Source: Lentinula raphanica
Taxonomy: Eukaryota; Basidiomycota; Agaricomycetes; Agaricales; Omphalotaceae
Direction: 5' to 3'
Length of the DNA stretch: 64,000 nucleotides
Assembly (NCBI GenBank): GCA_027919835.1
Contig: JANVFP010000017.1
Coordinates: 1,076,041-1,140,040 of the forward strand
The translations under genes and the position numbers were made by a program. The notes below the pieces were generated by a model that worked only from the letters and a program-made list of their open reading frames with translations, ran no database searches and was not told the DNA's origin. This document shows positions 1-64,000 of this stretch, in pieces; within the stretch, counting starts at the first letter, position 1; every line of letters starts with the position of its first letter.

Positions 1-882
1 CAGCTTTGGCTTCTTCTCGCCTTCAGGCCAATTCTCTAGGATTTCTTTCAACGATGACGAGCGAATCCCTTGTGAGTCTGTGGGTACTTCTGTGTACATC
101 GAAGGTGGATAGGACCAGTTGATGAGCGAATGAAGATTATCCCAACGATGTACGGACCGATTTGTTTGCAATCCATGTGCTTGAATATCGGAATGACTCC
201 TGCATAAACAGGTGATTCAACGAGAATGCAATCGCCTGGGTCGATCAGCGCCGTCGCTGACTAGACAAGATTCGAGGCAGGTCATACTCTCATTTGAAGA
301 TGAAAGTACCTTAGAAATCAGATCCTGCGACCCAGAACCCATACTAACTCTCCAACCTTCTTCTCCTGCTCCAGATGAATTCATACCATGTTTCCTTCCA
401 TGCGCAATCTCCTGCAGAGTTGTGATCCACTTCAACAAATCCGGTATCCCAGCCGTATCGCTGTATTGAAGTCCTGGAGAAAGTTGATCCTGAGGGATCG
501 TGATAGTCGTGTCACTGCCATCTGTCTGTAGAGGATCTTTGACAGTAAAGGATAGAGATGTGAAAGGGAATGTAGACGGTTCAGGTTTCCCGGCGAGGAG
601 GGAGATGACACCCGGCTTTTTTTCGAGAGGATAGAGACCACGAACTAGTAGAGTTTCAAGGGGTGAGATATGTCAGATTAGCTCGTTGATGGAAGAAGAT
701 TAGGACATACTTGGACTAGGTTTTTGCTGCTTTCCTTTTTCCGATAGAAACTTATTGTAGAAGTTCGCTGGAAGAGCTTTGATTTTGATATTTCCGTTCA
801 ACGTCGTCCTCGGAGATCCAGAATCATGGGAGTGTTCGGGAATGAGCGGTATACCATCGCTATGCGTTATCTGCGTGGTCAT
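1..882 (-). CDS. PLP-dependent aminotransferase, Aro8/kynurenine-aminotransferase type (5' part, runs off the left edge)
   Basis: Predicted exons (minus strand): 882-711, 644-310, 260-158 and 89-1, continuing beyond the window. The spliced frame reads IRGLYPLEKKPGVISL, then a glycine/proline pattern around PSTFPF, then SMGSGSQDLISK, then DPGDCILVESPVYAG, then EVPTDSQGIR. These are in the order and spacing of class I/II fold-type I aminotransferases of the aromatic amino acid/2-aminoadipate group (Aro8, KAT II). Such enzymes transfer an amino group between aromatic amino acids and 2-oxo acids using PLP. The catalytic lysine lies in the missing C-terminal half, so activity cannot be judged. Introns are 66, 49 and 68 bp with GT-AG ends; the third uses GTCCGT. 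It is divergently arranged with the GH16 gene, with 437 bp between start codons. Family assignment is firm; substrate is inference. Confidence 0.85.
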
Positions 883-1319
883 CGTCGAAATAGCTTCCTA
901 GTCGTGGATATTGATTGAGTGAAAAATTGCTGCCACGGGGCAGAGAAACAGAAGTTCTGTCGCAACAATCGTATAGAGTTCCTTGAATAAGAGTTGGATT
1001 TCCCGGCGCCTATGTATTTGTATATTAGACGCCCTTCTGAGCACGCTTGTCCTTTTGCACTTTCATTGAACTTATCCCTGGACGCTCCTGGACGTTGCTC
1101 AACGTTGAATGAAGTCTATGCTCACTGAAAAATCAACACAGCTGTTTGATGCTGACAGTGATATAGGGTAACAACCTCGATCTATTATGATCGATCACGT
1201 AGGTCCAGATTTTCGCTGGTTGAAACCAACCTTTCAACTTTTCATCTTCAAGTACGACCACCACCTCGTTGCCCTCAAGGCGACTTCTTTTCTTGTCACT
1301 GACACCTGTCGACTACTTC

Positions 1320-2522
1320 ATGAACATGTCAAGGCTTCCCTACAACCACTACTCTTTCTTTTTATACCTCTTCACATTACTCTCGTTTGGGTTTTGCTCG
1401 CCGCGTCCTGCGACGAGTCCTCGTTACACAGCAGGTCCTCTTCAAGTGAGATCTTCCTCTAACCACAACTCAGAACACACTGTACCCTCTCTAAACTCTG
1501 CACACTCCCTACATGGACGTGATAACCCTCGCCATTGCCAACCTTTCCACACAAGCTTTTCCGATCCATCTGCGGTTGCGGACAGTAATGCTGATCCATC
1601 AAACTCGCCATTCGTCGCGCTTTCTCCTCCAGAGACGTACGCTATTACTGAGAATGGCTTGGAGATGTATCTTCGAAGACCTAAAGGCGAGGTACATAGC
1701 GCGAACGGGATGAATGACAACCTAGGCGAGGCTGCCACAATCAATTCTACTTTCTCCATGTAGGTTTGCTCTCTCGTTTCTGCTGATTTCTGCATGGCGG
1801 TTTCGAACTTGCTCATCAGGGTCTGTGTTACCAGTCAGCTAACCGAACTCGATCTTTAGGAATAGTGGGAAAGTTACCTATGAAGTATCCTGCGATTTCG
1901 TGCCCGGTGTAGTTTGCGCTTTCATTCTGATTGATTCCGTAGAAGGTAGTACTTTTCCCTCCTTCTTCGTTGTGGTCTAATCTCCATCGTCGATCGCTGA
2001 CGCTCTTTACTCTCTAGCCTCCGATGGCGAAATGCACCTCGACGAAATCGACGTTGAGCTCGTTGGATCAGGATCTGCCCGCTGGCAAACAAACATCTTC
2101 AAACCTTCCAACGCTGATCCAGATCCCCATTATGGACATTACGATACTAAAGAACAATATCCACAAAACCCGTCCTACACATCGCTTCACAATTATTCCA
2201 TCTCGTGGGATTCGGACAAGATTGTCTGGGGAGTAGATGGGCAGGACACGCGGACCATGCGGAAAGGTTAGCGGTTTGCGCGTTCTTTCGAGATCATTAC
2301 TTGTTCTTTGTCGTTGACGTTAATCTATCATCTCTAGAGGATACGTATATCAATGGTGCCCCTCATTTTCCTGGAGAAACGGACTCTCTTCGTCTGCAGT
2401 TGGGTATTTGGGACGGCAGTGGCGCAGAGGGAACCTCAAGCTGGGCTGGTGGTCCTGTGAATTGGGATAATGCCCCTCAGAAGATTGTAGCTACTGTTCG
2501 CAGTGTTTCGGTTGAATGTTAA
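1320..2522 (+). CDS. Secreted GH16-family glycoside hydrolase/transglycosylase (concanavalin A-like fold)
   Basis: Exons 1320-1759, 1860-1945, 2018-2266 and 2338-2522 join to a 319-residue protein; the total of 960 bp is in frame. The ATG at 1320 is chosen because it is followed at once by a hydrophobic signal peptide (FFLYLFTLLSFGFC) and a processing-like site. An upstream in-frame ATG at 1269 would only add an unlikely leader. The catalytic GH16 signature DEIDVE is at about residues 184-189, with Glu185 as expected nucleophile, Asp187 as assistant and Glu189 as acid/base. The C-terminal part (FPGETDSLRLQLGIWDGSG) matches the Crh-like/fungal GH16 layout for cell-wall chitin or glucan remodelling. 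The serine-rich N-terminal stretch of about 90 residues has no recognised domain. Exact substrate (chitin-glucan transfer versus beta-1,3-glucan hydrolysis) cannot be decided from sequence alone. Confidence 0.88.
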
Positions 2523-3017
2523 ACGATGGACGTGAGGGATTCAAGTATAGACTAGGTTACTCGATTCAATCATAATGGCCCGGGTTCACTCAAAGTATGA
2601 CTATGTAAACACCATGATGGAGCCTGCTCTGAATGGACCACAGGGTCTGGACTATGAGATAGACCCGTGTCCTCTCGAGTCTCATGTGTATGCAAATCAG
2701 TGACGACGACATACAGAGTTCTTCTCCTTGCGAGCGGTAAAGAACAGGACTCGCCCAGCAGTTCTATTTTTGGTCATCTGGGTTGGCTGGTTGGAACTTG
2801 GATTGACGAAGTTTGAGCAGGTAGTAAAAGAGGAAATGAAGAGCAAGGTAGGTAAAGTGAGGAAAATTACCGGCTTGAGTTATTTCGAGTCATCAGGCCG
2901 CGCGGATCCAGCTGTGTCTACATAGGTCTACATAGTCTGCGCCGGGTTGTGTTCCCGAATGTATCCACGATGCCACTGAGGGCTCTCGGAAAGCTACGCT
3001 CTTCTCTATGATAGTCT
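2523..3017. other. Intergenic, convergent 3' ends
   Basis: This gap of about 495 bp lies between the tail-to-tail GH16 gene and the next minus-strand gene. It should contain both 3' untranslated regions. The short open frame at 2728-2925 has no recognisable motif. I see no other element. Confidence 0.5.
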
Positions 3018-3948
3018 CTACGGGGACCTGAGGTGTATTTTGTTATGAATAAAAATAGGGGTCATCAAATCAAACGCATGGTTGATTTCATCCTCAGTCA
3101 GTAATTTTCTTTTTTCCCGCTCATCCGCTTTGAGCTTCTCCATCTCTTTCTTAAACATCTCCGTGTTCTCTACTCTCAGCATCTCCTTGACTCGGACATT
3201 CCACTGATCAATCTCCCCTTTCTCGATAAGACCTTTCTCCCAAAGAAGTTGCATGATGCTGTCGGGAACTTGGAACGGCCCTCGAATAGGCAACGAAGCT
3301 ATGAGAGACTCTAGTTGTTTCAACCCGTCTTGCCACGTTGGGGGCGACTGGTTTGAAAGACGGACCAATTTTTCCTTGTCAAGCGTAGCTATCGTCTCGT
3401 AGTAGTTATTCAAGGGCCTCGATTTGGCAGGTCGGTGCAGAGATTCCATATGAGAATACCGTTCCCTTATCCATGGCCAGTCCTCCCATGAGTCCACAAG
3501 CGCCGCATTACAGAGCATGGCTGCACTGAATCCGAATGATCCAGTGGAACCAAAGTAGATTCTCCACTGGTCTGAGGGCAGAACGGGCTCGTCCTTGAGT
3601 TTGAGGTCTTCACTCCACCCATATCCGAGCTTTCGAGAGCGAATAAGATAAACTCCCACAGACGGACCAGCTGTGAACACGAGTGTCATTGGCGAATTCT
3701 GTTAGAATACATGGTTATTTCAACAACTCACTGGCACTGTCGGGCTCTATGGGTTGAATATCCTGAGAAGTACCAGATTTCTGAACACGACTCTTGCCAG
3801 CACGATCATGACCATCACCGTGACGATAATCTTGGTCGCTGGCAGGGAAAGGTAGGGGGCTGCTCATGACATGGAGTATGAGCAAGCTGGAGGTGAGAAG
3901 GAGGAGAATGAGGAACCGCAATGGATACGGTCTGTCGTTGGATGCCAT
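3018..3948 (-). CDS. Uncharacterised protein with an N-terminal membrane anchor
   Basis: Two exons, 3948-3732 and 3670-3018, give 289 residues with an in-frame total of 870 bp. The 61-bp intron starts GTGAGT. The acceptor at 3671/3670 was preferred over a nearer AG because only it keeps the downstream frame. Residues about 11-27 (FLILLLLTSSLLILHV) form a single hydrophobic segment, so the protein is either secreted or a type II membrane protein. A low-complexity charged linker follows. The remaining 210 residues are rich in W, K and E, with a glycine-serine patch (FGSTGSFGFSAA) and a lysine/glutamate-rich, probably helical C-terminus. I do not recognise a family. It faces the carboxylesterase gene across about 0.9 kb. 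Confidence 0.65.
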
Positions 3949-4870
3949 GATTGTGATATTTTAGTATTCGAGTGAGAAATGAGAATTATATCCAAATGTA
4001 TGGACGTTGTTGATCCCGAGATTTAACACTAGAGGGAAAGCCAACTTGTCAGTCAACCGGTCAAAGGTCATGGCTCAGTGCAGACAGCTCACAGATGAGT
4101 GGAAATCGGCTCGATTTTCAGTGGGGTGAAGTCCCTGAATTCGACCAACGTGTTGTATACGCGCAAGAGGAGAAGGGTCGGAAATGTTCAAGTTGTCTGG
4201 TAGGCCAACAAATGGAAAACCAGCGAAGGCACTACGTGTTTTATTCGAATGGACGGTTTGTGTCTGAAAAAGTGATGCGGGACTGTCATGGTTTGGAAAC
4301 TGCACGTATAAGGCAACTATATGTAACATACCTGCGAAAGATAGATCGACCGGCGAGTCTATCTTCAAGTACCCAAGTTGACAGTTTTCAGCACGTCGTA
4401 GTTACTAGTAAAGAAATGTGCTGGGGTAGAGTTAGGGAGTTAAATCGACTCTTGGCCGGGGCCCACCTTTTGGGCAAAAATCCCTCCGGACGCCTTGATA
4501 AGGACTGATAGTGCTGTGTTCTGAATTGGCTCTTATTGGCTTCCCGGCGCTACAGCCTCCAACGGTGCATATGAGACGGAGGGTTTAACGAGGAAAGAAG
4601 CATATTGTCTGGCAAGCAAGGGTATTGTCGAAATGCAGAAAGAATGGAGCTGATAAGTAACATTATATGATTGCGTACAATACTGAACCAACGACCCAGC
4701 AGTTTGGACGTTAAGGCCTAACCAAAAGAATTATGATATGATGGAAGTTGGAACTGTGAAAAGAGTGAAGATGATTAAAAACAGAGTCCAAATGTTTTGA
4801 CAATCCGATTCGCCGTCCGACTACATTGTCCGTTCAACCTGATACACAAGAGGTCGGAAGAACTACGAGC
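3949..4870. other. Intergenic region without a supported gene
   Basis: About 920 bp between two minus-strand genes. Open frames on both strands (plus 4095-4508, minus 4075-4368) overlap each other, lack domains and lack convincing splice partners, so no gene is called. The region presumably holds the promoter of the downstream gene and the 3' end of the carboxylesterase. Confidence 0.45.
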
Positions 4871-7402
4871 CTACGAGTGATGTCCACTCATACATATGAT
4901 GCCCTTTGGACAGGTTGAAGTCGAGCTTGCCGTGGCTGTCGTCATGCTGCTGCTTGTAGTCGTAACGCTTGCAGTGGGCGTAGGGGATACCAGGAACTGG
5001 TCTGCCACAGATTGTATGTAGCTAGTCAAGGGGTTCATTATCATGAGACTGTGTCGATGGGCGGAGGAACTCACTCGATCTGTTCCTTTCGGAAATTATC
5101 CACAATCAGTTTTGTTGAGTTTGAAGACATGTACAGCGACTTTTTGAGGGCACCGTACTGTGTCCATAATGGCGCACCAACGGTGAGGGCAGCGAGGTTT
5201 GGGTTGAGGTGGGTGGCAAAAGAAAGCCTGTGTCAACGATATTATTATTAAGTCTTGATACGGGTTTGTATTTTTGTAGAGTACATACCAATAAGCAACA
5301 GTCTGTTCGGCCAAAGCGAAATCGGGACTTGTGGAGGGAAGTTCCAGGAAGACGAAGAAGACATCGCTGGCATGGAATACTAGTAACCAGTAGGCAAAGT
5401 GTTATTAGATCTTGCGATAGACGAAACAAACGGGACATACCTCCGGTCCACTCTGGGACAGATGGAAGAGTTTGAGCAAATTCGTAACACCAAGCAGTCA
5501 TCCCTTTAGACTCAGCAACTCCCAACCAGTTCCTTCTTGGTGCATGGAAATGAATGTCTTGGAACGATAAATCAGGATGTAATTTGATTGAAATTAGAAA
5601 AACATGCCACTTACCTCCATACGTCGAAGCACCCCTCTTGAACTGTTCCCCAAAGAAGCTTACGTTTCCTGTTCCGTAGGGAGAGCCGAGAGCCTCTACG
5701 TCCGGATAAAGCCTCTCGAGCTGAGTCAACGTCGTTTGGTTCGTGATGAACGGCGCGTTGCGACCGACGTAGTCCAGACCCAGCCAAGTGATATAATCGT
5801 CTGTGGTGTTAAGGGCTTGGGGTTGGACGAATACGGTTCCTTCGTCTTGAACGTCGCCTACGATGAATGGTTTGTTGGCACTGCAAAAAATGAAGGCTGA
5901 GTTTGAGACTCCTCTAGAAGATGTCTCACTTACATTTTCCCTTGAGCGGTCAAAACAGCAGGACTATCGGGAATGATCTCGCCATCGATAGCTGCGGCCC
6001 AGGGCTAATAGGGCAAACTCAATATCGTTGTGATGATTGCAGAAAAAGGGACTCACTCTGGCGCTATATGAATTCGGGTCACTCGCAATCGAGTTGGCTG
6101 CGTCGGCGAGAACGGATTCATCGACAGTTTGAAGGCAAGAGAATGTATCCGACGAGTTGTTGCAGCCTGCGAGGTTGACGAGGGCATCATACACAAATTG
6201 GCTGGCTGAAGCATCGAGGACCGGGACAGAGGTTGATACACCGGATTCGAGGATCTGGATACAGAGATTAGTCTGATAATTGCAAGATGAATCTCATAGA
6301 AAAGAACATACTGCAGCACGGAAGAGGTTGGTATCTTCGGTCAAGAAATGATATGCGATCGACATCCTGGATAGGGAATCGGGTGAGGGGAAAGTTCAAC
6401 GACAGAAAAGACTGAGGCAGGACGTACGACCCAGACGATTGTCCAAAGACAGTCACTTTGTCTTTATCTCCTCCGAAATGCTCGATATAATTTTGAACCC
6501 ATGTCATAGCATCCCTTTGGTCGTATAAGCCCAGATTGAGAGCGCCGTTGTCCTCTGCTTCTTTTCCGCCCCTAACAAACAAGTATTTTCAGTTCCCCAT
6601 ATACCCCAACGATGAAAAACCATCTCTCACAGGAAACCCCAAAGCGCAAGCCGGTAGTTGATTATGACCTGCACAGTTGAGACGGATCAAACTTCGAAAG
6701 GCCTATGCACACAGCTTCTCGAAACATACGGTAATGACAGGAAGTTCCTGGACGAAACGAAAGAAGGTTTAGCACAGGATGATTCTCAAACCGTGTGGTA
6801 TGCGATACATACCATTTTGGATGACGCAGCCACAATTCCGGTGCCCGGATAAGAGAATGAGGCACCTTGGATATATCCTCCACCATAGATCCAGAGCATT
6901 ACCGGTAATTTTGAGGCGCTAGTGGTGTTGTGGGGTCTATAGATATCGAGGAATGTACAATCTTCTCCAAAACCGTATTCTGCAAATACGAAATTGAGTA
7001 AAGGGTCATAAAAAACCTTGTTGGGCTTATCAAGACAAGCTCACCTCCGTAATTTGTTGTTGTGAGTGAGCTCTGTCGTGCACAAGGATTGATTTTGTTG
7101 ATGAGGACCGTGATCGACACAGATGAACAGCTCAAACTCACCGAGCTAACTGTAACCTGCGGGCAAGCAACACCAGGTGCAGTCGCATTTACGACTGTAG
7201 CATTATCTCGATCATACGAAGGGGCGACAGTCCTCTTGAATCGCTCCGCCGTCCCATAACTGATCCCACGGAATGTGTCCACACCCAAAGTCGAATTGTA
7301 CGTTCCTACGAAAGAAGTTTTGTTGATGGTGACATTGACAAGGCTGACTTGAGCGTAGGCGGAACCGAGGGCCGACAAAGCGGCGAGTAACGGAAGGAAC
7401 AT
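4871..7402 (-). CDS. Secreted type-B carboxylesterase/lipase (alpha/beta-hydrolase)
   Basis: Thirteen predicted exons: 7402-7157, 7072-7045, 6979-6813, 6668-6631, 6571-6428, 6366-6312, 6254-6057, 6004-5934, 5880-5615, 5557-5441, 5379-5289, 5227-5075, 5021-4871. The total of 1,725 bp is in frame and gives 574 residues, normal for the family. The product starts with a signal peptide ([17 protein letters not shown]). It shows the carboxylesterase landmarks in order: [22 protein letters not shown], the oxyanion-hole loop [10 protein letters not shown], the nucleophile elbow FGQSSGS (Ser about 205), an acidic residue in DVQDEGTVF (Glu about 329), and the histidine loop VFHASDV (His about 446). Several NxT/S sites suggest N-glycosylation. 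The last 40 residues are a Ser/Thr-rich tail, probably O-glycosylated. It hydrolyses ester substrates outside the cell; the natural substrate is unknown. Two exons are very short (28 and 38 bp). Confidence 0.9.
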
Positions 7403-8552
7403 GACGCCTACAAACGAGGGACACTGGAGAAGATAAGTTTGTAGGGAGGGGGGAGGAAGTGAAAAAGGGTGAAAGGGAAACTAGCGTTGCCTGTTTTATA
7501 GCGCGTGTAGCACCCGGTGTCACCAGATGAGAGAGGAAAAAAAGTTCCGCCCACGTTCCATGTCCGATAGTTGATTGTCCGACGGAAGGAAGTGCAATTG
7601 AGAACGACACGAAACACAAAACAGTCACATCAGTCACGAATGGGTGACTGACGTGATGCGGTCCGTGCTATCGCGTACGCGACTCGTGTTCCGACGACGG
7701 GAGCAAACGAGTCGGCGTACGAACGGGTGATCGACGGCGATGGGAACGACGGAAACCGATCATTCGAGCTTGCACGAATGAATGTGTCGCGTCGCGTCAA
7801 GCGTGCAACTCTGAAGCAACTCTGAAGCAAGAGGTGGAAAAGCGAGACTGGTACATGTAGTAGAATAGAAGTTTGAATAGAGAACATAGTACAGTATTAT
7901 GCAAAGTTAGTGGAACAATCAAAGCTGGAAACTCACAAACTGAGATGGATCGGTAGTGTTCGAGCCATTTAAGGTGAGTAGAGAAAAGGAGATGACAGTA
8001 CAGAAAGAGTTGGGAGCTTGTATCAGAGTCTAACCTAGTCTAACACGCTTTTGAACGCTTTTGATTCATTACGGTACATGATTATGTGACTTTTATGTCA
8101 TTGTAAACGTATGTCGGCAACCCTCATTTCCAAGGATTCGTCTTGCTGTCAGCCATGAATCGTGTTTCGTAGCCCATACACAACGACCCAGCAAGATCTC
8201 CCTGCCAAAAAAAACACGAAGTTTTGCTCCCAGGTAGGAAAGACGATTCAAATGAAGCGCTGGCAGGGAAGCGCTCACTCACGCCCTCCAGGTCTCCCTC
8301 AACTCCCTCTGCATCGCGTACTTTTCTCTTCCCGACGGCTTCATGTCCACTCTTGCCACTACACCGCACACCATACATATCTCAGCTTGGCCAGGCAGGA
8401 ACATTTATGCACTCCTTCAAGTTGTCGTACTCGGAAGCACTGGTAATCTCCAGGTAAGTACATCCACAGTTCCCAATACTATTTGTGTTCTAAATGATCC
8501 CTTCGACTAGCGTCAATAATCCCTCAGCCTTCTACTCGCTTCTCTCGGCTTT

Positions 8553-8765
8553 CTCATACACCCAACTCAACATATTCATTACTCTCGACTCTCTTATGCA
8601 CCCAACTCAACCGACTCCGAGCTGTTCATAACTCTCTTATACGTCCAACTCATCCGACTCGTTATCTTAGCTCTCTTATACACAACTCAACTGACTCGTT
8701 CACTTGGCTGAGAGCTCTCTTATACGCCCAACTCAACCACATACTATATCCGTCCTCTTGCCCGG
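8553..8765 (+). repeat. Degenerate tandem repeat, CTCTTATAC-CCAACTCAAC core
   Basis: Four to five imperfect units of about 45-60 bp each contain a version of CTCTTATRC(A/G)YCCAACTCA followed by CCGACTC or a variant. Copies begin near 8,553, 8,593, 8,633, 8,675 and 8,714. Units differ by substitutions and small indels, so this is an old, decaying array. It seems non-coding. Confidence 0.6.
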
Positions 8766-8833
8766 TGGGCTCCTAAGGTTGCGTCTCGACTCTGGCAATC
8801 TTCCTCCTTCTGGTTCTATAATACGACTCTCGA

Positions 8834-9017
8834 CTCTCGTGCTAGGGTCAGGTGGCAACCTTATGACAACCTTCCTCCTTCTGGTTCTACTCCTCCGAGT
8901 CCCTCAGCTCCCTACTCCCTCTCAACTCTCGTGCTAGGGTCAGGTGGCAACCTTATGACAACCTTCCTCCTTCTGGTTCTACTCATCCGAGTCCCTCAGC
9001 TCCCTCCTCATCTAAAT
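8834..9017 (+). repeat. Near-perfect 92-bp tandem duplication
   Basis: The sequence from CTCTCGTGCTAGGGTCAGGT at about 8,834 recurs at about 8,926 with only a few differences. The landmark GCTAGGG occurs at 8,841 and 8,933, giving a 92-bp period. A partial third unit (CTTCCTCCTTCTGGTTCT) lies just upstream at about 8,800. High identity implies a recent duplication. Confidence 0.8.
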
Positions 9018-9271
9018 CTCCTTCATCACACTGTGCTATGTTGGCGTATGTCTCCCTTTTTCCTCCTGTCTACACCCAGCTCACAAATTCCTGCTCTGCA
9101 GCCAAACCAAACAAATTCCCACATTCAACACTACAGCCCCCGAACGGCAAGCGAGAATTGGAGCCTATGTTACACCTGCGGCAGTGAGCAGTACTCGAGC
9201 GTATTGAAGGACTGATTCCGATATAAGTATACATAATACATTGATTTCAAGTTCATTAACGTGCGCCCAAA

Positions 9272-11198
9272 TTATTCACTTTCTGTGAGCTCTATAACAG
9301 AGTCTTCACTGTCGCTATCGGTGAGCTCGATGACTGGATTCTGTTTTGAGCTACCTGTTGGAGATGTATAAGTGAGCATGAGAAGAATAATATATAGAGA
9401 GACGGACCTGCAAGAGCTGAATGAATCGGCGCCGTTTTCGATACAACTTCAGGATCTATAACCTGTATCAAATAACAGAGTATGTAATGAAGCATATGAG
9501 ACGTCACCGGTACCATTTGAAGCCTTCCGATGAATTGTACCAGGCTGTTTCATGGCCCATGCAAGGATGACAACCGAGACATTGAATCTCCTGCTGTGTT
9601 TCTTCACCTTGGAGTCTGTATGACAATGCCCTGCAAGACCGCAGAGAAAATCGGTGCTGAACTTGACGGAGACCATGTCATGAACATCTTTCCCAATGAG
9701 GGTCAGTTTCTTGTGATTCAGTATTGCGGTTGAATACGTAGGAATGAATTCAGTCCCCTTGCTATCAAGACGGACGTTGCTTTGAAGCGGCTCCAGCTGA
9801 GGTACAAAAAACTCCGAAGTTTCGGGTTTGTATGCAGCTAACTCCTACACCATGCAGACAATGAATGTGGTATAAGCAGTTGAGATGATTTATGGTACAT
9901 ACTGAGCAAAGCATCCGAGTGATGACAGCAGGCCAGAGATCCGTATGAAATTTCTTGATGGTAAGCTCGGAATTCCAACCAAACTGCTCCCGACAAAATC
10001 TTGTTAACCCTATGATATCCGGCAGGGTTGAGGCGAACTGATGAACAAAGGAAGGATTTATCGGCGGCATTACAAAAGCCTCAATGTCGCTCAAGATGCC
10101 GAGAGAAGGGAACTTTGCGTCGCGAAGAATTTGGGCTCTGGTGAAACTAATCGAGCCGAGCTTACCACGGGAATCGGATTCGAGTTCCAAAACCATGTCG
10201 TTGTTCAGTTTTTGGAAAGCAACCGAAAGCAGTGATGGCGCAGTTGAAAAACGATTATAAGCTTCGAGAAGTTCATCGCCGAACCCACACTGCGCGAGGG
10301 AGAATGCAGTCTTCGAGCCAATACCATTGACACCTTGACTAACATCGCTGGGCAGGAGAAGGGCAATCAGCAGAAACCCTCCACGTGAGATTCCTGTAGA
10401 GCACTGAATAGCATCTGAGCGGTAAACATCGACGCTAAGGGCCTTGCTATGCGAGGCGCTGAGTACTGTTAGTATGCTATACATTAGCTCATAAGTAGAT
10501 CGATGCTCACTGAGATGGGTAACGCAGAATACACTCAGCTCCGAAAGGAAAGACATCACTATCCTTCGTTAGGACACTGTCAATTATTCCGTTCTTGTTC
10601 AAATTGGCCAATTCTGCTTCAGCATCACCCGTTGCCTGTAAGTTGAAAACGTCTCAATATAAAAAACCCCAAACAAGAAACCGCAATTTACCGTCCGTGA
10701 AGAATATCCGAACAATTCAATCAATGTTTTTGCATGCTTGTAGTAGTCGGGTTCCCGGTGGATCACCTTCTTACCACGTTTGTATTCTGGACGTCCTGGG
10801 CCATCGAACAAAAACAAGCAGTCTACTCCTGCCTCTGAAAGCTGGCACAAGAATTGCTGTAGCTGAGTAAGAGTTGTATCTGACGTGTGTAGTTGGCGTT
10901 TCCGTTTCTGCATGCCCCTATCAGCTGCATGGAATGTACTAAGTATAATGCTGTATTGAAACAGCAATTCAGACTTTTTTACATCGATACAGATAGTTTT
11001 ACAGCACTAACCTAGCATCAACTCCAATTCGAAGTGCACGAGGAGCCTGCGGGGCTTTGATAAACCCATGCTCTATATTGAAATCCTTGAGTTGATATGC
11101 AGAGGCTGAGCTTTGTAGAAGCTAAAAAATCTAGTTGAGATGATTACAGATGAAAGAAAAGGCTCATGACATACAGGCCAGAGACCCTCAATCCCCAT
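9272..11198 (-). CDS. XPG/Rad2-family structure-specific nuclease, GEN1/Yen1-like
   Basis: Exons 11198-11175, 11121-11012, 10950-10692, 10635-10511, 10458-9903, 9844-9514, 9455-9408 and 9354-9272 total 1,536 bp, in frame, giving 511 residues. The N-terminus MGIEGLWPLLQ is the invariant Rad2-family start. GVDA supplies the first metal-binding aspartate. FLFDGPGRPEYKRGK is the N-region signature. DAEAELANLNKNGIIDSVL and TKDSDVFPFGA form the I-region acidic cluster. QGVNGIGSKTA is the helix-hairpin-helix. These enzymes cut Holliday junctions or flaps during DNA repair in the nucleus. One oddity is LLPSDVSQGV where GEN1 relatives usually have GGDY-like residues. The last exon encodes two acidic-flanked hydrophobic motifs, PVIELTDSDSED and SVIELTESE, which look like SUMO-interacting motifs. 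The placement of the middle C-terminal exons is less certain than the nuclease core. Confidence 0.82.
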
Positions 11199-11646
11199 GT
11201 CGCAAGGAAATATCGAGGTCGAGGTTTAGTTCGGAGATGGGCAAGGGATAGGGGCTAGTGCGGCTCAAGTCATGTGCTGCGGTTTTTGCCATGCCGAGGT
11301 CTCAGTCTGTTGATCCTCTAGCTCTGCTTTTCTCAACCCACCACCACCCACCGCAATTCTTTGTTTCAGCTCTTAGGCAGCAATATTGAGTGTCTACTTA
11401 TAGGTACGCCTTGTTTCTACAGTTATCACCTAGGATATCATCATAGCCTTCCTTTCTGCTTGCTGTACACAAGCCAACGCCCAGCCCCTCATCTAGGCAA
11501 GGCTTGGTACGTGTCTACAGCTTGCGGATTGGTGGTGCTGTGTCTGTACTCTCCTTCTTCATCTTCTTAACTCGAGAATCGCGGAACTCCACGTAATTTC
11601 ACGCGTTTCTTTTCCCTCTTCACAGCCGACGCCAGTGTTTCCTCAA

Positions 11647-13308
11647 ATGCATTTTGAATGCAGTCAAATTCGGATTCCTTCGTTCGACCTCGCGAAAGCT
11701 CTAGAAGAGGATTACCGCGCGCGTTTAGAAGTCGAGGAATCCGGCGGAACATTCGAGGACGGAGAATTCGAGTTTGAGAGCAGCGCCTCGGAGTCAGAAT
11801 GTGAAAGGCCAACCAATACGACGACGGCCACAAACCATGGCCCTCATGAACCCTCTGGGCCTTCTGCAGCACCACAGGCTCTTGAAACCTTAGAGCAGGA
11901 CAGGCTCGCTTCCCAGACAGGGCTCGAAGCTCACCTACGCCGCAAGAAGAAGGCTCGCAAGCTCACGGAGAGGTCTCGCGCCAAACGCGTCGCGGCAGCT
12001 GTCAAACGCGCTTCGGAGTACGAGCTCAAGCCGCATGTGGTCAGCCTGGCTCAGGGGGCTGAACGTATGGCCTTGAAGGACTTGGACCTGCGAAATCTTC
12101 CCATCTCAAGCACGGGATGGACTGCAAATCCTCGACACAAGCTTCCTCCTGGGTTGCAACGAATGTGGAAGGACCTTCAAACGCTGACCGCGAACCACCA
12201 CCTAAAGTTATTGGACTGGGATGGAAAGTGCGTCGCCGATCCGTTCCTTTTCTGAAGCCTGCTTATCCCTTGTCTAGAAGCTCCGCTGTTCTCTTGGATA
12301 AACATGATCGAATCGTCACCGTTCTCGGCGGAATTCCACCTGGCTCAGCTGGTCAAGATTGGCAAAACCTCGTTTCAGATGCTGCTGAGGCAATGAGGCA
12401 ATGTCGAACGCTGAGTAGTTTCTCAAAGATTCAGCTTCATGGCCGTCGCGGTGATTTTGCCAGCCGGACCGTCGGTTTTGGCTATGGAAATGGCCGCTCG
12501 AAACCTCAAAACTTCAAGGTGACGGGGAAGGCCAACCAAGCTGCCACAACGGAACTACTGGCGCAGAGGTCTATTCGACGCATCGCCGGCTTTCAGAGCT
12601 GTGAGTCTTCATGTAGCGGATCCTGTTTCTTCAAGTGACTAACCTCAGCCCTCGTTAGCTTTGTTCAACGTCTTCAACCACAAGAACTATCGCGAGCACA
12701 TGCAGACTAATTCAGAGTTGCTGCGCCTCCAGCCAGAACTCCAGCTCAACTTTCCGCGCTCACCCTTTGCCGCTCTAACCTTCAACCTAGGCCCACAGTC
12801 TTGGTCTCCGCCTCATATGGATGCTGACAACTTGGCTTCGAGCTGGTGTGCCGACACCAACGTTGGTTCTTTTGACCCCGACGAAGGCGGTCAACTCATT
12901 CTTTGGGACTTTGGGGTTGTTATTCGATTTCCTCCCGGCGCTACCATTCTTTTCCCTTCAGCCCTTGTCACTCACTCAACCATGCCAGTAAAACCACATG
13001 AAAGCCGTTATGCAGTCATTCAATACTCTTCGGGCGGACTTTTTCGTTGGCGATCGAACGGCTTCCAATCAGATAAAGACTTTCTCCAAAACTCCTCCCC
13101 TGAGCAAGTTCATGCATGGCACACGAAGCGGGCGTCTCGATGGAAGACCGCGCTGCAGAAATTCACCTACTGGGATGACCTAGTTAGAGGTGATTGGAGA
13201 GGTGTGGTAAGAACAGAGGCAGGGCTCGATGAGCTCAGTGATCTTTCTGAGCTCGAGGATGCTGAGAGCTTGAAACCACCTGTTAGAAAACGTACCCGCC
13301 ATCAATAA
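11647..13308 (+). CDS. 2OG-Fe(II) dioxygenase of the fungal TET/JBP-like class
   Basis: Exons 11647-12227, 12278-12600 and 12659-13308 total 1,554 bp, in frame, giving 517 residues. The first ATG in the open frame is at 11647; an upstream start with a 5' intron cannot be excluded. The N-terminal 130 residues are acidic, then lysine/arginine-rich, and likely DNA-binding or nuclear. The C-terminal half has FNLGPQSWSPPHMDADNL, where His354 and Asp356 form the HxD iron site. Then come GSFDPDEGGQLILWD, FPPGATILFPSALVTH with the distal iron ligand His407, and ESRYAVIQYSSGGLFRW, where Arg418 should bind 2-oxoglutarate. This layout is that of the basidiomycete 2OGFeDO JBP1/TET-like proteins, proposed to oxidise 5-methylcytosine or thymine. 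All ligands are present, so it may be active. It lies 144 bp upstream of the tyrosine recombinase on the same strand. Confidence 0.82.
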
Positions 13309-13452
13309 TCCACGGGCAGTATGTAGTAGAGAATTTCATTTCGTTTTGTAACTCATGCTCGCTTCGCTGTGAACACATGTAGATGTGATAAGCCAAGTAC
13401 TAATTTATAGGAGGTATGTCTTGAAATTCTCTTTCTTCCCCTCTATTCTGCT

Positions 13453-15194
13453 ATGGCTCCCCATTTTTTGGAAGACAACGCTTATGCAGGTGTCCTCAAT
13501 TCTATCAAGGAAGATACTGCCAATCGGGCAGCAGAGCTTCTAGATGACTTAGAGGAGATCCAGGACCATGTTGGTCTGGACACTAATAGCGAAGACAAGA
13601 CTAGCAGTGAAAACCATGAAGATATTGAAGATATTGACATGGTTGACATGACTGAGCTGTCGGACAGTATAAAGGAGGTATCGAAAGGAGTATCAGAGAA
13701 AACTGCTCGCGAATATGCACGGTAGGTGGCTCCTTATCTCTCTCTCTTCCTCCACTTATCCTCCGTCTATCCAGACTCATGCAGCAGTGCGAAACCTTTG
13801 TTCGCGAGCGCAAACTAATACCCAATGGTCGTTCGTTCTTTACCAATGAACCTCATCCCCGGTCTGCTCAATGCCTTGCAGCATGGATCATGGACGTGTA
13901 AGTACTGTTCACTCCCGATAAATTTTGAGTTCTCTCTTAGCGAAACTTAGATGCGATGAAATAAATCTCGATAACACACCAAAGGATTCCTCAATTACAC
14001 GATCAACCTTCACACATGCGCAAAAGATGAGAGCTGCAGCTACCTTTGGATTTGGCCGCGTACATGGCTTGGGAATGCAAGTCTGGCACCAAAGCGAGAT
14101 CACAGGGAACTGGGTTGGAAATCCATCTGTCTCAGAAACTCTGTCCTGCTATATGTTGAGCCTTCGTCGCCGCAAGGTTTGTGGTTCTTTTGCTTGTCAT
14201 TCAGCATTTTTGAGATTGATATGTTCACAGACTCAAAAGGGGGAGACGGCAACAAGTGCAAGGGCAATCAGCTCTGTAAGTGCAAAGTAATATCATATAG
14301 ACAAAGTAAGAATATCGGAATAACATCCTTTCAAGGACCTACTCAAAAGGCTTTATGATTTCAACACACAGCCCGAGCTACAGGAGCAATACAGCTATGG
14401 ACCGACTCCACGAAATGGCTTTAAAAATCCAACAGATTGGGCTGGCCCTCGCGCTCGGCTCCTCTTAAACTTGGGCTATGCTATAGCATTCTGCGGTCTG
14501 CTTCGAGTTGATGAGTTACTGAAGATACAGATACACGATATCCACCCAGAGCAGATTGATGGACGTACGAAGCTCACTCTCCATCTTCCTATGAGGAAAA
14601 CCAGCCAATTCGGTGGTATGTAGTGTCGATCAGTTTCAATCACTCTATTTGCTGATACATCAGTGGTTCTTAGACATCAAACCATTCGTATTCTGGGAGA
14701 TGCCTCTAAATTATCGACATATATGTGTTGTTCGAGCATTTGCAGATTGGATTGCCGTTGCAGAAATACAAAGTGGATTCCTTTTTCGCAGACTTCGAGC
14801 TAATGATCGAATCGCAGCAAAGAATGAACCAATGGTGAGGGCTAAGATTCTACTATCCAAGGCTAGATCACTCAGTTATTACTCATAGACCTCAGAGAAA
14901 TTCCTCGAGTTGTTTCGAAACAACCTTGTCGACATCTCAGTAGATCATGCACCATATGGTACACATTCGTTTAGACGGGGAGGGTGCCAGTGGTTATCTG
15001 TAGAGAGGCGCTGGCCTTTGCGACAGATTTGTGAGTGGGGGGGTTGGAGCCAGGAGTTCACTCACCTCACTATTGTCAAGTATCTTATCTCGTGGAATGA
15101 CAACCCCACTGTCAACCGCGATGATTTTTTCAACATGAATCGTCCACCTACTGTAGCTTGTCCTACTTGTAATCGGACCTGCCATTGTGCTTGA
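13453..15194 (+). CDS. Crypton-type tyrosine recombinase (complete)
   Basis: Exons 13453-13721, 13775-13897, 13951-14176, 14231-14275, 14336-14615, 14674-14834 and 14889-15194 join to 469 residues (1,410 bp, in frame). Catalytic residues are intact. Arg278 lies in CGLLRVDELL, His394 and Arg397 in THSFRRGG, a tryptophan at the second histidine position (about 421) in ICEWGGW, and the nucleophile Tyr433 in IVKYLIS. Such enzymes cut and rejoin DNA through a 3'-phosphotyrosine and move Crypton elements. The protein ends with two CxxC-like pairs (CPTCNRTCHC) that could bind zinc. The N-terminal 90 residues are acidic and helical. All seven exons have good junctions, so this copy could be functional. 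Its neighbours (TET/JBP-like upstream, SAP-like convergent downstream, 63 bp apart) look like one cassette. Confidence 0.85.
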
Positions 15195-15257
15195 ACAAAA
15201 CAAATATTATTTGTGATACTCTATAAAGAACTATATGTAGGTACTCCTAAGAATTAA

Positions 15258-17133
15258 TCAGTCCGTAGAACCCTTCAACATTAGGTATCGATTAGCAATG
15301 GCATTAATGTCAACCATGACCTTCTTGCGATTCGAGAAAACTTCTGCAAACTGATCACCGTATTCTGCCTTTGCTCTTTCCACGAGCTCGTTATTGCGAC
15401 GTTCACGTTCGTGTCGCAACTGGTTACAAATTTGCTGCCATGTACAGGAGTCAAACTCTTTCTTGAACGCATCGGGACCACTCAAGCGGTAGCGCTCGGC
15501 AACCCACTGGCAAGGAAAACCAAGTTGAACAAAACAAAGCTTGATGAAGAAAGCATGACTCACCTTCCACTCTGTCCAAGTACTCTTGAGAGCTTGCCAC
15601 CTCTTGTCTTTCTTGCGGCTAAAAACATCGGGCCAATAACGAAGCGCGATAGGTATACCCTTGATAGATAGGATGTTCGTTCCACAGTCGATTGGGTCCC
15701 AGTTTGGTCCTTCATCGTCCCATACACGATCGAGACGGGGGATGTCAGGGGCGAAGGTCAGCTGGTCGGGCACACGAACATCAGATAGCTTGAAGCTGAA
15801 GGTTTGTCCATGGGCAATCCTGAGCACGAAGGACCTTTCCTCACTCGCTATAGAGTCCATTAGTTGGTCGCAGCGGATGCTAGTGAAGGAAGCACTTACC
15901 TGCTGACTCATTTCCAGTTTTGGATACTACGTCCGCTTGTGGATATAGGTTGTTGACAGAGGATGGGTCAGTAGTGTTCTGGAGTGATGGAGGCTGGGTG
16001 GGAGCAGGTGAAGCTGGGAGAGAGGGCAAATGGCCTGCAACATGCAGAGGTGCTGCTATGAGAGGCATGGCAACAGGGAGAGGCAAGGTGGGAGCAGGAA
16101 CTGAAGAGGTTGGCAGCGGCGGCAGCGGCGGCGGTGGCATCGACAGCACCAAGCCAGGTGCATTTGAGCCAGCTACGTTCGTAGGCCAGCTCTGAACCAG
16201 TGTTCCGATCATTGAAGTGAGGCCATCAATCCTCTTGTTGGTTTCTTGAAGTTGTCCATTGATAGCAGCCTGCCAAAAGTCGAAGGTCAGAAATGTGCAG
16301 GTTCCCAAGAACCCCAAAACGTACAGGGTCCGAAGCCTTCGCATCCGTCTCCGTCTTAACAAGGCGGTCGCGCTCATCAGGGGGAATGTAGGGATGTTTC
16401 TTGATGTACTCTTTGGCCTGCCACGGACAATCAGAAATGAGCAACGACGAAAAGGAATACCGCTTACCCATCTCACAAGGTCGTTCTTTTCCTCCAATGT
16501 CCTCATATCTTTCGAGCGTTGCACCACGAACGACGTCTGGCCTTGCGAGTCCGATGGAGAGATTCCCATCAAATCGTTCCGCCGTAACATTGAGAGTTTT
16601 TCCTTGGGTTTCTTGTGTTTGCTGTCTTTCTTCGCCTCGTTCTTCTTGACCATACCATCACGAACCCCTCGGTGAGCACGTTTGGCGCCTGGGACGACAC
16701 TTGATGTTGGTGAGAAACACGGAGAATAGTAATGAGTTGCACGACGTACATTTTCCATCTAACGAGATTTTCACTGAACCCCACCAACCTTTCACGCAGC
16801 ATCTTCATGTTCTCGTTTACCCCTAGCTGATATCCCTTACAGAGGTCGACCAAATCGGCTCGTCGCAGGCCAGTCCTGGGGCAAGTGTTGAGTGAAAGCT
16901 GTAAAGATAGAGGAAGCAAAGGAAAACACTTACACGTTCTGGTACATCACATAGAAAACACCGTCTCGATAGGATTCGGGGAGAGCAAGCGTATCCGGAG
17001 GTTGAGCTTTGACTGGACGGCGAACGAGCATCGTCTCGCCTTCGACATTGACAGCCTCAACTGGCAGATAGTCGTCAAAAGCGGCAGGTGTATCAGAAGG
17101 AGTTGGTGGCGGCATTGGCTGGTCGACCTCCAT
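15258..17133 (-). CDS. SAP-like domain protein next to the recombinase
   Basis: Exons 17133-16934, 16875-16750, 16699-16468, 16417-16325, 16269-15900, 15847-15564 and 15506-15258 total 1,554 bp, in frame, giving 517 residues. The ATG at 17133 begins MEVDQPMPPPTPSDTP. A short proline-rich leader leads to YRDGVFYVMYQNV and then TGLRRADLVDLCKGYQLGVN, which has the helix-turn-helix pattern of SAP DNA-binding modules. A basic patch follows (GAKRAHRGVRDGMVKK). The middle is a proline-rich low-complexity stretch. The C-terminal 200 residues, with two tryptophan-rich segments (DDEGPNWDPIDCG, WQALKSTWTEWK), look globular but I cannot name them. The gene is intact and tail-to-tail with the recombinase. 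It may be an accessory DNA-binding protein of the element; that role is inference. Confidence 0.68.
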
Positions 17134-18077
17134 AGCGTACCGAAATTTGCAGAGGGCCCTGAAGGCGAAAAAGGTTACGGCGACAAGAAGGATGTACTGA
17201 ATTAGGAAGAGTGAGGACGCGTCCCGAACGACCACGTCGGTGGTGAAGGTGGTGGTGGTGGTGGTCCGAGTCACTGGAGTCGAATGCGAGCGGGCGCCAT
17301 CGTCGATCAATCTGTTGTTGAGGCCGGACGTCAATACATACATGGTTTACATTGGCAGGGACGGAAGTAAAAGAATTGGGAACGTTACGGCCAGCGACCG
17401 GCGAGTGGTAAAACGAGAGAGAGAGAATATAGGTTACATAAGAAATCGGGCGCTCGTGAAAGGTCTTACGACCGAAACGAAAACGTATGGCCGATCAAAT
17501 CCGACCGGACCTGATCACCCGGGCGTGACAGAAATGTATTTCCCTAGAGAGAAGGATAATTAGGGCTATTTATAAGTTGAAGAAATCGTTCTTCACCTGT
17601 TTCTGAAGTTGGATTGGAGAAACTGGGAGAATACTTTTGTAAAATCAGATGTACACGCTATCAGTGGTAAGCTCTAGAAGTACAAATGTGATACAAAATA
17701 CGAATGGACGAGGATCATAAGATCAATGGGCAGCGGAAAAAGCGCACTGAGTACGATCGCCGCTCGCCGCTCGGTGTGATGCGCACTGGCGGTGGCGGTG
17801 CTCACTGCTTTCCCAATGTTTCCACGCCACACCGACGCGGTCCCGAGCTTCGAGAAGACCAGCGCTCAAAGCTGAACGCAACGAAGGCCGACTTTTGTTC
17901 GACGTCCAGCAGCTCACTTCAATGGTAAGACGGATAATCAAACGTTAGGGGATGAGAAAATCATGCCCATATCTGGATGGACTCGTCTTCACCGTTGACG
18001 GGCCGGAGCTCGGCGATAGAGGCCGGTAGTATGTCGTTGCCGATCGGCATCGTTTTTGATTTTGTTTCTCTGCGTCG
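17134..18077. other. Intergenic, divergent promoters
   Basis: About 940 bp between the start codons of the SAP-like gene (minus) and the mitochondrial ribosomal protein gene (plus). A minus-strand open frame extends upstream of the SAP-like start and includes a threonine run (ACC/ACG repeats near 17,240-17,260). It is probably 5' untranslated or an extension, not a separate gene. No other feature is supported. Confidence 0.45.
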
Positions 18078-19100
18078 ATGTTTAGACAAGTCTACCGCGT
18101 ATGTTCTAACTTGTCCTCCTCTCGTTCATACGCTACTCGACAGAGTCCGAAAGCTCTCGCTGCTCGTACTGCCTCTACTCCTCTTGCTGTCCGTGAGCGA
18201 CGCGAGAAAGAACTCGGTTCAGCACCTGGTCCAAACGAGACAGACGCTACGCCAGACGGACTTTCGCCGTCTGATTTTGCTCGGTATCAGCGACACAAAG
18301 CTCTCGGTACTATACCCAAAAACGCAGACGGAACCCACCAGTCACCAACAGAATGGGTTTTGCGCCGAAATGCTAGAAGGTCACGGATTCGTGGATTCAG
18401 GACTGTTAAACGAACTGTCTCGACAAAAAAGAATTCAGGTGTAACGAAAACGTTGAAGGAAGTCGACGTGGTGGGTCAGCCTGTATACCTTCCCAATATC
18501 ATCTTCCGTCTCGTCCGAAATCACACACCAGAAGGACAGGATTACAACCCTTTCGAAGCCACGTTCCGCGTTCCTCTTTCCATCACAAAAACTGATATTC
18601 GCTCCTATCTCATGGCCGTATACGGTGTCGAGACCACGTATATCCGGACAGACCTGTACTACGGACGTTCCAAGCCTCGAGGTCCCAGTAATCGCAAGAT
18701 GCGGAGCACATACAAGCGCGCTGTCGTGGGTCTCGTCCATCCGTTCTACTATCCACATCGGTTAGAAGATATGCCAGAGGAGGAGAGGACAAAGCGGGAA
18801 CAGTACATCGAGCAGCAGTATTTCTTGAAAGAAGGACAAGCGATGTTTGCCCAGAGTCGGTTCAGAAGCGCTGTCGTGTCTGCGAGAGGAGAGGATTCCT
18901 CGAAGTGGAAGTTTGATGCGGGGAGTGTGAAAGGAAGAGGGAAGATTTTGAAAGAGGTTGCGAGAAGGAGGCAGTTGAAGGAACAACTGATCGCTGGCAT
19001 GGTCGGAGACTGGCAGCGAACGAGAGCGGAAGGAAAGGCGGTTACGGTGGATATGCCAAGGAGTAGGAAACCGAAGGGGTCGGATGCACAAGTAGAATGA
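18078..19100 (+). CDS. mrpl23: Mitochondrial large-subunit ribosomal protein uL23m
   Basis: A single 340-residue exon. The N-terminus MFRQVYRVCSNLSSSRSYAT is a typical mitochondrial import presequence, with a plausible cleavage region at RSYAT. The centre (PNIIFRLVRNHTPEGQ and ITKTDIRSYLMAVYGVETTY) is the uL23 fold, which packs against 23S-like rRNA at the exit-tunnel rim. The C-terminus is a long basic fungal-type extension. It acts in mitochondrial translation. The gene is intronless, unlike almost all of its neighbours. Identification is confident from the core motif; the extensions are clade-specific. Confidence 0.87.
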   Translation: MFRQVYRVCSNLSSSRSYATRQSPKALAARTASTPLAVRERREKELGSAPGPNETDATPDGLSPSDFARYQRHKALGTIPKNADGTHQSPTEWVLRRNARRSRIRGFRTVKRTVSTKKNSGVTKTLKEVDVVGQPVYLPNIIFRLVRNHTPEGQDYNPFEATFRVPLSITKTDIRSYLMAVYGVETTYIRTDLYYGRSKPRGPSNRKMRSTYKRAVVGLVHPFYYPHRLEDMPEEERTKREQYIEQQYFLKEGQAMFAQSRFRSAVVSARGEDSSKWKFDAGSVKGRGKILKEVARRRQLKEQLIAGMVGDWQRTRAEGKAVTVDMPRSRKPKGSDAQVE

Positions 19101-20679
19101 ACGGTCAGAACAGATACCTAGCTCGATCTACATAATTGCTAAACGACGTTCTCATCCCCATCAATAGCCGAGTGTCATTAATCTAGATTTTTTACTAAGT
19201 ACTATGCAGACCTTGCAGCTCGAAATCAACGATCTAATCTGATCAAAAACGCGTCGTTCTACGGTGCTAACAACCTACATACATGGACCCATCGACCCTA
19301 TCGAAGCAATAATGGAGCTCCCGAAATTTTGCTCGTGGTCGAAAAGATACAAGGGATGCAGAGTCACGATGCGATTTTACGAAAAAATAGCAAGCGAGGG
19401 GAGAGGGTGACTGTAAAATGTCCAAAAGCACTACATAAAACATCCTGCATCTGTCAAGGCAGTCCTTGATTCTCCCGGCCAAGGAACCTTGTACGAACCT
19501 TGAGCAGACATGAGGCTATTCTCCCTTCAATTCCCGATCGAGTTGACGCTCAAGTTGCCAACAGTTTCTAACAAACTACGTGGAAATCTTCATCATGGCT
19601 CCCCCTCATATCGAAGCCAGCCAGTGTAGCGCGCTACTAGATTTTCGCTCGTGTTTACAGGGATACAGGAGTGCAAGCAAATCGACGAGAATAGGCGAAA
19701 GAACATAAGACGATGGAATCCCAAAGCGAATATGTACCCTGCGACAATCAAAATCCGGGATTTTTCAAGCCAAGGGATATAGTCGGAGCTTACAACTTTC
19801 AAGCACTGGACGGAAATTAGTACCTGTCAATGTTCAATCGGAGCGAACACTGAACCTGCTTGATATCATTGCTGGACAAGACGGAACTTTGTAGAAGTAA
19901 AAAGTGGGTACTGATTATTCGTTGATGAATTTTCAACGCATACTATCTACCAAGGCCTACGGTCTGAGTGTAATGAACACACACGTCGCTGTCTTGAAAT
20001 ATATGCAAGCACTGGTATTCGGTGTCTGTCATTATTATTAACGGGCTTCGTTGAGGTAGTAGTACCTCACCATTGGAATTTCTTCCTGATTTTTCCGAGC
20101 ACTAAGGTATGTGGGCGGTGACCGGTGACGGTCTTATGAGAAAAAACCATATCGATTTCGTAGTTGATCACCGCAGATAGCATGGCCCCTCCATATATAC
20201 GCCCACAACTCGAGGCCTTGCATGTCTAACACGATCAGCACGATCAATACAAAGCATTCGAATTTTTTTTTCAACGTGGCCGATAAAACGTTGGGAGTAT
20301 ATTTTATGAACGCTAACATCCACAGGATTTTTGACACTGGTATACTAGTAGTATATTTGCAACATGGTAAACGCAAGTTCGACAAGAACCCCGATGGAAA
20401 ACACACCTCTTGTCAACTGGGCCCATACATTGGACGGTAACTTGTGATTTATTCTGTGATGCATTCCAGCCGCATGATGATTCTACATTTCGGCTAAGAC
20501 TCATTGGGCTGACGCAATGAGTCTGAGGCTGGGATTCTAGATAGTCCAAGAGTAAGTTCTCGCGCCGTCTATCATGTATAAAAAGGAACATGCCTTACGC
20601 CAGGACTCTGCAGGCCTTTCTGAAACCACCCACCCACCCCCCAACTGGCTTTCTTGCACAATCTAATTCTCCCTTCGAA
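19101..20679. other. Long intergenic region without a supported gene
   Basis: About 1.58 kb. Frames on either strand are short, without motifs and without matching splice sites. The last 100 bp before 20,680 contain a cytosine-rich run (CCACCCACCCACCCCCC-like) and could be the promoter of the next gene. Nothing else is supported. Confidence 0.45.
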
Positions 20680-21576
20680 ATGTTTATCGAAATGATGTGT
20701 CCTTGTCATTTTGAAGTAAGTACGACTATACGTTGTGACTTTGCCGATGGCTGACGATCATCGATTAGCAAACGGATTCCATGTCCACAACCTATGATCG
20801 CCAAAGGGGAACTCACAGTTGTCTTCGTCATCTCGCTGCGATGATTATTCAACCCCGCCCTTCGCCCTACCCTGGGAAACCATCCCAGGGGAAGATTCCA
20901 CAGAGTGGAATGTCGACATCTTCGACTTGTAAACGACCAGAGTCCGATCATCCCCCTCTCGCATCTCGTTCAAGGAGACGCAATCATTCTGGCTCCAGTG
21001 TGCGAGGTCATTCCAGCACTTCTTCCGAACATAGTTCGACCAGTTCTAAAAGAAGCACGCACGAACGACGAAAGCGTAGATCCACGGCCAATGTCTCTGT
21101 CAACTCAAGGGATAGTAAGAAATCCAATACCAGTTTCATCCGTTCTCCTCTAACGGCGAGTGTATCCACTATTGTCCGAGCTGAGAACACCTAATAACAC
21201 CGCTTGTTATTTCCAGGATGAAAGTAACAAACAGTGTTATTACATGCAGGGGACCATGACAGAAAATCCTCTGCAACCCAGATCCGATATCGTCTCGTTC
21301 TCCTGGACCACATATGTTGGATTCTCCTGTGAGCCTTATGGCTTTCCTGAAGGATCCATCAGCGACGATACTAGATCATGGGCCGCACTAGATTCTGCTC
21401 ACGATCCACGCGATCCAATCGTGGAGCAGACACCTAAGCGGACCATTCGACGACAGCGTGAGCACGACATCGAAAAGCTCACCGCGACTACCAGCTCCAA
21501 GCCTAGCTGGACCCCCAAGCCAGCTAAGTCTCTCGGGCTGGCACTCCACTGGCTCGAGAAACTAGCAAAGAAGTAA
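20680..21576 (+). CDS. Putative small serine-rich protein
   Basis: Exons 20680-20715, 20769-21173 and 21217-21576 give 266 residues with an in-frame total. The first intron is textbook (GTAAGT...TTAG). The second is only 43 bp and starts GTCCGA, so the join is weak. The middle exon encodes a serine/arginine-rich disordered segment (SSEHSSTSSKRSTHERRK). The last exon encodes a more ordered part ending in a lysine-rich helix (SLGLALHWLEKLAKK). No family is recognised. The alternative is that only one of the exons is real. Confidence 0.4.
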
Positions 21577-22072
21577 AATTTGAATAGATCAACAATGTTG
21601 ATTCTGGTATGAACATTGATATGATTCCTGTTCTTTATGCTTTTGTTAATCAAACATTGTTTACCGCTTCATCGTTGTAAAAAAATTGTCTGTAGAAAAA
21701 AATGTCATGTCGTGAATGTTGAAAGAGAAGAAGCGTGCGAGTGTTGTAGTGGCAGTGAAAATTTTCATTGCCCTCCCAAATTTGGGCTATCCTGGGGCTA
21801 TCAGTGGCATGAATTGAACATTGAAGTTCATCGATAAATAGATGGCATGGCTAGTCAATGTCATTGTGCAATTCATTTGTCACCTCAAGGCGATTTGAGA
21901 TCAAGTTTTACAGCTTTTACAGAACTTACTGCTTTCCAGTAGATCAATAGGCCCGAGAATTATATTCGATATACTACTGACAGTCTTCTGAGATGGGTAG
22001 GAATAATGAATATCATGTCAGAGAAGTGAGCACACTTGGGAAACGAGGGGTTTGTTCACGTTCAAATCACCA

Positions 22073-22619
22073 TCATGAAAGGATAGTAAACATAGGCTGT
22101 CCATTGACTAATTCACACCTAACCTGTTCCATGTTGTCAACCACGAAGTATGCACCGCAATTCTCGATCTTTGAACGTTCGTGGCTGGTGCAAACAGCAA
22201 TGACCGTAGCGCCACTTGCGACACCTGCGCGTATCCCACAAGGGGAGTCTTCAAATGTGACACATTTCGTCGCGTCAAAGCCGAGGCATTCAAAAACGGG
22301 TCTGGCGCGGGCTTTCCGGCCTTCCAATGCTTGTCGTCGGCAGTATTGGTCACTGGCGGAGGGGTGATGTCAACACGAGTCAAGCATTCATGAGCCGCGG
22401 AAGCGAGGACGAGTGAGCAGTCTGAACAGAAAATAATAATTTGCACTGACCGTAAGTCTTTGCTTCAGAGGCGGCGACATCAGGAATAGAATCATTCATC
22501 TTCCTGCCAGTGACCCTTACCCCCGGAAAAATTCCAACAGAGCGATCGACAGCTGCAGCCTCAATTAGCCAGGCTTCGAGCAGGTCAAGATCAGCCTCAT
22601 TATTACATTGCTTCCTCAT
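22073..22619 (-). pseudogene. Truncated HAD-superfamily sugar-phosphatase relic (Gpp/Dog type)
   Basis: Two segments, 22619-22451 and from 22421 on, resemble the middle and C-terminal parts of glycerol-phosphate/2-deoxyglucose-6-phosphate phosphatases. They contain GIFPGV, AHECLTRVDITPPPV, GKPAPDPF, then CVTFEDSPCGIRAGVASGA, which holds the motif IV acidic residues. The essential N-terminal nucleophile motif DxDGT is absent from the upstream sequence. The frame also breaks by one base near 22,295, where one more T in a T5 run would restore it. With no nucleophile the product cannot be a phosphatase, so this is called a relic. The frame break alone could be a sequencing error. Confidence 0.65.
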
Positions 22620-22767
22620 CGTGAAGTTGAGATGTGATATGCGTGCAAATTGATGAAAAAAAGAATGCCTGCTTTATATACTACACATCTTACCTCCGCA
22701 TCCGTCCCATATAGTTATTTAACTTGTGAAATACACACCCATCCGATGCTTTGAACAGCGACATAGA

Positions 22768-25337
22768 TTATGGTGTAGCTCCGGTTCCGACTAACACCAT
22801 GTCATCCACAACATGCCCCTCAGGTTCAGCTTCAACTCCCTCCAAACGCTTCCAAGTGCGGATTTTCTCTCCATAGTCAGAGATCTCATACACTCGGAAT
22901 CGACGATCGAATCCGACCTTGCCATAGCCAGAATATGATCTACAAAAAAGTCAGACGAAAGACGAGAAATTTCGCGCCATGGAATACTTACCCTCCCCCT
23001 CCGAAACACATCCAAACACCCTTTACGCGGCGGCAATTTTCTGTTACTATGAGGCGAGGAAACGTGAGGACAAGAATATACAGATGGGTCTATATCGAAC
23101 GTACTATGGCAATGACCGTTAGCAACTACCTTCACCTCCTGCTTCGAGGACTCTGCTGCATTGACGTGGTTGCTCTCTGTGGCATTCAACAGGGCCTTTG
23201 CGAAGAATCCATCAGAGCCTTCGGCGTTCCCGTTCAACTCTAGCCCACTCAGACCGACATCCAGTGGTCGTTTTGTGCTGGGATTCTTATCAGGTGTGGA
23301 GTAGGCTTCAGGTCTAGAATGGAGAACAAAGCGGGGCGAATCATGAGCTTTTGTGTAAAGAAATGGAGAATTTGGGAAACGTACAGGGGAATATGGAAGA
23401 ACATCATAGCGTTGGGCTTAGCGAGTCTACGTGTTTGCGGTGTCAATTGGTCAGTTTGACGACGCCAGTTTATTGAGCCCAAGTCTTTAGCTCCGTCTGG
23501 GGTAAACGGTCTTTCGATCATGTTTATCGAAGCTAAAGAGAGGATCGAATGAGATGTGGTTACTGAGGCAAACACAACAAAATAGAACTGACCACTCTCC
23601 CGCAAGAACCAATCAATCTGATCCTGCCTTATCCAGTCATACGCAGTCGGGGTGAACATTCCCCAGAAGTTATAGAACCCCTTCGAATAAGACCCAGAAT
23701 CGAGGAAGTAAAGAGTGAGAAGGTGAGTCATGGAACTGAGGAGCATGAAAAAAGCGTAAGCTAGACCTGAACGTGATAATGGAATTTGAAGATATCACTG
23801 ACGGATCTGCACTGCGAACCTTGAGCAGATAATTGCCCACCCCGTGTAGATCGTGAGGTCCCCTTTGCGCTAGGCTGTAAGGCATGGACTCCATCAGCTT
23901 CATCTAGATATTTATGTCAGTCTAAAAACACGACCACTATTCAGAAATGAAGGACCACGACTGACTTGCTCATCTCTACCCATCCCTGTCTCAGAATCAT
24001 GGTTACCAAACACAGCGGCCCACGGTATACCCCTCCGCCAAACTTCCTTAGAAAATTTAGCTAGAACACTCTTCGGATCCCAGGATGAATCTTGTCCGTT
24101 GAGCTGATCTCCTGTGAACACGACAAGATCCGGCTTCTCCACGTCCAACATACGTCCTAGAAGGGTGTTGGTGAGATTGTCCGACCCAGGTCCGTCTGGC
24201 GAGGTGCACAGTTCGTTCAGTTTGGTGCCTTCGCGCATGTCCTGGCAACTACCAACAGATACAGAGTAATGCAAATCTGCGATCTGCATGATCTTGAACT
24301 TGCCATCTCTGGAGAAATGCAACGGAGGAGCTTTCGGTACTGGATGTACACCTTTCCGAATGGTGACATAGGTTCCTTCTGTGATTCCTTCCTTTCTGTA
24401 CGTAGTAGGTGGCTCGAGTTTCTCGAATCCCCACCATGGCACATCTTCTCCGAACAGGACATCCATCTCTGTGATGATGTTGTTCTTATCTTCTGGTGTC
24501 ATATCGCTCGCTGTTTTTCCAACATGGTACCAAAGAAATAGTGGATTGGCGTGATAGACACCTGTGCGGAGGGATTTATCGACTTTGGTCCAACCATCGA
24601 GAGGAGATGGTTCTTCTCCAGTAGGAAGGAGTCGGATTGAGTCGATGAGGTTTATGTCCAGCCGACGGGTGCGACGGTACCATAGACTCTGAGTACAGCG
24701 CATAAGTTGGGCAAGAAGGAAACGTGGCAAGCAAAGAGACGTACAAGGAAGCCACTCATGTATCCTGATTCATCATTGAGATTTCGGTCGACACGAACCC
24801 ATGGTCCACGAATGGCATCCTTTTCTGTCGTGGTAGATGGCGCACATAGATCTCCAGCGAATACTGGATCCATATAGCAGTGAGTGACCGATATCTCTGA
24901 TACTAGAGATTTTATGTAGTGTGAGAGGCAAGCTGCAAAGATCATGAAACTGAGTGCTCACGTCCTGTATCGTGGGGCAATAATGGAGCCCAGACATCTA
25001 AAGGCAGACTGGAGGTATCGACTTTGTCTTCTCCCAATCCTGGAATACCGGTGACGTTCCACCAATCAACACCTTCCGGGAGTTCAACTGTAGCATGATC
25101 TCCTTCGCTCTGTCCACTAGTACTTCCGGTATTCGTGGAAGATACTGCAGCCAAATCCTCGCTGCTCATGGATATTGAATCCCAGCTCTGCCATCCCAGT
25201 CGTTGTTTGATCCCGGGCCCAGGTGTTGGTTGATATAGAATGAAAATGAATGTGAGGAGACATGAGAAGCAGATCACTGTCGTTATAGGTGCGCACATTG
25301 AACGCAGAAAACGGAAGAAGCGGCCGATGAATGCCAT
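22768..25337 (-). CDS. Calcineurin-like metallophosphoesterase, DCR2/PAP28-like, membrane anchored
   Basis: Exons 25337-24962, 24902-24745, 24688-23966, 23903-23803, 23735-23593, 23532-23385, 23313-23105, 23040-22992 and 22939-22768 total 2,079 bp, in frame, giving 692 residues. An N-terminal hydrophobic segment (TTVICFSCLLTFIFILY) makes it a type II membrane or secretory protein. The metallophosphatase motifs appear in order: IMQIADLHYS (DxH), VVFTGDQLNG (GDxx), AVFGNHDSE (GNHD), FFHIPL (His ligand), and VVANGHCH (GHxH). This matches yeast Dcr2, a phosphatase implicated in Sic1 and unfolded-protein-response control. The C-terminal FGGGGSYSGYGKVGFDRR block is typical of this subfamily. All metal ligands are present, so it should be active. 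Neighbours give no extra functional clue. Confidence 0.9.
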
Positions 25338-26863
25338 ATCGATGGGGTGCAGCCTTCGGGCTGTGGTACAAGAGAAAGGTTATTCGAGTGCAACGCGGCG
25401 AATGAGAGAAAGAAATAAGAATAGTGAGAAGATATGAGGAAATGTGAAATGTTGGTGAAAGAGTTGTGAATGCAAGAAGAATTATTGGGCGCCTGGGCCA
25501 GCCACTGCGGCCCGACCTAATTTTTGACTTTTCTAAAAGTTTTGCCAAAAGTTTTGCCAAAGATCAATTTTGGCAGTGGGTTTTGACCTTGTAAAAATAC
25601 TATATATGAGTTTTTCAAATACACTGACAATGTAGTCATTTTGCAAAGTAAATGGTATTCTCAGAAAGCTTTGACAAATCTCCTATATTGAGGATTCAAA
25701 ATCTTCTTTTTTGCAGTAAGTTTAGCCGTGGCCAAAGACTTTGACATAGGAATTCAATTGCAAAGCTTTTCGACGGAGACAAATATGAATTTTTGACTCT
25801 GCAAAAAAATGTTCAAAAGTTTCCTTTTTGAAATTTCAAAAGAACATTTTTGGAAATCCAGAAATAAATCGGGTTATCATCGGGAGACGATGGGGAGACG
25901 ACGGGGCAGACAGCGGGTCCTCGTCGTACAACTGACGGGTTTGCAGTGGTCGCCAGACGTGTACGGGCTATGGTCGTGCATTGATCTTGGCTCTCACGTT
26001 GCGCTTAGCGCATCTCAAGTTCCGCCCATCGACCCTTCTTCTACACAGCAATCATCTACCATAATCCCCTCTTTCTCTTCTGCCTGTCCACCGCGAATCT
26101 TGGAGTGTTCGCAATATACATAAGCTTGGAATCTGTTCTATTGAGTACCCGGTAGAGTCTCCGATGCATCTGTTATAGTAGCTACAAAAGGGGTCAAGTA
26201 TTCACTACACTGACTTGAATATAACCTATGAACCATCCAACGATACAATATTCTCGCCGTATCCTTGGTCTCCCAACGTCCTGTGACGAGATGGGTGCAG
26301 TGCGAGGAGCCGTGCTCGGATGGAAAAAATAGGTGTTGAACGATTTCGAATCGGCCGCTGTTCGATAGCAAGCCCGTCGAGGAGATACAGGTCCCTTTGC
26401 CAAAGAGGAGGATCCAGAGTCGCATATGGAGGAGCTAGATCAAGACAGAGACGAGACGACATATCTAGACAGCCAGTAAGCATGAAGACTTAGTGAAATC
26501 AGTTTCAGCCGTGCGACTGACCTGCTGCTTGTTGGGGTTCTATGTGTCTCCGTAAGCTGACGAAAATGGAGCTGGACCCGAGGATGATGAGGAGGGGCAC
26601 GGTTTGATGTTTTCGTGTACATCGTGGAGATTCAACCTGGAATGGCCTCATCAACAACCAATACAACTTCATGTCTAACGGGGAACCTATCTTTTTCTCA
26701 GCGTTTTCATGTACATAGCGATTTTTGTGATATTGTGTACTTGAGAGTTATGTGCAAATCAATACATCTGGTAGTAAATATGCCTTTCACTATGACTATT
26801 TTGAATCAGTTGGGATATTTCAAAGTAGATAATGGTAGCCACGTACCTTACGCCCTTGCAGCC
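25338..26863. other. Intergenic, A/T-rich in part
   Basis: About 1.5 kb upstream of the metallophosphatase. The stretch 25,505-25,870 is A/T-rich with near-repeats of AAAGTTTTGCCA and TTTTTGAC. Frames from 26,138 to 26,622 (minus) and 26,615 to 26,938 (plus) lack motifs. No gene is supported. Confidence 0.45.
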
Positions 26864-27350
26864 CTAAGAAGGCGTGGACGGATTATCTTCTTCCATGCGA
26901 ACGACCGATTGCCAAGAAACACAAACTTCTCGAAATGAGTCTTCCAGTTTGAAGAGAAGTTTTTTGTGCGACCATTTCACAGACGATGGAGCGACGTACA
27001 GCGGTGACAAAACTCGCGAGGCCGATCTTTGCACACTAGCTCCAGCAAGAGATGAGCAAGTGATTCTGAAAGAAGGAAGAGGGCTCAGTATATTGGAATA
27101 AACGATTTCAAGACTGACCAGCTCTCCTTCTCCTTGCCACCCAAATAGGATGCATCCATCTTTGTTTGGGGTAAGGGCATTGCCTATTCCATTCGGCCTT
27201 TCGTCGCGCGAAGTTACGCGCCATGCCAATTTTCCATTGGCGACCATTGAGGAAAGCGTAAAGATAACCGGGCCCATCAGCAAGCGACACTGAGCGGGAG
27301 CTTCGAGAGGCGTAAACGGTGCGTAGTTTTCGATTGGATCGCCGGCCCAT
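26864..27350 (-). CDS. Small T5orf172/GIY-YIG-like (DUF1766-type) protein
   Basis: Exons 27350-27119, 27065-27000 and 26940-26864 give a 124-residue frame with 53- and 59-bp introns. The core GYLYAFLNGRQWKIGMARNF followed by RRKAEWNRQCP is the T5orf172 pattern (GYxYvf...WKiGmT.d..rR..eW..qC), related to the GIY-YIG fold. SLAHLLLELVCKDRPREFC is the second conserved block. The family normally ends with a C..C...HxExF motif. That motif is visible here (KTHFEKF) but in a frame one base away from the spliced frame. Either the last junction differs from my model or one base is missing. Function in fungi is unknown; the fold suggests DNA binding or cleavage. Confidence 0.6.
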
Positions 27351-27419
27351 CGTCTGAGGTGTGAAATTGGTACAAGATTCGGAATTGGAATGGCGTCTGA
27401 AGAAGCAAATTCGTACGAG

Positions 27420-27600
27420 GACGGAGACGATGAAATTCGATCTGTATTGTCGATGGGATCAAACAGAAGAGCTGGTTAAGGCAGACGAGAAGAAATTTGC
27501 TCTGTGGTTGATTGGATCAAACAGGGCAGCTGGTGGATGCAGCTGAAGAGGATTTTGCACTGTGAAGTCGATGGGATCAGGCAGAGATAGTTGTTTGTAG
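27420..27600. repeat. Imperfect 58-60 bp tandem repeat, three units
   Basis: The core GAT(G/T)GGATCAAACAG recurs at about 27,452, 27,510 and 27,570, each followed by a purine-rich stretch and (GA)GCTGGTT-like sequence. The units are diverged. No coding role is apparent. Confidence 0.5.
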
Positions 27601-27832
27601 TCGGTTTTCCCTGCTTGGCAAACGCTTCAACCTGACCAGCAATGACAGCTGGGAGTTGACCGAGATCGAGAAATTGATTATCGTTCAAAGGCTGTTGTCT
27701 TGTATGTCGGCGTCATAGACAACGTTGCAAGAATATTGGGATGATTCTCGCGATAATGGATGATAACGGGCGAACGTGGACGTCGGGGAGGTGAATATTC
27801 GTATTTCCTCACTCGTTCTCCCTTCCGCTTGG

Positions 27833-27875
27833 AGATGCGAGGTGAGATGCGAGGTGAGATGCGAGGTGAGATGCT
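27833..27875 (+). repeat. Short 12-bp tandem repeat
   Basis: Three perfect copies of GAGATGCGAGGT in a row, followed by a degenerate fourth (GAGATGCTGGGA). A frame across it would read repeated MRGE, but no gene is supported there. Confidence 0.8.
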
Positions 27876-29369
27876 GGGAAAACGAGAGGTGATGAGCCAA
27901 ATCATCACATGTAGTAAACACGTCGATGAAGTAGATGTAGACGACAAGAAGGATCAAAGGGGATTGGTGAAGACTCGGACAGTCATTGTCTGTGTTCGGG
28001 TGCAATCGCGATCAACGAAGAAATCTCAGGCTGAAGAGGAAATTAGAGAGTGGGAGAGCGGAAGAAAAAAAGACGTACGCAATGCCTCGGAGGCTTATCC
28101 TCCTCTCCTCCTCTGATTTCTTGGGACTCGTGTGGGGAATTGGGGTCAAATCAGAAGGACGAGAAGTCTCCTGCGTCGTGGATTGTCTGATTTGTTCGGT
28201 GGTTGGCCAAATCCTTCACCCACTCCTCTAGCCCTTGGGCTTGAACGCGTGAATATCGAAGAAAACAGTTTGGTTTATGATGCAGAGTCAGCATCCCTGA
28301 TAAGGGGGCGAGAACACGTATACGTTAGCTTTTGGTGGGGTGGATAGCAATAGGGTTGGAGCTCCATGGGGTGCGGATAAGTGTCGAGGGTGAAGGGGTG
28401 GAGGGTGAACGGCTCGGGGAGTATTACGCTGATGCGATCAAGCGAGGTAGATTTTGGAAACTGGGCGATGAGATTCCGGTGCTTTCATGTGTATTGCGAG
28501 GACTGGGCGATGAAATTTCGCGGTAGGTTCAAGCCTTCTATTCATGTAGCAGCACAAGGTTGGAAAGCAGTCCGACTGGTGCCACCATTTGGGCACACAT
28601 TCTGGATTGTTGAATGCACAGCCCGAGATCGTCCTCAACCATCCATCACCGACATTCTTGAAGTGGAGGAGCGGGAGGGGGAGAAAATCCGCCTGCGGTT
28701 CTGTCAGGCTGTCCTGGTGTGAACGAGAGGGCCTTTAGTAGAGAAAGCTGACAACGGCAGACAAAACCACGCACCTGCTCATCGTTGTGATCATTGAGAG
28801 AAGAAAATCGCACGACTCATGTATACAAAATTGAGACGGTTCGCAAATATTTCGAGACAAGCATGTCGAATACGCCCAACAGGAAGTTCATTGCAGCCAA
28901 CGAAGCCTTGCCTAAATGAGGGGCTGGGCGTCCGTTGGCTGCAAAGAAAAATGTTGAGATCTTGGAACACGTTCCAACCGAGAAGGCGATTAGATTGCCT
29001 TAGGAAAGGGAACGTTTAGATGGGAACGTTTAGATGGAAGCAGAGATATGAGTAGGTTTTATTTTTGTTGGATTTTGGAGATGACCGCAAAGGTAGTGGT
29101 TTCAACCCGGTTTCAACACAAAGACCGTCGGGCCTATTCGGGAAAGTTCGGGAAACGATTATATGACGGTTTCACGGTTCAACGTCAACACTTGGCAAGA
29201 GCGGTCAGAGTCTCAGAGAGCGGTCCGAGTTAAAAAAAATTCTTTCAACGACGGTCGAGTAATACACAGATTCAGGATAAGAATACATAAGTTCATGATA
29301 TTGCGAATATACAATACACCACCATATACATCTTCGAGACGTTCAAGACTATCGATGAGATACTCAATT

Positions 29370-30185
29370 TCAGAATTCCATGCCAAAACCGCTATCGCCA
29401 CTCCCAGACGCAGACGATGGAGTAGGCTGAGTTCCAGATGGTTGGGCGGGGCCGGAAAACGGTTGGTTGGGGTCGAAGCCTACAAAATTGTAGACCGGAA
29501 TTTCGATGTTAGATATCTGTAGGTCTGCTCGATCGACTGGATACAGATGCTCCAAGTAGTCCGGACGAAAGTATGACACCGAAAGCCCTACGGGAGGCGG
29601 CCTGAACGTGGCTTCGTCAACTGGGATTCGAAGTATATGGGCGCGGCCAGCTCGATGAAAGATGAGCTTTTCGATTGCAGGAGCACTGTCCACGATTCGG
29701 AAGAGATCTTTAAACCAAGGATGGCGCCAATGAAGTACCATGATTTTCTTGACACCGTGGTTCCGGGTAAGTCCTCCAACAGTCATCGGTACCTCCCCAT
29801 CCTCTTCATCTGACATACCGTCATGCTTCAAGGTGTCCACAACATGCATAACATAATCCCAGAAAGCTAGACCGTGCGGGTCGTTACGCTCTTGGCAAAG
29901 ACGAGACATTATCGTTGCTATGTCTGCACGCGTTCGGTATTTCTAGAGAGGATATTAGCTTACACTGGTAATGATGGGCATAATCAAGATAGCCTACAAT
30001 ATGTCAGATAGTCGTCATGCCTTGTTTCCTGTTCGTTTCGTCATGGTCATTCGCGAGACGGAGAATGCGATCTTCGTGGCTTTCACCAGGGCGAGGCCGA
30101 GATTCCACTTCCCGTCTTAGTACCTTGTTGACACGATCTTTGAAGAGGCCCTCCCAGTTGAAGCCCTGATCACCATATTGCCCAT
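29370..30185 (-). pseudogene. 3' part of the coiled-coil gene split by the retrotransposon
   Basis: Downstream remainder of the gene whose 5' part lies at 47,536-52,411. The interrupted exon continues from 30,185 with NGQYGDQGFNWEGLFKDRVN and a charged helical segment (RREVESRPRPGESHEDRIL). It meets a TGA at 30,006-30,004 before any good donor site. The last exon (29942-29370, 190 residues) begins KYRTRADIATIMSRLCQERN and ends in a Pro/Ser/Gly-rich tail. It has an acidic patch and no recognised domain. The missing donor and the TGA suggest either a splice site I cannot see or decay. Both halves now lie 17 kb apart and cannot make the original protein. Confidence 0.6.
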
Positions 30186-30189
30186 TCGG
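30186..30189. repeat. Target-site duplication, left copy (TCGG)
   Basis: TCGG directly abuts the outer end of the left LTR and recurs directly outside the right LTR. Removing the element plus one copy joins the interrupted coding exon in frame, which supports the duplication. Confidence 0.75.
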
Positions 30190-31888
30190 TAACGAGGTAT
30201 AAAGTCGGTTCTTAGTATAATGCCTTATGACAGGTCACTTAGCACGAACACAGAGTACGACTTCACGGATTCGTCAATCAAATTGTATTTATAGCGAGGT
30301 GTGGGGCGTTGTCAGAGATTCCGCACTATCTTATATCTCGAGTCGAACGCAGTCTTGTAAGATCTTTTAGATCAGCAATACTGGTCAGCAGAACGAAGTG
30401 ACACGGATATACCAGTCGTAAGATCTGGACTAAGGGGTTTGTTTTGAGTGGCTTCCACTCGGATAAGGGGTTTTAGGCTCGGAAAGCAACGGGGTACCAG
30501 ACGTTATGGTAGACCAATCGATTCCGCTCCCGGGTGAAGCAGTACTGATCACTATTCTCAGTAAAACCTCGAAGATCACGCAGATCACCAATCACTACGT
30601 GTCAACTTGAACAGAGCCACCAAAACTCTGCACGTTCACTCGGCACAACCTGAGACCAAGTCCTCTGTATCTCCGGAACGGAGTCTACCTTCAACTAGCA
30701 AGTGACAGACACCAAGTCAAACCACTCAAAAGTCGGGCTTATCGCGATGAAGTAACACACTTAATCTGCAAGGTCCGGTACGGCTTAGAAGCCTTTACTC
30801 CCACGTATGGATGAAAAGGATTACCAGTTCAGAGAGATCTGGGCGCGAAACTTATTTCATTTGTGCGGATACAGGTCTTTAAGTACACTACGAAAAGTCC
30901 AATACCCGTATTTGTCCTTGATCTAGTAGATCTAGCTATTTCTACGGACGGAGTCCGATAATATACACTTACATAGTAAAATATGACTGAAACGATACAA
31001 ACACGCAAGGAAATAGTAAAGAAAACAGAGAAAAAGATGAAACTTGTCCGTATTCCGTCGTACTTTCGCCAGATCTAGAAGACCAAGCAAGTTCCGACCA
31101 TGGTCTGTGCGGCATCCACATGCTAGGGTGCCTAACTCGTCAGAGTGGCGCCTGCCTGTGTTGCTCAAGTGTTTCCGACGAATTTGCTTCCGCGGAATAG
31201 TAGTGGTCTCCCCAAGTTAATGAGATAGACTCGTCACAGTGGTTGATCTCACGGATCAGGTAGGTCTGGTCCGTAGCTTTCGAACGGTATGCATATAGCC
31301 TGGTGTTCTGGAGCGGACAACGAAGATAAATGCTTCAGAAGTGTTTTCCATAGGTTTCCGCGCGTTTCCGTGAGTGCTGGTCAAAGCTGTACATAGCATA
31401 CGCTATATCCCAGTTTAGAACGTGAACATATGCGTGTTTCCGCTGCGGGTTTCACCCGTACTGCCACGGAAATGCTAGATCATCATGTTTCCGACGGTTT
31501 CCGCTACTTTGCGTAGGGTTTCCGTGTGGTAACTCGTCCGGATAGGCTCTCATCGTGTCTGATCTGCTAGATCAAGTGAAATTTCCGTCATCACAGCCAA
31601 GTACCAAACTCAGTTGTGCCGATCCGGCAGATCTTGATACTAAGTCGATATTCCCTTGGTGTGCTCGTACCAGTAGTCAGCATTCTTGAAGGATCCCCGA
31701 CCAAGGGTGCGAGCAATAGCTCTAAGTGGATATTCATGGCTGATCCTGCCAAAGGATCTGTATCCTAGCTTATACTGATACAAGTTTGACTGCTAGTTCG
31801 GGCTCACTACAGTCCTTATTGATACTATGCAACGGTCTAAGTTGATCTTTTTGATCATTGCACGCCTGCGCGGAAAAACCGCGCAACA
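30190..31888 (-). repeat. Long terminal repeat (3' LTR of the minus-strand element)
   Basis: On the minus strand it begins TGTTGCGCGG at 31,888 and ends CCTCGTTA at 30,190. It matches the copy at 45,837-47,535 at a constant offset of 15,647. It contains seven GATC-N5-GATC motifs and many TTTCCG hexamers. The 78-residue frame inside (30,932-31,168) has no motif and is duplicated simply because the LTR is duplicated. Confidence 0.93.
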
Positions 31889-31896
31889 TCTCCCCC
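31889..31896 (-). other. Polypurine tract next to the 3' LTR
   Basis: On the minus strand GGGGGAGA runs directly into the LTR start TGTTGCG, as needed to prime plus-strand DNA synthesis. It is part of a 14-mer (plus strand CTCCCCCAAACTAA, 31890-31903) that recurs twice more inside the element. Confidence 0.75.
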
Positions 31897-32344
31897 AAAC
31901 TAAAGATCTGACCGTCCCCGGTCATCGCTATGGGTAGTGTAGGCTCGTATCCCTTGAAAGGAGTGGTACTGTAGCTGATCCGACAGATCAATCACTTCTC
32001 CGCAACATTCTGACTTGATTATACCCGGTGATCTAACAGATCAAGTTGATCCGTTGATCTTAGCACCCGTACCGACAACTCCGCTGTCTTCCTGTCGAAG
32101 ACGCTAAGTCCTCGGTTTGTTATCGGCGCTTAATTTCCGAGTGTGATATCATGACGTAAATCACGCTTCTAATTCTATCACATCACATACACACTTCCTC
32201 GAAACAACTTCTTTTCAACATTTTACATACTATCCCTATGCCTAGGCCTGGGATTAGTAAGTGCTGACAAAGGTTCAACGGACTTGGAAAAATTTCTAAG
32301 TTCGTTTCTTCCTTCCTTCCATCGTTGTCCCCATCCTCGACGCG

Positions 32345-35166
32345 ATGGCTGCATCTTCCCGTACTGCTGCCACCAAGCCATCGACTACGAAGAAGGCCAC
32401 TGGAAACCGAGTTTATGGAGTAGCGCCAATCCGTCCTCCGTCGTTTTCACCCGATTTCGAAGAGCCAGCTTCTGCTACTTCGGTCATGGTTTACAACGCT
32501 GTTCGTGCAGTAGGCGACACTCCCTCTGACAGGTCTGCACTTTTTCTCCCAGCTTCAGCTGAGGAGTGCTCCGTCCTCGTTAATAATTTTCGCCGATACC
32601 CCAATTCTGCCCCTCCTGCCTTTCATCTGGCACGTTACACCAGTCCCGAGAGACTCGACTTTCGCAATGTAATGGCCGCGCTCAGCACTTCCCCGGCGCC
32701 GGCCACTTTTTACCCACCACGCTATGTTCGAACTTGTTCGGTTTTCGCAGAGGGTCGCGCTTCCACCAGTGAGGGTCTCCATCTATACCAAGCGCTGGTG
32801 ATTTTGCAAAAGGCCTTCGTCAAGATCATCGGAGGTCACCATGCCAAAGCTGAGAATGGTCGGCGCGTCTTACAATTCACGAACCATCCCAATTTTTCTG
32901 AGTGCTTGGTACGTACTCTCTACCGCCGAACCTTCTTTTCCAGCCGCTAACCATTGCCCAGCGCTATTATCACGAACATTGGCATTATACCAATAATTGC
33001 CCTCTATTTGCACCACTGCTTATCGCCCTCGTTTGCGATTTCTGCGAGGAACACTTATCCCCTGCCGAATACAAGAAGCGTGTTTACGATAGCAAGGCGC
33101 GAAAAGGGCTTGGTATGAGCTCCAAGACTCGCGAGCGGGTCAAGGTAGTAGTAGTTCCGGCCCTGCCCATCTCATTCTTGCTCATTCGTCCACCCTCTAG
33201 GCCTGCGTTGAAGACCTTCTCACCCTCAAGACCCTAGCCATTCCCATTCCCTTTGATCCCAATACACGAGAGGGACAGATCATTGTGACTGTAGCCAGCA
33301 AGGGCACCGAGGCTGATCAGATTCGGCAACCCTATACCAACGTTGCTTTTCGGCCAGATCCAGCCAAACGCGTCCTGACACCCAAGCCTGAACCATCCGA
33401 CAAACCCTCGAAATCTTCAAAGGCCCTTTCGGCCCCGCCACGCCCTGACACCCCCGAGGAGGAGGAGGACACGGAATCCGATGGTTCGTCTTTCCACGGC
33501 GCCTCTGTACGCCCTTCCCCCGAGCGGTTTCCTGTCCCCAGTTCACCGATTGCCGTGGACGAGAATGACGAGGAGGCGAATGATCTATTTTCTCCCTTTC
33601 CCGAACCTCCGGTCTTGGGACAACGTCAGAGTATCGCTCGCGCAGCTAAATCGAAGCCGCTGGTGCCCGAGGTTATCATGAAAGCCCCGGGCCCCGCTCC
33701 TAAATGGTCAAGAGTGTCTCCTGTCGAAGACCCCGATCCCGTAAGCCGTCTCCTATGTCTATCCTCTATTGTCTTCTCATGCTGTTTCCTCTGTCACCCC
33801 TCACTAGCCCTTTCGCGAACCTCCTGCCAAGAAACGTCGCACTGCCGTCAAGGCTCAGACCGCTATGCCTGCTTCTCAGGATCCGTCTGGTGCATCTCTC
33901 CCCACTCGGATCCAAGAAGGCGAGCCCGATTACTTTGACGACGACGATATTAAAACATCTGGCCATCAACATTTCCTGACCAATCCCGACTTCAAACCCA
34001 AGGCTCCCTTTTCGCAGTTGATTCGCAAGACCATTGCTCAAAACCCTCGAGCCCCCAAACTTCCTTTCCTCCGGCGTCCCAAATGGCAGATCTCAGAGGA
34101 AATGAAAGACTTCGGCGCCTTTATCAATTCGGCGGATACTTCGTTCTCTTTGCAAGGCCTTAGCCGGTACAACTATCTCACCTCCAGACCCTTGCAAGCC
34201 TCCGCCAGTAACACCCTTCCTTCTCCGGAGGCGTTACTTTCTCCCAACAATTGTTTGACTTGTCTTAGTCGTGGGATGGTTTGTGAGGGGGGCACCAAGA
34301 TTGGCGGGCCTTGCGGTCATTGTGACCGTACCCATCGCAATTGTCCCAGCTGTCTTGGCCTGGATGAACACCGGGACCGCTTTCTAGCCATTCACAACAC
34401 CGTCCAAGGATACCCAGCAGGTAAGCCTAGTACTCATTTCTTCTAATCTGCTGCTTAACCGGTCTTAGGGTACTCTGGTTCACTAGACCGTTTCCGCAGC
34501 ACGCTCGACGAAATGCGCAACGTAGCTTCTTCTTTTGGTACAATCTTCGGGGATGTCCGTCGTCGCCTCGCGCTCAATTTGCAGGAGATACACTCGAACG
34601 GTTTTGACTTCAACGTCGTCCTTTCCAAATGGGTGGAGGACAACCCCAATCATCCCCTCGACTACGACCTCCTCACCTGGCTGGCAACCTTCTTCGGTTG
34701 GGATTCCGCCTGTAACCTGTCTTCTTACCTGGTTGATCCCACCGATTCGGCTCGCTTGGAGGAGTTCCTTCGATCTAACGAGCTTCCTACGACCGAGGTT
34801 ACTGAACCGGGTGCACTGGACCCCATCGTCCCATCCTCCTCGGTTCCTCAGCTTCACCACGACTCTCCTGTGTCCCCTGCCAAATCCGCGATCCATGTCC
34901 CTGCCTCCCCGCTTACATCACGTCGCCGACCCCTCGCCGCGGTCCCTGACAATTTTAGTCAGGACCGCAAATTCCACACTCCCCTCCCCGAATCTATCAC
35001 CGTTGACAATGAGGAGTTGGACGGGGAAGAAGGAACTTCCCGGACCTCGGTAGGGCGGACTTTGCTAGCAGAGCATGACGACAGCGACGAAGACGATGAC
35101 CTGGATGTGGAAATTATCAACGACGACACCTCTGGCCTTTCCAAACCCAAAAAGCCTCGTAAGTAG
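32345..35166 (+). CDS. Antisense cargo gene A: nuclear-type protein with a Zn2Cys6-like cluster
   Basis: Exons 32345-32908, 32962-33144, 33201-33740, 33808-34420 and 34469-35166 total 2,598 bp, in frame, giving 865 residues. All four introns have clean GT-AG ends. The N-terminal 240 residues look globular (RYYHEHWHYTNNCPLFAPLL). A long proline/acidic linker follows, with a basic patch (PPAKKRRTAVK) that could be a nuclear signal. From about residue 578 there is C-x2-C-x6-C-x9-C-x2-C-x6-C, the spacing of the fungal Zn(II)2Cys6 binuclear cluster, plus an extra CxxC end. A helical region (TLDEMRNVASSFG, ALNLQEIHSNGFDFN) and an acidic tail complete it. It lies inside the retrotransposon but on the opposite strand to gag-pol. 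Similar proteins exist in mushrooms, but I know no assigned function. Confidence 0.75.
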
Positions 35167-35931
35167 CACATTGAACGGACTCCTAGTATGAGCCTTCTAT
35201 ATTACTTTGAGAATTTTTGCGACCTTTTGTATATATCCACGCTTGCTCGGTCTCTAGTATACACCTAGTAGACCATTTTGTTCTGAATGCATATGCCCAT
35301 GTGGGCCCTCGTATCTTGTCCTTTTACAGTCTGATCCCATCCTTAAGAGCCTATAAGTCACTTAAGATCCTTGAGATATTGTCTAAGTTATCCTTGTGAG
35401 TTTAGGGCCCTTGTCCTTGGCTTTTACTTGCTAAACAATATAAGTATCTTTATTGATAACTTGTTGTTCTGCACAGTGTCCGCCTCGGTCATTCTATGCC
35501 CTGTCTAAGTCTTTTTGCATTATATTTTCCGTCGATTTTTAAGCCGAAGTTACGTTTGATCTGCTAGATCATTTTGGTCTGCTAGATCAAACCCATCAAT
35601 GTTGATTCTTCGGTTATCAAGTTGGTGGTTGCAGCCTCATATGGCATGTTAAATCCATTGGGCTTTACAAATTGCAAGCTGCGTCGGTTTTAGATCTAAG
35701 TCTTTTGCGTTGTACGCATGCTTAAGCTGTCAATGAGCACAGGTCTTTTAGATCTCGTAAAATTTTCATGAAATTTTCTGAAATTTTCGAAATTCTTGAA
35801 TTTCGAAATTCTTGAAACACCATGTGTCCCCTCCCCCAAACTAAAGCTCAGCAGTCCCCTGCTGACCCGAAGCATCAGAAAAGGTATAAAAGCCCTTGAT
35901 CTAAGAGATCCGACTCCCAACTCAACGAAAA
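35167..35931. other. Spacer between the two antisense cargo genes
   Basis: Contains the 3' end of gene A, the polypurine-like 14-mer at 35,831, two GATC-N5-GATC motifs near 35,558-35,595 and a run of GAAATTTTCGAAATTCTTGAA-type inverted near-repeats around 35,770-35,820. It should carry the promoter of gene B. No further gene is seen. Confidence 0.5.
35831..35844 (-). other. Internal polypurine-tract-like copy 1
   Basis: The plus-strand sequence CTCCCCCAAACTAA is identical to the 14-mer beside the 3' LTR, and both copies are followed by AAG. It lies in the spacer between the two antisense genes. See findings. Confidence 0.6.
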
Positions 35932-37953
35932 ATGGCTCCCAACTTCGAGTACCACAATCTCCCTATCTCGCTTGAAGCTGACTTTGCCAACTGGTGCGTC
36001 GACGCGGAGTACTGGGCTGCTCGTGTTAGCGATGACAAGAGCCTGGCCTGGCAAGGTGCCAAGTACAGTTCCAGCAAGGACAAGGTCGAGTTCACCACGT
36101 CCAACAAAACGATCTTTCTGAACGATGTCCGTTGCGCATACACTCATCTGGTACGGAAATCGTTTGATCTGCTAGATCTAACAAAACTAACCATTTTCCG
36201 TTAGCTCATTCGAGTGTCCCGCGACGCTGCGTGTATGAACAAGGAATATCTGCGGGCGTACGACAATCTCGCGGAGGAATTACTTTCCGCCGTGAATGCG
36301 TACCGCACTATCCGTGACGAGATCCCTAAGCAGTTTCCCAAACTCTCTGAAGAGGGAGGGAAGAACGCTGAGATCGTCAGTTTCTACATTCAGCTGAACG
36401 ACCTTCGTCGCAAAAAGCTCCGTGAGGACCAAGGCAGACAGGGATCTCCTGCTGTCAGTACTCGCGGACCTAGTGTTCCACCTGCTGATCCTGAAGGACC
36501 GTCGAAATCCAAGTCGAAAGGCAAGGAAGTTGCGACTGATCCAGCAGATCCAGCAGTTTCTGATGCTGACGCCAAGTTCATGGCCGAGGTGGTGCGTTTC
36601 CGCAACTGTTTACGAAGATTCATTTACTAAGTAAAGGTCCCAGGATGCTGATCTTGCAGAACATGGTCCTTCTCCTCCAAAAGGTCCTCGAGGCGCACTT
36701 GCTAACCATTTACGAGGCCGCGGACTTCCCATGCGAGGCCACTTCCGTAGTCCACGCGAGCAACGCTTTGAAATGCAAGACTCACTGCGTATGGGTGTTC
36801 CTGTTCCGCGGTATGACCCTCCGGTAAGTATTGGACCTTGATCTGTTAGATCAGCTGCTAAATGTTTATCCAGCCTCGTCGTGCTGAACTCGTCATCGAT
36901 CATATCATTGGTATGGACGAAAGGATCAAGCACGCCAAGGAGGAACGTGAAAAAGGCGAGAAGGGGAAGAAGACCGCGGAAGCGACTCCTCCTCCTCCTA
37001 CCAGGCCCTCTACTCGTTCCAAAAGCAAGAAGAAATCCCCTGACGACGAACCGGCTGCTCTGGCAGATCAGGATGTCTCTGTACGTGGCTGGTCTTGTAG
37101 ATCAGACAAGTTTATGACTAACCCGTGCCATAGATGGCTGACGAAGTCGAGGATTCTACTCCTGCGAAGGCTAAGACCAAAACCAAAAAGCGCGACACCG
37201 TCGACGACGACGATGACACTCCGAAGTCTTCCAAGACCAAGAGCAAGCGCAAACGTTCCGAACGCGATGTTGGTCCCGCGGACGGTGATGAGACTGAGCG
37301 GGCTCTGTCTCCTCAAGCACATAGTACTGTGCACGCTGTAACCGCGATCTCCCAGCCTCGTGCTGTTGGTGAAGATCTGATTAAGAGGGTGAAGTATTCG
37401 TTGGAACTCGCGGATACTAGTGAGTACCACTTCCATTTTCCGCTTTTTCGTACGGACTTCTACGGAAACTCGTTGATCTGCTAGATCACGCATTTTCCGT
37501 TAGATATTTTCGCTTTGCATAGTCCGGAGTCCTTCCGCAAATCTTCGTCGTTTGCTGATTATTGTTACAGGTACCCCCGACGATACAGATCATCGAGATC
37601 TCGTGCAACTTCTTCACAACATCGGACTCGCCCACAACCCGGAGGTTGAATCGTACACCGAAGAGCAGTACAATGCTTTCATCAACTTCCATACGACCCA
37701 ACTCTTCGACTGTGTTATGAAAGCTCGTTTCTATGCACACCGTGGGGAGGCTAGTCAACGGATCATCGACAACGCCCGGGCTGCTCGGAAGGCTGGTGAA
37801 CCTCTGCCCAAAGACGAGGACACCACCATGACTCCTGCCGGCGTTGAAGAGGTGTACGTGTTTTCCGCACCACCGTCGCTGCCACCCGTAATTAAAATTG
37901 CGCAGACAGACTTAGAGGATCCCGAAATGCAAGGGCCACGCTCCGCACCTTAA
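35932..37953 (+). CDS. Antisense cargo gene B: uncharacterised basic/acidic protein
   Basis: Exons 35932-36150, 36205-36591, 36644-36823, 36874-37080, 37134-37419 and 37571-37953 total 1,662 bp, in frame, giving 553 residues. The N-terminus MAPNFEYHNLPISLEADFAN leads into a helical, tyrosine- and tryptophan-rich 140-residue region that may be a folded domain. The middle has two lysine-rich blocks (KSKSKGKEV and SKTKSKRKRSERD) that look like nuclear signals. The C-terminal 150 residues (DDTDHRDLVQLLHNIGLAHN...) are again helical. No catalytic motif is visible. Several introns contain GATC-N5-GATC and TTTCCG motifs. It lies on the plus strand within the minus-strand retrotransposon, between gene A and the integrase. 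Confidence 0.72.
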
Positions 37954-38125
37954 GCAAGTGCTTATCGAGGCTGACCATCTAGATCATCGTTCATTCTGCC
38001 CTGTCGCCTATTTTTATACCTGTACTTTTGTCAAGTCAAGTATCATTGGTAGTTTTTGAGGTAATCCAGTGGCAACTAAATTCCTCGAGTGATTATTAAG
38101 ATAGAATAAGTTGAAACATCGCGGA

Positions 38126-38139
38126 AACTCCCCCAAACT
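38126..38139 (-). other. Internal polypurine-tract-like copy 2
   Basis: The same plus-strand 14-mer CTCCCCCAAACTAA, here 26 bp beyond the integrase stop codon. It forms the boundary between pol and the antisense cargo region. Confidence 0.6.
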
Positions 38140-38164
38140 AACTGATCTGTTGGATCAGGCATGT

Positions 38165-40093
38165 TTAGAAAGATTTCCGACGACCACTTCGTCGTGGACC
38201 CTTCGGTAGAGACGGATTCGCCTCTTCCTCTTGATCTTCGGACTCAGCAGCCTTCAGATCCTCCGGATCAAGCTGTTCAACAGGCGGAACCAGTGGTGGT
38301 TCAACGGAATTCGACTGATCATCACCGGAAATGTTTATTCGAGGGACAGTACTGAAAATAAAGTCCTCCACTTCCTCAGGTTCGTCTTCCTCATCCTGTA
38401 CCATAGATTCTAACTGCTCGGGCGACAGATCTATCAGATCATGTATATTTTCCGGCAGTTCAATCGGTTCGTAACGAGCATGATGCGGGATCACACGGAA
38501 AGCACCCACTTTGTCTTTAAGTACAGTGCCATCCATTTCCGCAATGATATATGCACCTCCTCGTGTCCTCCGGATAACAACCATAGGTCCACGATATCGA
38601 AGGTACATTTTCCGATCCAAATTCTTCTCGATAGCAGTGTTCCGTACCTGTACTAAGGTTCCCGGTTTGAAATCCCAGTCCTTAATGGTGTACTTGTACT
38701 TTTCCTCGAAAACTCTCGCTTCTCGACGTTTGTTCTCGTCGATCCGTGATTTCATGTTCTCGACGAAGGAACGATGTTTGGAAAGAGCCTGAGCCCGGAA
38801 GCCCAGTAACTCTTCCCGTGATAGTATTCGATTTGGTGGATTGACCAAATATGTAGATTCAACAATATCGAAAGGTAGCAGAGGTTCAGTACCGGTAGCT
38901 ACGAAGTATGGCGAACAGCCTAAACCTCTCCGTGCAGTAATACGATCAGCCCAAAGTATCGGTTTCAAGAAGTAGTACCATTTTGACAGATCTCCCGCAC
39001 ACGCTTTCGCAAGTGCTTGTCTCAGATCAAAGTGAGCACGTTCAATCTTTCCGTTAGCTTGTGAATTGTAAGGCGATATCTGTATTCCACGGATCCCGTA
39101 TTTCTGTTCGAGCCATCTCAACATAAGCTTCATCTGTGGTGCATTGTCCGAGACCACGATTTCCGGACATCCCCATCTACATATGATGTCTTCAAAGAAC
39201 CATTCCGCGAGTGATCTCGCGTTTTCAACTCTCAGTGCCCTAGCTTCCGACCAACTCGACAATGAATCCCTTCCGTGAACGATATATCTACAACCATTAC
39301 TAGCCGGAGACATAACCATAGTATCGATATGTATCTTTTGGAACAAGGACGGCGTGAAGGTCACCGTTGGAGGGATCCGTACCAAAGACCTAAGTCGATC
39401 TTGGCAGGCTTGACATGTTTTCACATACCACTCCACGTCTTTCTCCAGATCAGGCCACCAAAACCTCTTTTCCAAGAAGTCTTTCGTAGCATATGTGCCC
39501 TTGTGTCCCAAAGCATCATGAGCACTGTGCAATAGATACATTCGTTTTTCCGGTTCAACCACTAAACGCAGTTGATCTGTGGATGGTTTCCGATGGAACA
39601 GTCGACCTTCCGAGTCTATTGAAAAGGACAGCGTTTTCCGGTCCATTTCCGCTCGTTGTCTCTTGTCCAACTTCGCGAATTGTTCAGCATTCGGGTCCTT
39701 AAGCCATGCTCGAATTTCCGGTAACTGCTGATCTAGACGATTTCCGCCATCCGATCTATGAGATATCGGATATTTGTGATCAGGTCCCCAAGTAGCATTG
39801 TCGGGGATCGCAGTATACTGCAGAAACTGAGAGGTTAAAGGCATTCCCGAGGCCTCTAAACGTTCTTTGAGGAATGCATGCTGGATCTCTTCCTCCCGGG
39901 CAACTTGAAGATCTTCCGCAAACTCATCTTCAATGGTCTCGCAAAAGTATCCTGTCCGGGGATCTATATGATCTTTGAATGATTCAAAGGGCAATGGATC
40001 ATCCGCTTCGTCCGCTTTGAAGAACCTAACGTTGTTGGAGTCATCTGCATCTTCTGCTAGATCCTCTTCGGTTTCCCGACGAGGGTAGTCCAA
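38165..40093 (-). CDS. Retrotransposon integrase frame
   Basis: Reading frame of about 640 residues. The zinc-binding HHCC domain is HSAHDALGHKGTYATK...CQACQ. The catalytic core has the D,D(35)E triad in KIHIDTMVM, IVVSDNAPQ and NGKIERAH. Downstream, LRYRGPMVVIRR resembles the GPY/F module. The C-terminus is an acidic tail ending in a basic patch, with no chromodomain. The frame begins without its own ATG near 40,093. It is offset by one base from the RNase H frame, so it must be expressed as part of pol. It integrates the cDNA copy into chromosomes. Confidence 0.88.
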   Translation of the reverse strand: MDYPRRETEEDLAEDADDSNNVRFFKADEADDPLPFESFKDHIDPRTGYFCETIEDEFAEDLQVAREEEIQHAFLKERLEASGMPLTSQFLQYTAIPDNATWGPDHKYPISHRSDGGNRLDQQLPEIRAWLKDPNAEQFAKLDKRQRAEMDRKTLSFSIDSEGRLFHRKPSTDQLRLVVEPEKRMYLLHSAHDALGHKGTYATKDFLEKRFWWPDLEKDVEWYVKTCQACQDRLRSLVRIPPTVTFTPSLFQKIHIDTMVMSPASNGCRYIVHGRDSLSSWSEARALRVENARSLAEWFFEDIICRWGCPEIVVSDNAPQMKLMLRWLEQKYGIRGIQISPYNSQANGKIERAHFDLRQALAKACAGDLSKWYYFLKPILWADRITARRGLGCSPYFVATGTEPLLPFDIVESTYLVNPPNRILSREELLGFRAQALSKHRSFVENMKSRIDENKRREARVFEEKYKYTIKDWDFKPGTLVQVRNTAIEKNLDRKMYLRYRGPMVVIRRTRGGAYIIAEMDGTVLKDKVGAFRVIPHHARYEPIELPENIHDLIDLSPEQLESMVQDEEDEPEEVEDFIFSTVPRINISGDDQSNSVEPPLVPPVEQLDPEDLKAAESEDQEEEANPSLPKGPRRSGRRKSF

Positions 40094-40410
40094 CCTCCCG
40101 GAGGTCTTCGAGACAAACCATCAGGTCCAAAGGTTGCTCCTTTGACATGGATCAAATCGAAATGGAATTTACGGATATCTTCAATCCAACGGTTGATCGT
40201 AGCGTTTGGACCACTACTCGGATTTTCAAGCATTCCTTGAATATAGCTAGCATCCGTTTCCACCGTGAGTTTCCGACATCCATAAAGAAGATAGTGTGTT
40301 GCTCGGAGAGCAACCTTCAAACCATAGAGTTCACGCTTAGATTGAGAAAACCGAGCTTCACGTTCATTATACGGGATGGATCCGAAGTAATTATAGAAAT
40401 CTTCGTCTGA
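40057..40410 (-). CDS. RNase H C-terminal segment, out of frame with RT
   Basis: This frame continues the RNase H domain: FYNYFGSIPYNEREARFSQS, then ELYGLKVALRATHYLLYG, then VETDASYIQGML (typical RNase H aspartate region), then HVKGATFGPDGLSRRPP, the usual end before integrase. It is one base off from both the RT frame and the integrase frame. One extra G near 40,407 and one near 40,098 would fuse all three. No canonical slippery heptamer is seen at either place. Base-calling error, a defective copy, or unusual frameshifting are all possible. Confidence 0.75.
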   Translation of the reverse strand, partial: SDEDFYNYFGSIPYNEREARFSQSKRELYGLKVALRATHYLLYGCRKLTVETDASYIQGMLENPSSGPNATINRWIEDIRKFHFDLIHVKGATFGPDGLSRRPPGGWTTLVGKPKRI

Positions 40411-42338
40411 TCTACAGGATCAATCTGATAGATGTAAAATCCCGTACCCATGTAAGAACTATCCACTGCTAAGTGTGTTTCCCAGTCATATACTATGACT
40501 CTTAAGGCTGGTGCATTACGGACTCCGTCTTTCAACAGGTCCATGGCTATGACATGCTCATCCTTCCACTCAAACGGAATATTCGCCGTTAATTTGGTCA
40601 AAGGTGAGGCTTTCTTAGCGTAATTGTGAATGAACATCCGGAGCTGACCAACAGTTCCCAGAAAGGCTCGGACCTGTGTCTTAGAAGAGCACGGAGGCCA
40701 AGTCAGAACCGTAGTTGCGATTCTATCTTCCGGTTTCTGTCCTTCGTACGTGCAACGGTGTCCAACCACTACAGTTTCAGCGCAACACAGGAATGCTTTA
40801 GGTCCCGAGAAGGTTCCGCCGCAATACCGCATCCGCTGAATGATTCGGTTCACATTTTGGAGATGCTCCCAGACAAATCGTCTGATCAAAGGATTTTCAG
40901 GGATAGTTTCGTATCCGCCACCCGGTAATTCATAACGAGTCCCGGGGCCTCTGATAGGAACATCATCGACGTATGGAATAGTATATTCCGGAATTTCATC
41001 TCGCATCATGTAAGTTACATCGTCATGGAATATCGGAACAGAGTTCGTCCAACCCATAGGCAACTTTACGAGACGGTGTGGTCCGTACGGAGTTTGGAAT
41101 GTCGTCAGATCTCGCGAACTAACATCGAGTGGTCGTTCATCATAACCCACATAGATATCCAACAAACCACCACAGGCACGACCCGCAAAATGACGAGCAA
41201 TATCCGCGGTAGCAGGAGGAATCCCGGAGTGTTGAATGGTCACCTTGTTCAAGGGTTCCAAACTATGTACTAAACGAAGACTCGTTCCATCCTTCTTGAC
41301 CACACAAAACCATTTTGAACGATAGCTCGAGCAGGATGGTTCATAAACTCCAGCATCAATCTTATCCTTGATGATCTTACAAACCTTTTCGAAGATTCCG
41401 GGAGGAATTGGAATATTTCGTTCGACCCAGGGCTCATGAGGTATGACCGGAATTTTCACGGGAGGAAAGAAGTCCTCTCTGAATGTTCCGCCCTCGGAAG
41501 CTTCCCAAGCAAAACCCATTTCCTGCAACTTCATCATATGATGAACTAGCTTCATTTCCTCGTCCGTAAGGAAACCTTCCGCATGGTTTTTCTCGATGAT
41601 CTCTTTCCGTTCTTGCGTATACCGAATACCCGGCGTGAATTCCGGAGGATGAGTTGGTAGATCTGGTAGATCAGCCAAAGGATCCCCGTAAATGTGTCTC
41701 CGCACACGGAATTCTTCCGGTAGATCAGCCTTGACAGGGCGAACTTTCACCGCTACAGGCTTATATTTTCGAGAACCGAAGACCGAAACTGGCTGATCTG
41801 GCAAAAACACATCATTATAGGCGCATATATGCTGGTCAATCGTCTCGTTCTTGAGTTCCCAGAGCTTAACACGATGCATCGCAGCCTCCAAATCTTGGGT
41901 CATTGAAGACAATTCCGCATCTTTTGTTTGATCTACTTGATCTGGTAGATCTTCCGTGTTATCATATGGACGAGTTAACCCGTGTAAGTCTTTCCACCTA
42001 ACATCCTTTGTCATGGACTGGTAAAAGGTCTCTTTCAGGTCCTCAACGGTCGGATCAGCTCTAAATCCTTCCTTCCATGGGTTGATCACACGATTTTGTT
42101 GATGATCTACACCTTTGTTCAGGTATAGTGATATGGTTTCGGCAATTCCGGGGTGGGACTTCTCGATCGTTGGCCGACAGCATTGTACATACACGTCCGC
42201 TAATTCTTCATCTGAGAAGGTACCTCGTTTCACCTGATTCGACTCTATAACCACTTCCTCCGCTTGAGCATCCCAGTACCCACTAAGAGCGATTTCTACC
42301 TCTCCCTGGTCGCTACTCAGATCCCAGAGGTTATTCAA
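40317..42338 (-). CDS. Retrotransposon reverse transcriptase and start of RNase H
   Basis: Frame of about 673 residues. RT motifs in order: KKDGTSLRLVHSLEPLNK, then GLLDIYVGYDE, then PYGPHRLVKLPMGWTNS, the catalytic PYVDDVPI (YVDD), then FSGPKAFLC, then VRAFLGTVGQLRMFI. The RNase H begins at HLAVDSSYMGTGFYIY. The frame opens with a TTG codon that overlaps the protease stop, so it has no independent start. It is reached from the protease frame by a -1 step at AAATTTT. It copies element RNA to DNA and degrades the RNA strand. The frame turns to nonsense after about 40,400. Confidence 0.9.
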   Translation of the reverse strand: MNNLWDLSSDQGEVEIALSGYWDAQAEEVVIESNQVKRGTFSDEELADVYVQCCRPTIEKSHPGIAETISLYLNKGVDHQQNRVINPWKEGFRADPTVEDLKETFYQSMTKDVRWKDLHGLTRPYDNTEDLPDQVDQTKDAELSSMTQDLEAAMHRVKLWELKNETIDQHICAYNDVFLPDQPVSVFGSRKYKPVAVKVRPVKADLPEEFRVRRHIYGDPLADLPDLPTHPPEFTPGIRYTQERKEIIEKNHAEGFLTDEEMKLVHHMMKLQEMGFAWEASEGGTFREDFFPPVKIPVIPHEPWVERNIPIPPGIFEKVCKIIKDKIDAGVYEPSCSSYRSKWFCVVKKDGTSLRLVHSLEPLNKVTIQHSGIPPATADIARHFAGRACGGLLDIYVGYDERPLDVSSRDLTTFQTPYGPHRLVKLPMGWTNSVPIFHDDVTYMMRDEIPEYTIPYVDDVPIRGPGTRYELPGGGYETIPENPLIRRFVWEHLQNVNRIIQRMRYCGGTFSGPKAFLCCAETVVVGHRCTYEGQKPEDRIATTVLTWPPCSSKTQVRAFLGTVGQLRMFIHNYAKKASPLTKLTANIPFEWKDEHVIAMDLLKDGVRNAPALRVIVYDWETHLAVDSSYMGTGFYIYQIDPVDQTKISIITSDPSRIMNVKLGFLNLSVNSMV

Positions 42339-43813
42339 AAATTTGGTTGCGGAACTTTCTCTGCCTCCTCGTGAGTGTCTTCCCGTCTTGTTTCGGGTTG
42401 CAACTGTTGAGTTGGCTGTGATACTTTTCGTTCCACCACCTTCCTTGGTGCTCTCGGTCCATGTCCTTTCGGATATGTACCCATGGTATACCGTTTTCCA
42501 GTATTCGGATCCGTAATCGTAAGTTCCTGATCACCCGATCCAAAAGTCTGAATGACACTCTCAGTTAACACATCAAACGGACGTCCCAACAGTATTTCGA
42601 AGGGAGCCTTTTCTTGAACATGTAACTGCAAATACACTGTGACTGGTCCAAATCGAAAGGGCACATTTCGGGCTAAACCTTTGGTCCGCGCGATCCCGCC
42701 ATGTACATTTTGCATCTGTATGGTGATTCCGGGATCCCAACCTAGACCTAAGCCTAACGCCACGCTCATATCGATTGCGACTATCTGTGATCCTGAGTCC
42801 AGGAGGTTCTCTACTTCGAGATCTTCCCGATCATTCACAACAGGCCACACTGCACGGAGACCATTGCCTATGGTAGCAACTATGGTCATATCCCGTCGTT
42901 CATCATTCTCGTCTACATCACTCAAGAATGATTCTACTGGATCTACTTGAACAAACGCTCCTGCTTTCATCCCATCCCGATCCTCAGATAATCTTTCAAA
43001 AGCCCAAGCTTCGGGTAATGCTAGATCATCCACGGAAATGACTTGTTCGTCTTCGGAATCATCATTTGAAAGTGTTTCCGTAGCTAGATCTTGTTGATCA
43101 GCCACGTTCAGCAGCATTTTCTTTCGATCTTGCGGAAGTACTCGCTTATTCCGTATCTTTCGTGCTACGATCTGCCTGATCTTCCCCGAAAGCTGTAAAG
43201 CTTCGGAAGAAGTCAATTCAATCGTCTTTCGCACTATCCGGTCAGCAAGCTCTTCCTCTAGACCAGGCGTAAACAGTTCATTCTGCAGCCTGTATTTTGG
43301 TGCCTTCGAAGATCCCTTAGATTCAGGTACCTTCTCCGGCTTTGGTTGATTTCGAGGGTGAGGTGTAACTTCTCTGGGCTGAACATCATCAAATGGTCTT
43401 CTCGGATTTTCCGTACGAGGAGGTGACGGATCGCGGAATCGGACTTGCTTCGATTTCCGTTGATCTGTCTGATCAGGCTCACGTCCCGAGCCTAAAGCAC
43501 TCTCATCCGTTAAATCGTCCATGGTCACTGACTGTATCCTTTCCAAAGCAGCTTCCCTCAGTGATTGAGAAGAATCGGGGTCTGATCCAGCAGATCTGTC
43601 ATGATTAGGCGTAGAATTGTCCGGATTGGACTTTGGTTTTTCGGATGTTTTGTTTTTACTAGGGTTATTTCGATCTATGGGTATATGCACCCCGTCAAAG
43701 CGTTTATTCTTGACGGCAGGTATTGCTTTTGGTGAGTTAGGCTTTGGGGCACCCTCATGAGTTGTTGCCTGTTGCTGAGACCGTGTCCTCGGCCCAGAGG
43801 TCAACTCAATCAT
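42335..43813 (-). CDS. Retrotransposon aspartic protease frame
   Basis: 492-residue frame with an ATG at 43,813, nine bases past the gag stop codon. The N-terminal 270 residues are charged and disordered. The retropepsin active site is ENLLDSGSQIVAID (DSG triad), followed by the flap/second hydrophobic region and FEILLGRPF, a typical ILLGRP motif near the protease C-terminus. It cleaves the Gag-Pol precursor. The frame is also open upstream through the gag stop, consistent with entry by -1 frameshift. The C-terminal extension ends at a TGA directly after AAATTTT. Confidence 0.88.
   Translation of the reverse strand: MIELTSGPRTRSQQQATTHEGAPKPNSPKAIPAVKNKRFDGVHIPIDRNNPSKNKTSEKPKSNPDNSTPNHDRSAGSDPDSSQSLREAALERIQSVTMDDLTDESALGSGREPDQTDQRKSKQVRFRDPSPPRTENPRRPFDDVQPREVTPHPRNQPKPEKVPESKGSSKAPKYRLQNELFTPGLEEELADRIVRKTIELTSSEALQLSGKIRQIVARKIRNKRVLPQDRKKMLLNVADQQDLATETLSNDDSEDEQVISVDDLALPEAWAFERLSEDRDGMKAGAFVQVDPVESFLSDVDENDERRDMTIVATIGNGLRAVWPVVNDREDLEVENLLDSGSQIVAIDMSVALGLGLGWDPGITIQMQNVHGGIARTKGLARNVPFRFGPVTVYLQLHVQEKAPFEILLGRPFDVLTESVIQTFGSGDQELTITDPNTGKRYTMGTYPKGHGPRAPRKVVERKVSQPTQQLQPETRREDTHEEAEKVPQPNF
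42338..42344 (-). promoter_or_regulatory. Candidate -1 frameshift site AAATTTT at the protease stop
   Basis: The zero frame reads CCA AAT TTT TGA. The heptamer A AAT TTT has canonical slippery form in phase and abuts the stop. A -1 slip reads AAA TTT TTG and joins the RT frame. The alternative is a lost T in the T5 run. Confidence 0.45.
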
Positions 43814-43821
43814 TGGATTCC

Positions 43822-45393
43822 TCAGTTTCCCGACTCGTTCGTGTACACCGTAGCCACACCATTGCTAGATCTCCCTTGCACCATTTCCGCCAGATTGGCA
43901 ATGACCATCCAAGCTGGGGATCCGGCCAACTGTTCCGAGTAATCCTCATTGTCCGGGATCATCTCGTTCATCATCGTCGAAACCTCGGGCCATCCTTTGG
44001 CCTGACCATATTTCATGATCTTTTGGTATCTACTCTCACTTCCGAAGTTGTTCGGTAGCGGAGACCCATCCTTCAACTTAAGACGCTTTGGATCTTGCGG
44101 ATCACGCATAATCCAACCTTTCCCTAAGAGTTCCAAGAACATTGGACAACTTTGCATCATATGATTCGGTTCCCGACACAGGAAACACAACATCTCAGAC
44201 CTTTGACCTTGTGCATTATTCGGATTCGTGTTAATGATTCCGCGGGGAGGCCCACTGTTTCCGGGATTACCACTACCAGAAGCGACAGCATGGGGCTGCA
44301 CCCGTTGCGCAGGTTGAACATTTCCGGTCTTGATGTTAGCCAGCATTTGAGCCAACGTCTCAAGTTCCTCTTTGTAGGTAGCCTTAAGTGCTCCCAAATC
44401 TTTGACCAACACACTGTACTGGTCCCTATTTGCAGCTAGTGCTCTTTCCGTTTCCTCGGAAGCCTCTCGTTTCACTTCAACAGGCTTAGCTGGAGACCGG
44501 AAGAAATGCGAGAGATCCGGTACTTCTTCTTTGATCACCGGAGGACCACCAATCGGAACGTATACTCCTCCTCTTGAGTGGGTTTCCGCATTGAAGACCA
44601 CACCATCCCGACTTGTTACCGTCCGGTACAACGATTCCAAGGGTGGGTGCCTTGCTACGGCCTCTGCTGCTTCCTTGTACTCTATGAACAGATATGGATC
44701 ATCGACCCGACGTTTCTCTACGCGGAAAGCAGGTACCTGCTGTTGCACCTTACGGTTCACAGCTTTCCGTAACTCGTCATCGAATGCTGACAGGAAAAGA
44801 GACACCAGTTCCGTGTTTCCTATCGCCGGAGGCGGTTTCAACAACTTATTGGCTTCTACCTCCATCAACAAACAATATCCGAGCAACCTATCTCCGTCCC
44901 GGACACCCAAAGGAGCATAGTTCTGTACGATCTGCAAGAGCGTATTCTTCGAACCCATTGGTCTCCCTAGAGATGCTGGGAATCTTTCACACAGGGAACG
45001 CAGGAAACAGTCCGCGTCTTCCCTTCCCTCCTGCGCGCCGGGAAGATGCTCGAGAGCCTGCTTGGTCTGAAGGGTCATCCAAGAAAAGATCTTTTGCATC
45101 TTCACCTTCTCGGAGGTAACTTCCGTAGCCTGGAACGTGTTCAAACAGAACCTCACCCACTCAGGGATCATGCTCGGATTGGCCAAGTCCAGGATCATAG
45201 CGGTTTTGTGCGTAAGCGGAAACTTGGTATTGTTATACTCTGCTTGTTCCGCAGGAGTCAGTTCAGGAGGACCAAGCATCCTTATGATGTCGAGTTGATC
45301 CTCCGGTCGTTTTTGTTGGGCAGCCGGGTTTGCTGGTGCGTTAGCATTCGCTCCCGCGGCTCCCTGATCATTTCCGTTATGTACTTCGGACAT
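43822..45393 (-). CDS. Retrotransposon Gag (capsid/nucleocapsid)
   Basis: The first ATG in frame is at 45,393 (MSEVHNGNDQ). The frame is open without an ATG back to about 45,735, so a longer product from a non-AUG or spliced start is possible. The middle part (WVRFCLNTFQATEV to LLGYCLLMEVEANKL) fits the helical Ty3-type capsid. The nucleocapsid has one CCHC zinc knuckle, CFLCREPNHMMQSC. It packages element RNA into virus-like particles. The stop TGA at 43,824-43,822 follows the heptamer GGGAAAC immediately. Confidence 0.87.
   Translation of the reverse strand: MSEVHNGNDQGAAGANANAPANPAAQQKRPEDQLDIIRMLGPPELTPAEQAEYNNTKFPLTHKTAMILDLANPSMIPEWVRFCLNTFQATEVTSEKVKMQKIFSWMTLQTKQALEHLPGAQEGREDADCFLRSLCERFPASLGRPMGSKNTLLQIVQNYAPLGVRDGDRLLGYCLLMEVEANKLLKPPPAIGNTELVSLFLSAFDDELRKAVNRKVQQQVPAFRVEKRRVDDPYLFIEYKEAAEAVARHPPLESLYRTVTSRDGVVFNAETHSRGGVYVPIGGPPVIKEEVPDLSHFFRSPAKPVEVKREASEETERALAANRDQYSVLVKDLGALKATYKEELETLAQMLANIKTGNVQPAQRVQPHAVASGSGNPGNSGPPRGIINTNPNNAQGQRSEMLCFLCREPNHMMQSCPMFLELLGKGWIMRDPQDPKRLKLKDGSPLPNNFGSESRYQKIMKYGQAKGWPEVSTMMNEMIPDNEDYSEQLAGSPAWMVIANLAEMVQGRSSNGVATVYTNESGN
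43825..43831 (-). promoter_or_regulatory. Candidate -1 frameshift site GGGAAAC at the gag stop
   Basis: The zero frame reads TCG GGA AAC TGA. The heptamer G GGA AAC has the X XXY YYZ form in the correct phase and abuts the stop. Slipping back one base reads GGG AAA CTG and joins the protease frame. An alternative is a lost G in the G run, which would have made one fused frame. Confidence 0.5.
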
Positions 45394-45816
45394 ATTGTTG
45401 GGTAAAAACAGTCGTATCAAATCAAATGGTTCGGGTTGTAATGTAGGATCTGAACTAGATTGCGGATCTGGTCCAACAGTAGCTGCCTTCTGTCTACCGT
45501 TTCCTGGCACTACGTTAGATCTCTTCGTTACTGGTTGTTCCGAAGATGGTCTAGGAGCTCTCCCGTTATCTGGATTGCTAGTACTCGCTCTTCCGAGGTT
45601 TCTCGGATCGTAAACAGGTACAGAGGGTTTCTTTGTTGCGCGCTTTCGCTGATCTGAAGCTTGTATCGCTGGATCAAAGAAATCTGCTGAGCCCGCGTTC
45701 TTCGAAGTCCGAGTAGCTCTTGGAGCTATTTTTAATGATCAAATAAATTCGATCAAAGGCAGTAGTTTTGAGAAATCAAGAAGATCTCTCGAGTTCGACC
45801 AAAATATAGATTCCAC

Positions 45817-45834
45817 CCCTCGCGGTGGGCTCCA
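45817..45834 (-). other. Primer-binding site candidate
   Basis: Two bases inside the 5' LTR, the minus strand reads TGGAGCCCACCGCGAGGG. A leading TGG complementary to a tRNA 3' CCA, followed by a G/C-rich acceptor-stem-like sequence, fits a tRNA primer. I cannot name the tRNA without a search of the genome's tRNA set. Confidence 0.6.
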
Positions 45835-45836
45835 GA

Positions 45837-47535
45837 TAACGAGGTATAAAGTCGGTTCTTAGTATAATGCCTTATGACAGGTCACTTAGCACGAACACAG
45901 AGTACGACTTCACGGATTCGTCAATCAAATTGTATTTATAGCGAGGTGTGGGGCGTTGTCAGAGATTCCGCACTATCTTATATCTCGAGTCGAACGCAGT
46001 CTTGTAAGATCTTTTAGATCAGCAATACTGGTCAGCAGAACGAAGTGACACGGATATACCAGTCGTAAGATCTGGACTAAGGGGTTTGTTTTGAGTGGCT
46101 TCCACTCGGATAAGGGGTTTTAGGCTCGGAAAGCAACGGGGTACCAGACGTTATGGTAGACCAATCGATTCCGCTCCCGGGTGAAGCAGTACTGATCACT
46201 ATTCTCAGTAAAACCTCGAAGATCACGCAGATCACCAATCACTACGTGTCAACTTGAACAGAGCCACCAAAACTCTGCACGTTCACTCGGCACAACCTGA
46301 GACCAAGTCCTCTGTATCTCCGGAACGGAGTCTACCTTCAACTAGCAAGTGACAGACACCAAGTCAAACCACTCAAAAGTCGGGCTTATCGCGATGAAGT
46401 AACACACTTAATCTGCAAGGTCCGGTACGGCTTAGAAGCCTTTACTCCCACGTATGGATGAAAAGGATTACCAGTTCAGAGAGATCTGGGCGCGAAACTT
46501 ATTTCATTTGTGCGGATACAGGTCTTTAAGTACACTACGAAAAGTCCAATACCCGTATTTGTCCTTGATCTAGTAGATCTAGCTATTTCTACGGACGGAG
46601 TCCGATAATATACACTTACATAGTAAAATATGACTGAAACGATACAAACACGCAAGGAAATAGTAAAGAAAACAGAGAAAAAGATGAAACTTGTCCGTAT
46701 TCCGTCGTACTTTCGCCAGATCTAGAAGACCAAGCAAGTTCCGACCATGGTCTGTGCGGCATCCACATGCTAGGGTGCCTAACTCGTCAGAGTGGCGCCT
46801 GCCTGTGTTGCTCAAGTGTTTCCGACGAATTTGCTTCCGCGGAATAGTAGTGGTCTCCCCAAGTTAATGAGATAGACTCGTCACAGTGGTTGATCTCACG
46901 GATCAGGTAGGTCTGGTCCGTAGCTTTCGAACGGTATGCATATAGCCTGGTGTTCTGGAGCGGACAACGAAGATAAATGCTTCAGAAGTGTTTTCCATAG
47001 GTTTCCGCGCGTTTCCGTGAGTGCTGGTCAAAGCTGTACATAGCATACGCTATATCCCAGTTTAGAACGTGAACATATGCGTGTTTCCGCTGCGGGTTTC
47101 ACCCGTACTGCCACGGAAATGCTAGATCATCATGTTTCCGACGGTTTCCGCTACTTTGCGTAGGGTTTCCGTGTGGTAACTCGTCCGGATAGGCTCTCAT
47201 CGTGTCTGATCTGCTAGATCAAGTGAAATTTCCGTCATCACAGCCAAGTACCAAACTCAGTTGTGCCGATCCGGCAGATCTTGATACTAAGTCGATATTC
47301 CCTTGGTGTGCTCGTACCAGTAGTCAGCATTCTTGAAGGATCCCCGACCAAGGGTGCGAGCAATAGCTCTAAGTGGATATTCATGGCTGATCCTGCCAAA
47401 GGATCTGTATCCTAGCTTATACTGATACAAGTTTGACTGCTAGTTCGGGCTCACTACAGTCCTTATTGATACTATGCAACGGTCTAAGTTGATCTTTTTG
47501 ATCATTGCACGCCTGCGCGGAAAAACCGCGCAACA
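45837..47535 (-). repeat. Long terminal repeat (5' LTR of the minus-strand element)
   Basis: Same 1,699-bp sequence as the left copy. Transcription of the element should begin within it, reading toward lower coordinates. A TATA-like box lies about 100 bp before its inner end (listed separately). Confidence 0.93.
45933..45940 (-). promoter_or_regulatory. TATA-like box in the 5' LTR
   Basis: TATAAATA on the minus strand, about 100 bp before the inner LTR end; the same box is in the other LTR at 30,286-30,293. The location suits a promoter with a short R-U5 region. The start site is not visible. Confidence 0.4.
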
Positions 47536-47539
47536 TCGG
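47536..47539. repeat. Target-site duplication, right copy (TCGG)
   Basis: The base run after the right LTR is TCGGG and the run before the left LTR is TTCGG, so four bases are shared. Five-base duplications are also common for this class, but here the fifth base does not match. Confidence 0.75.
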
Positions 47540-49305
47540 GAACCCTGCAGCCAGTGTACGGGCTCCATCAGCGAGAAGTCGAATGAGCGTACGATTCCAT
47601 GGGGATCGCAAGAGTTCCTTAACAGTCAACGCAGACTTATCGAGGCGAGCGTCCTTGAGATTTGGCTTCTGGGCATTAGGTTTCTGCTCTATGAACTGCT
47701 GCAGAACGTCAGCGGCAACACCATCTTTTGCAAAGACAGCGTTCATAGTCTTGACACCAAAAGCCTTCTTGAATAAGACTCGGCCCAGGCGCTGTGGAGA
47801 AGGATAAGAAGACCTGTCAGTATAGAAACAAACAAAGAAGTACTTACATTAGTATTCTTGCGCACTTGACTCTTTGAATAGATCGTGGATTCTTGAGGCA
47901 GTTGAGCTGGGTTTGCACCACCTTTGATAAGCGTGTTCAAGGTTTCATCGTTATCGTCTGAAGAGTCTTCGTCGTCAGCTTCCCAATCTCGGTTCTCAGG
48001 TCTTTTCTCTCTCTGCCTCTCCGTGAGCTGTGAAGACACTGAGCTATATAATCGAGCAACTGTAGAATATATGCACATCATCGCCATTGATTCCATGACT
48101 GTCATCATCTTGGAACGGGTCATGAATGCCTGTGTTTTGAGAACGACTATCATTGCCACCGACACCGTTAGGCGCTGCGCCAGGCCGCTCCCGAAACTGA
48201 TTCATAGAATCAAGCTATTGCCATTGTACGTGGTGAAGAAGACTTACCGGAGAGCCCAGTATCCCTCCAAGTCTGAGCTCCAAGTCATCGAGGTTATGAG
48301 CAGGTTTCTTTAATGCAGGTTGCGTCAACACTAAAATAGCATCGCTCCATCAGGTGTGCTCACCGCGAAGCGCGAACCTCGGTCATTTTTCCATGGCTTT
48401 CTTGACGGAGTTGACATTGTATCCTATGGATGCGTAAGAATTAAGTTGTTCGCTCTCAGGACAGCGAACTCACGGTCTGTCCAGGTAGGCGCCATTGAGG
48501 GTAACTTTTTTGCATACGATCTAATTCTTGAACTACTGGTGCTCGCCGCAATGTTGTGCCCAAGCCTTTAACAGCTGCGACATCGTGGAGAACATCCCCG
48601 TTCGTAGGGATACCTGTAGTTGGTGTGTGTGGCGATGGCAGATGGGTAGAGGATATGTTTGGAGGAGTAGGTCTTCCAGCAGCTCCCAATGATCTCTCTC
48701 CCTGAAATAACATTGAGACCTTCACAGCGTGTTTGGAATGAAATGAGCACGCACCCGGAGGACATGAATCTCCTTAGTCAGGATTTCGATATTCAACTGC
48801 TTCGACACAATCTGGTCTTGCAAAACTTGAATCGCGTTCGGATCCGAGCGTTTCTGCCAAGACGGTCAGTTCAACGAATCGCATAGAGGTTTAAGTCGCC
48901 TACATCCATCCCCTGGATTTTGCTCTGTAGCTCGGAATTGAGTGCTTGCAAATTTTTGGTTTCCTTTGAGCTTTCATTGCACTTGGTTTCCGCAGCATTC
49001 AACTTCGTTTTGACGGCCTTGATCTCGTTCTCGTAGTTTTTTTGAGCCATATCATGAGTTTCCTACTCCGTCATTAGCATCGCTGGCGGGTTTTTAGTGG
49101 AAAATTGATATACTTGAAGAACAGTCAATTGACGGGCTTTGGCGTCGTAGGTTCCCTAAGCGTTCATGAAGCAGTGTCTGATATATCATAAATATCATGC
49201 ATACCCTGGCTACCCAGTCTAAACTGTTAGGTACCCGATTGTGCGCTTCAGCCTAAGTATACAACACATTACAATCACCCCAAGTTGACATGAGGCGAAG
49301 CTTAC

Positions 49306-50282
49306 CTGAAAGGCAGACACCTTCTGGTTGAGTTCTGCGATGGTTTTTTCGCACCCAGCATGAGCCTGTGTTGTCTGTGACAAGGAATTGTTGAGGTTCT
49401 GTATTTCATGACCTTTCTCATACTGTAAATGGGGACGATCAACGTAACGACAATAGAAAATACAAAAAAGACTTTACCTGAAGTTTGGCCACCTTTCGTT
49501 TGAGATCGGCAATGGTTTCGTTGCACCCTTCGTGAGCTAGCGTTGCTTGTGTCAAGGAATCGTTGAGGGTCCGTAATTCTTGGTCTTTCGTAGTCTGTAT
49601 ATTGGGCGATTGTCATGAAGACAATCAACCAACACGTAGGGGGTCCTTACCTGAAGTTCAATCACCCTCTGATTGAGTTCGGCTATGGTCCCATTGCACC
49701 CTTCGTGAGCTTGCACTGATTGTGTCAAGGAACCATTGAGATTCCGTAATTCCTCTTCTTTCGTAGCCTGTATGTAGGTCGATTGTCGGAACGACAAGAA
49801 CCCCCAGCCCAAAAGTACCTTACCTGAAGCGCAGCCACCTTCTTATCAAGTTCGGTAATCGTTTTCGTGCACTCTCCATGAGTTAGCCTTAACTCTGCCA
49901 ACGAATCATTGAGACTCTGTGTTTCTTTATCTTTCATAGCCTGGCACACGTTCAGAATCGCCGAGACAACAGAAACATCATATAGAAAGCATACCTGAAG
50001 GTCGATCACTTTCTGATTGAGCTCGGCGATGGTTCCACTACACCCGTTGTGAGTTAGTTGTAGCTCGTTCAACGAATCATCCAGATTTTGTTTTTCCTGA
50101 ACCTTTGCGGCCTATTTATATAAAACAATCGGTATGTGAGCATTCGCCGCAATTGAGGAGCTCACCTCGAGGACAGCTACGTCCTGTTTCAATCCGTTGA
50201 TTGTTTTGTCACAGCCGTTGTGCGTGAGCGTGAGTTGCGCGAAAGATAACTGGAGACCATGTAATTCTTGATCTTTCGTGGT
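49306..50282 (-). repeat. Six tandem 117-bp exons (39-residue coiled-coil repeats)
   Basis: Six successive exons are each exactly 117 bp, phase 0, separated by introns of about 54-60 bp. Each encodes a unit of the form (T/A)xKxxExxxLNxSLxx, then xxxAHxGCxxTIAELxxKVxxLQ. The shared GC pair and TIAEL core make the homology clear, although the units have diverged. The array arose by serial duplication of an exon with its intron. Confidence 0.85.
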
Positions 50283-53180
50283 CTGAAGGAGTTGTTATAA
50301 GGGGCAGGATTACACCATCAAGTAGTGACATACTATCAAGTTTGTATTGGATTCCACAATTGCCTATCGAAATCGAAATTGAGTTGTGGGGTTACTTCAG
50401 ATTGTCGAAAGAACTGACTCTGAGTGCATCGTCCTTGATGACAGTATTCTCGTCGATTACCGCATTCAGAGAAACCTTTGCGTTTCGAGTCACGTCGTTG
50501 TCCTCGGTTGCTAGAGAACACATTGCTGTCTGAAAGTCTTCGATTCTTGTGTTATGCTCCGCATCCTTGTCAGCCAATGTCCGCTGACTCTCAGTCTACA
50601 GAATGTGTATGAGTGACTACGGTGAATAGTCGTTTCCTTTTGCTATGGAAAGACTGACTTTTGCGGTTTCTAGCAGTTCTTTGTATTCCTCGATCTTTTG
50701 AGATAATGTATCTTGTTCCTGGAGCAATCTTGCAACCGTTTCCTCTTTTTCTCCGATGGAATCCTGAAGTGGCCATGAGATTCCGATTGACGCACTAAGA
50801 TAGAGGGACAACGATACATACTTCTGTAGCTGATTTTATTACCCGTAGTTCTTCGTAGAGCGTTGCTGCTTTTTCCAACTGGGATTCTTTTTGTTCGAGC
50901 GAATCCTACAAAACGGAAATGATTGAGACCTGTTAAACAACAACACATGCGTCACAAACTCACCTTCAAATTCTTCTGCTCCACTAAGAGTTGGGAATTC
51001 GATGATTCAGCCTTTGCCAACTGAGAGTCTTTCTCCAATAGAGAGTGCTGGTAGAAGGGATCGAGATGTGAGGGAAAAGAACCTGTGCCGAGAACAATGA
51101 ACTCACTTCGAACGACTGAACTTGTTTTTTAAGACGATCAATCTCGCCTTCGTATTCCTGCTTTACTGCCGTGGAATCCTATTGGAGGAATGAGCGCGGC
51201 TCGTGATGAATGTAGACAATCTCTACCGTCAGCTTTTCTAAAGCGGAAATCTGGCGAAACCAATAAGACATGAGAGATGGGCAGTTGGCAGAAATGGACT
51301 CTACCTTTCTGTCATATTCGTTCACAGTTTGCTGAAGTCGAGTGTTCAATGAGGAGATCTGGAGCTCTGAGGTGCTAACTGCTGTCTGATGGGCCTTCCT
51401 CTCTTCTGCAAGCTCAGCTTCCATAGACTTGTTTCGTCCCACGTAAGATCTCTGTCGTTCCTGAAGACGTTCTCAATGATGTGAGTGAAAGGATGAACTG
51501 CTGATATACAGACCTCCAAGACAGCTCTCTCTTTCTGTAACGTAGTGTGTTTAGCCTCCCATGCATCCCGCTCTTCGCGAAGGGTTTGACATTCAGTCTG
51601 AAACAAACAGAAAGTTATATCTCTGTGATGCACCCCGGAGAAGAAAGGCATCGTACACGAAGGCTCTTCTCTGAAGCCTGGAAGTTCTCTTCCTTTTCCG
51701 CAACAAACAGGTTCAGCTCTTGCCACTTTATTTCGATGTTGCTACGTGTGAGTATCTCTACTTCAAGTTCCTTCTTAGCCTGGTACACATATCCAACAAG
51801 CATTCGATAAGACGACAAGTTGAGAACTTCCTGAGAAATAACATACCGTCTTATATCGATGGTCGAGTTGGATCGCTGCACCTTGAGATCCCTCCAGCTC
51901 CCGCGACTTAGCTTCTACGGTGTCCTCGAGATCCTCGATTTGTTCTTTCTGATTCTTGATGTGTTCTTCTTGCCGTTCGATCTGCTCTTGCTGCTTCTGC
52001 GCCAGATTTGTTTTGAGGTCTAACTGCGCCCTCTGATAGTCTAGGTCTTTCTCCAACCGAGTTATGTGTCGTTTGTGGTGATCAGGTATATCGGCTATCT
52101 CTCGTGACTGTAGACGCCATTTGCGAGGTCGTTGATCAAGTTCGGCAGAATCACTCGGAGGACCCTGTACACAAAGTTAACATCATATATATATCGAAGA
52201 AGACTTCGACGCACTAGGTCCAGCATTGAACGATCACTGTTCAGCCGGGCGACAGTTGGCCGTGGTGTCTAAATTTGCCAATGAGCATATCATCGGGATA
52301 GGGATTGTGGCCACTCACGATCGAACGCATAGATACCTCGTCGAGCATCTCAGTACTTCTCATTCTTTTGCCTATCGAGCTTGTTGTATCCATTGGCTGA
52401 GGCGTACCCATTGTACAGAGAGACCGGAGCGATCCTGTAGGCTTTAACTTGGGGTCGAAGTGGAGGAAGGATGGAGAGAGTGGAGATGGAAGAGACAAAG
52501 ACAAGTTGAAATATATTTCATGATATTCATTGTGCACGGACCGTCCCTCCGAGCGGGCAATCTCCTCAACAAAGGATTCGTGGCGCATGTTTTGACACCG
52601 TTAACAGAGTGATGAGATCGAGTTACATCCGACGTAGTATTTGAGCCAGTTTCAGACGCAGATGTATATTGGCAGATACGCAGCAGCTAATAAGTGATCC
52701 GAGGCAGGTTGAGAATGTGGTGGCGGAATTCGAATACTGGCGGTTCGAATGCTGGCGATTCGAGACGAGGAACAAGCATACGAGCTGATACTAAGTAGTA
52801 GTAGTACTAGCGAGAAAAATCAAACGACCAGCGCTAAACATTATCGCGCGAAGCGCCCGTGCGTTTAGGGATGGTGTATTTCGACAATCATGGTACAAAC
52901 AAAAATCATTATTCAGCGAGTGTGTACGATTCAAAAAGAGGAGAAAGAAGGGGAAAGGAAAGAATGTCATTCCTCTGGGGAATGAAAAGAGAAAAAGCAA
53001 TACAATTTTGAGAATTCATACGTTCGTTGTACTCATAAGCGCCCCTCCAAACCAAGAAAGCACTGTGCCGCAGTGGGTGAGAGCGAGAAGCAAAGATTGA
53101 GCTACCGAGGATTGCGAGAAGGTGTTCAAGGAGGCTGATAAGGAGTGAAGCTCGATGATTATGAGGATTGTCCTTGGACC

Positions 53181-54553
53181 TCAATCCCACTTGGGAGGAG
53201 TTATCGCGGGAGATTTGAACTTCCTTGGCCACTCGTATGCGATATCGTCCGGTTCTATGACCAAGGAATGATCACCTCGACGCATATCTGCAATGTCGTT
53301 CTTGATGTGGAGAGGTACGAATGGTGAGAAACACCCGAGCTCCTTGCGACATTTGGGGCAGTGAGGATCGATCTTTTCGGCGAGTAGATAATTCCCCCAT
53401 TCGGTCATACAAGGTCCACAGAACGCGTGGCCGCACGTTAGCCTGAGTCGGAAGAGAATGAACAATGACAGAAGAAGCCCCGCAGATACGAAGAACGCTC
53501 ACATATAAGGGGTATTGAAGATTTTGAAGCAGATTTCGCAAGTGTTGCGCTCGACCGCAGCGTCACGAATACTCTGCAACTTCTTCTTGGTCCTCTTTAA
53601 CTCTCTCTTCACGGCCCTGAGTTCGATGCTAATTTTCTCTTCAGCAGTGAGAACGGGCGCCTAGGAGAAGCTTCAACATTGGGAATCATGAGATCAAGAG
53701 CGTCACTCACCTTATTAAGAAGGACAACGTCGTCATCATTGGAAAGACTATCATTGATGGAGGTGCTTCCCTTCGAATTCGAAGCGAAGCCAGCAGGAGC
53801 CTTTAGGAGAAGCAATTCTCAACCTTTGGAATCATGAACTCAAGAGCGTCACTCACCTTCTCGAGAAGGACAACCTCATCATCATCACGGAGGTCATTAT
53901 TGATGGGAGTGCTTGCCTTCAAATTCGAAGCAGAGCCAGCAGGAGCCTTTAGGAGAAGAAATCCTCAACCTTGGAGTCATGAACTCAATGATCTCAAGAG
54001 TGTCACTCACCTCCTCAAGAAGGACAACCTCGTCATCATTGGTAGCGCTGTTGTTGTTAGAAGGCCCCGCCTGTGGGGAGCCAGCAGAACCGTTCAGGAG
54101 AAGCAATCCCTGGCATGCCTGATCGAGAAGAACGACCTCGTCGACGTCGTCAGGGAGGCTCGAATGTATGTTGGACTCAGCCGAATCAGAACCACCAGCG
54201 GCGCCACTTGAGTTAGTATTGGTCAAAGAATCCGAATTCGCTATGGTATCTGCCACGAGAGCTGCGTTAGAAAACCTATCATCTCCACCGCTGGAGTTCC
54301 CGACGTTCCCAGTGCCGGAAGCAGAGGTACTGCCACTGGAAGGTCCATCACGAGCGGCTCCGTCAGACTGAACTTGAAGCTCATTGTCGTAAGCACGGAT
54401 CAATTCAAGGAGATAATGTCCAGTGGCGGTCGACTGTGTAGGGACATTGAGACGGTCCGCGCGATTTGTTACTCGAGAAGCAGAGTACACTGCGGCGTTG
54501 GCGAGCATACGCGCATGGCTGATAGAGCTGGATGAGCTAGCGTCGGCAGGCAT
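53181..54553 (-). CDS. RING-type E3 ubiquitin ligase-like protein with duplicated exons
   Basis: Exons 54553-54011, 53946-53857, 53800-53711, 53660-53503 and 53442-53181 total 1,143 bp, in frame, giving 380 residues. The first exon encodes a low-complexity Ser/Gly/Asn-rich region ending DDEVVLLEE. Exons 2 and 3 (90 bp each) repeat the pattern APAG.ASN.K.S..IN..L..DD.VVLL. A lysine-rich helix (KRELKRTKKKLQSIRD) precedes the RING: CEIC, then CGHAFCGPC, then CPKC, the C3HC4 order with the second CxxC after 20 residues. Such domains recruit E2 enzymes for ubiquitin transfer. The acidic VVLL repeats could be binding motifs. An upstream non-coding exon is likely, since the ATG sits just after an acceptor-like TTTCGCAG. 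Confidence 0.75.
53711..53946 (-). repeat. Tandem duplicated 90-bp exon plus intron
   Basis: Exons at 53946-53857 and 53800-53711 and the introns that follow them are near copies, including the donor GTGAGTGACGCTCTTGA and the acceptor context CTTCTCCTAAAG. Similarity inside the intron shows the duplication is recent. Confidence 0.8.
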
Positions 54554-55170
54554 CCTGCGAAACATTGAGATGACGATCTTTGAGTGAAAAAAGCGGAGAG
54601 ACGTACTTCGAATGTTTCACAAAAGAGGACGAAGTTCTGGAGCGGTTGTTGTTGGAGGTAGTAGAAGAAGCGCGACAGGAGAGTCGATAAAGAGAGACGG
54701 GGAATGAAAACGATCCTCCTGGGTTATAAGTGGTCGCTGGATGTACAGGAACATTTTCAGTCTTCAAAGAGTCCTTTGTCTGGTAATGAACTGGCTCCTT
54801 GCACGATCGGATTCCGGACAAAGAGATAGGAGAAAACTGGGAGAACATTACCCAGAACTTCGGATTTCCACAGACTCGTGATGCGACATCCACCATTTCA
54901 ATTCATCGATGAGTGTTGAAAAGAGAAGGCCGAGATGGTGGAGTAAGAACATGTAGAACGCGTGCCCATTAGATGACTGAAAGGTGATAACATGGAAAAT
55001 GATGTGATTGATTGTGATTGATGTGATTATAGTCAAAGACTCAGAGGTTTTTCCAAAAATTCATATCGTGTACTTATCACCTGATCGCGAGTGTGACTGT
55101 GACAAGCAATTCGGATTCACTCTGATGAAAAGGGCCATGTCAAGACGTTATTATCGAGTATGTACTCATG

Positions 55171-56946
55171 TTAAGTACGAACATGGTCTACAAGCCCTGT
55201 CAGCATTACATGAACGTCTCTCACAGCTTTCAGCCATTCTTGTCTCCTTTCACCGCCATCATTCCCGATATAAACTCCCCACCATTTTAGACAGGCTAAC
55301 ACGCTAAGCCAGCCATTCTTCCCGTGAATGTTCAATGTCTTCCAGTCAGAACCATAGCAAGAAACGGGGGCCGGTCTACTTCCCATATCGAGACCCCTCC
55401 ACTCAGGCTGAATCGATGCCCACCAGTTCCAGAACTTGTCGATGAACTCCACAAACGAAAGATCATCAAATACAGGTTCGCTACCTTTTCGTTCATACCG
55501 ACAATTACCGATCCAGTGAGAAAGCTCTTTGGGTCGCAAGAGAGCTGGGAAGGCACGGGGATGGTGGCTCGGAGTCTTTGCCCAACCGAATACTCGCTCA
55601 AATTCCACCCAGGTGGTGACGACTTCCCTCCATTGTGGGCCCAGATCGATGTTGAGGTAAGAAAACGCATCCGCGAACCATTCTCGAGAGCGAGGGGGTT
55701 GCAGGGCATCTGGAGGGAATGGCAAAAGCTGGATATACTTTCATCAGACAGACAATACAAATATGGTGAAACGTTGAAACTTACATTGTCAGGTCCAGAG
55801 GAGGTAGCAGGGGATTGGCTAACATGCTCTTGCCAGCTTACCGATGGAGTGGTCATGCTACCGGGTTCAGTCTAAGATACAGCGATGAATGATTCGTGAG
55901 CATGAGTCATCAGTCTGAAACAAACAAAACCCATACCGAGAAGGATTGAGACCCATGATTCTCATCAGACACACCACGCACGAGATGATTGACCTCCGAG
56001 TCTTGTTGTGGAGAACTATCACAAGGCTGAGCGTGCTCATTGACAGCTTGTGGTACCTGGGAACGGTGAATGAATGCGAGAGCTTCTCTAAAAGACCAAG
56101 TCGACTTACGGGAGCGAGATGGTCGACCTCCGAGTCTTGTTGCGGAGACGTAGCACAAGGCTGCGCAGGCTCATTGACAGCTTGTGGTACCTGGGAACGG
56201 TGAATGAATGCGAGAGCTTCTCTAAAAAAACCAGGTCGACTTACGGGAGCGAGATGGTCGACTTCCGAGTCTTGTTGCGGAGACGTAGCACAAGGCTGCG
56301 CAGGCTCATTGACAGCTTGTGGTACCTGGGAATGGTGAATAGAGGCAGCGTCTCTGAAGAAACCAGGCCGACTTACGAGAGCGACATCATTGATACTAAG
56401 ACCCTCAAATTTACATTCTACGAGTATACTTTCTAGTTCTTGGATACGAAGTTGGAGGCGGCTAATGTGGACTTCGCAATGTTGTCGATCTCGAAACAGC
56501 CCCTCTCGTTCTTCCTCTAGAGTTTGTATACGATCCGAGTCCGAACTCTGTACGAATAGAAGCGGATGAGTACTGGCACTGGTGGATGGAACAAGCCACT
56601 CACTATCAGACGATCGAGTTCCTGTTCGTTCTCTGCCAGTTGAACGTCCTTGCGCGCGATGTCGACATCTCGACGGACTATCTCTCGCTCTTTCTCTTTC
56701 AACATGGCCTCCATCTTCTCGCATTTCGCAGTGAGGAGACTGATTTGAGCATCTTTGGCTTCTTCCAGTTGCCTCAATTCCTGGCGAAATGACCAGGTCC
56801 TTTGGGGTACCAATCGTACCCTCTAAGTTCAAGGATCAGAGCATGAATAGTTTGGGATGAAGGCTTGACTTCACTATGTGTTGTTGACCAGAGACGCTGG
56901 ACATTTGCGACGATGATGGTGTTGGAGAACGACTCCGGCGTACCAT
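55171..56946 (-). CDS. Coiled-coil protein with internal repeats and a C-terminal tryptophan-rich domain; frame broken in the repeats
   Basis: Exons 56946-56875, 56780-56604, 56547-55937, 55871-55785 and 55737-55171. The start MVRRSRSPTPSSS leads to a coiled coil (ELRQLEEAKDAQISLLTAKC). Three tandem units of about 45 residues follow (VPQAVNEPAQPCATSPQQDS). The last exons encode a 210-residue region with DLGPQWREVVTTWVEFERVFG and FWNWWASIQPEWR. This Trp-rich W-x2-L/V...WW...PEWR module is common in agaricomycete proteins of unknown function. The third exon is one base short of a multiple of three because the third repeat unit lost a base in a T run. Read strictly, the C-terminal domain is out of frame. 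One restored T would make a single continuous protein. Confidence 0.6.
55960..56376 (-). repeat. Three tandem ~135-bp coding repeats
   Basis: The landmark CAGCTTGTGGTACCTGGGA (plus strand) occurs at 56,044, 56,178 and 56,313, spacings of 134 and 135 bp. Each unit begins (minus strand) with GTAAGTCG and, 12-15 bases later, a T-rich run ending AG. Confidence 0.85.
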
Positions 56947-57134
56947 GACGAAGTCTAAGTGATGGATAGCAAGAAAGAGAGAGGCAGTGTTCAGGTGGCA
57001 GGATGTCACATTTTCCAGACACGCGAGCAGACAAAGAGCCTATTCAATATATTCGACAAAGGAAATCGGATATGAGGTTATATAACATACCTTGAAGGAT
57101 AAACCTCCCCCACTTCTTTATCGTCGACCATACC
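56947..57134. promoter_or_regulatory. Short bidirectional promoter region
   Basis: 188 bp separate the start codons of the minus-strand coiled-coil gene (56,946) and the plus-strand gene at 57,135. Any promoter elements must be shared or interleaved. No specific site is recognised. Confidence 0.4.
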
Positions 57135-57728
57135 ATGGGGATGCATCAGATCAAAGAACCGTCCACCGCACGAGTAAGTGATTGGCCAGTGATTCCCTAC
57201 AAGCAATGTACTGACCGAAGAGCGTCAGACTGTTGTCAAAGGAATAAGGGCGCGTCTTTATGCAGCGGAAGGTCCTCGTCCCCAACGCACTGTCGTGTAC
57301 TACAAAGAGAATCGCCCTCGGAAAGGCCATCGACCTGCATTCCAGAACCGTTTTGTTTACGCGTCCGATCTCCTCTCCGAAGCGAGACTGCAGCCCTTTG
57401 TGCACGACGTCGTGGTCTCTGTACGCCACCGACAGAAGACGTATAAGTTCCGCGTCTTTCTCAAACGTCATGTACAGCTTCCGGCCAACCAGACCATCCA
57501 GAACATGGGGATAAACGGTATGGAAGGCGACGTGTTGCTTGTAGCCGTAGGGAAGCAGGTGGCGGCTCGAAACATAACCTTTGGACTGGAAGAGCGCGCT
57601 GCGGACAAAGCCATTCAGAAGTAAGCATTCTCTAGCTCAATCATAAGTTGATGACCAAACCTTTCTCCAGACTTGCCCGAAGAATTGCCCCAGTTAGGAT
57701 CCGTCCCCATATCCCTCGTACTATCTGA
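57135..57728 (+). CDS. Small uncharacterised basic protein
   Basis: Exons 57135-57173, 57229-57620 and 57671-57728 give 162 residues (489 bp, in frame). Introns are 55 and 50 bp with good ends. The core (RTVVYYKENRPRKGHRPAFQ, then FVHDVVVSVRHRQKTYKFRV, then GINGMEGDVLLVAVGKQ) alternates hydrophobic residues like a beta-rich domain and is strongly basic. It ends RRIAPVRIRPHIPRTI. I do not recognise a family; a nucleic-acid-binding role would be a guess from the charge. Confidence 0.6.
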
Positions 57729-58533
57729 TACGACGCATGACGATTGATTGTCCTTCATACCCCTTCACGCATTCTGACTGTTGACGACCTTCGATGATTG
57801 TGTATATGTCGTTCGTTTCGTGTGTCATTGTAGAATATCATGGGTGGTTGGGGCAAAGAAGCTGAATTTGTATGAGTAGAACACATGTAGAACTATTGCA
57901 GAACTCCATTGAGACCGATCACCTATGAGATGAAGCAAGCAGACACGAGCCATGAACATCGTCTCATAGACTCAAACGATGAAATGAGAACCTACTTTAG
58001 CCGTAGAATCTGTGTTCCAAGTCCAGCGGTTGGAGATCCAGCACAAGCTCTACTGCACATCTCTACGAACCCAGCGTATGCTGACTCTATATCGAATTGG
58101 CAGATATCGTACTTGTGAGCGCGTACCGGTTGATGGGCCCTCAATAAATGACAGATAGAACATTGACTAAAGTGCGGTCAGAAGAGACGTAGGTCAAGTA
58201 TAACTCTAGAGGACTCACCCGGTGTTTTTTGTACACGTCTACGTTGAGAACTTCAACGACAGAGAGCTGAAGGCTGCGTCGGCGTCGAAGAGCGTCGAAG
58301 GAGAGTTGTGATCAACTTTCGCACGAAATTTCGACGGATCCGGACGTCGGATAGCAGGTATAGCCGAAGAACCGGGAATTCAAATAACTGGGACGCGTAT
58401 GTCGGGAACTCATATAACTGGGACGCGGATGGCAATACCAGACTATCAGTAACATTGACGTATCGACAGTAATATTATACGTAGTGTGTACAAACGAAGA
58501 GTGCTATGTAGCCCGACTGTGAATCCAAACGGC
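57729..58533. other. Intergenic, convergent 3' ends
   Basis: About 805 bp between two genes pointing toward each other. Short frames have no motif. A near-repeat GGAACTCATATAACTGGGACGCG / GGAATTCAAATAACTGGGACGC lies near 58,374-58,430 (about 31-bp spacing). Confidence 0.45.
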
Positions 58534-60561
58534 CTAATAGCCTGCATTTTCAGCAGGAGGAAGAAGATAGATCGAACTTTGAGCTGGCTTCTCCGAGAAG
58601 GTGACCCGCGGCAAGCGACTAGTGACACTACTTCGGACTACTGGAAGAGATGAAGGAAGGTGCGCCTGCTTCTCCATGGTAACCTGCGGCCTATGATTGA
58701 CAACACTATGCTGTACACCTCTAAGAGATGCAGGATGGTTCGAAGGATGGTCCGAGAAAACATTGGATTCCGTAAAGACAGGTTTCGCATCAAAGTTCCT
58801 GTCAATGATTGGGGTAAAAGCCATATCGCCATATGCAGGGTGGTTCGAAGGATGGTTCGAAATATCATCGGATTCCGTGAAGACAGGCTTGGCATCAAAG
58901 TTCTTGTCGATGACTGCATTGAATAAGGTGGACTGCACACAGTTTAGATCAACGTGAAAAACAGTGAAGGTTACTGGATACTAACCTTCGTCCAATTCTG
59001 ACAGTTACTGCATTTGAGATAGAGGAGAACGAGGCCAGCGACAAACAAGGAGACAGCCAGAATGGGCCGTATGATTCTCCAGCCACTCTTGGATGTGTAG
59101 AACCCCGCACCAACATGGACCAAGGATTTCGGATCCACGGAGGTTAGATCAAGCAGGGACGACTTTGAGAAATCTGTCTTAGTTTTCGAGTCCGAAGAGG
59201 CTTTGAAAGCGGGCTTCTGAAAAATCAGAACGTCTGCAGATTGATGCCGTGTAGAACCTGCGATGGCGACGAGATGAGTTTCCTCGAGCGAGATAGTCTG
59301 GAAAGAAGTTAGGTATGCGATTCAACGTTGTTAGATATCCACGCACCGATACATGTTGTACAAGCCCGCCCCGAGGATAAGCCAAGGTTTGCATGACAGT
59401 ACCAGTGCTAACGTTGTACACCAAAGCACAACCACGATCTGTACCACCAATAATGACATGATCTTCCTCTCCAAAACGACGTGCTTGGGAAAATGCACGA
59501 TGGGATTCTGTGTCTCGAAGTTTTGGATAAGCTCCAGACTCTCGAGATCATGAATCTGGAAGCCCTCAGTTGTCCATGCGACGAAGTATTTGCTGCTCTG
59601 GTCCAATGCAACCGATCCCCTGAAACGACGTTAGTAGAGGAATTCGGACCAGGACGTGCCACTTACATGGTGCTAGGCGCATGGCTTTTGCGTTTCTTGA
59701 CCTGACCAGTTTTGTAATCCAATCTCACGCTGTTACGAGGATTGAGAATCGAGATGATTGAGTATACCATGAACTTACATCAAGCCGCCTGAGCGTGCAA
59801 AAACAAAGACGTCTCGAGTGTTGCCACAGAAACGAACCACCTTTGGAAGAAACATGTCCTCGAGATTGCAGGAGAATACTTGAGTGCAGTCACCAACGGC
59901 AGTGAGAGCCCAAACAGTGACACATCCATCGATGAAAGAGCAGCTATTCTGCCACGACGGCCCGATGATACCTCCCGCCGATAGACGTCAAGAGATATCA
60001 CTTGGCGCGTAGCATTCACAGAAGGAAATCGATGAAGGCTTTGGAACTCCTGCGAAACTATAAGAAGCCGCGGCAAGAATCCGTGAAGAGAACGAACCTT
60101 TCCCTCCGGATCGTACTTCCATAGCATGAGATCACCGCGTAGCGTACCCAGTACCAGCACATGGGTCTTGGTTTTCGAAAAGTACAGCCAAGTGGAGGAC
60201 GATACCACGTATTTCGGATTTTGAGGTGTATATTTGAGTTGTGGTAGTGGAACTAGTGCTGCAGTGCACAGATCCCATACAGAAACACCGCCATAGCCTA
60301 ACCTCGATTGAGCATGATATCAGGAAGTGAGTGGTGTCACAGCTTACCAGTAGCGGCAACGAACTTCCCTCCAGCAGAGAATGAAACTGACAAAACGGCA
60401 TCGGCGCATACCGTGCAGCGTGAGATGGTGTTTGTAACTGACAGACATGTATGTTGATAGAAGCAGGCAGTGAGTCGCTCGAGATGATGAAGAAGAGGAT
60501 AGTTCGAAGAAGTTGAGTTAGAAGGATCGTTTCTGCATCCTGAATTTAAGTCAAGATACAA
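58534..60561 (-). CDS. WD40/beta-propeller protein with a C-terminal transmembrane segment; two single-base breaks
   Basis: Exons 60561-60348, 60297-60098, 60049-59779, 59729-59667, 59619-59353, 59297-58986 and 58932-58534. Propeller blades are recognisable from LSVSFSAGGKFVAATG, YGGVSVWDLCTAAL, HVLVLGTLRGDLMLW, DGCVTVWAL, RDVFVFARSGG, GSVALDQSSKYFVAW and HVIIGGTDRGCALVY. A hydrophobic helix (IIRPILAVSLFVAGLVLLYL) follows. The ~130-residue tail after the membrane contains a duplicated NFDAKPVFTES...HPSNHPA unit. Exons 3 and 5 are each one base short. An added T at about 59,946 (CTTTCATC) and at about 59,453 (GTTTTGG) restores the blades. These look like base-calling losses, or the gene is newly broken. 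The family is common in agaricomycetes; its function is unknown. Confidence 0.65.
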
Positions 60562-60869
60562 TGTATTGGACGGGGAACGAGGCAGAGGTCAAAGGTGACT
60601 TGATTCAAGTCTTGTGAAAGGGGTTGATTGGTAAGCAGAAGCGCTCACGGAGCGCCCTCTCATTGCTTTGTTCTAATCCCATTCTGAAATCATTCTCCTT
60701 TGTTCGCTAAAAGATGCAACGAGTCGTCTTTGATTCCTTCTTTTTTTCAACTCACCTACTTCTGATTCTACCTCGATCTCGGAAGCGTAAACGAAAGCAA
60801 AGTTCGAAAGGCAAGTGTTCTATCCGGTGTCCTGATGGAGAATGTGCTCTAACATTCCAGTGATCAGCA

Positions 60870-62029
60870 ATGATGGCCCTTCCCACTAATTATGCCGAGT
60901 CCATCGACTACATCGAACTCTATCCTGCACCTCATACGGTAGCCTCTATTGACCAAGATGAGGCTCCGTGGACAGGTCACACTGGTCCTATTCGAACTCC
61001 TCGTGGATCGCGCCGCTCAAGCCCATATCCTCCATCTCGTACACATCTGTCTACTCTTAGTTCATCTTCTCCAAATGGCCTACGCTATAAACGCTCTAGA
61101 GCCGCTTCTACTTCTTCCTCATCCTCATCCTCTGAGTCCTCTCATGACTTCGACTCCGATGCGAGTTCCGATTCACTACCTCATCTGGATGTGCCCTTGG
61201 CTACTCGATCCAGTGGAACACAAACACCGTCTAGACTTGATTGCACTCCCGACAGCGATACGGATAGCGGGCATACTGGTCGTGGGGATGAGTCGGCAAG
61301 GCCACAAGAAGACAAAAGTCAAACTTTGCCTACGAGAGTGATGAGGAAATCATTCGAGCAGGCTTGGGGGCTACAGGGCCAACTACTGGCATCGGTGCTG
61401 GTACCGCGGAGGTCAAAAACCCTGCGAAACAGAAAACGAAACGTGTTACGCTCGTGATTAAGGATGCTGGTGGCAGTGGAACCAAGAGTAAACAGATCAC
61501 TTCGGTTGTTGGCTCAGACGATGAAGACGATCTCATTCCGAAGCCTCCTGGCGAAGTTGGACGCCCGAACCGCGGTGGCTATAACCTCTGCGACGCGTTA
61601 GGATGGCCAAGGATGAGTACAAAACTGTTCAGGTGCGTTAGTCTCTTCTGACCTTCGAACACTTGCTCAAACTCAAAGGTTCAGAAATTCATCAACAAAG
61701 CAGTGGAAGATAATCTCGTCTGTGACTCGCCCATGAAACAACAATCTTTACTGTCTCTCAAGAAAGTTCGGGACCTGGTAAGCGGTAAAACCTGCACTAG
61801 GTTGCAACGAATGACTAACACAAAAGCCAGGCTGTCAAGAAAATATCCTAACTTAAAGGAGTACAAGATCTTTGGGCAGTTGACGATTTCATTCGGAGTC
61901 ATTTGAAGTATCGAAAAGCGGCCCTCAGGACTGAGAAGCTGGAAAAAGTTGCCGCGGATTTGAAGAAACAACTGGCATCCAAGACGTCTCACCCTACTGC
62001 GAGCTCTTCGCGTTCCTAAACGTACTGTA
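60870..62029 (+). CDS. Uncharacterised agaricomycete protein, frame interrupted several times
   Basis: Begins MMALPTNYAESIDYIELYP with a Ser/Asp-rich disordered region. The conserved part is GEVGRPNRGGYNLCDALGWP, then KFINKAVEDNLVCDSP, then KKYPNLKEYKDLWAVDD in pieces. Segments are 60870-61632, 61685-61777 and 61831-62029. A continuous reading needs one extra base near 61,316 (A run), near 61,606 (C run) and near 61,869 (G run), and one fewer A near 61,841. Each change restores the pattern GxxxxxxALGWP...YPxLxxYxxxWAxxDFIRxHL shared by many mushroom proteins. Either this is a decaying copy or the local base quality is poor. Function is unknown. Confidence 0.5.
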
Positions 62030-62199
62030 TACAAGACCTATAGATTTGCTGTTGCGGGTCGTAGTCCACTCAGAATGTTCATACCTTCCCAAATATATAT
62101 CTGAGATTCTCTCATTGACTCATTCATTATCCAACGACACAAGGAACAGTCAAAGTTCGAGATATGATTACAGATGCAGTACTACAAATGCGTTTTAAG

Positions 62200-64000
62200 A
62201 GAGGCTCAAACTGAGTACGACAACTACGTGTTCAGAAATATTCCACCTTGCACTGTGCACAATAACGTCCGAGAAAGGTATGATCTCGAGTTGATCTGAG
62301 AACTGATCTGAGACCGTCTTCGCTTCGAAACCATCATCCCAGAACCTTGAAAATTGTTCCAACTTCACCTCAAGGGAACGCTTGACGATAAATGACAGTG
62401 GACCACCTTTGTGCTTCCTGAAGATATGCTGGATTTGACAGCAGCAACCCATCGCCCATCTGATGTCCGCCATTTGGATTGAAGCAGATGTAACTGTTTC
62501 CAGGTGCAATACCACGTGGAATCGTGTAGTCGCCTCTTTCGGCCGGAGTTCGGGTTAGACACTCGACGTCGGCGGAGCCGACCACCTGGATAACTTCAGG
62601 TGGAGTAGGAAGGGCATGGAATGATCGAGAAGACGGAATTGAATCGTCGGGAAGGGGTTCATCCTCATCCAATTCAGCATCCGTTTCTCGTCGTCTTCTT
62701 CTCGGGAATCGTAATTGTAAGCCTTATCTAACAGCTTGAGGCAAGTATCGAAGTAAGGGTGGACAATCAGGCCGAAGTAACCACTGACGATAGGACGAAC
62801 TCTTGCAGTATGAATGGGCTATAGTGCTTTGTTTTCTCCCCTACGAATCAATTCAAATCGAGCAGTAGAGATGATCTCGTGTTTACTCTTACCTGCTTTA
62901 TGGTTTTCCGAATACGTTGAAGCTTTCCACCAAGGCTTTCGAAGGCATGCTCCACCAGTGCCGAACACTACTGAACTCTTCCATAAAGTCAGAGATGTGA
63001 AGGCTAAGGTGATGACTTGGGAATATAAAGCCACCAAAGTGTTGCTTTGATGCCTTCTATGTGTTGTATAAGGTGGTTTCGGAATTGCTCGCGACGTTCC
63101 ACACTAAGCGATAACTTGGACATAAGGATGGCCGCGCAGGTCAGATGCATGGTTGTTTCAAGCGCCGGAACCATGAGGTGAGCGTTTCCGGCAGCCGAAG
63201 GAGATTGCTCATTCCAAAGGCTAAGCATTGCCAATGGGAGATGGATCTCAATCAATCGTCTCCAATGGTCAGCTTTGAGAGTACCTGCGGCAGGTGTTCC
63301 TACGTCGGGAGGAGGCTTTGATAACCATGATGGTGTTGTGACCTCCCTCACTGCTTGCTGCAGTCGACGCAGCAACCCAGGAGAATCGATCTTCAAGGGT
63401 TCCAATGGAGTGCGGGGCATAGCGAGGCGCTATTAAACTCCATGTGAGATATTATATGACTGGGGGCTGGGGTGGTGATGCTTACCCATGTTACGAGTTC
63501 ATGAATCAGAACCGATTTTGAGCATTTAGCCACTGGTGATCGTCCAAGGTCCACGCAAACATACATCAATGCATCAAACGTGGCATCATCTAAGAGACGT
63601 CGCAGATGACCGTGATCATCACCCAAAGGCTGGGATAGGAAACGATGAATGTCGCCCACACGATAAGCCGACCTTTGATTCATTGACCGGGAAAGTTCAT
63701 TGAGTTTATGACGTCTTTCTTCGGGTGGTAGAACATGACAGGCTCCAGAACCTGAGGCAGCGAAGTTGATAGATGGTGGAGGTCCCGCCCAGGGTGCGAC
63801 CGGTGGAGGCATGGAGGTCGGTGTGAAATGAGGCCACATAAATTCGTCCACTTCGACATGATTGACGCGCTTTCAAGAGGGATCAGAAAGACTATTTATA
63901 TGTGTACATTCACCACATACCCAATCTAAAAGCATAGCCGCCATGTCTTTCCTCTTCACATCGCTGTTTTTGAAATCTGTTTTTCTCCACAAAGCGTCTG
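62200..64000 (-). pseudogene. Transposase-associated gene (CACTA/Tnp2-like C-terminal region), partial, with frame breaks
   Basis: Enters from the right edge. Segments: 64000-63921 (DALWRKTDFKNSDVKRKDMA), 63869-63486 (VDEFMWPHFTPTSMPPP...SMNQRSAYRVGDIHRF) and 63429 onward (PSWLSKPPPDVGTPAAGTLK, then LIEIHLPLAMLSLW). LSLHISDFMEEFSSVRHWW follows in another frame, then VRPIVSGYFGLIVHPYFD and an acidic tail. The order PSWL...P.VGTPAAGTLKADHWR...LPLAMLSLW...LH..DF...VR.WW is what I associate with the C-terminal region of basidiomycete Tnp2-type transposase proteins. The frame changes near 63,030 and again downstream. No terminal repeats are visible in the window. Assignment is moderate and from memory of the pattern. 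Confidence 0.45.

Follow-up and report, generated by a model that had tools for sequence, protein, structure and literature searches.

Two intron-containing genes, here termed A and B, are carried in antisense by an LTR retrotransposon of Lentinula raphanica, within a window of 64,000 nucleotides, the whole stretch of DNA that was analyzed. Judged from sequence, both are very likely selected genes and standing parts of the element backbone in two related families. In addition, gene A is quite probably a multi-allelic cassette kept by balancing selection, and the two propositions taken jointly, structure with selection and a balanced A cassette, also appear fairly likely.

The element is bounded by a pair of identical LTRs, which form an exact 1701-bp repeat (30190-31890 and 45837-47537); the last 2 bp of this repeat belong to the target-site duplication TCGG, an unstranded feature at 30186..30189 on the left and 47536..47539 on the right. 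The sense of the element is that of the minus strand, with the 5' LTR at 45837..47535 and the 3' LTR at 30190..31888. The minus-strand frames are those of gag (43822..45738), protease (42335..43864), RT/RNase H (40317..42530) and integrase (38165..40120), and the Pfam matches follow the order Asp_protease_2, RT_RNaseH_2 and Integrase_H2C2, the second of these at 26.5 bits, under the curated cut-off of 29.8. No match to RVT_1 was obtained in the window copy at E 0.001, and the gag frame, which has no Pfam match, is placed first in the element by position only. The paired LTRs, the target-site duplication and the order gag - PR - RT - RNase H - IN are those of a Ty3/gypsy-like element. The preliminary description had reported breaks in pol. 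This holds for the junction between the RT and integrase frames, which is broken in the window copy and forms part of a single stop-free frame of 1455-1458 aa in eight other copies, but not for the protease, whose separation is native: at 20 other sites the 509-aa frame is again complete, uninterrupted by stops and distinct from the frame that it overlaps.

Genes A and B sit between pol and the 3' LTR, on the plus strand and thus opposite to gag-pol. Gene A (32345..35166) codes for 865 aa in five exons (32345-32908, 32962-33144, 33201-33740, 33808-34420 and 34469-35166), and gene B (35932..37953) for 553 aa in six exons (35932-36150, 36205-36591, 36644-36823, 36874-37080, 37134-37419 and 37571-37953). 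These models were derived anew from the sequence, with no template, and their ends and lengths agree with those of the preliminary description; its claims of two multi-intron plus-strand genes lying antisense inside a retrotransposon, with frames intact across nine introns, are thereby confirmed. All nine predicted introns are GT-AG, with lengths of 48-151 nt. The plus-strand promoter of gene A is presumed to reside in the 3' LTR (30190..31888), which is followed by a 5' region (31889..32320, plus strand) seen to be kept when copies are compared; the region upstream of gene B (35554..35931, plus strand) is likewise conserved.

Neither A nor B has a Pfam match, and the TRP28 domain (PF04195) was not matched in either at E up to 1. 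Protein A contains a six-cysteine motif, CX2CX6CX9CX2CX6C (34252..34344, plus strand), which is invariant in all six protein A segments compared from the two families. Zn2Cys6 (GAL4-type) DNA-binding proteins have the spacing CX2CX6CX5-12CX2CX6-8C, a pattern into which the spacing in protein A fits. The Pfam family Zn_clus was not matched, at E up to 1, by the whole protein or by any of ten variants, and one of three short A segments gave a partial match (E 0.51). The predicted structural model of A has a mean pLDDT of 48 and yields no functional clue.

The two genes recur together in most copies, more often than chance would give. Among the family-1 matches listed, 44 of 47 A matches are followed by a B of the same strand and 44 of 46 B matches have A upstream, while antisense B lies within 25 kb of 61 of the 65 integrase matches listed; integrase is found within 6 kb of B in 35 of the 44 A-B pairs, and none of the 65 integrase matches has a same-strand B within 6 kb. 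These neighborhood counts used 74 of 82 A matches, 71 of 74 B matches and 65 of 74 integrase matches, the remainder being small or low-scoring pieces. A second family, with integrase 75-85% identical, carries A and B in the same antisense order (21 of the 27 A matches listed are paired with B), and six of the nine unpaired A matches of both families are on contigs that end before B would be reached. The comparison at the DNA level covers copies of one assembly. Among 25 A copies in which the gene falls within range, 13 are intact, two are open as far as read and ten carry a stop, shift or insertion; many copies are thus decaying. These broken copies and the lack of Pfam matches would suit an interpretation of the reading frames as chance or decaying passengers, yet this is scarcely credible given the purifying selection, the conserved intron positions and the presence of both genes in two families. 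For B, dS is 0.008-0.091 in seven copies and dN/dS is 0.01-0.20 in their 21 pairs. For A, 13 of 91 pairs allow an estimate of dN/dS (0.05-0.29) and the others are saturated; in the six pairs with dS below 1 it is 0.08-0.29. Wherever computable it is low, with no excess of amino-acid change. At the level of sequence comparison, these values show that the A alleles are under purifying selection where it can be measured. The dN/dS values, the survey of other copies, most of which carry A and B in the same antisense orientation, and the comparison of introns all support the earlier proposal that the cargo is inherited and selected as spliced antisense genes.

The hypervariable cassette consists of gene A and about 390 bp downstream of it (32321..35553, plus strand; the left border is approximate), and its borders are sharp. 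Within it the divergence between copies is saturated: pS exceeds 0.6 in 51 of 55 A pairs, and as synonymous sites are saturated the divergence of A cannot be dated. In contrast, the LTRs of family-1 copies are 98-99% identical (p 0.007-0.020 in 11 copies) and pS for B and integrase is 0.03-0.11. The distance between A copies is correlated neither with that between their LTRs (rho 0.15; as large in 492 of 2000 permutations) nor with that between their A 5' regions (rho -0.10; 1362 of 2000 permutations). The second family shows the same contrast, with median pS of 0.69 in A exon 4, 0.086 in B exon 1 and 0.072 in integrase (seven copies; six for B). The types of A are also common to different strains, the nearest relative being in another strain for 33 of 46 (strains told apart by locus-tag prefix), and the A of one copy, C4, is chimeric, being nearer to that of copy C48 over aa 1-480 and nearer to the window type over 481-720. 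Comparison of the copies thus shows many deeply diverged A alleles in a young, near-uniform backbone, reshuffled against that backbone and against each other. A divergence far above that of linked sequence, in alleles common to strains, is the pattern of a balanced multi-allelic locus. The hypervariability of A, which is not visible from one window, is the more surprising fact about this element.

Since the divergence is restricted to A, it might be ascribed to targeted hypermutation, whether RIP-like or by a diversity-generating process. Such an origin is highly improbable: the four same-type A pairs differ about as little as the backbone (pS 0.013-0.076), four-fold sites show no RIP-like bias, and dN/dS is low. 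Repeated capture of A, the donors being a host gene family or other elements, is very unlikely as well, although it would provide wide diversity within near-identical backbones: no host reservoir was seen, A is paired with B in the great majority of the matches listed for both families, and the positions of the A introns are common to both families and to the various A types. The sequences of these introns, conversely, are unrelated between A types, and the divergence is saturated at silent sites but constrained in the protein. Both features would be expected if A were selected at the nucleotide level, a new A sequence escaping homology-dependent silencing (siRNA or premeiotic) aimed at the resident copies. 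Gene A lies in the stretch that would be convergently transcribed, and dsRNA over A would result. This explanation appears rather improbable, as B is equally antisense and yet uniform, and the LTRs and pol remain long, near-identical targets.

A further property of the backbone is an array of the palindromic motif GATC-N5-GATC. Inside the element lie 38 of its 41 matches in the window, for which the shuffle mean is 2.09, and 31 GATC pairs have spacing 9, whereas no other spacing up to 40 has more than four. The motif is absent from the A cassette (0 in 40,856 bp of 13 cassettes), while the flanks of these 13 cassettes contain 111 sites over 24,322 bp on the upstream side and 99 sites over 25,927 bp on the downstream side. 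Its sites in the 5' region of A are at 31977, 32030 and 32039, and B introns 1, 3 and 5 also contain it. With one LTR counted, the backbone has 31 sites, including 12 in pol, two in B exons and one in gag. The single family-2 copy that was read has only one such site in 4.9 kb scanned and is rich in another word, AGATCTA/TAGATCT (29 in 7.8 kb; Markov mean 1.15).

Such an arrangement recalls the VANDAL/VANC elements of Arabidopsis, for which a short motif repeated through the element, introns and upstream regions included, and extra genes of variable exon/intron organization have been described (PMC5735166). The L. raphanica element shares with these Mutator-like elements the repeated short motif, in introns and upstream regions as well, and the extra genes; it differs in being an LTR retrotransposon, in having its palindromic motif in coding DNA too, and in that the variation is among alleles of one gene within one family. 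By analogy, B (or A) might bind the iterated motif and lift silencing of the family, and an arms race against the silencing machinery of the host might drive A to diversify. The motif density in both families would accord with this, as would B itself: copies of family 1 scarcely differ in it, but the identity of its exon 1 across the two families is 31-34%, a pattern that co-evolution with the motif would produce. We nevertheless regard such anti-silencing as unlikely. VANC motifs are mainly non-coding, whereas here the motif also occupies pol (12 in 5.7 kb) and two B exons; the family-1 backbone, too, has an elevated number of AGATCTA/TAGATCT (14; Markov mean 1.92, maximum 8), so that the motif words lack strict family specificity; the motif is constant across A types; and B has no recognized domain.

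For the maintenance of A, the reading that we prefer, tentatively, is a type system among retrotransposons, in which A would be a spliced specificity gene whose ancient alleles are swapped as cassettes and kept by the advantage of rare types. Co-resident copies would then differ in type, as regards incompatibility or immunity, and the common, family-wide and non-variable half of the system may consist of B and the motif array. In its preferred form, protein A would be type-specific, elements being limited or marked by a resident A of the same type, from which a rare type would escape; negative frequency-dependent selection would thereby maintain the old alleles. That such type-specific self-limitation is the cause of A diversity is possible at best, as is the biochemical role that it would assign to A, and the absence of an amino-acid excess in A means that recognition at the protein level is not directly indicated. 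A may be moved as a unit when template switching or gene conversion takes place within the identical flanks, and the same exchange may keep these flanks uniform up to the edge of homology. As both genes are antisense, their introns would be inert in the genomic RNA and hence survive reverse transcription. Retrotransposition reporters exploit the same principle, using antisense genes that keep their introns through the RNA life cycle, and the A/B arrangement looks like a natural case of this trick. Some A copies lack single introns exactly; this precise loss suggests occasional back-copying of spliced A mRNA, and the losses may record the times at which this happened.

Antisense genes are found in plant Ty3 elements, as the preliminary description had correctly remarked. 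Two reports describe the aORF-3R genes of Grande (gene23), RIRE2 and Retand (with TRP28), which lie antisense between pol and the 3' LTR in most copies and whose products are suspected of a nuclear or DNA-binding role; the main text of neither contains the word intron (PMC7264820, PMC11963269). Genes A and B resemble these, as there described, in position, orientation and presence in most copies; unlike them, the fungal element has two genes, nine predicted spliceosomal introns, no TRP28 and one hypervariable cassette. No account of a fungal element with spliced antisense cargo was encountered in a literature search, in line with the earlier impression that it is undescribed.

If an element encodes a factor that limits elements of the same kind, rare types would gain an advantage. 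In the copy-number control of Ty1, p22 limits its own element and derives from gag in sense, whereas A shows no relationship to the gag of its own element (hhalign probability 0.2%). Fungal mating-type and incompatibility loci, for their part, are multi-allelic recognition loci under balancing selection, and the A alleles are similarly deep, common to strains and marked by a sharp divergence peak at one gene; they differ in being distributed over dozens of mobile-element copies in one genome rather than at one host locus. Extra genes of retrotransposons are expected to evolve with their carrier, yet in both families, and across strains, A has an allelic depth far in excess of that of its vehicle. 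It thus becomes testable whether mobile elements can maintain, against one another, balanced polymorphisms of the sort that their hosts have at mating-type and incompatibility loci.

The LTR retrotransposon of Lentinula raphanica occupies the minus strand at 30190-47535 of the window (G000:C17:1076041-1140040 in a source assembly of 49.06 Mb and 75 contigs) and is delimited by its LTRs and a target duplication. The LTRs form an exact 1701-bp repeat, so the insertion is recent; the final two bases of the repeat are part of the TCGG target duplication. Minus-strand frames code for gag, protease, RT/RNase H and integrase, and genes A (32345-35166) and B (35932-37953) lie on the plus strand between integrase and the 3' LTR, with the exons originally proposed for both returning in the follow-up gene models. 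The breaks ascribed to the pol genes in the preliminary description were borne out only in part: the RT-to-integrase frame, 1455-1458 aa and stop-free in at least eight other copies, is interrupted in the window copy, whereas the protease frame overlap is native. Since a complete 509-aa protease frame free of stops is present in at least 20 other places, the overlapping gag and protease frames are by design. A third short frame (40057-40419) overlaps the broken RT/integrase junction, despite the identical LTRs. The placement of A and B resembles that in plant Ty3 elements, in which genes of antisense orientation lying between pol and the 3' LTR have been described (PMC7264820, PMC11963269); searches of the literature outside subscription sources yielded no precedent from fungi or L. 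raphanica. Near the element lie ordinary host genes with Pfam matches, for ribosomal protein L23 (18060-19097, plus strand) and a calcineurin-like phosphoesterase (23915-24769, minus strand), and outside it are local repeats of three copies spaced 134-135 bp (55956-56340) and two spaced 146 bp (53673-53964).

The expectation that other copies would carry both genes in the same antisense arrangement was upheld for most of the copies found. Among the best candidates of family 1, to which the window element belongs, B lies downstream in 44 of 47 A matches, A lies upstream in 44 of 46 B matches, and integrase is found within 6 kb in 35 of the 44 A-B pairs. Antisense B occurs at most 25 kb from integrase in 61 of 65 integrase matches (best candidates), and same-strand B within 6 kb of integrase in none of the 65. 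These pairing counts omit 8 A, 3 B and 9 integrase rows that were small or low-scoring, and the copy counts of all three are lower bounds, as only best candidates were scored. The starts of several contigs fall at or close to A genes (C1:117, C2:118, C21:676, C30:949, C40:2186), and thus the assembly breaks within these elements, which again makes the copy numbers lower bounds. For B exon 1, identity reaches 92% or more in 43 of 74 rows, counting that of the window itself. In a sub-family of three copies (C7:1602721-1610760, C28:684340-692381, C63:44586-52610), which match the window at about 96% identity across query 1053-7156, part of the LTR is repeated ahead of the A region and the B end is degenerate. 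A related family 2 has an integrase 75-85% identical to that of family 1 (76% where matched over full length) and pairs A' with B' in 21 of 27 cases; A' is 31-37% identical to A in exon 4, and B' 31-34% identical to B in exon 1.

Sequence comparisons argue that A and B are real genes. Among 25 copies with A in range (27 regions), 13 A frames are intact, two are open as far as read, and ten carry a stop, shift or insertion. Of 16 B frames tried, two lacked a recognised start and four were cut by the stretch end; seven of the ten full ones are intact. Neutral evolution, raised earlier as a point to check, is not seen in B (dN/dS 0.01-0.20 in 21 pairs; dN 0.001-0.009, dS 0.008-0.091), and the ratio for A is low where computable (0.05-0.29 in 13 of 91 pairs; 0.08-0.29 in the six with dS <1). 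The A models of four other copies equal database proteins, the same proteins having served as model templates.

Gene A is a hypervariable cassette (32321-35553, the left border approximate). Across 11 copies that offer both an LTR and a complete A, the mean LTR distance is 0.012 (range 0.007-0.0195) and that of the A 5' region, its last 30 bp excluded, is 0.026; A pS exceeds 0.6 in 51 of 55 pairs. In general A pS is 0.72-0.80, the random level, and integrase pS is 0.03-0.11 in usable pairs. The borders are sharp in both directions: over 8 copies, mean identity stays at 94.5-100% until the last 50 bp ahead of the A start, where it falls to 81-89%; over 10 copies, it is 45-78% between the A stop and 35553 and rises to 89-100% at 35554 and beyond. 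A distance correlates neither with LTR distance (rho 0.15, a value reached in 492 of 2000 permutations) nor with A 5' region distance (rho -0.10) across the 11 copies. Mutation seems no faster in A than in the LTRs, because copies of the same type differ about as much in one as in the other (A pS 0.013 and LTR distance 0.014 for C11/C24; 0.020 and 0.015 for C4/C31:539600). A itself is mosaic in sequence: per 60 residues, C4 A is 37-83% identical to C48 vs 26-61% to the window type over aa 1-480, and 83-90% to the window type vs 53-66% to C48 over aa 481-720. The 46 A proteins with 680 aa or more (those long enough among P0005-P0056, plus the window's) form 34 clusters at 90% identity, and 33 have their nearest relative under a different locus-tag prefix, six prefixes being taken as strains. 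RIP as the source of divergence is opposed by the four-fold sites, where all six kinds of substitution occur in three pairs, the more diverged of five compared. Escape of A from silencing at the nucleotide level is an improbable explanation. Family 2 repeats the pattern of a variable A beside uniform B and integrase in its median pS (A exon 4 0.69, B exon 1 0.086, integrase 0.072; 7 copies, 6 for B).

Introns 1, 2 and 4 of A occupy common codon positions across variants, with unrelated intron sequences, and splicing at matching places is also predicted for the single family-2 copy that was read completely. Intron 2 is absent from C23 A and intron 4 from C33 A, with no leftover bases relative to aligned proteins; intron 3 is absent from C23 and several other A types, in protein too variable to judge exactness. 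An extra intron lies within exon 3 in the C13 group, C33 and family 2. The simplest history would be a five-intron A ancestor followed by several losses. Losses as exact as these suggest that spliced plus-strand mRNA was copied back, and this would indirectly support splicing of the A introns.

The window contains 41 occurrences of the palindromic motif GATC-N5-GATC vs 2.09 in shuffles, 38 of them inside the element (LTR, A upstream region, B introns, two B exons, pol and gag). GATC pairs in the backbone, the element outside the cassette, number 31 at 9-bp spacing and at most four at any other spacing up to 40. The motif is absent from 13 A cassettes (0 in 40,856 bp), and their flanks hold 111 over 24,322 bp on the upstream side and 99 over 25,927 bp on the downstream side. 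A second word, CGGAAA, is likewise over-represented in the backbone, pol included (50 vs a Markov mean of 8.7). The family-2 copy has a single GATC-N5-GATC in 4.9 kb scanned and a related palindromic word, AGATCTA/TAGATCT, 29 times in 7.8 kb vs 1.15 expected, with none over the 2.9 kb of its A' gene; this word also exceeds expectation, though less strongly, in the family-1 backbone (14 vs 1.92). Motif arrays are known for VANC, the anti-silencing protein of Arabidopsis DNA transposons (PMC5735166). A VANC-like anti-silencing system is rather unlikely here. B or a host factor would be the likelier motif partner, since the words shift together with B from one family to the other and, inside a family, do not vary as A does.

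Protein A holds CX2CX6CX9CX2CX6C, invariant in six segments across both families, the spacing of Zn2Cys6 clusters; Pfam gives no confirmation of such a cluster in A. It also has a basic PPAKKRRT stretch and an acidic tail, and a weak structure model (mean pLDDT 48) places helical regions roughly at residues 90-265 and 605-730. A might be guessed to be nuclear and DNA-associated. Recombination in reverse transcription, or gene conversion, could transfer A as one unit by way of its identical flanks. The preferred reading, tentatively held, is type-specific self-limitation by A. Selection favouring rare types would probably keep the A types, and may be the simplest known cause of A coalescing far deeper than its flanks in both families.
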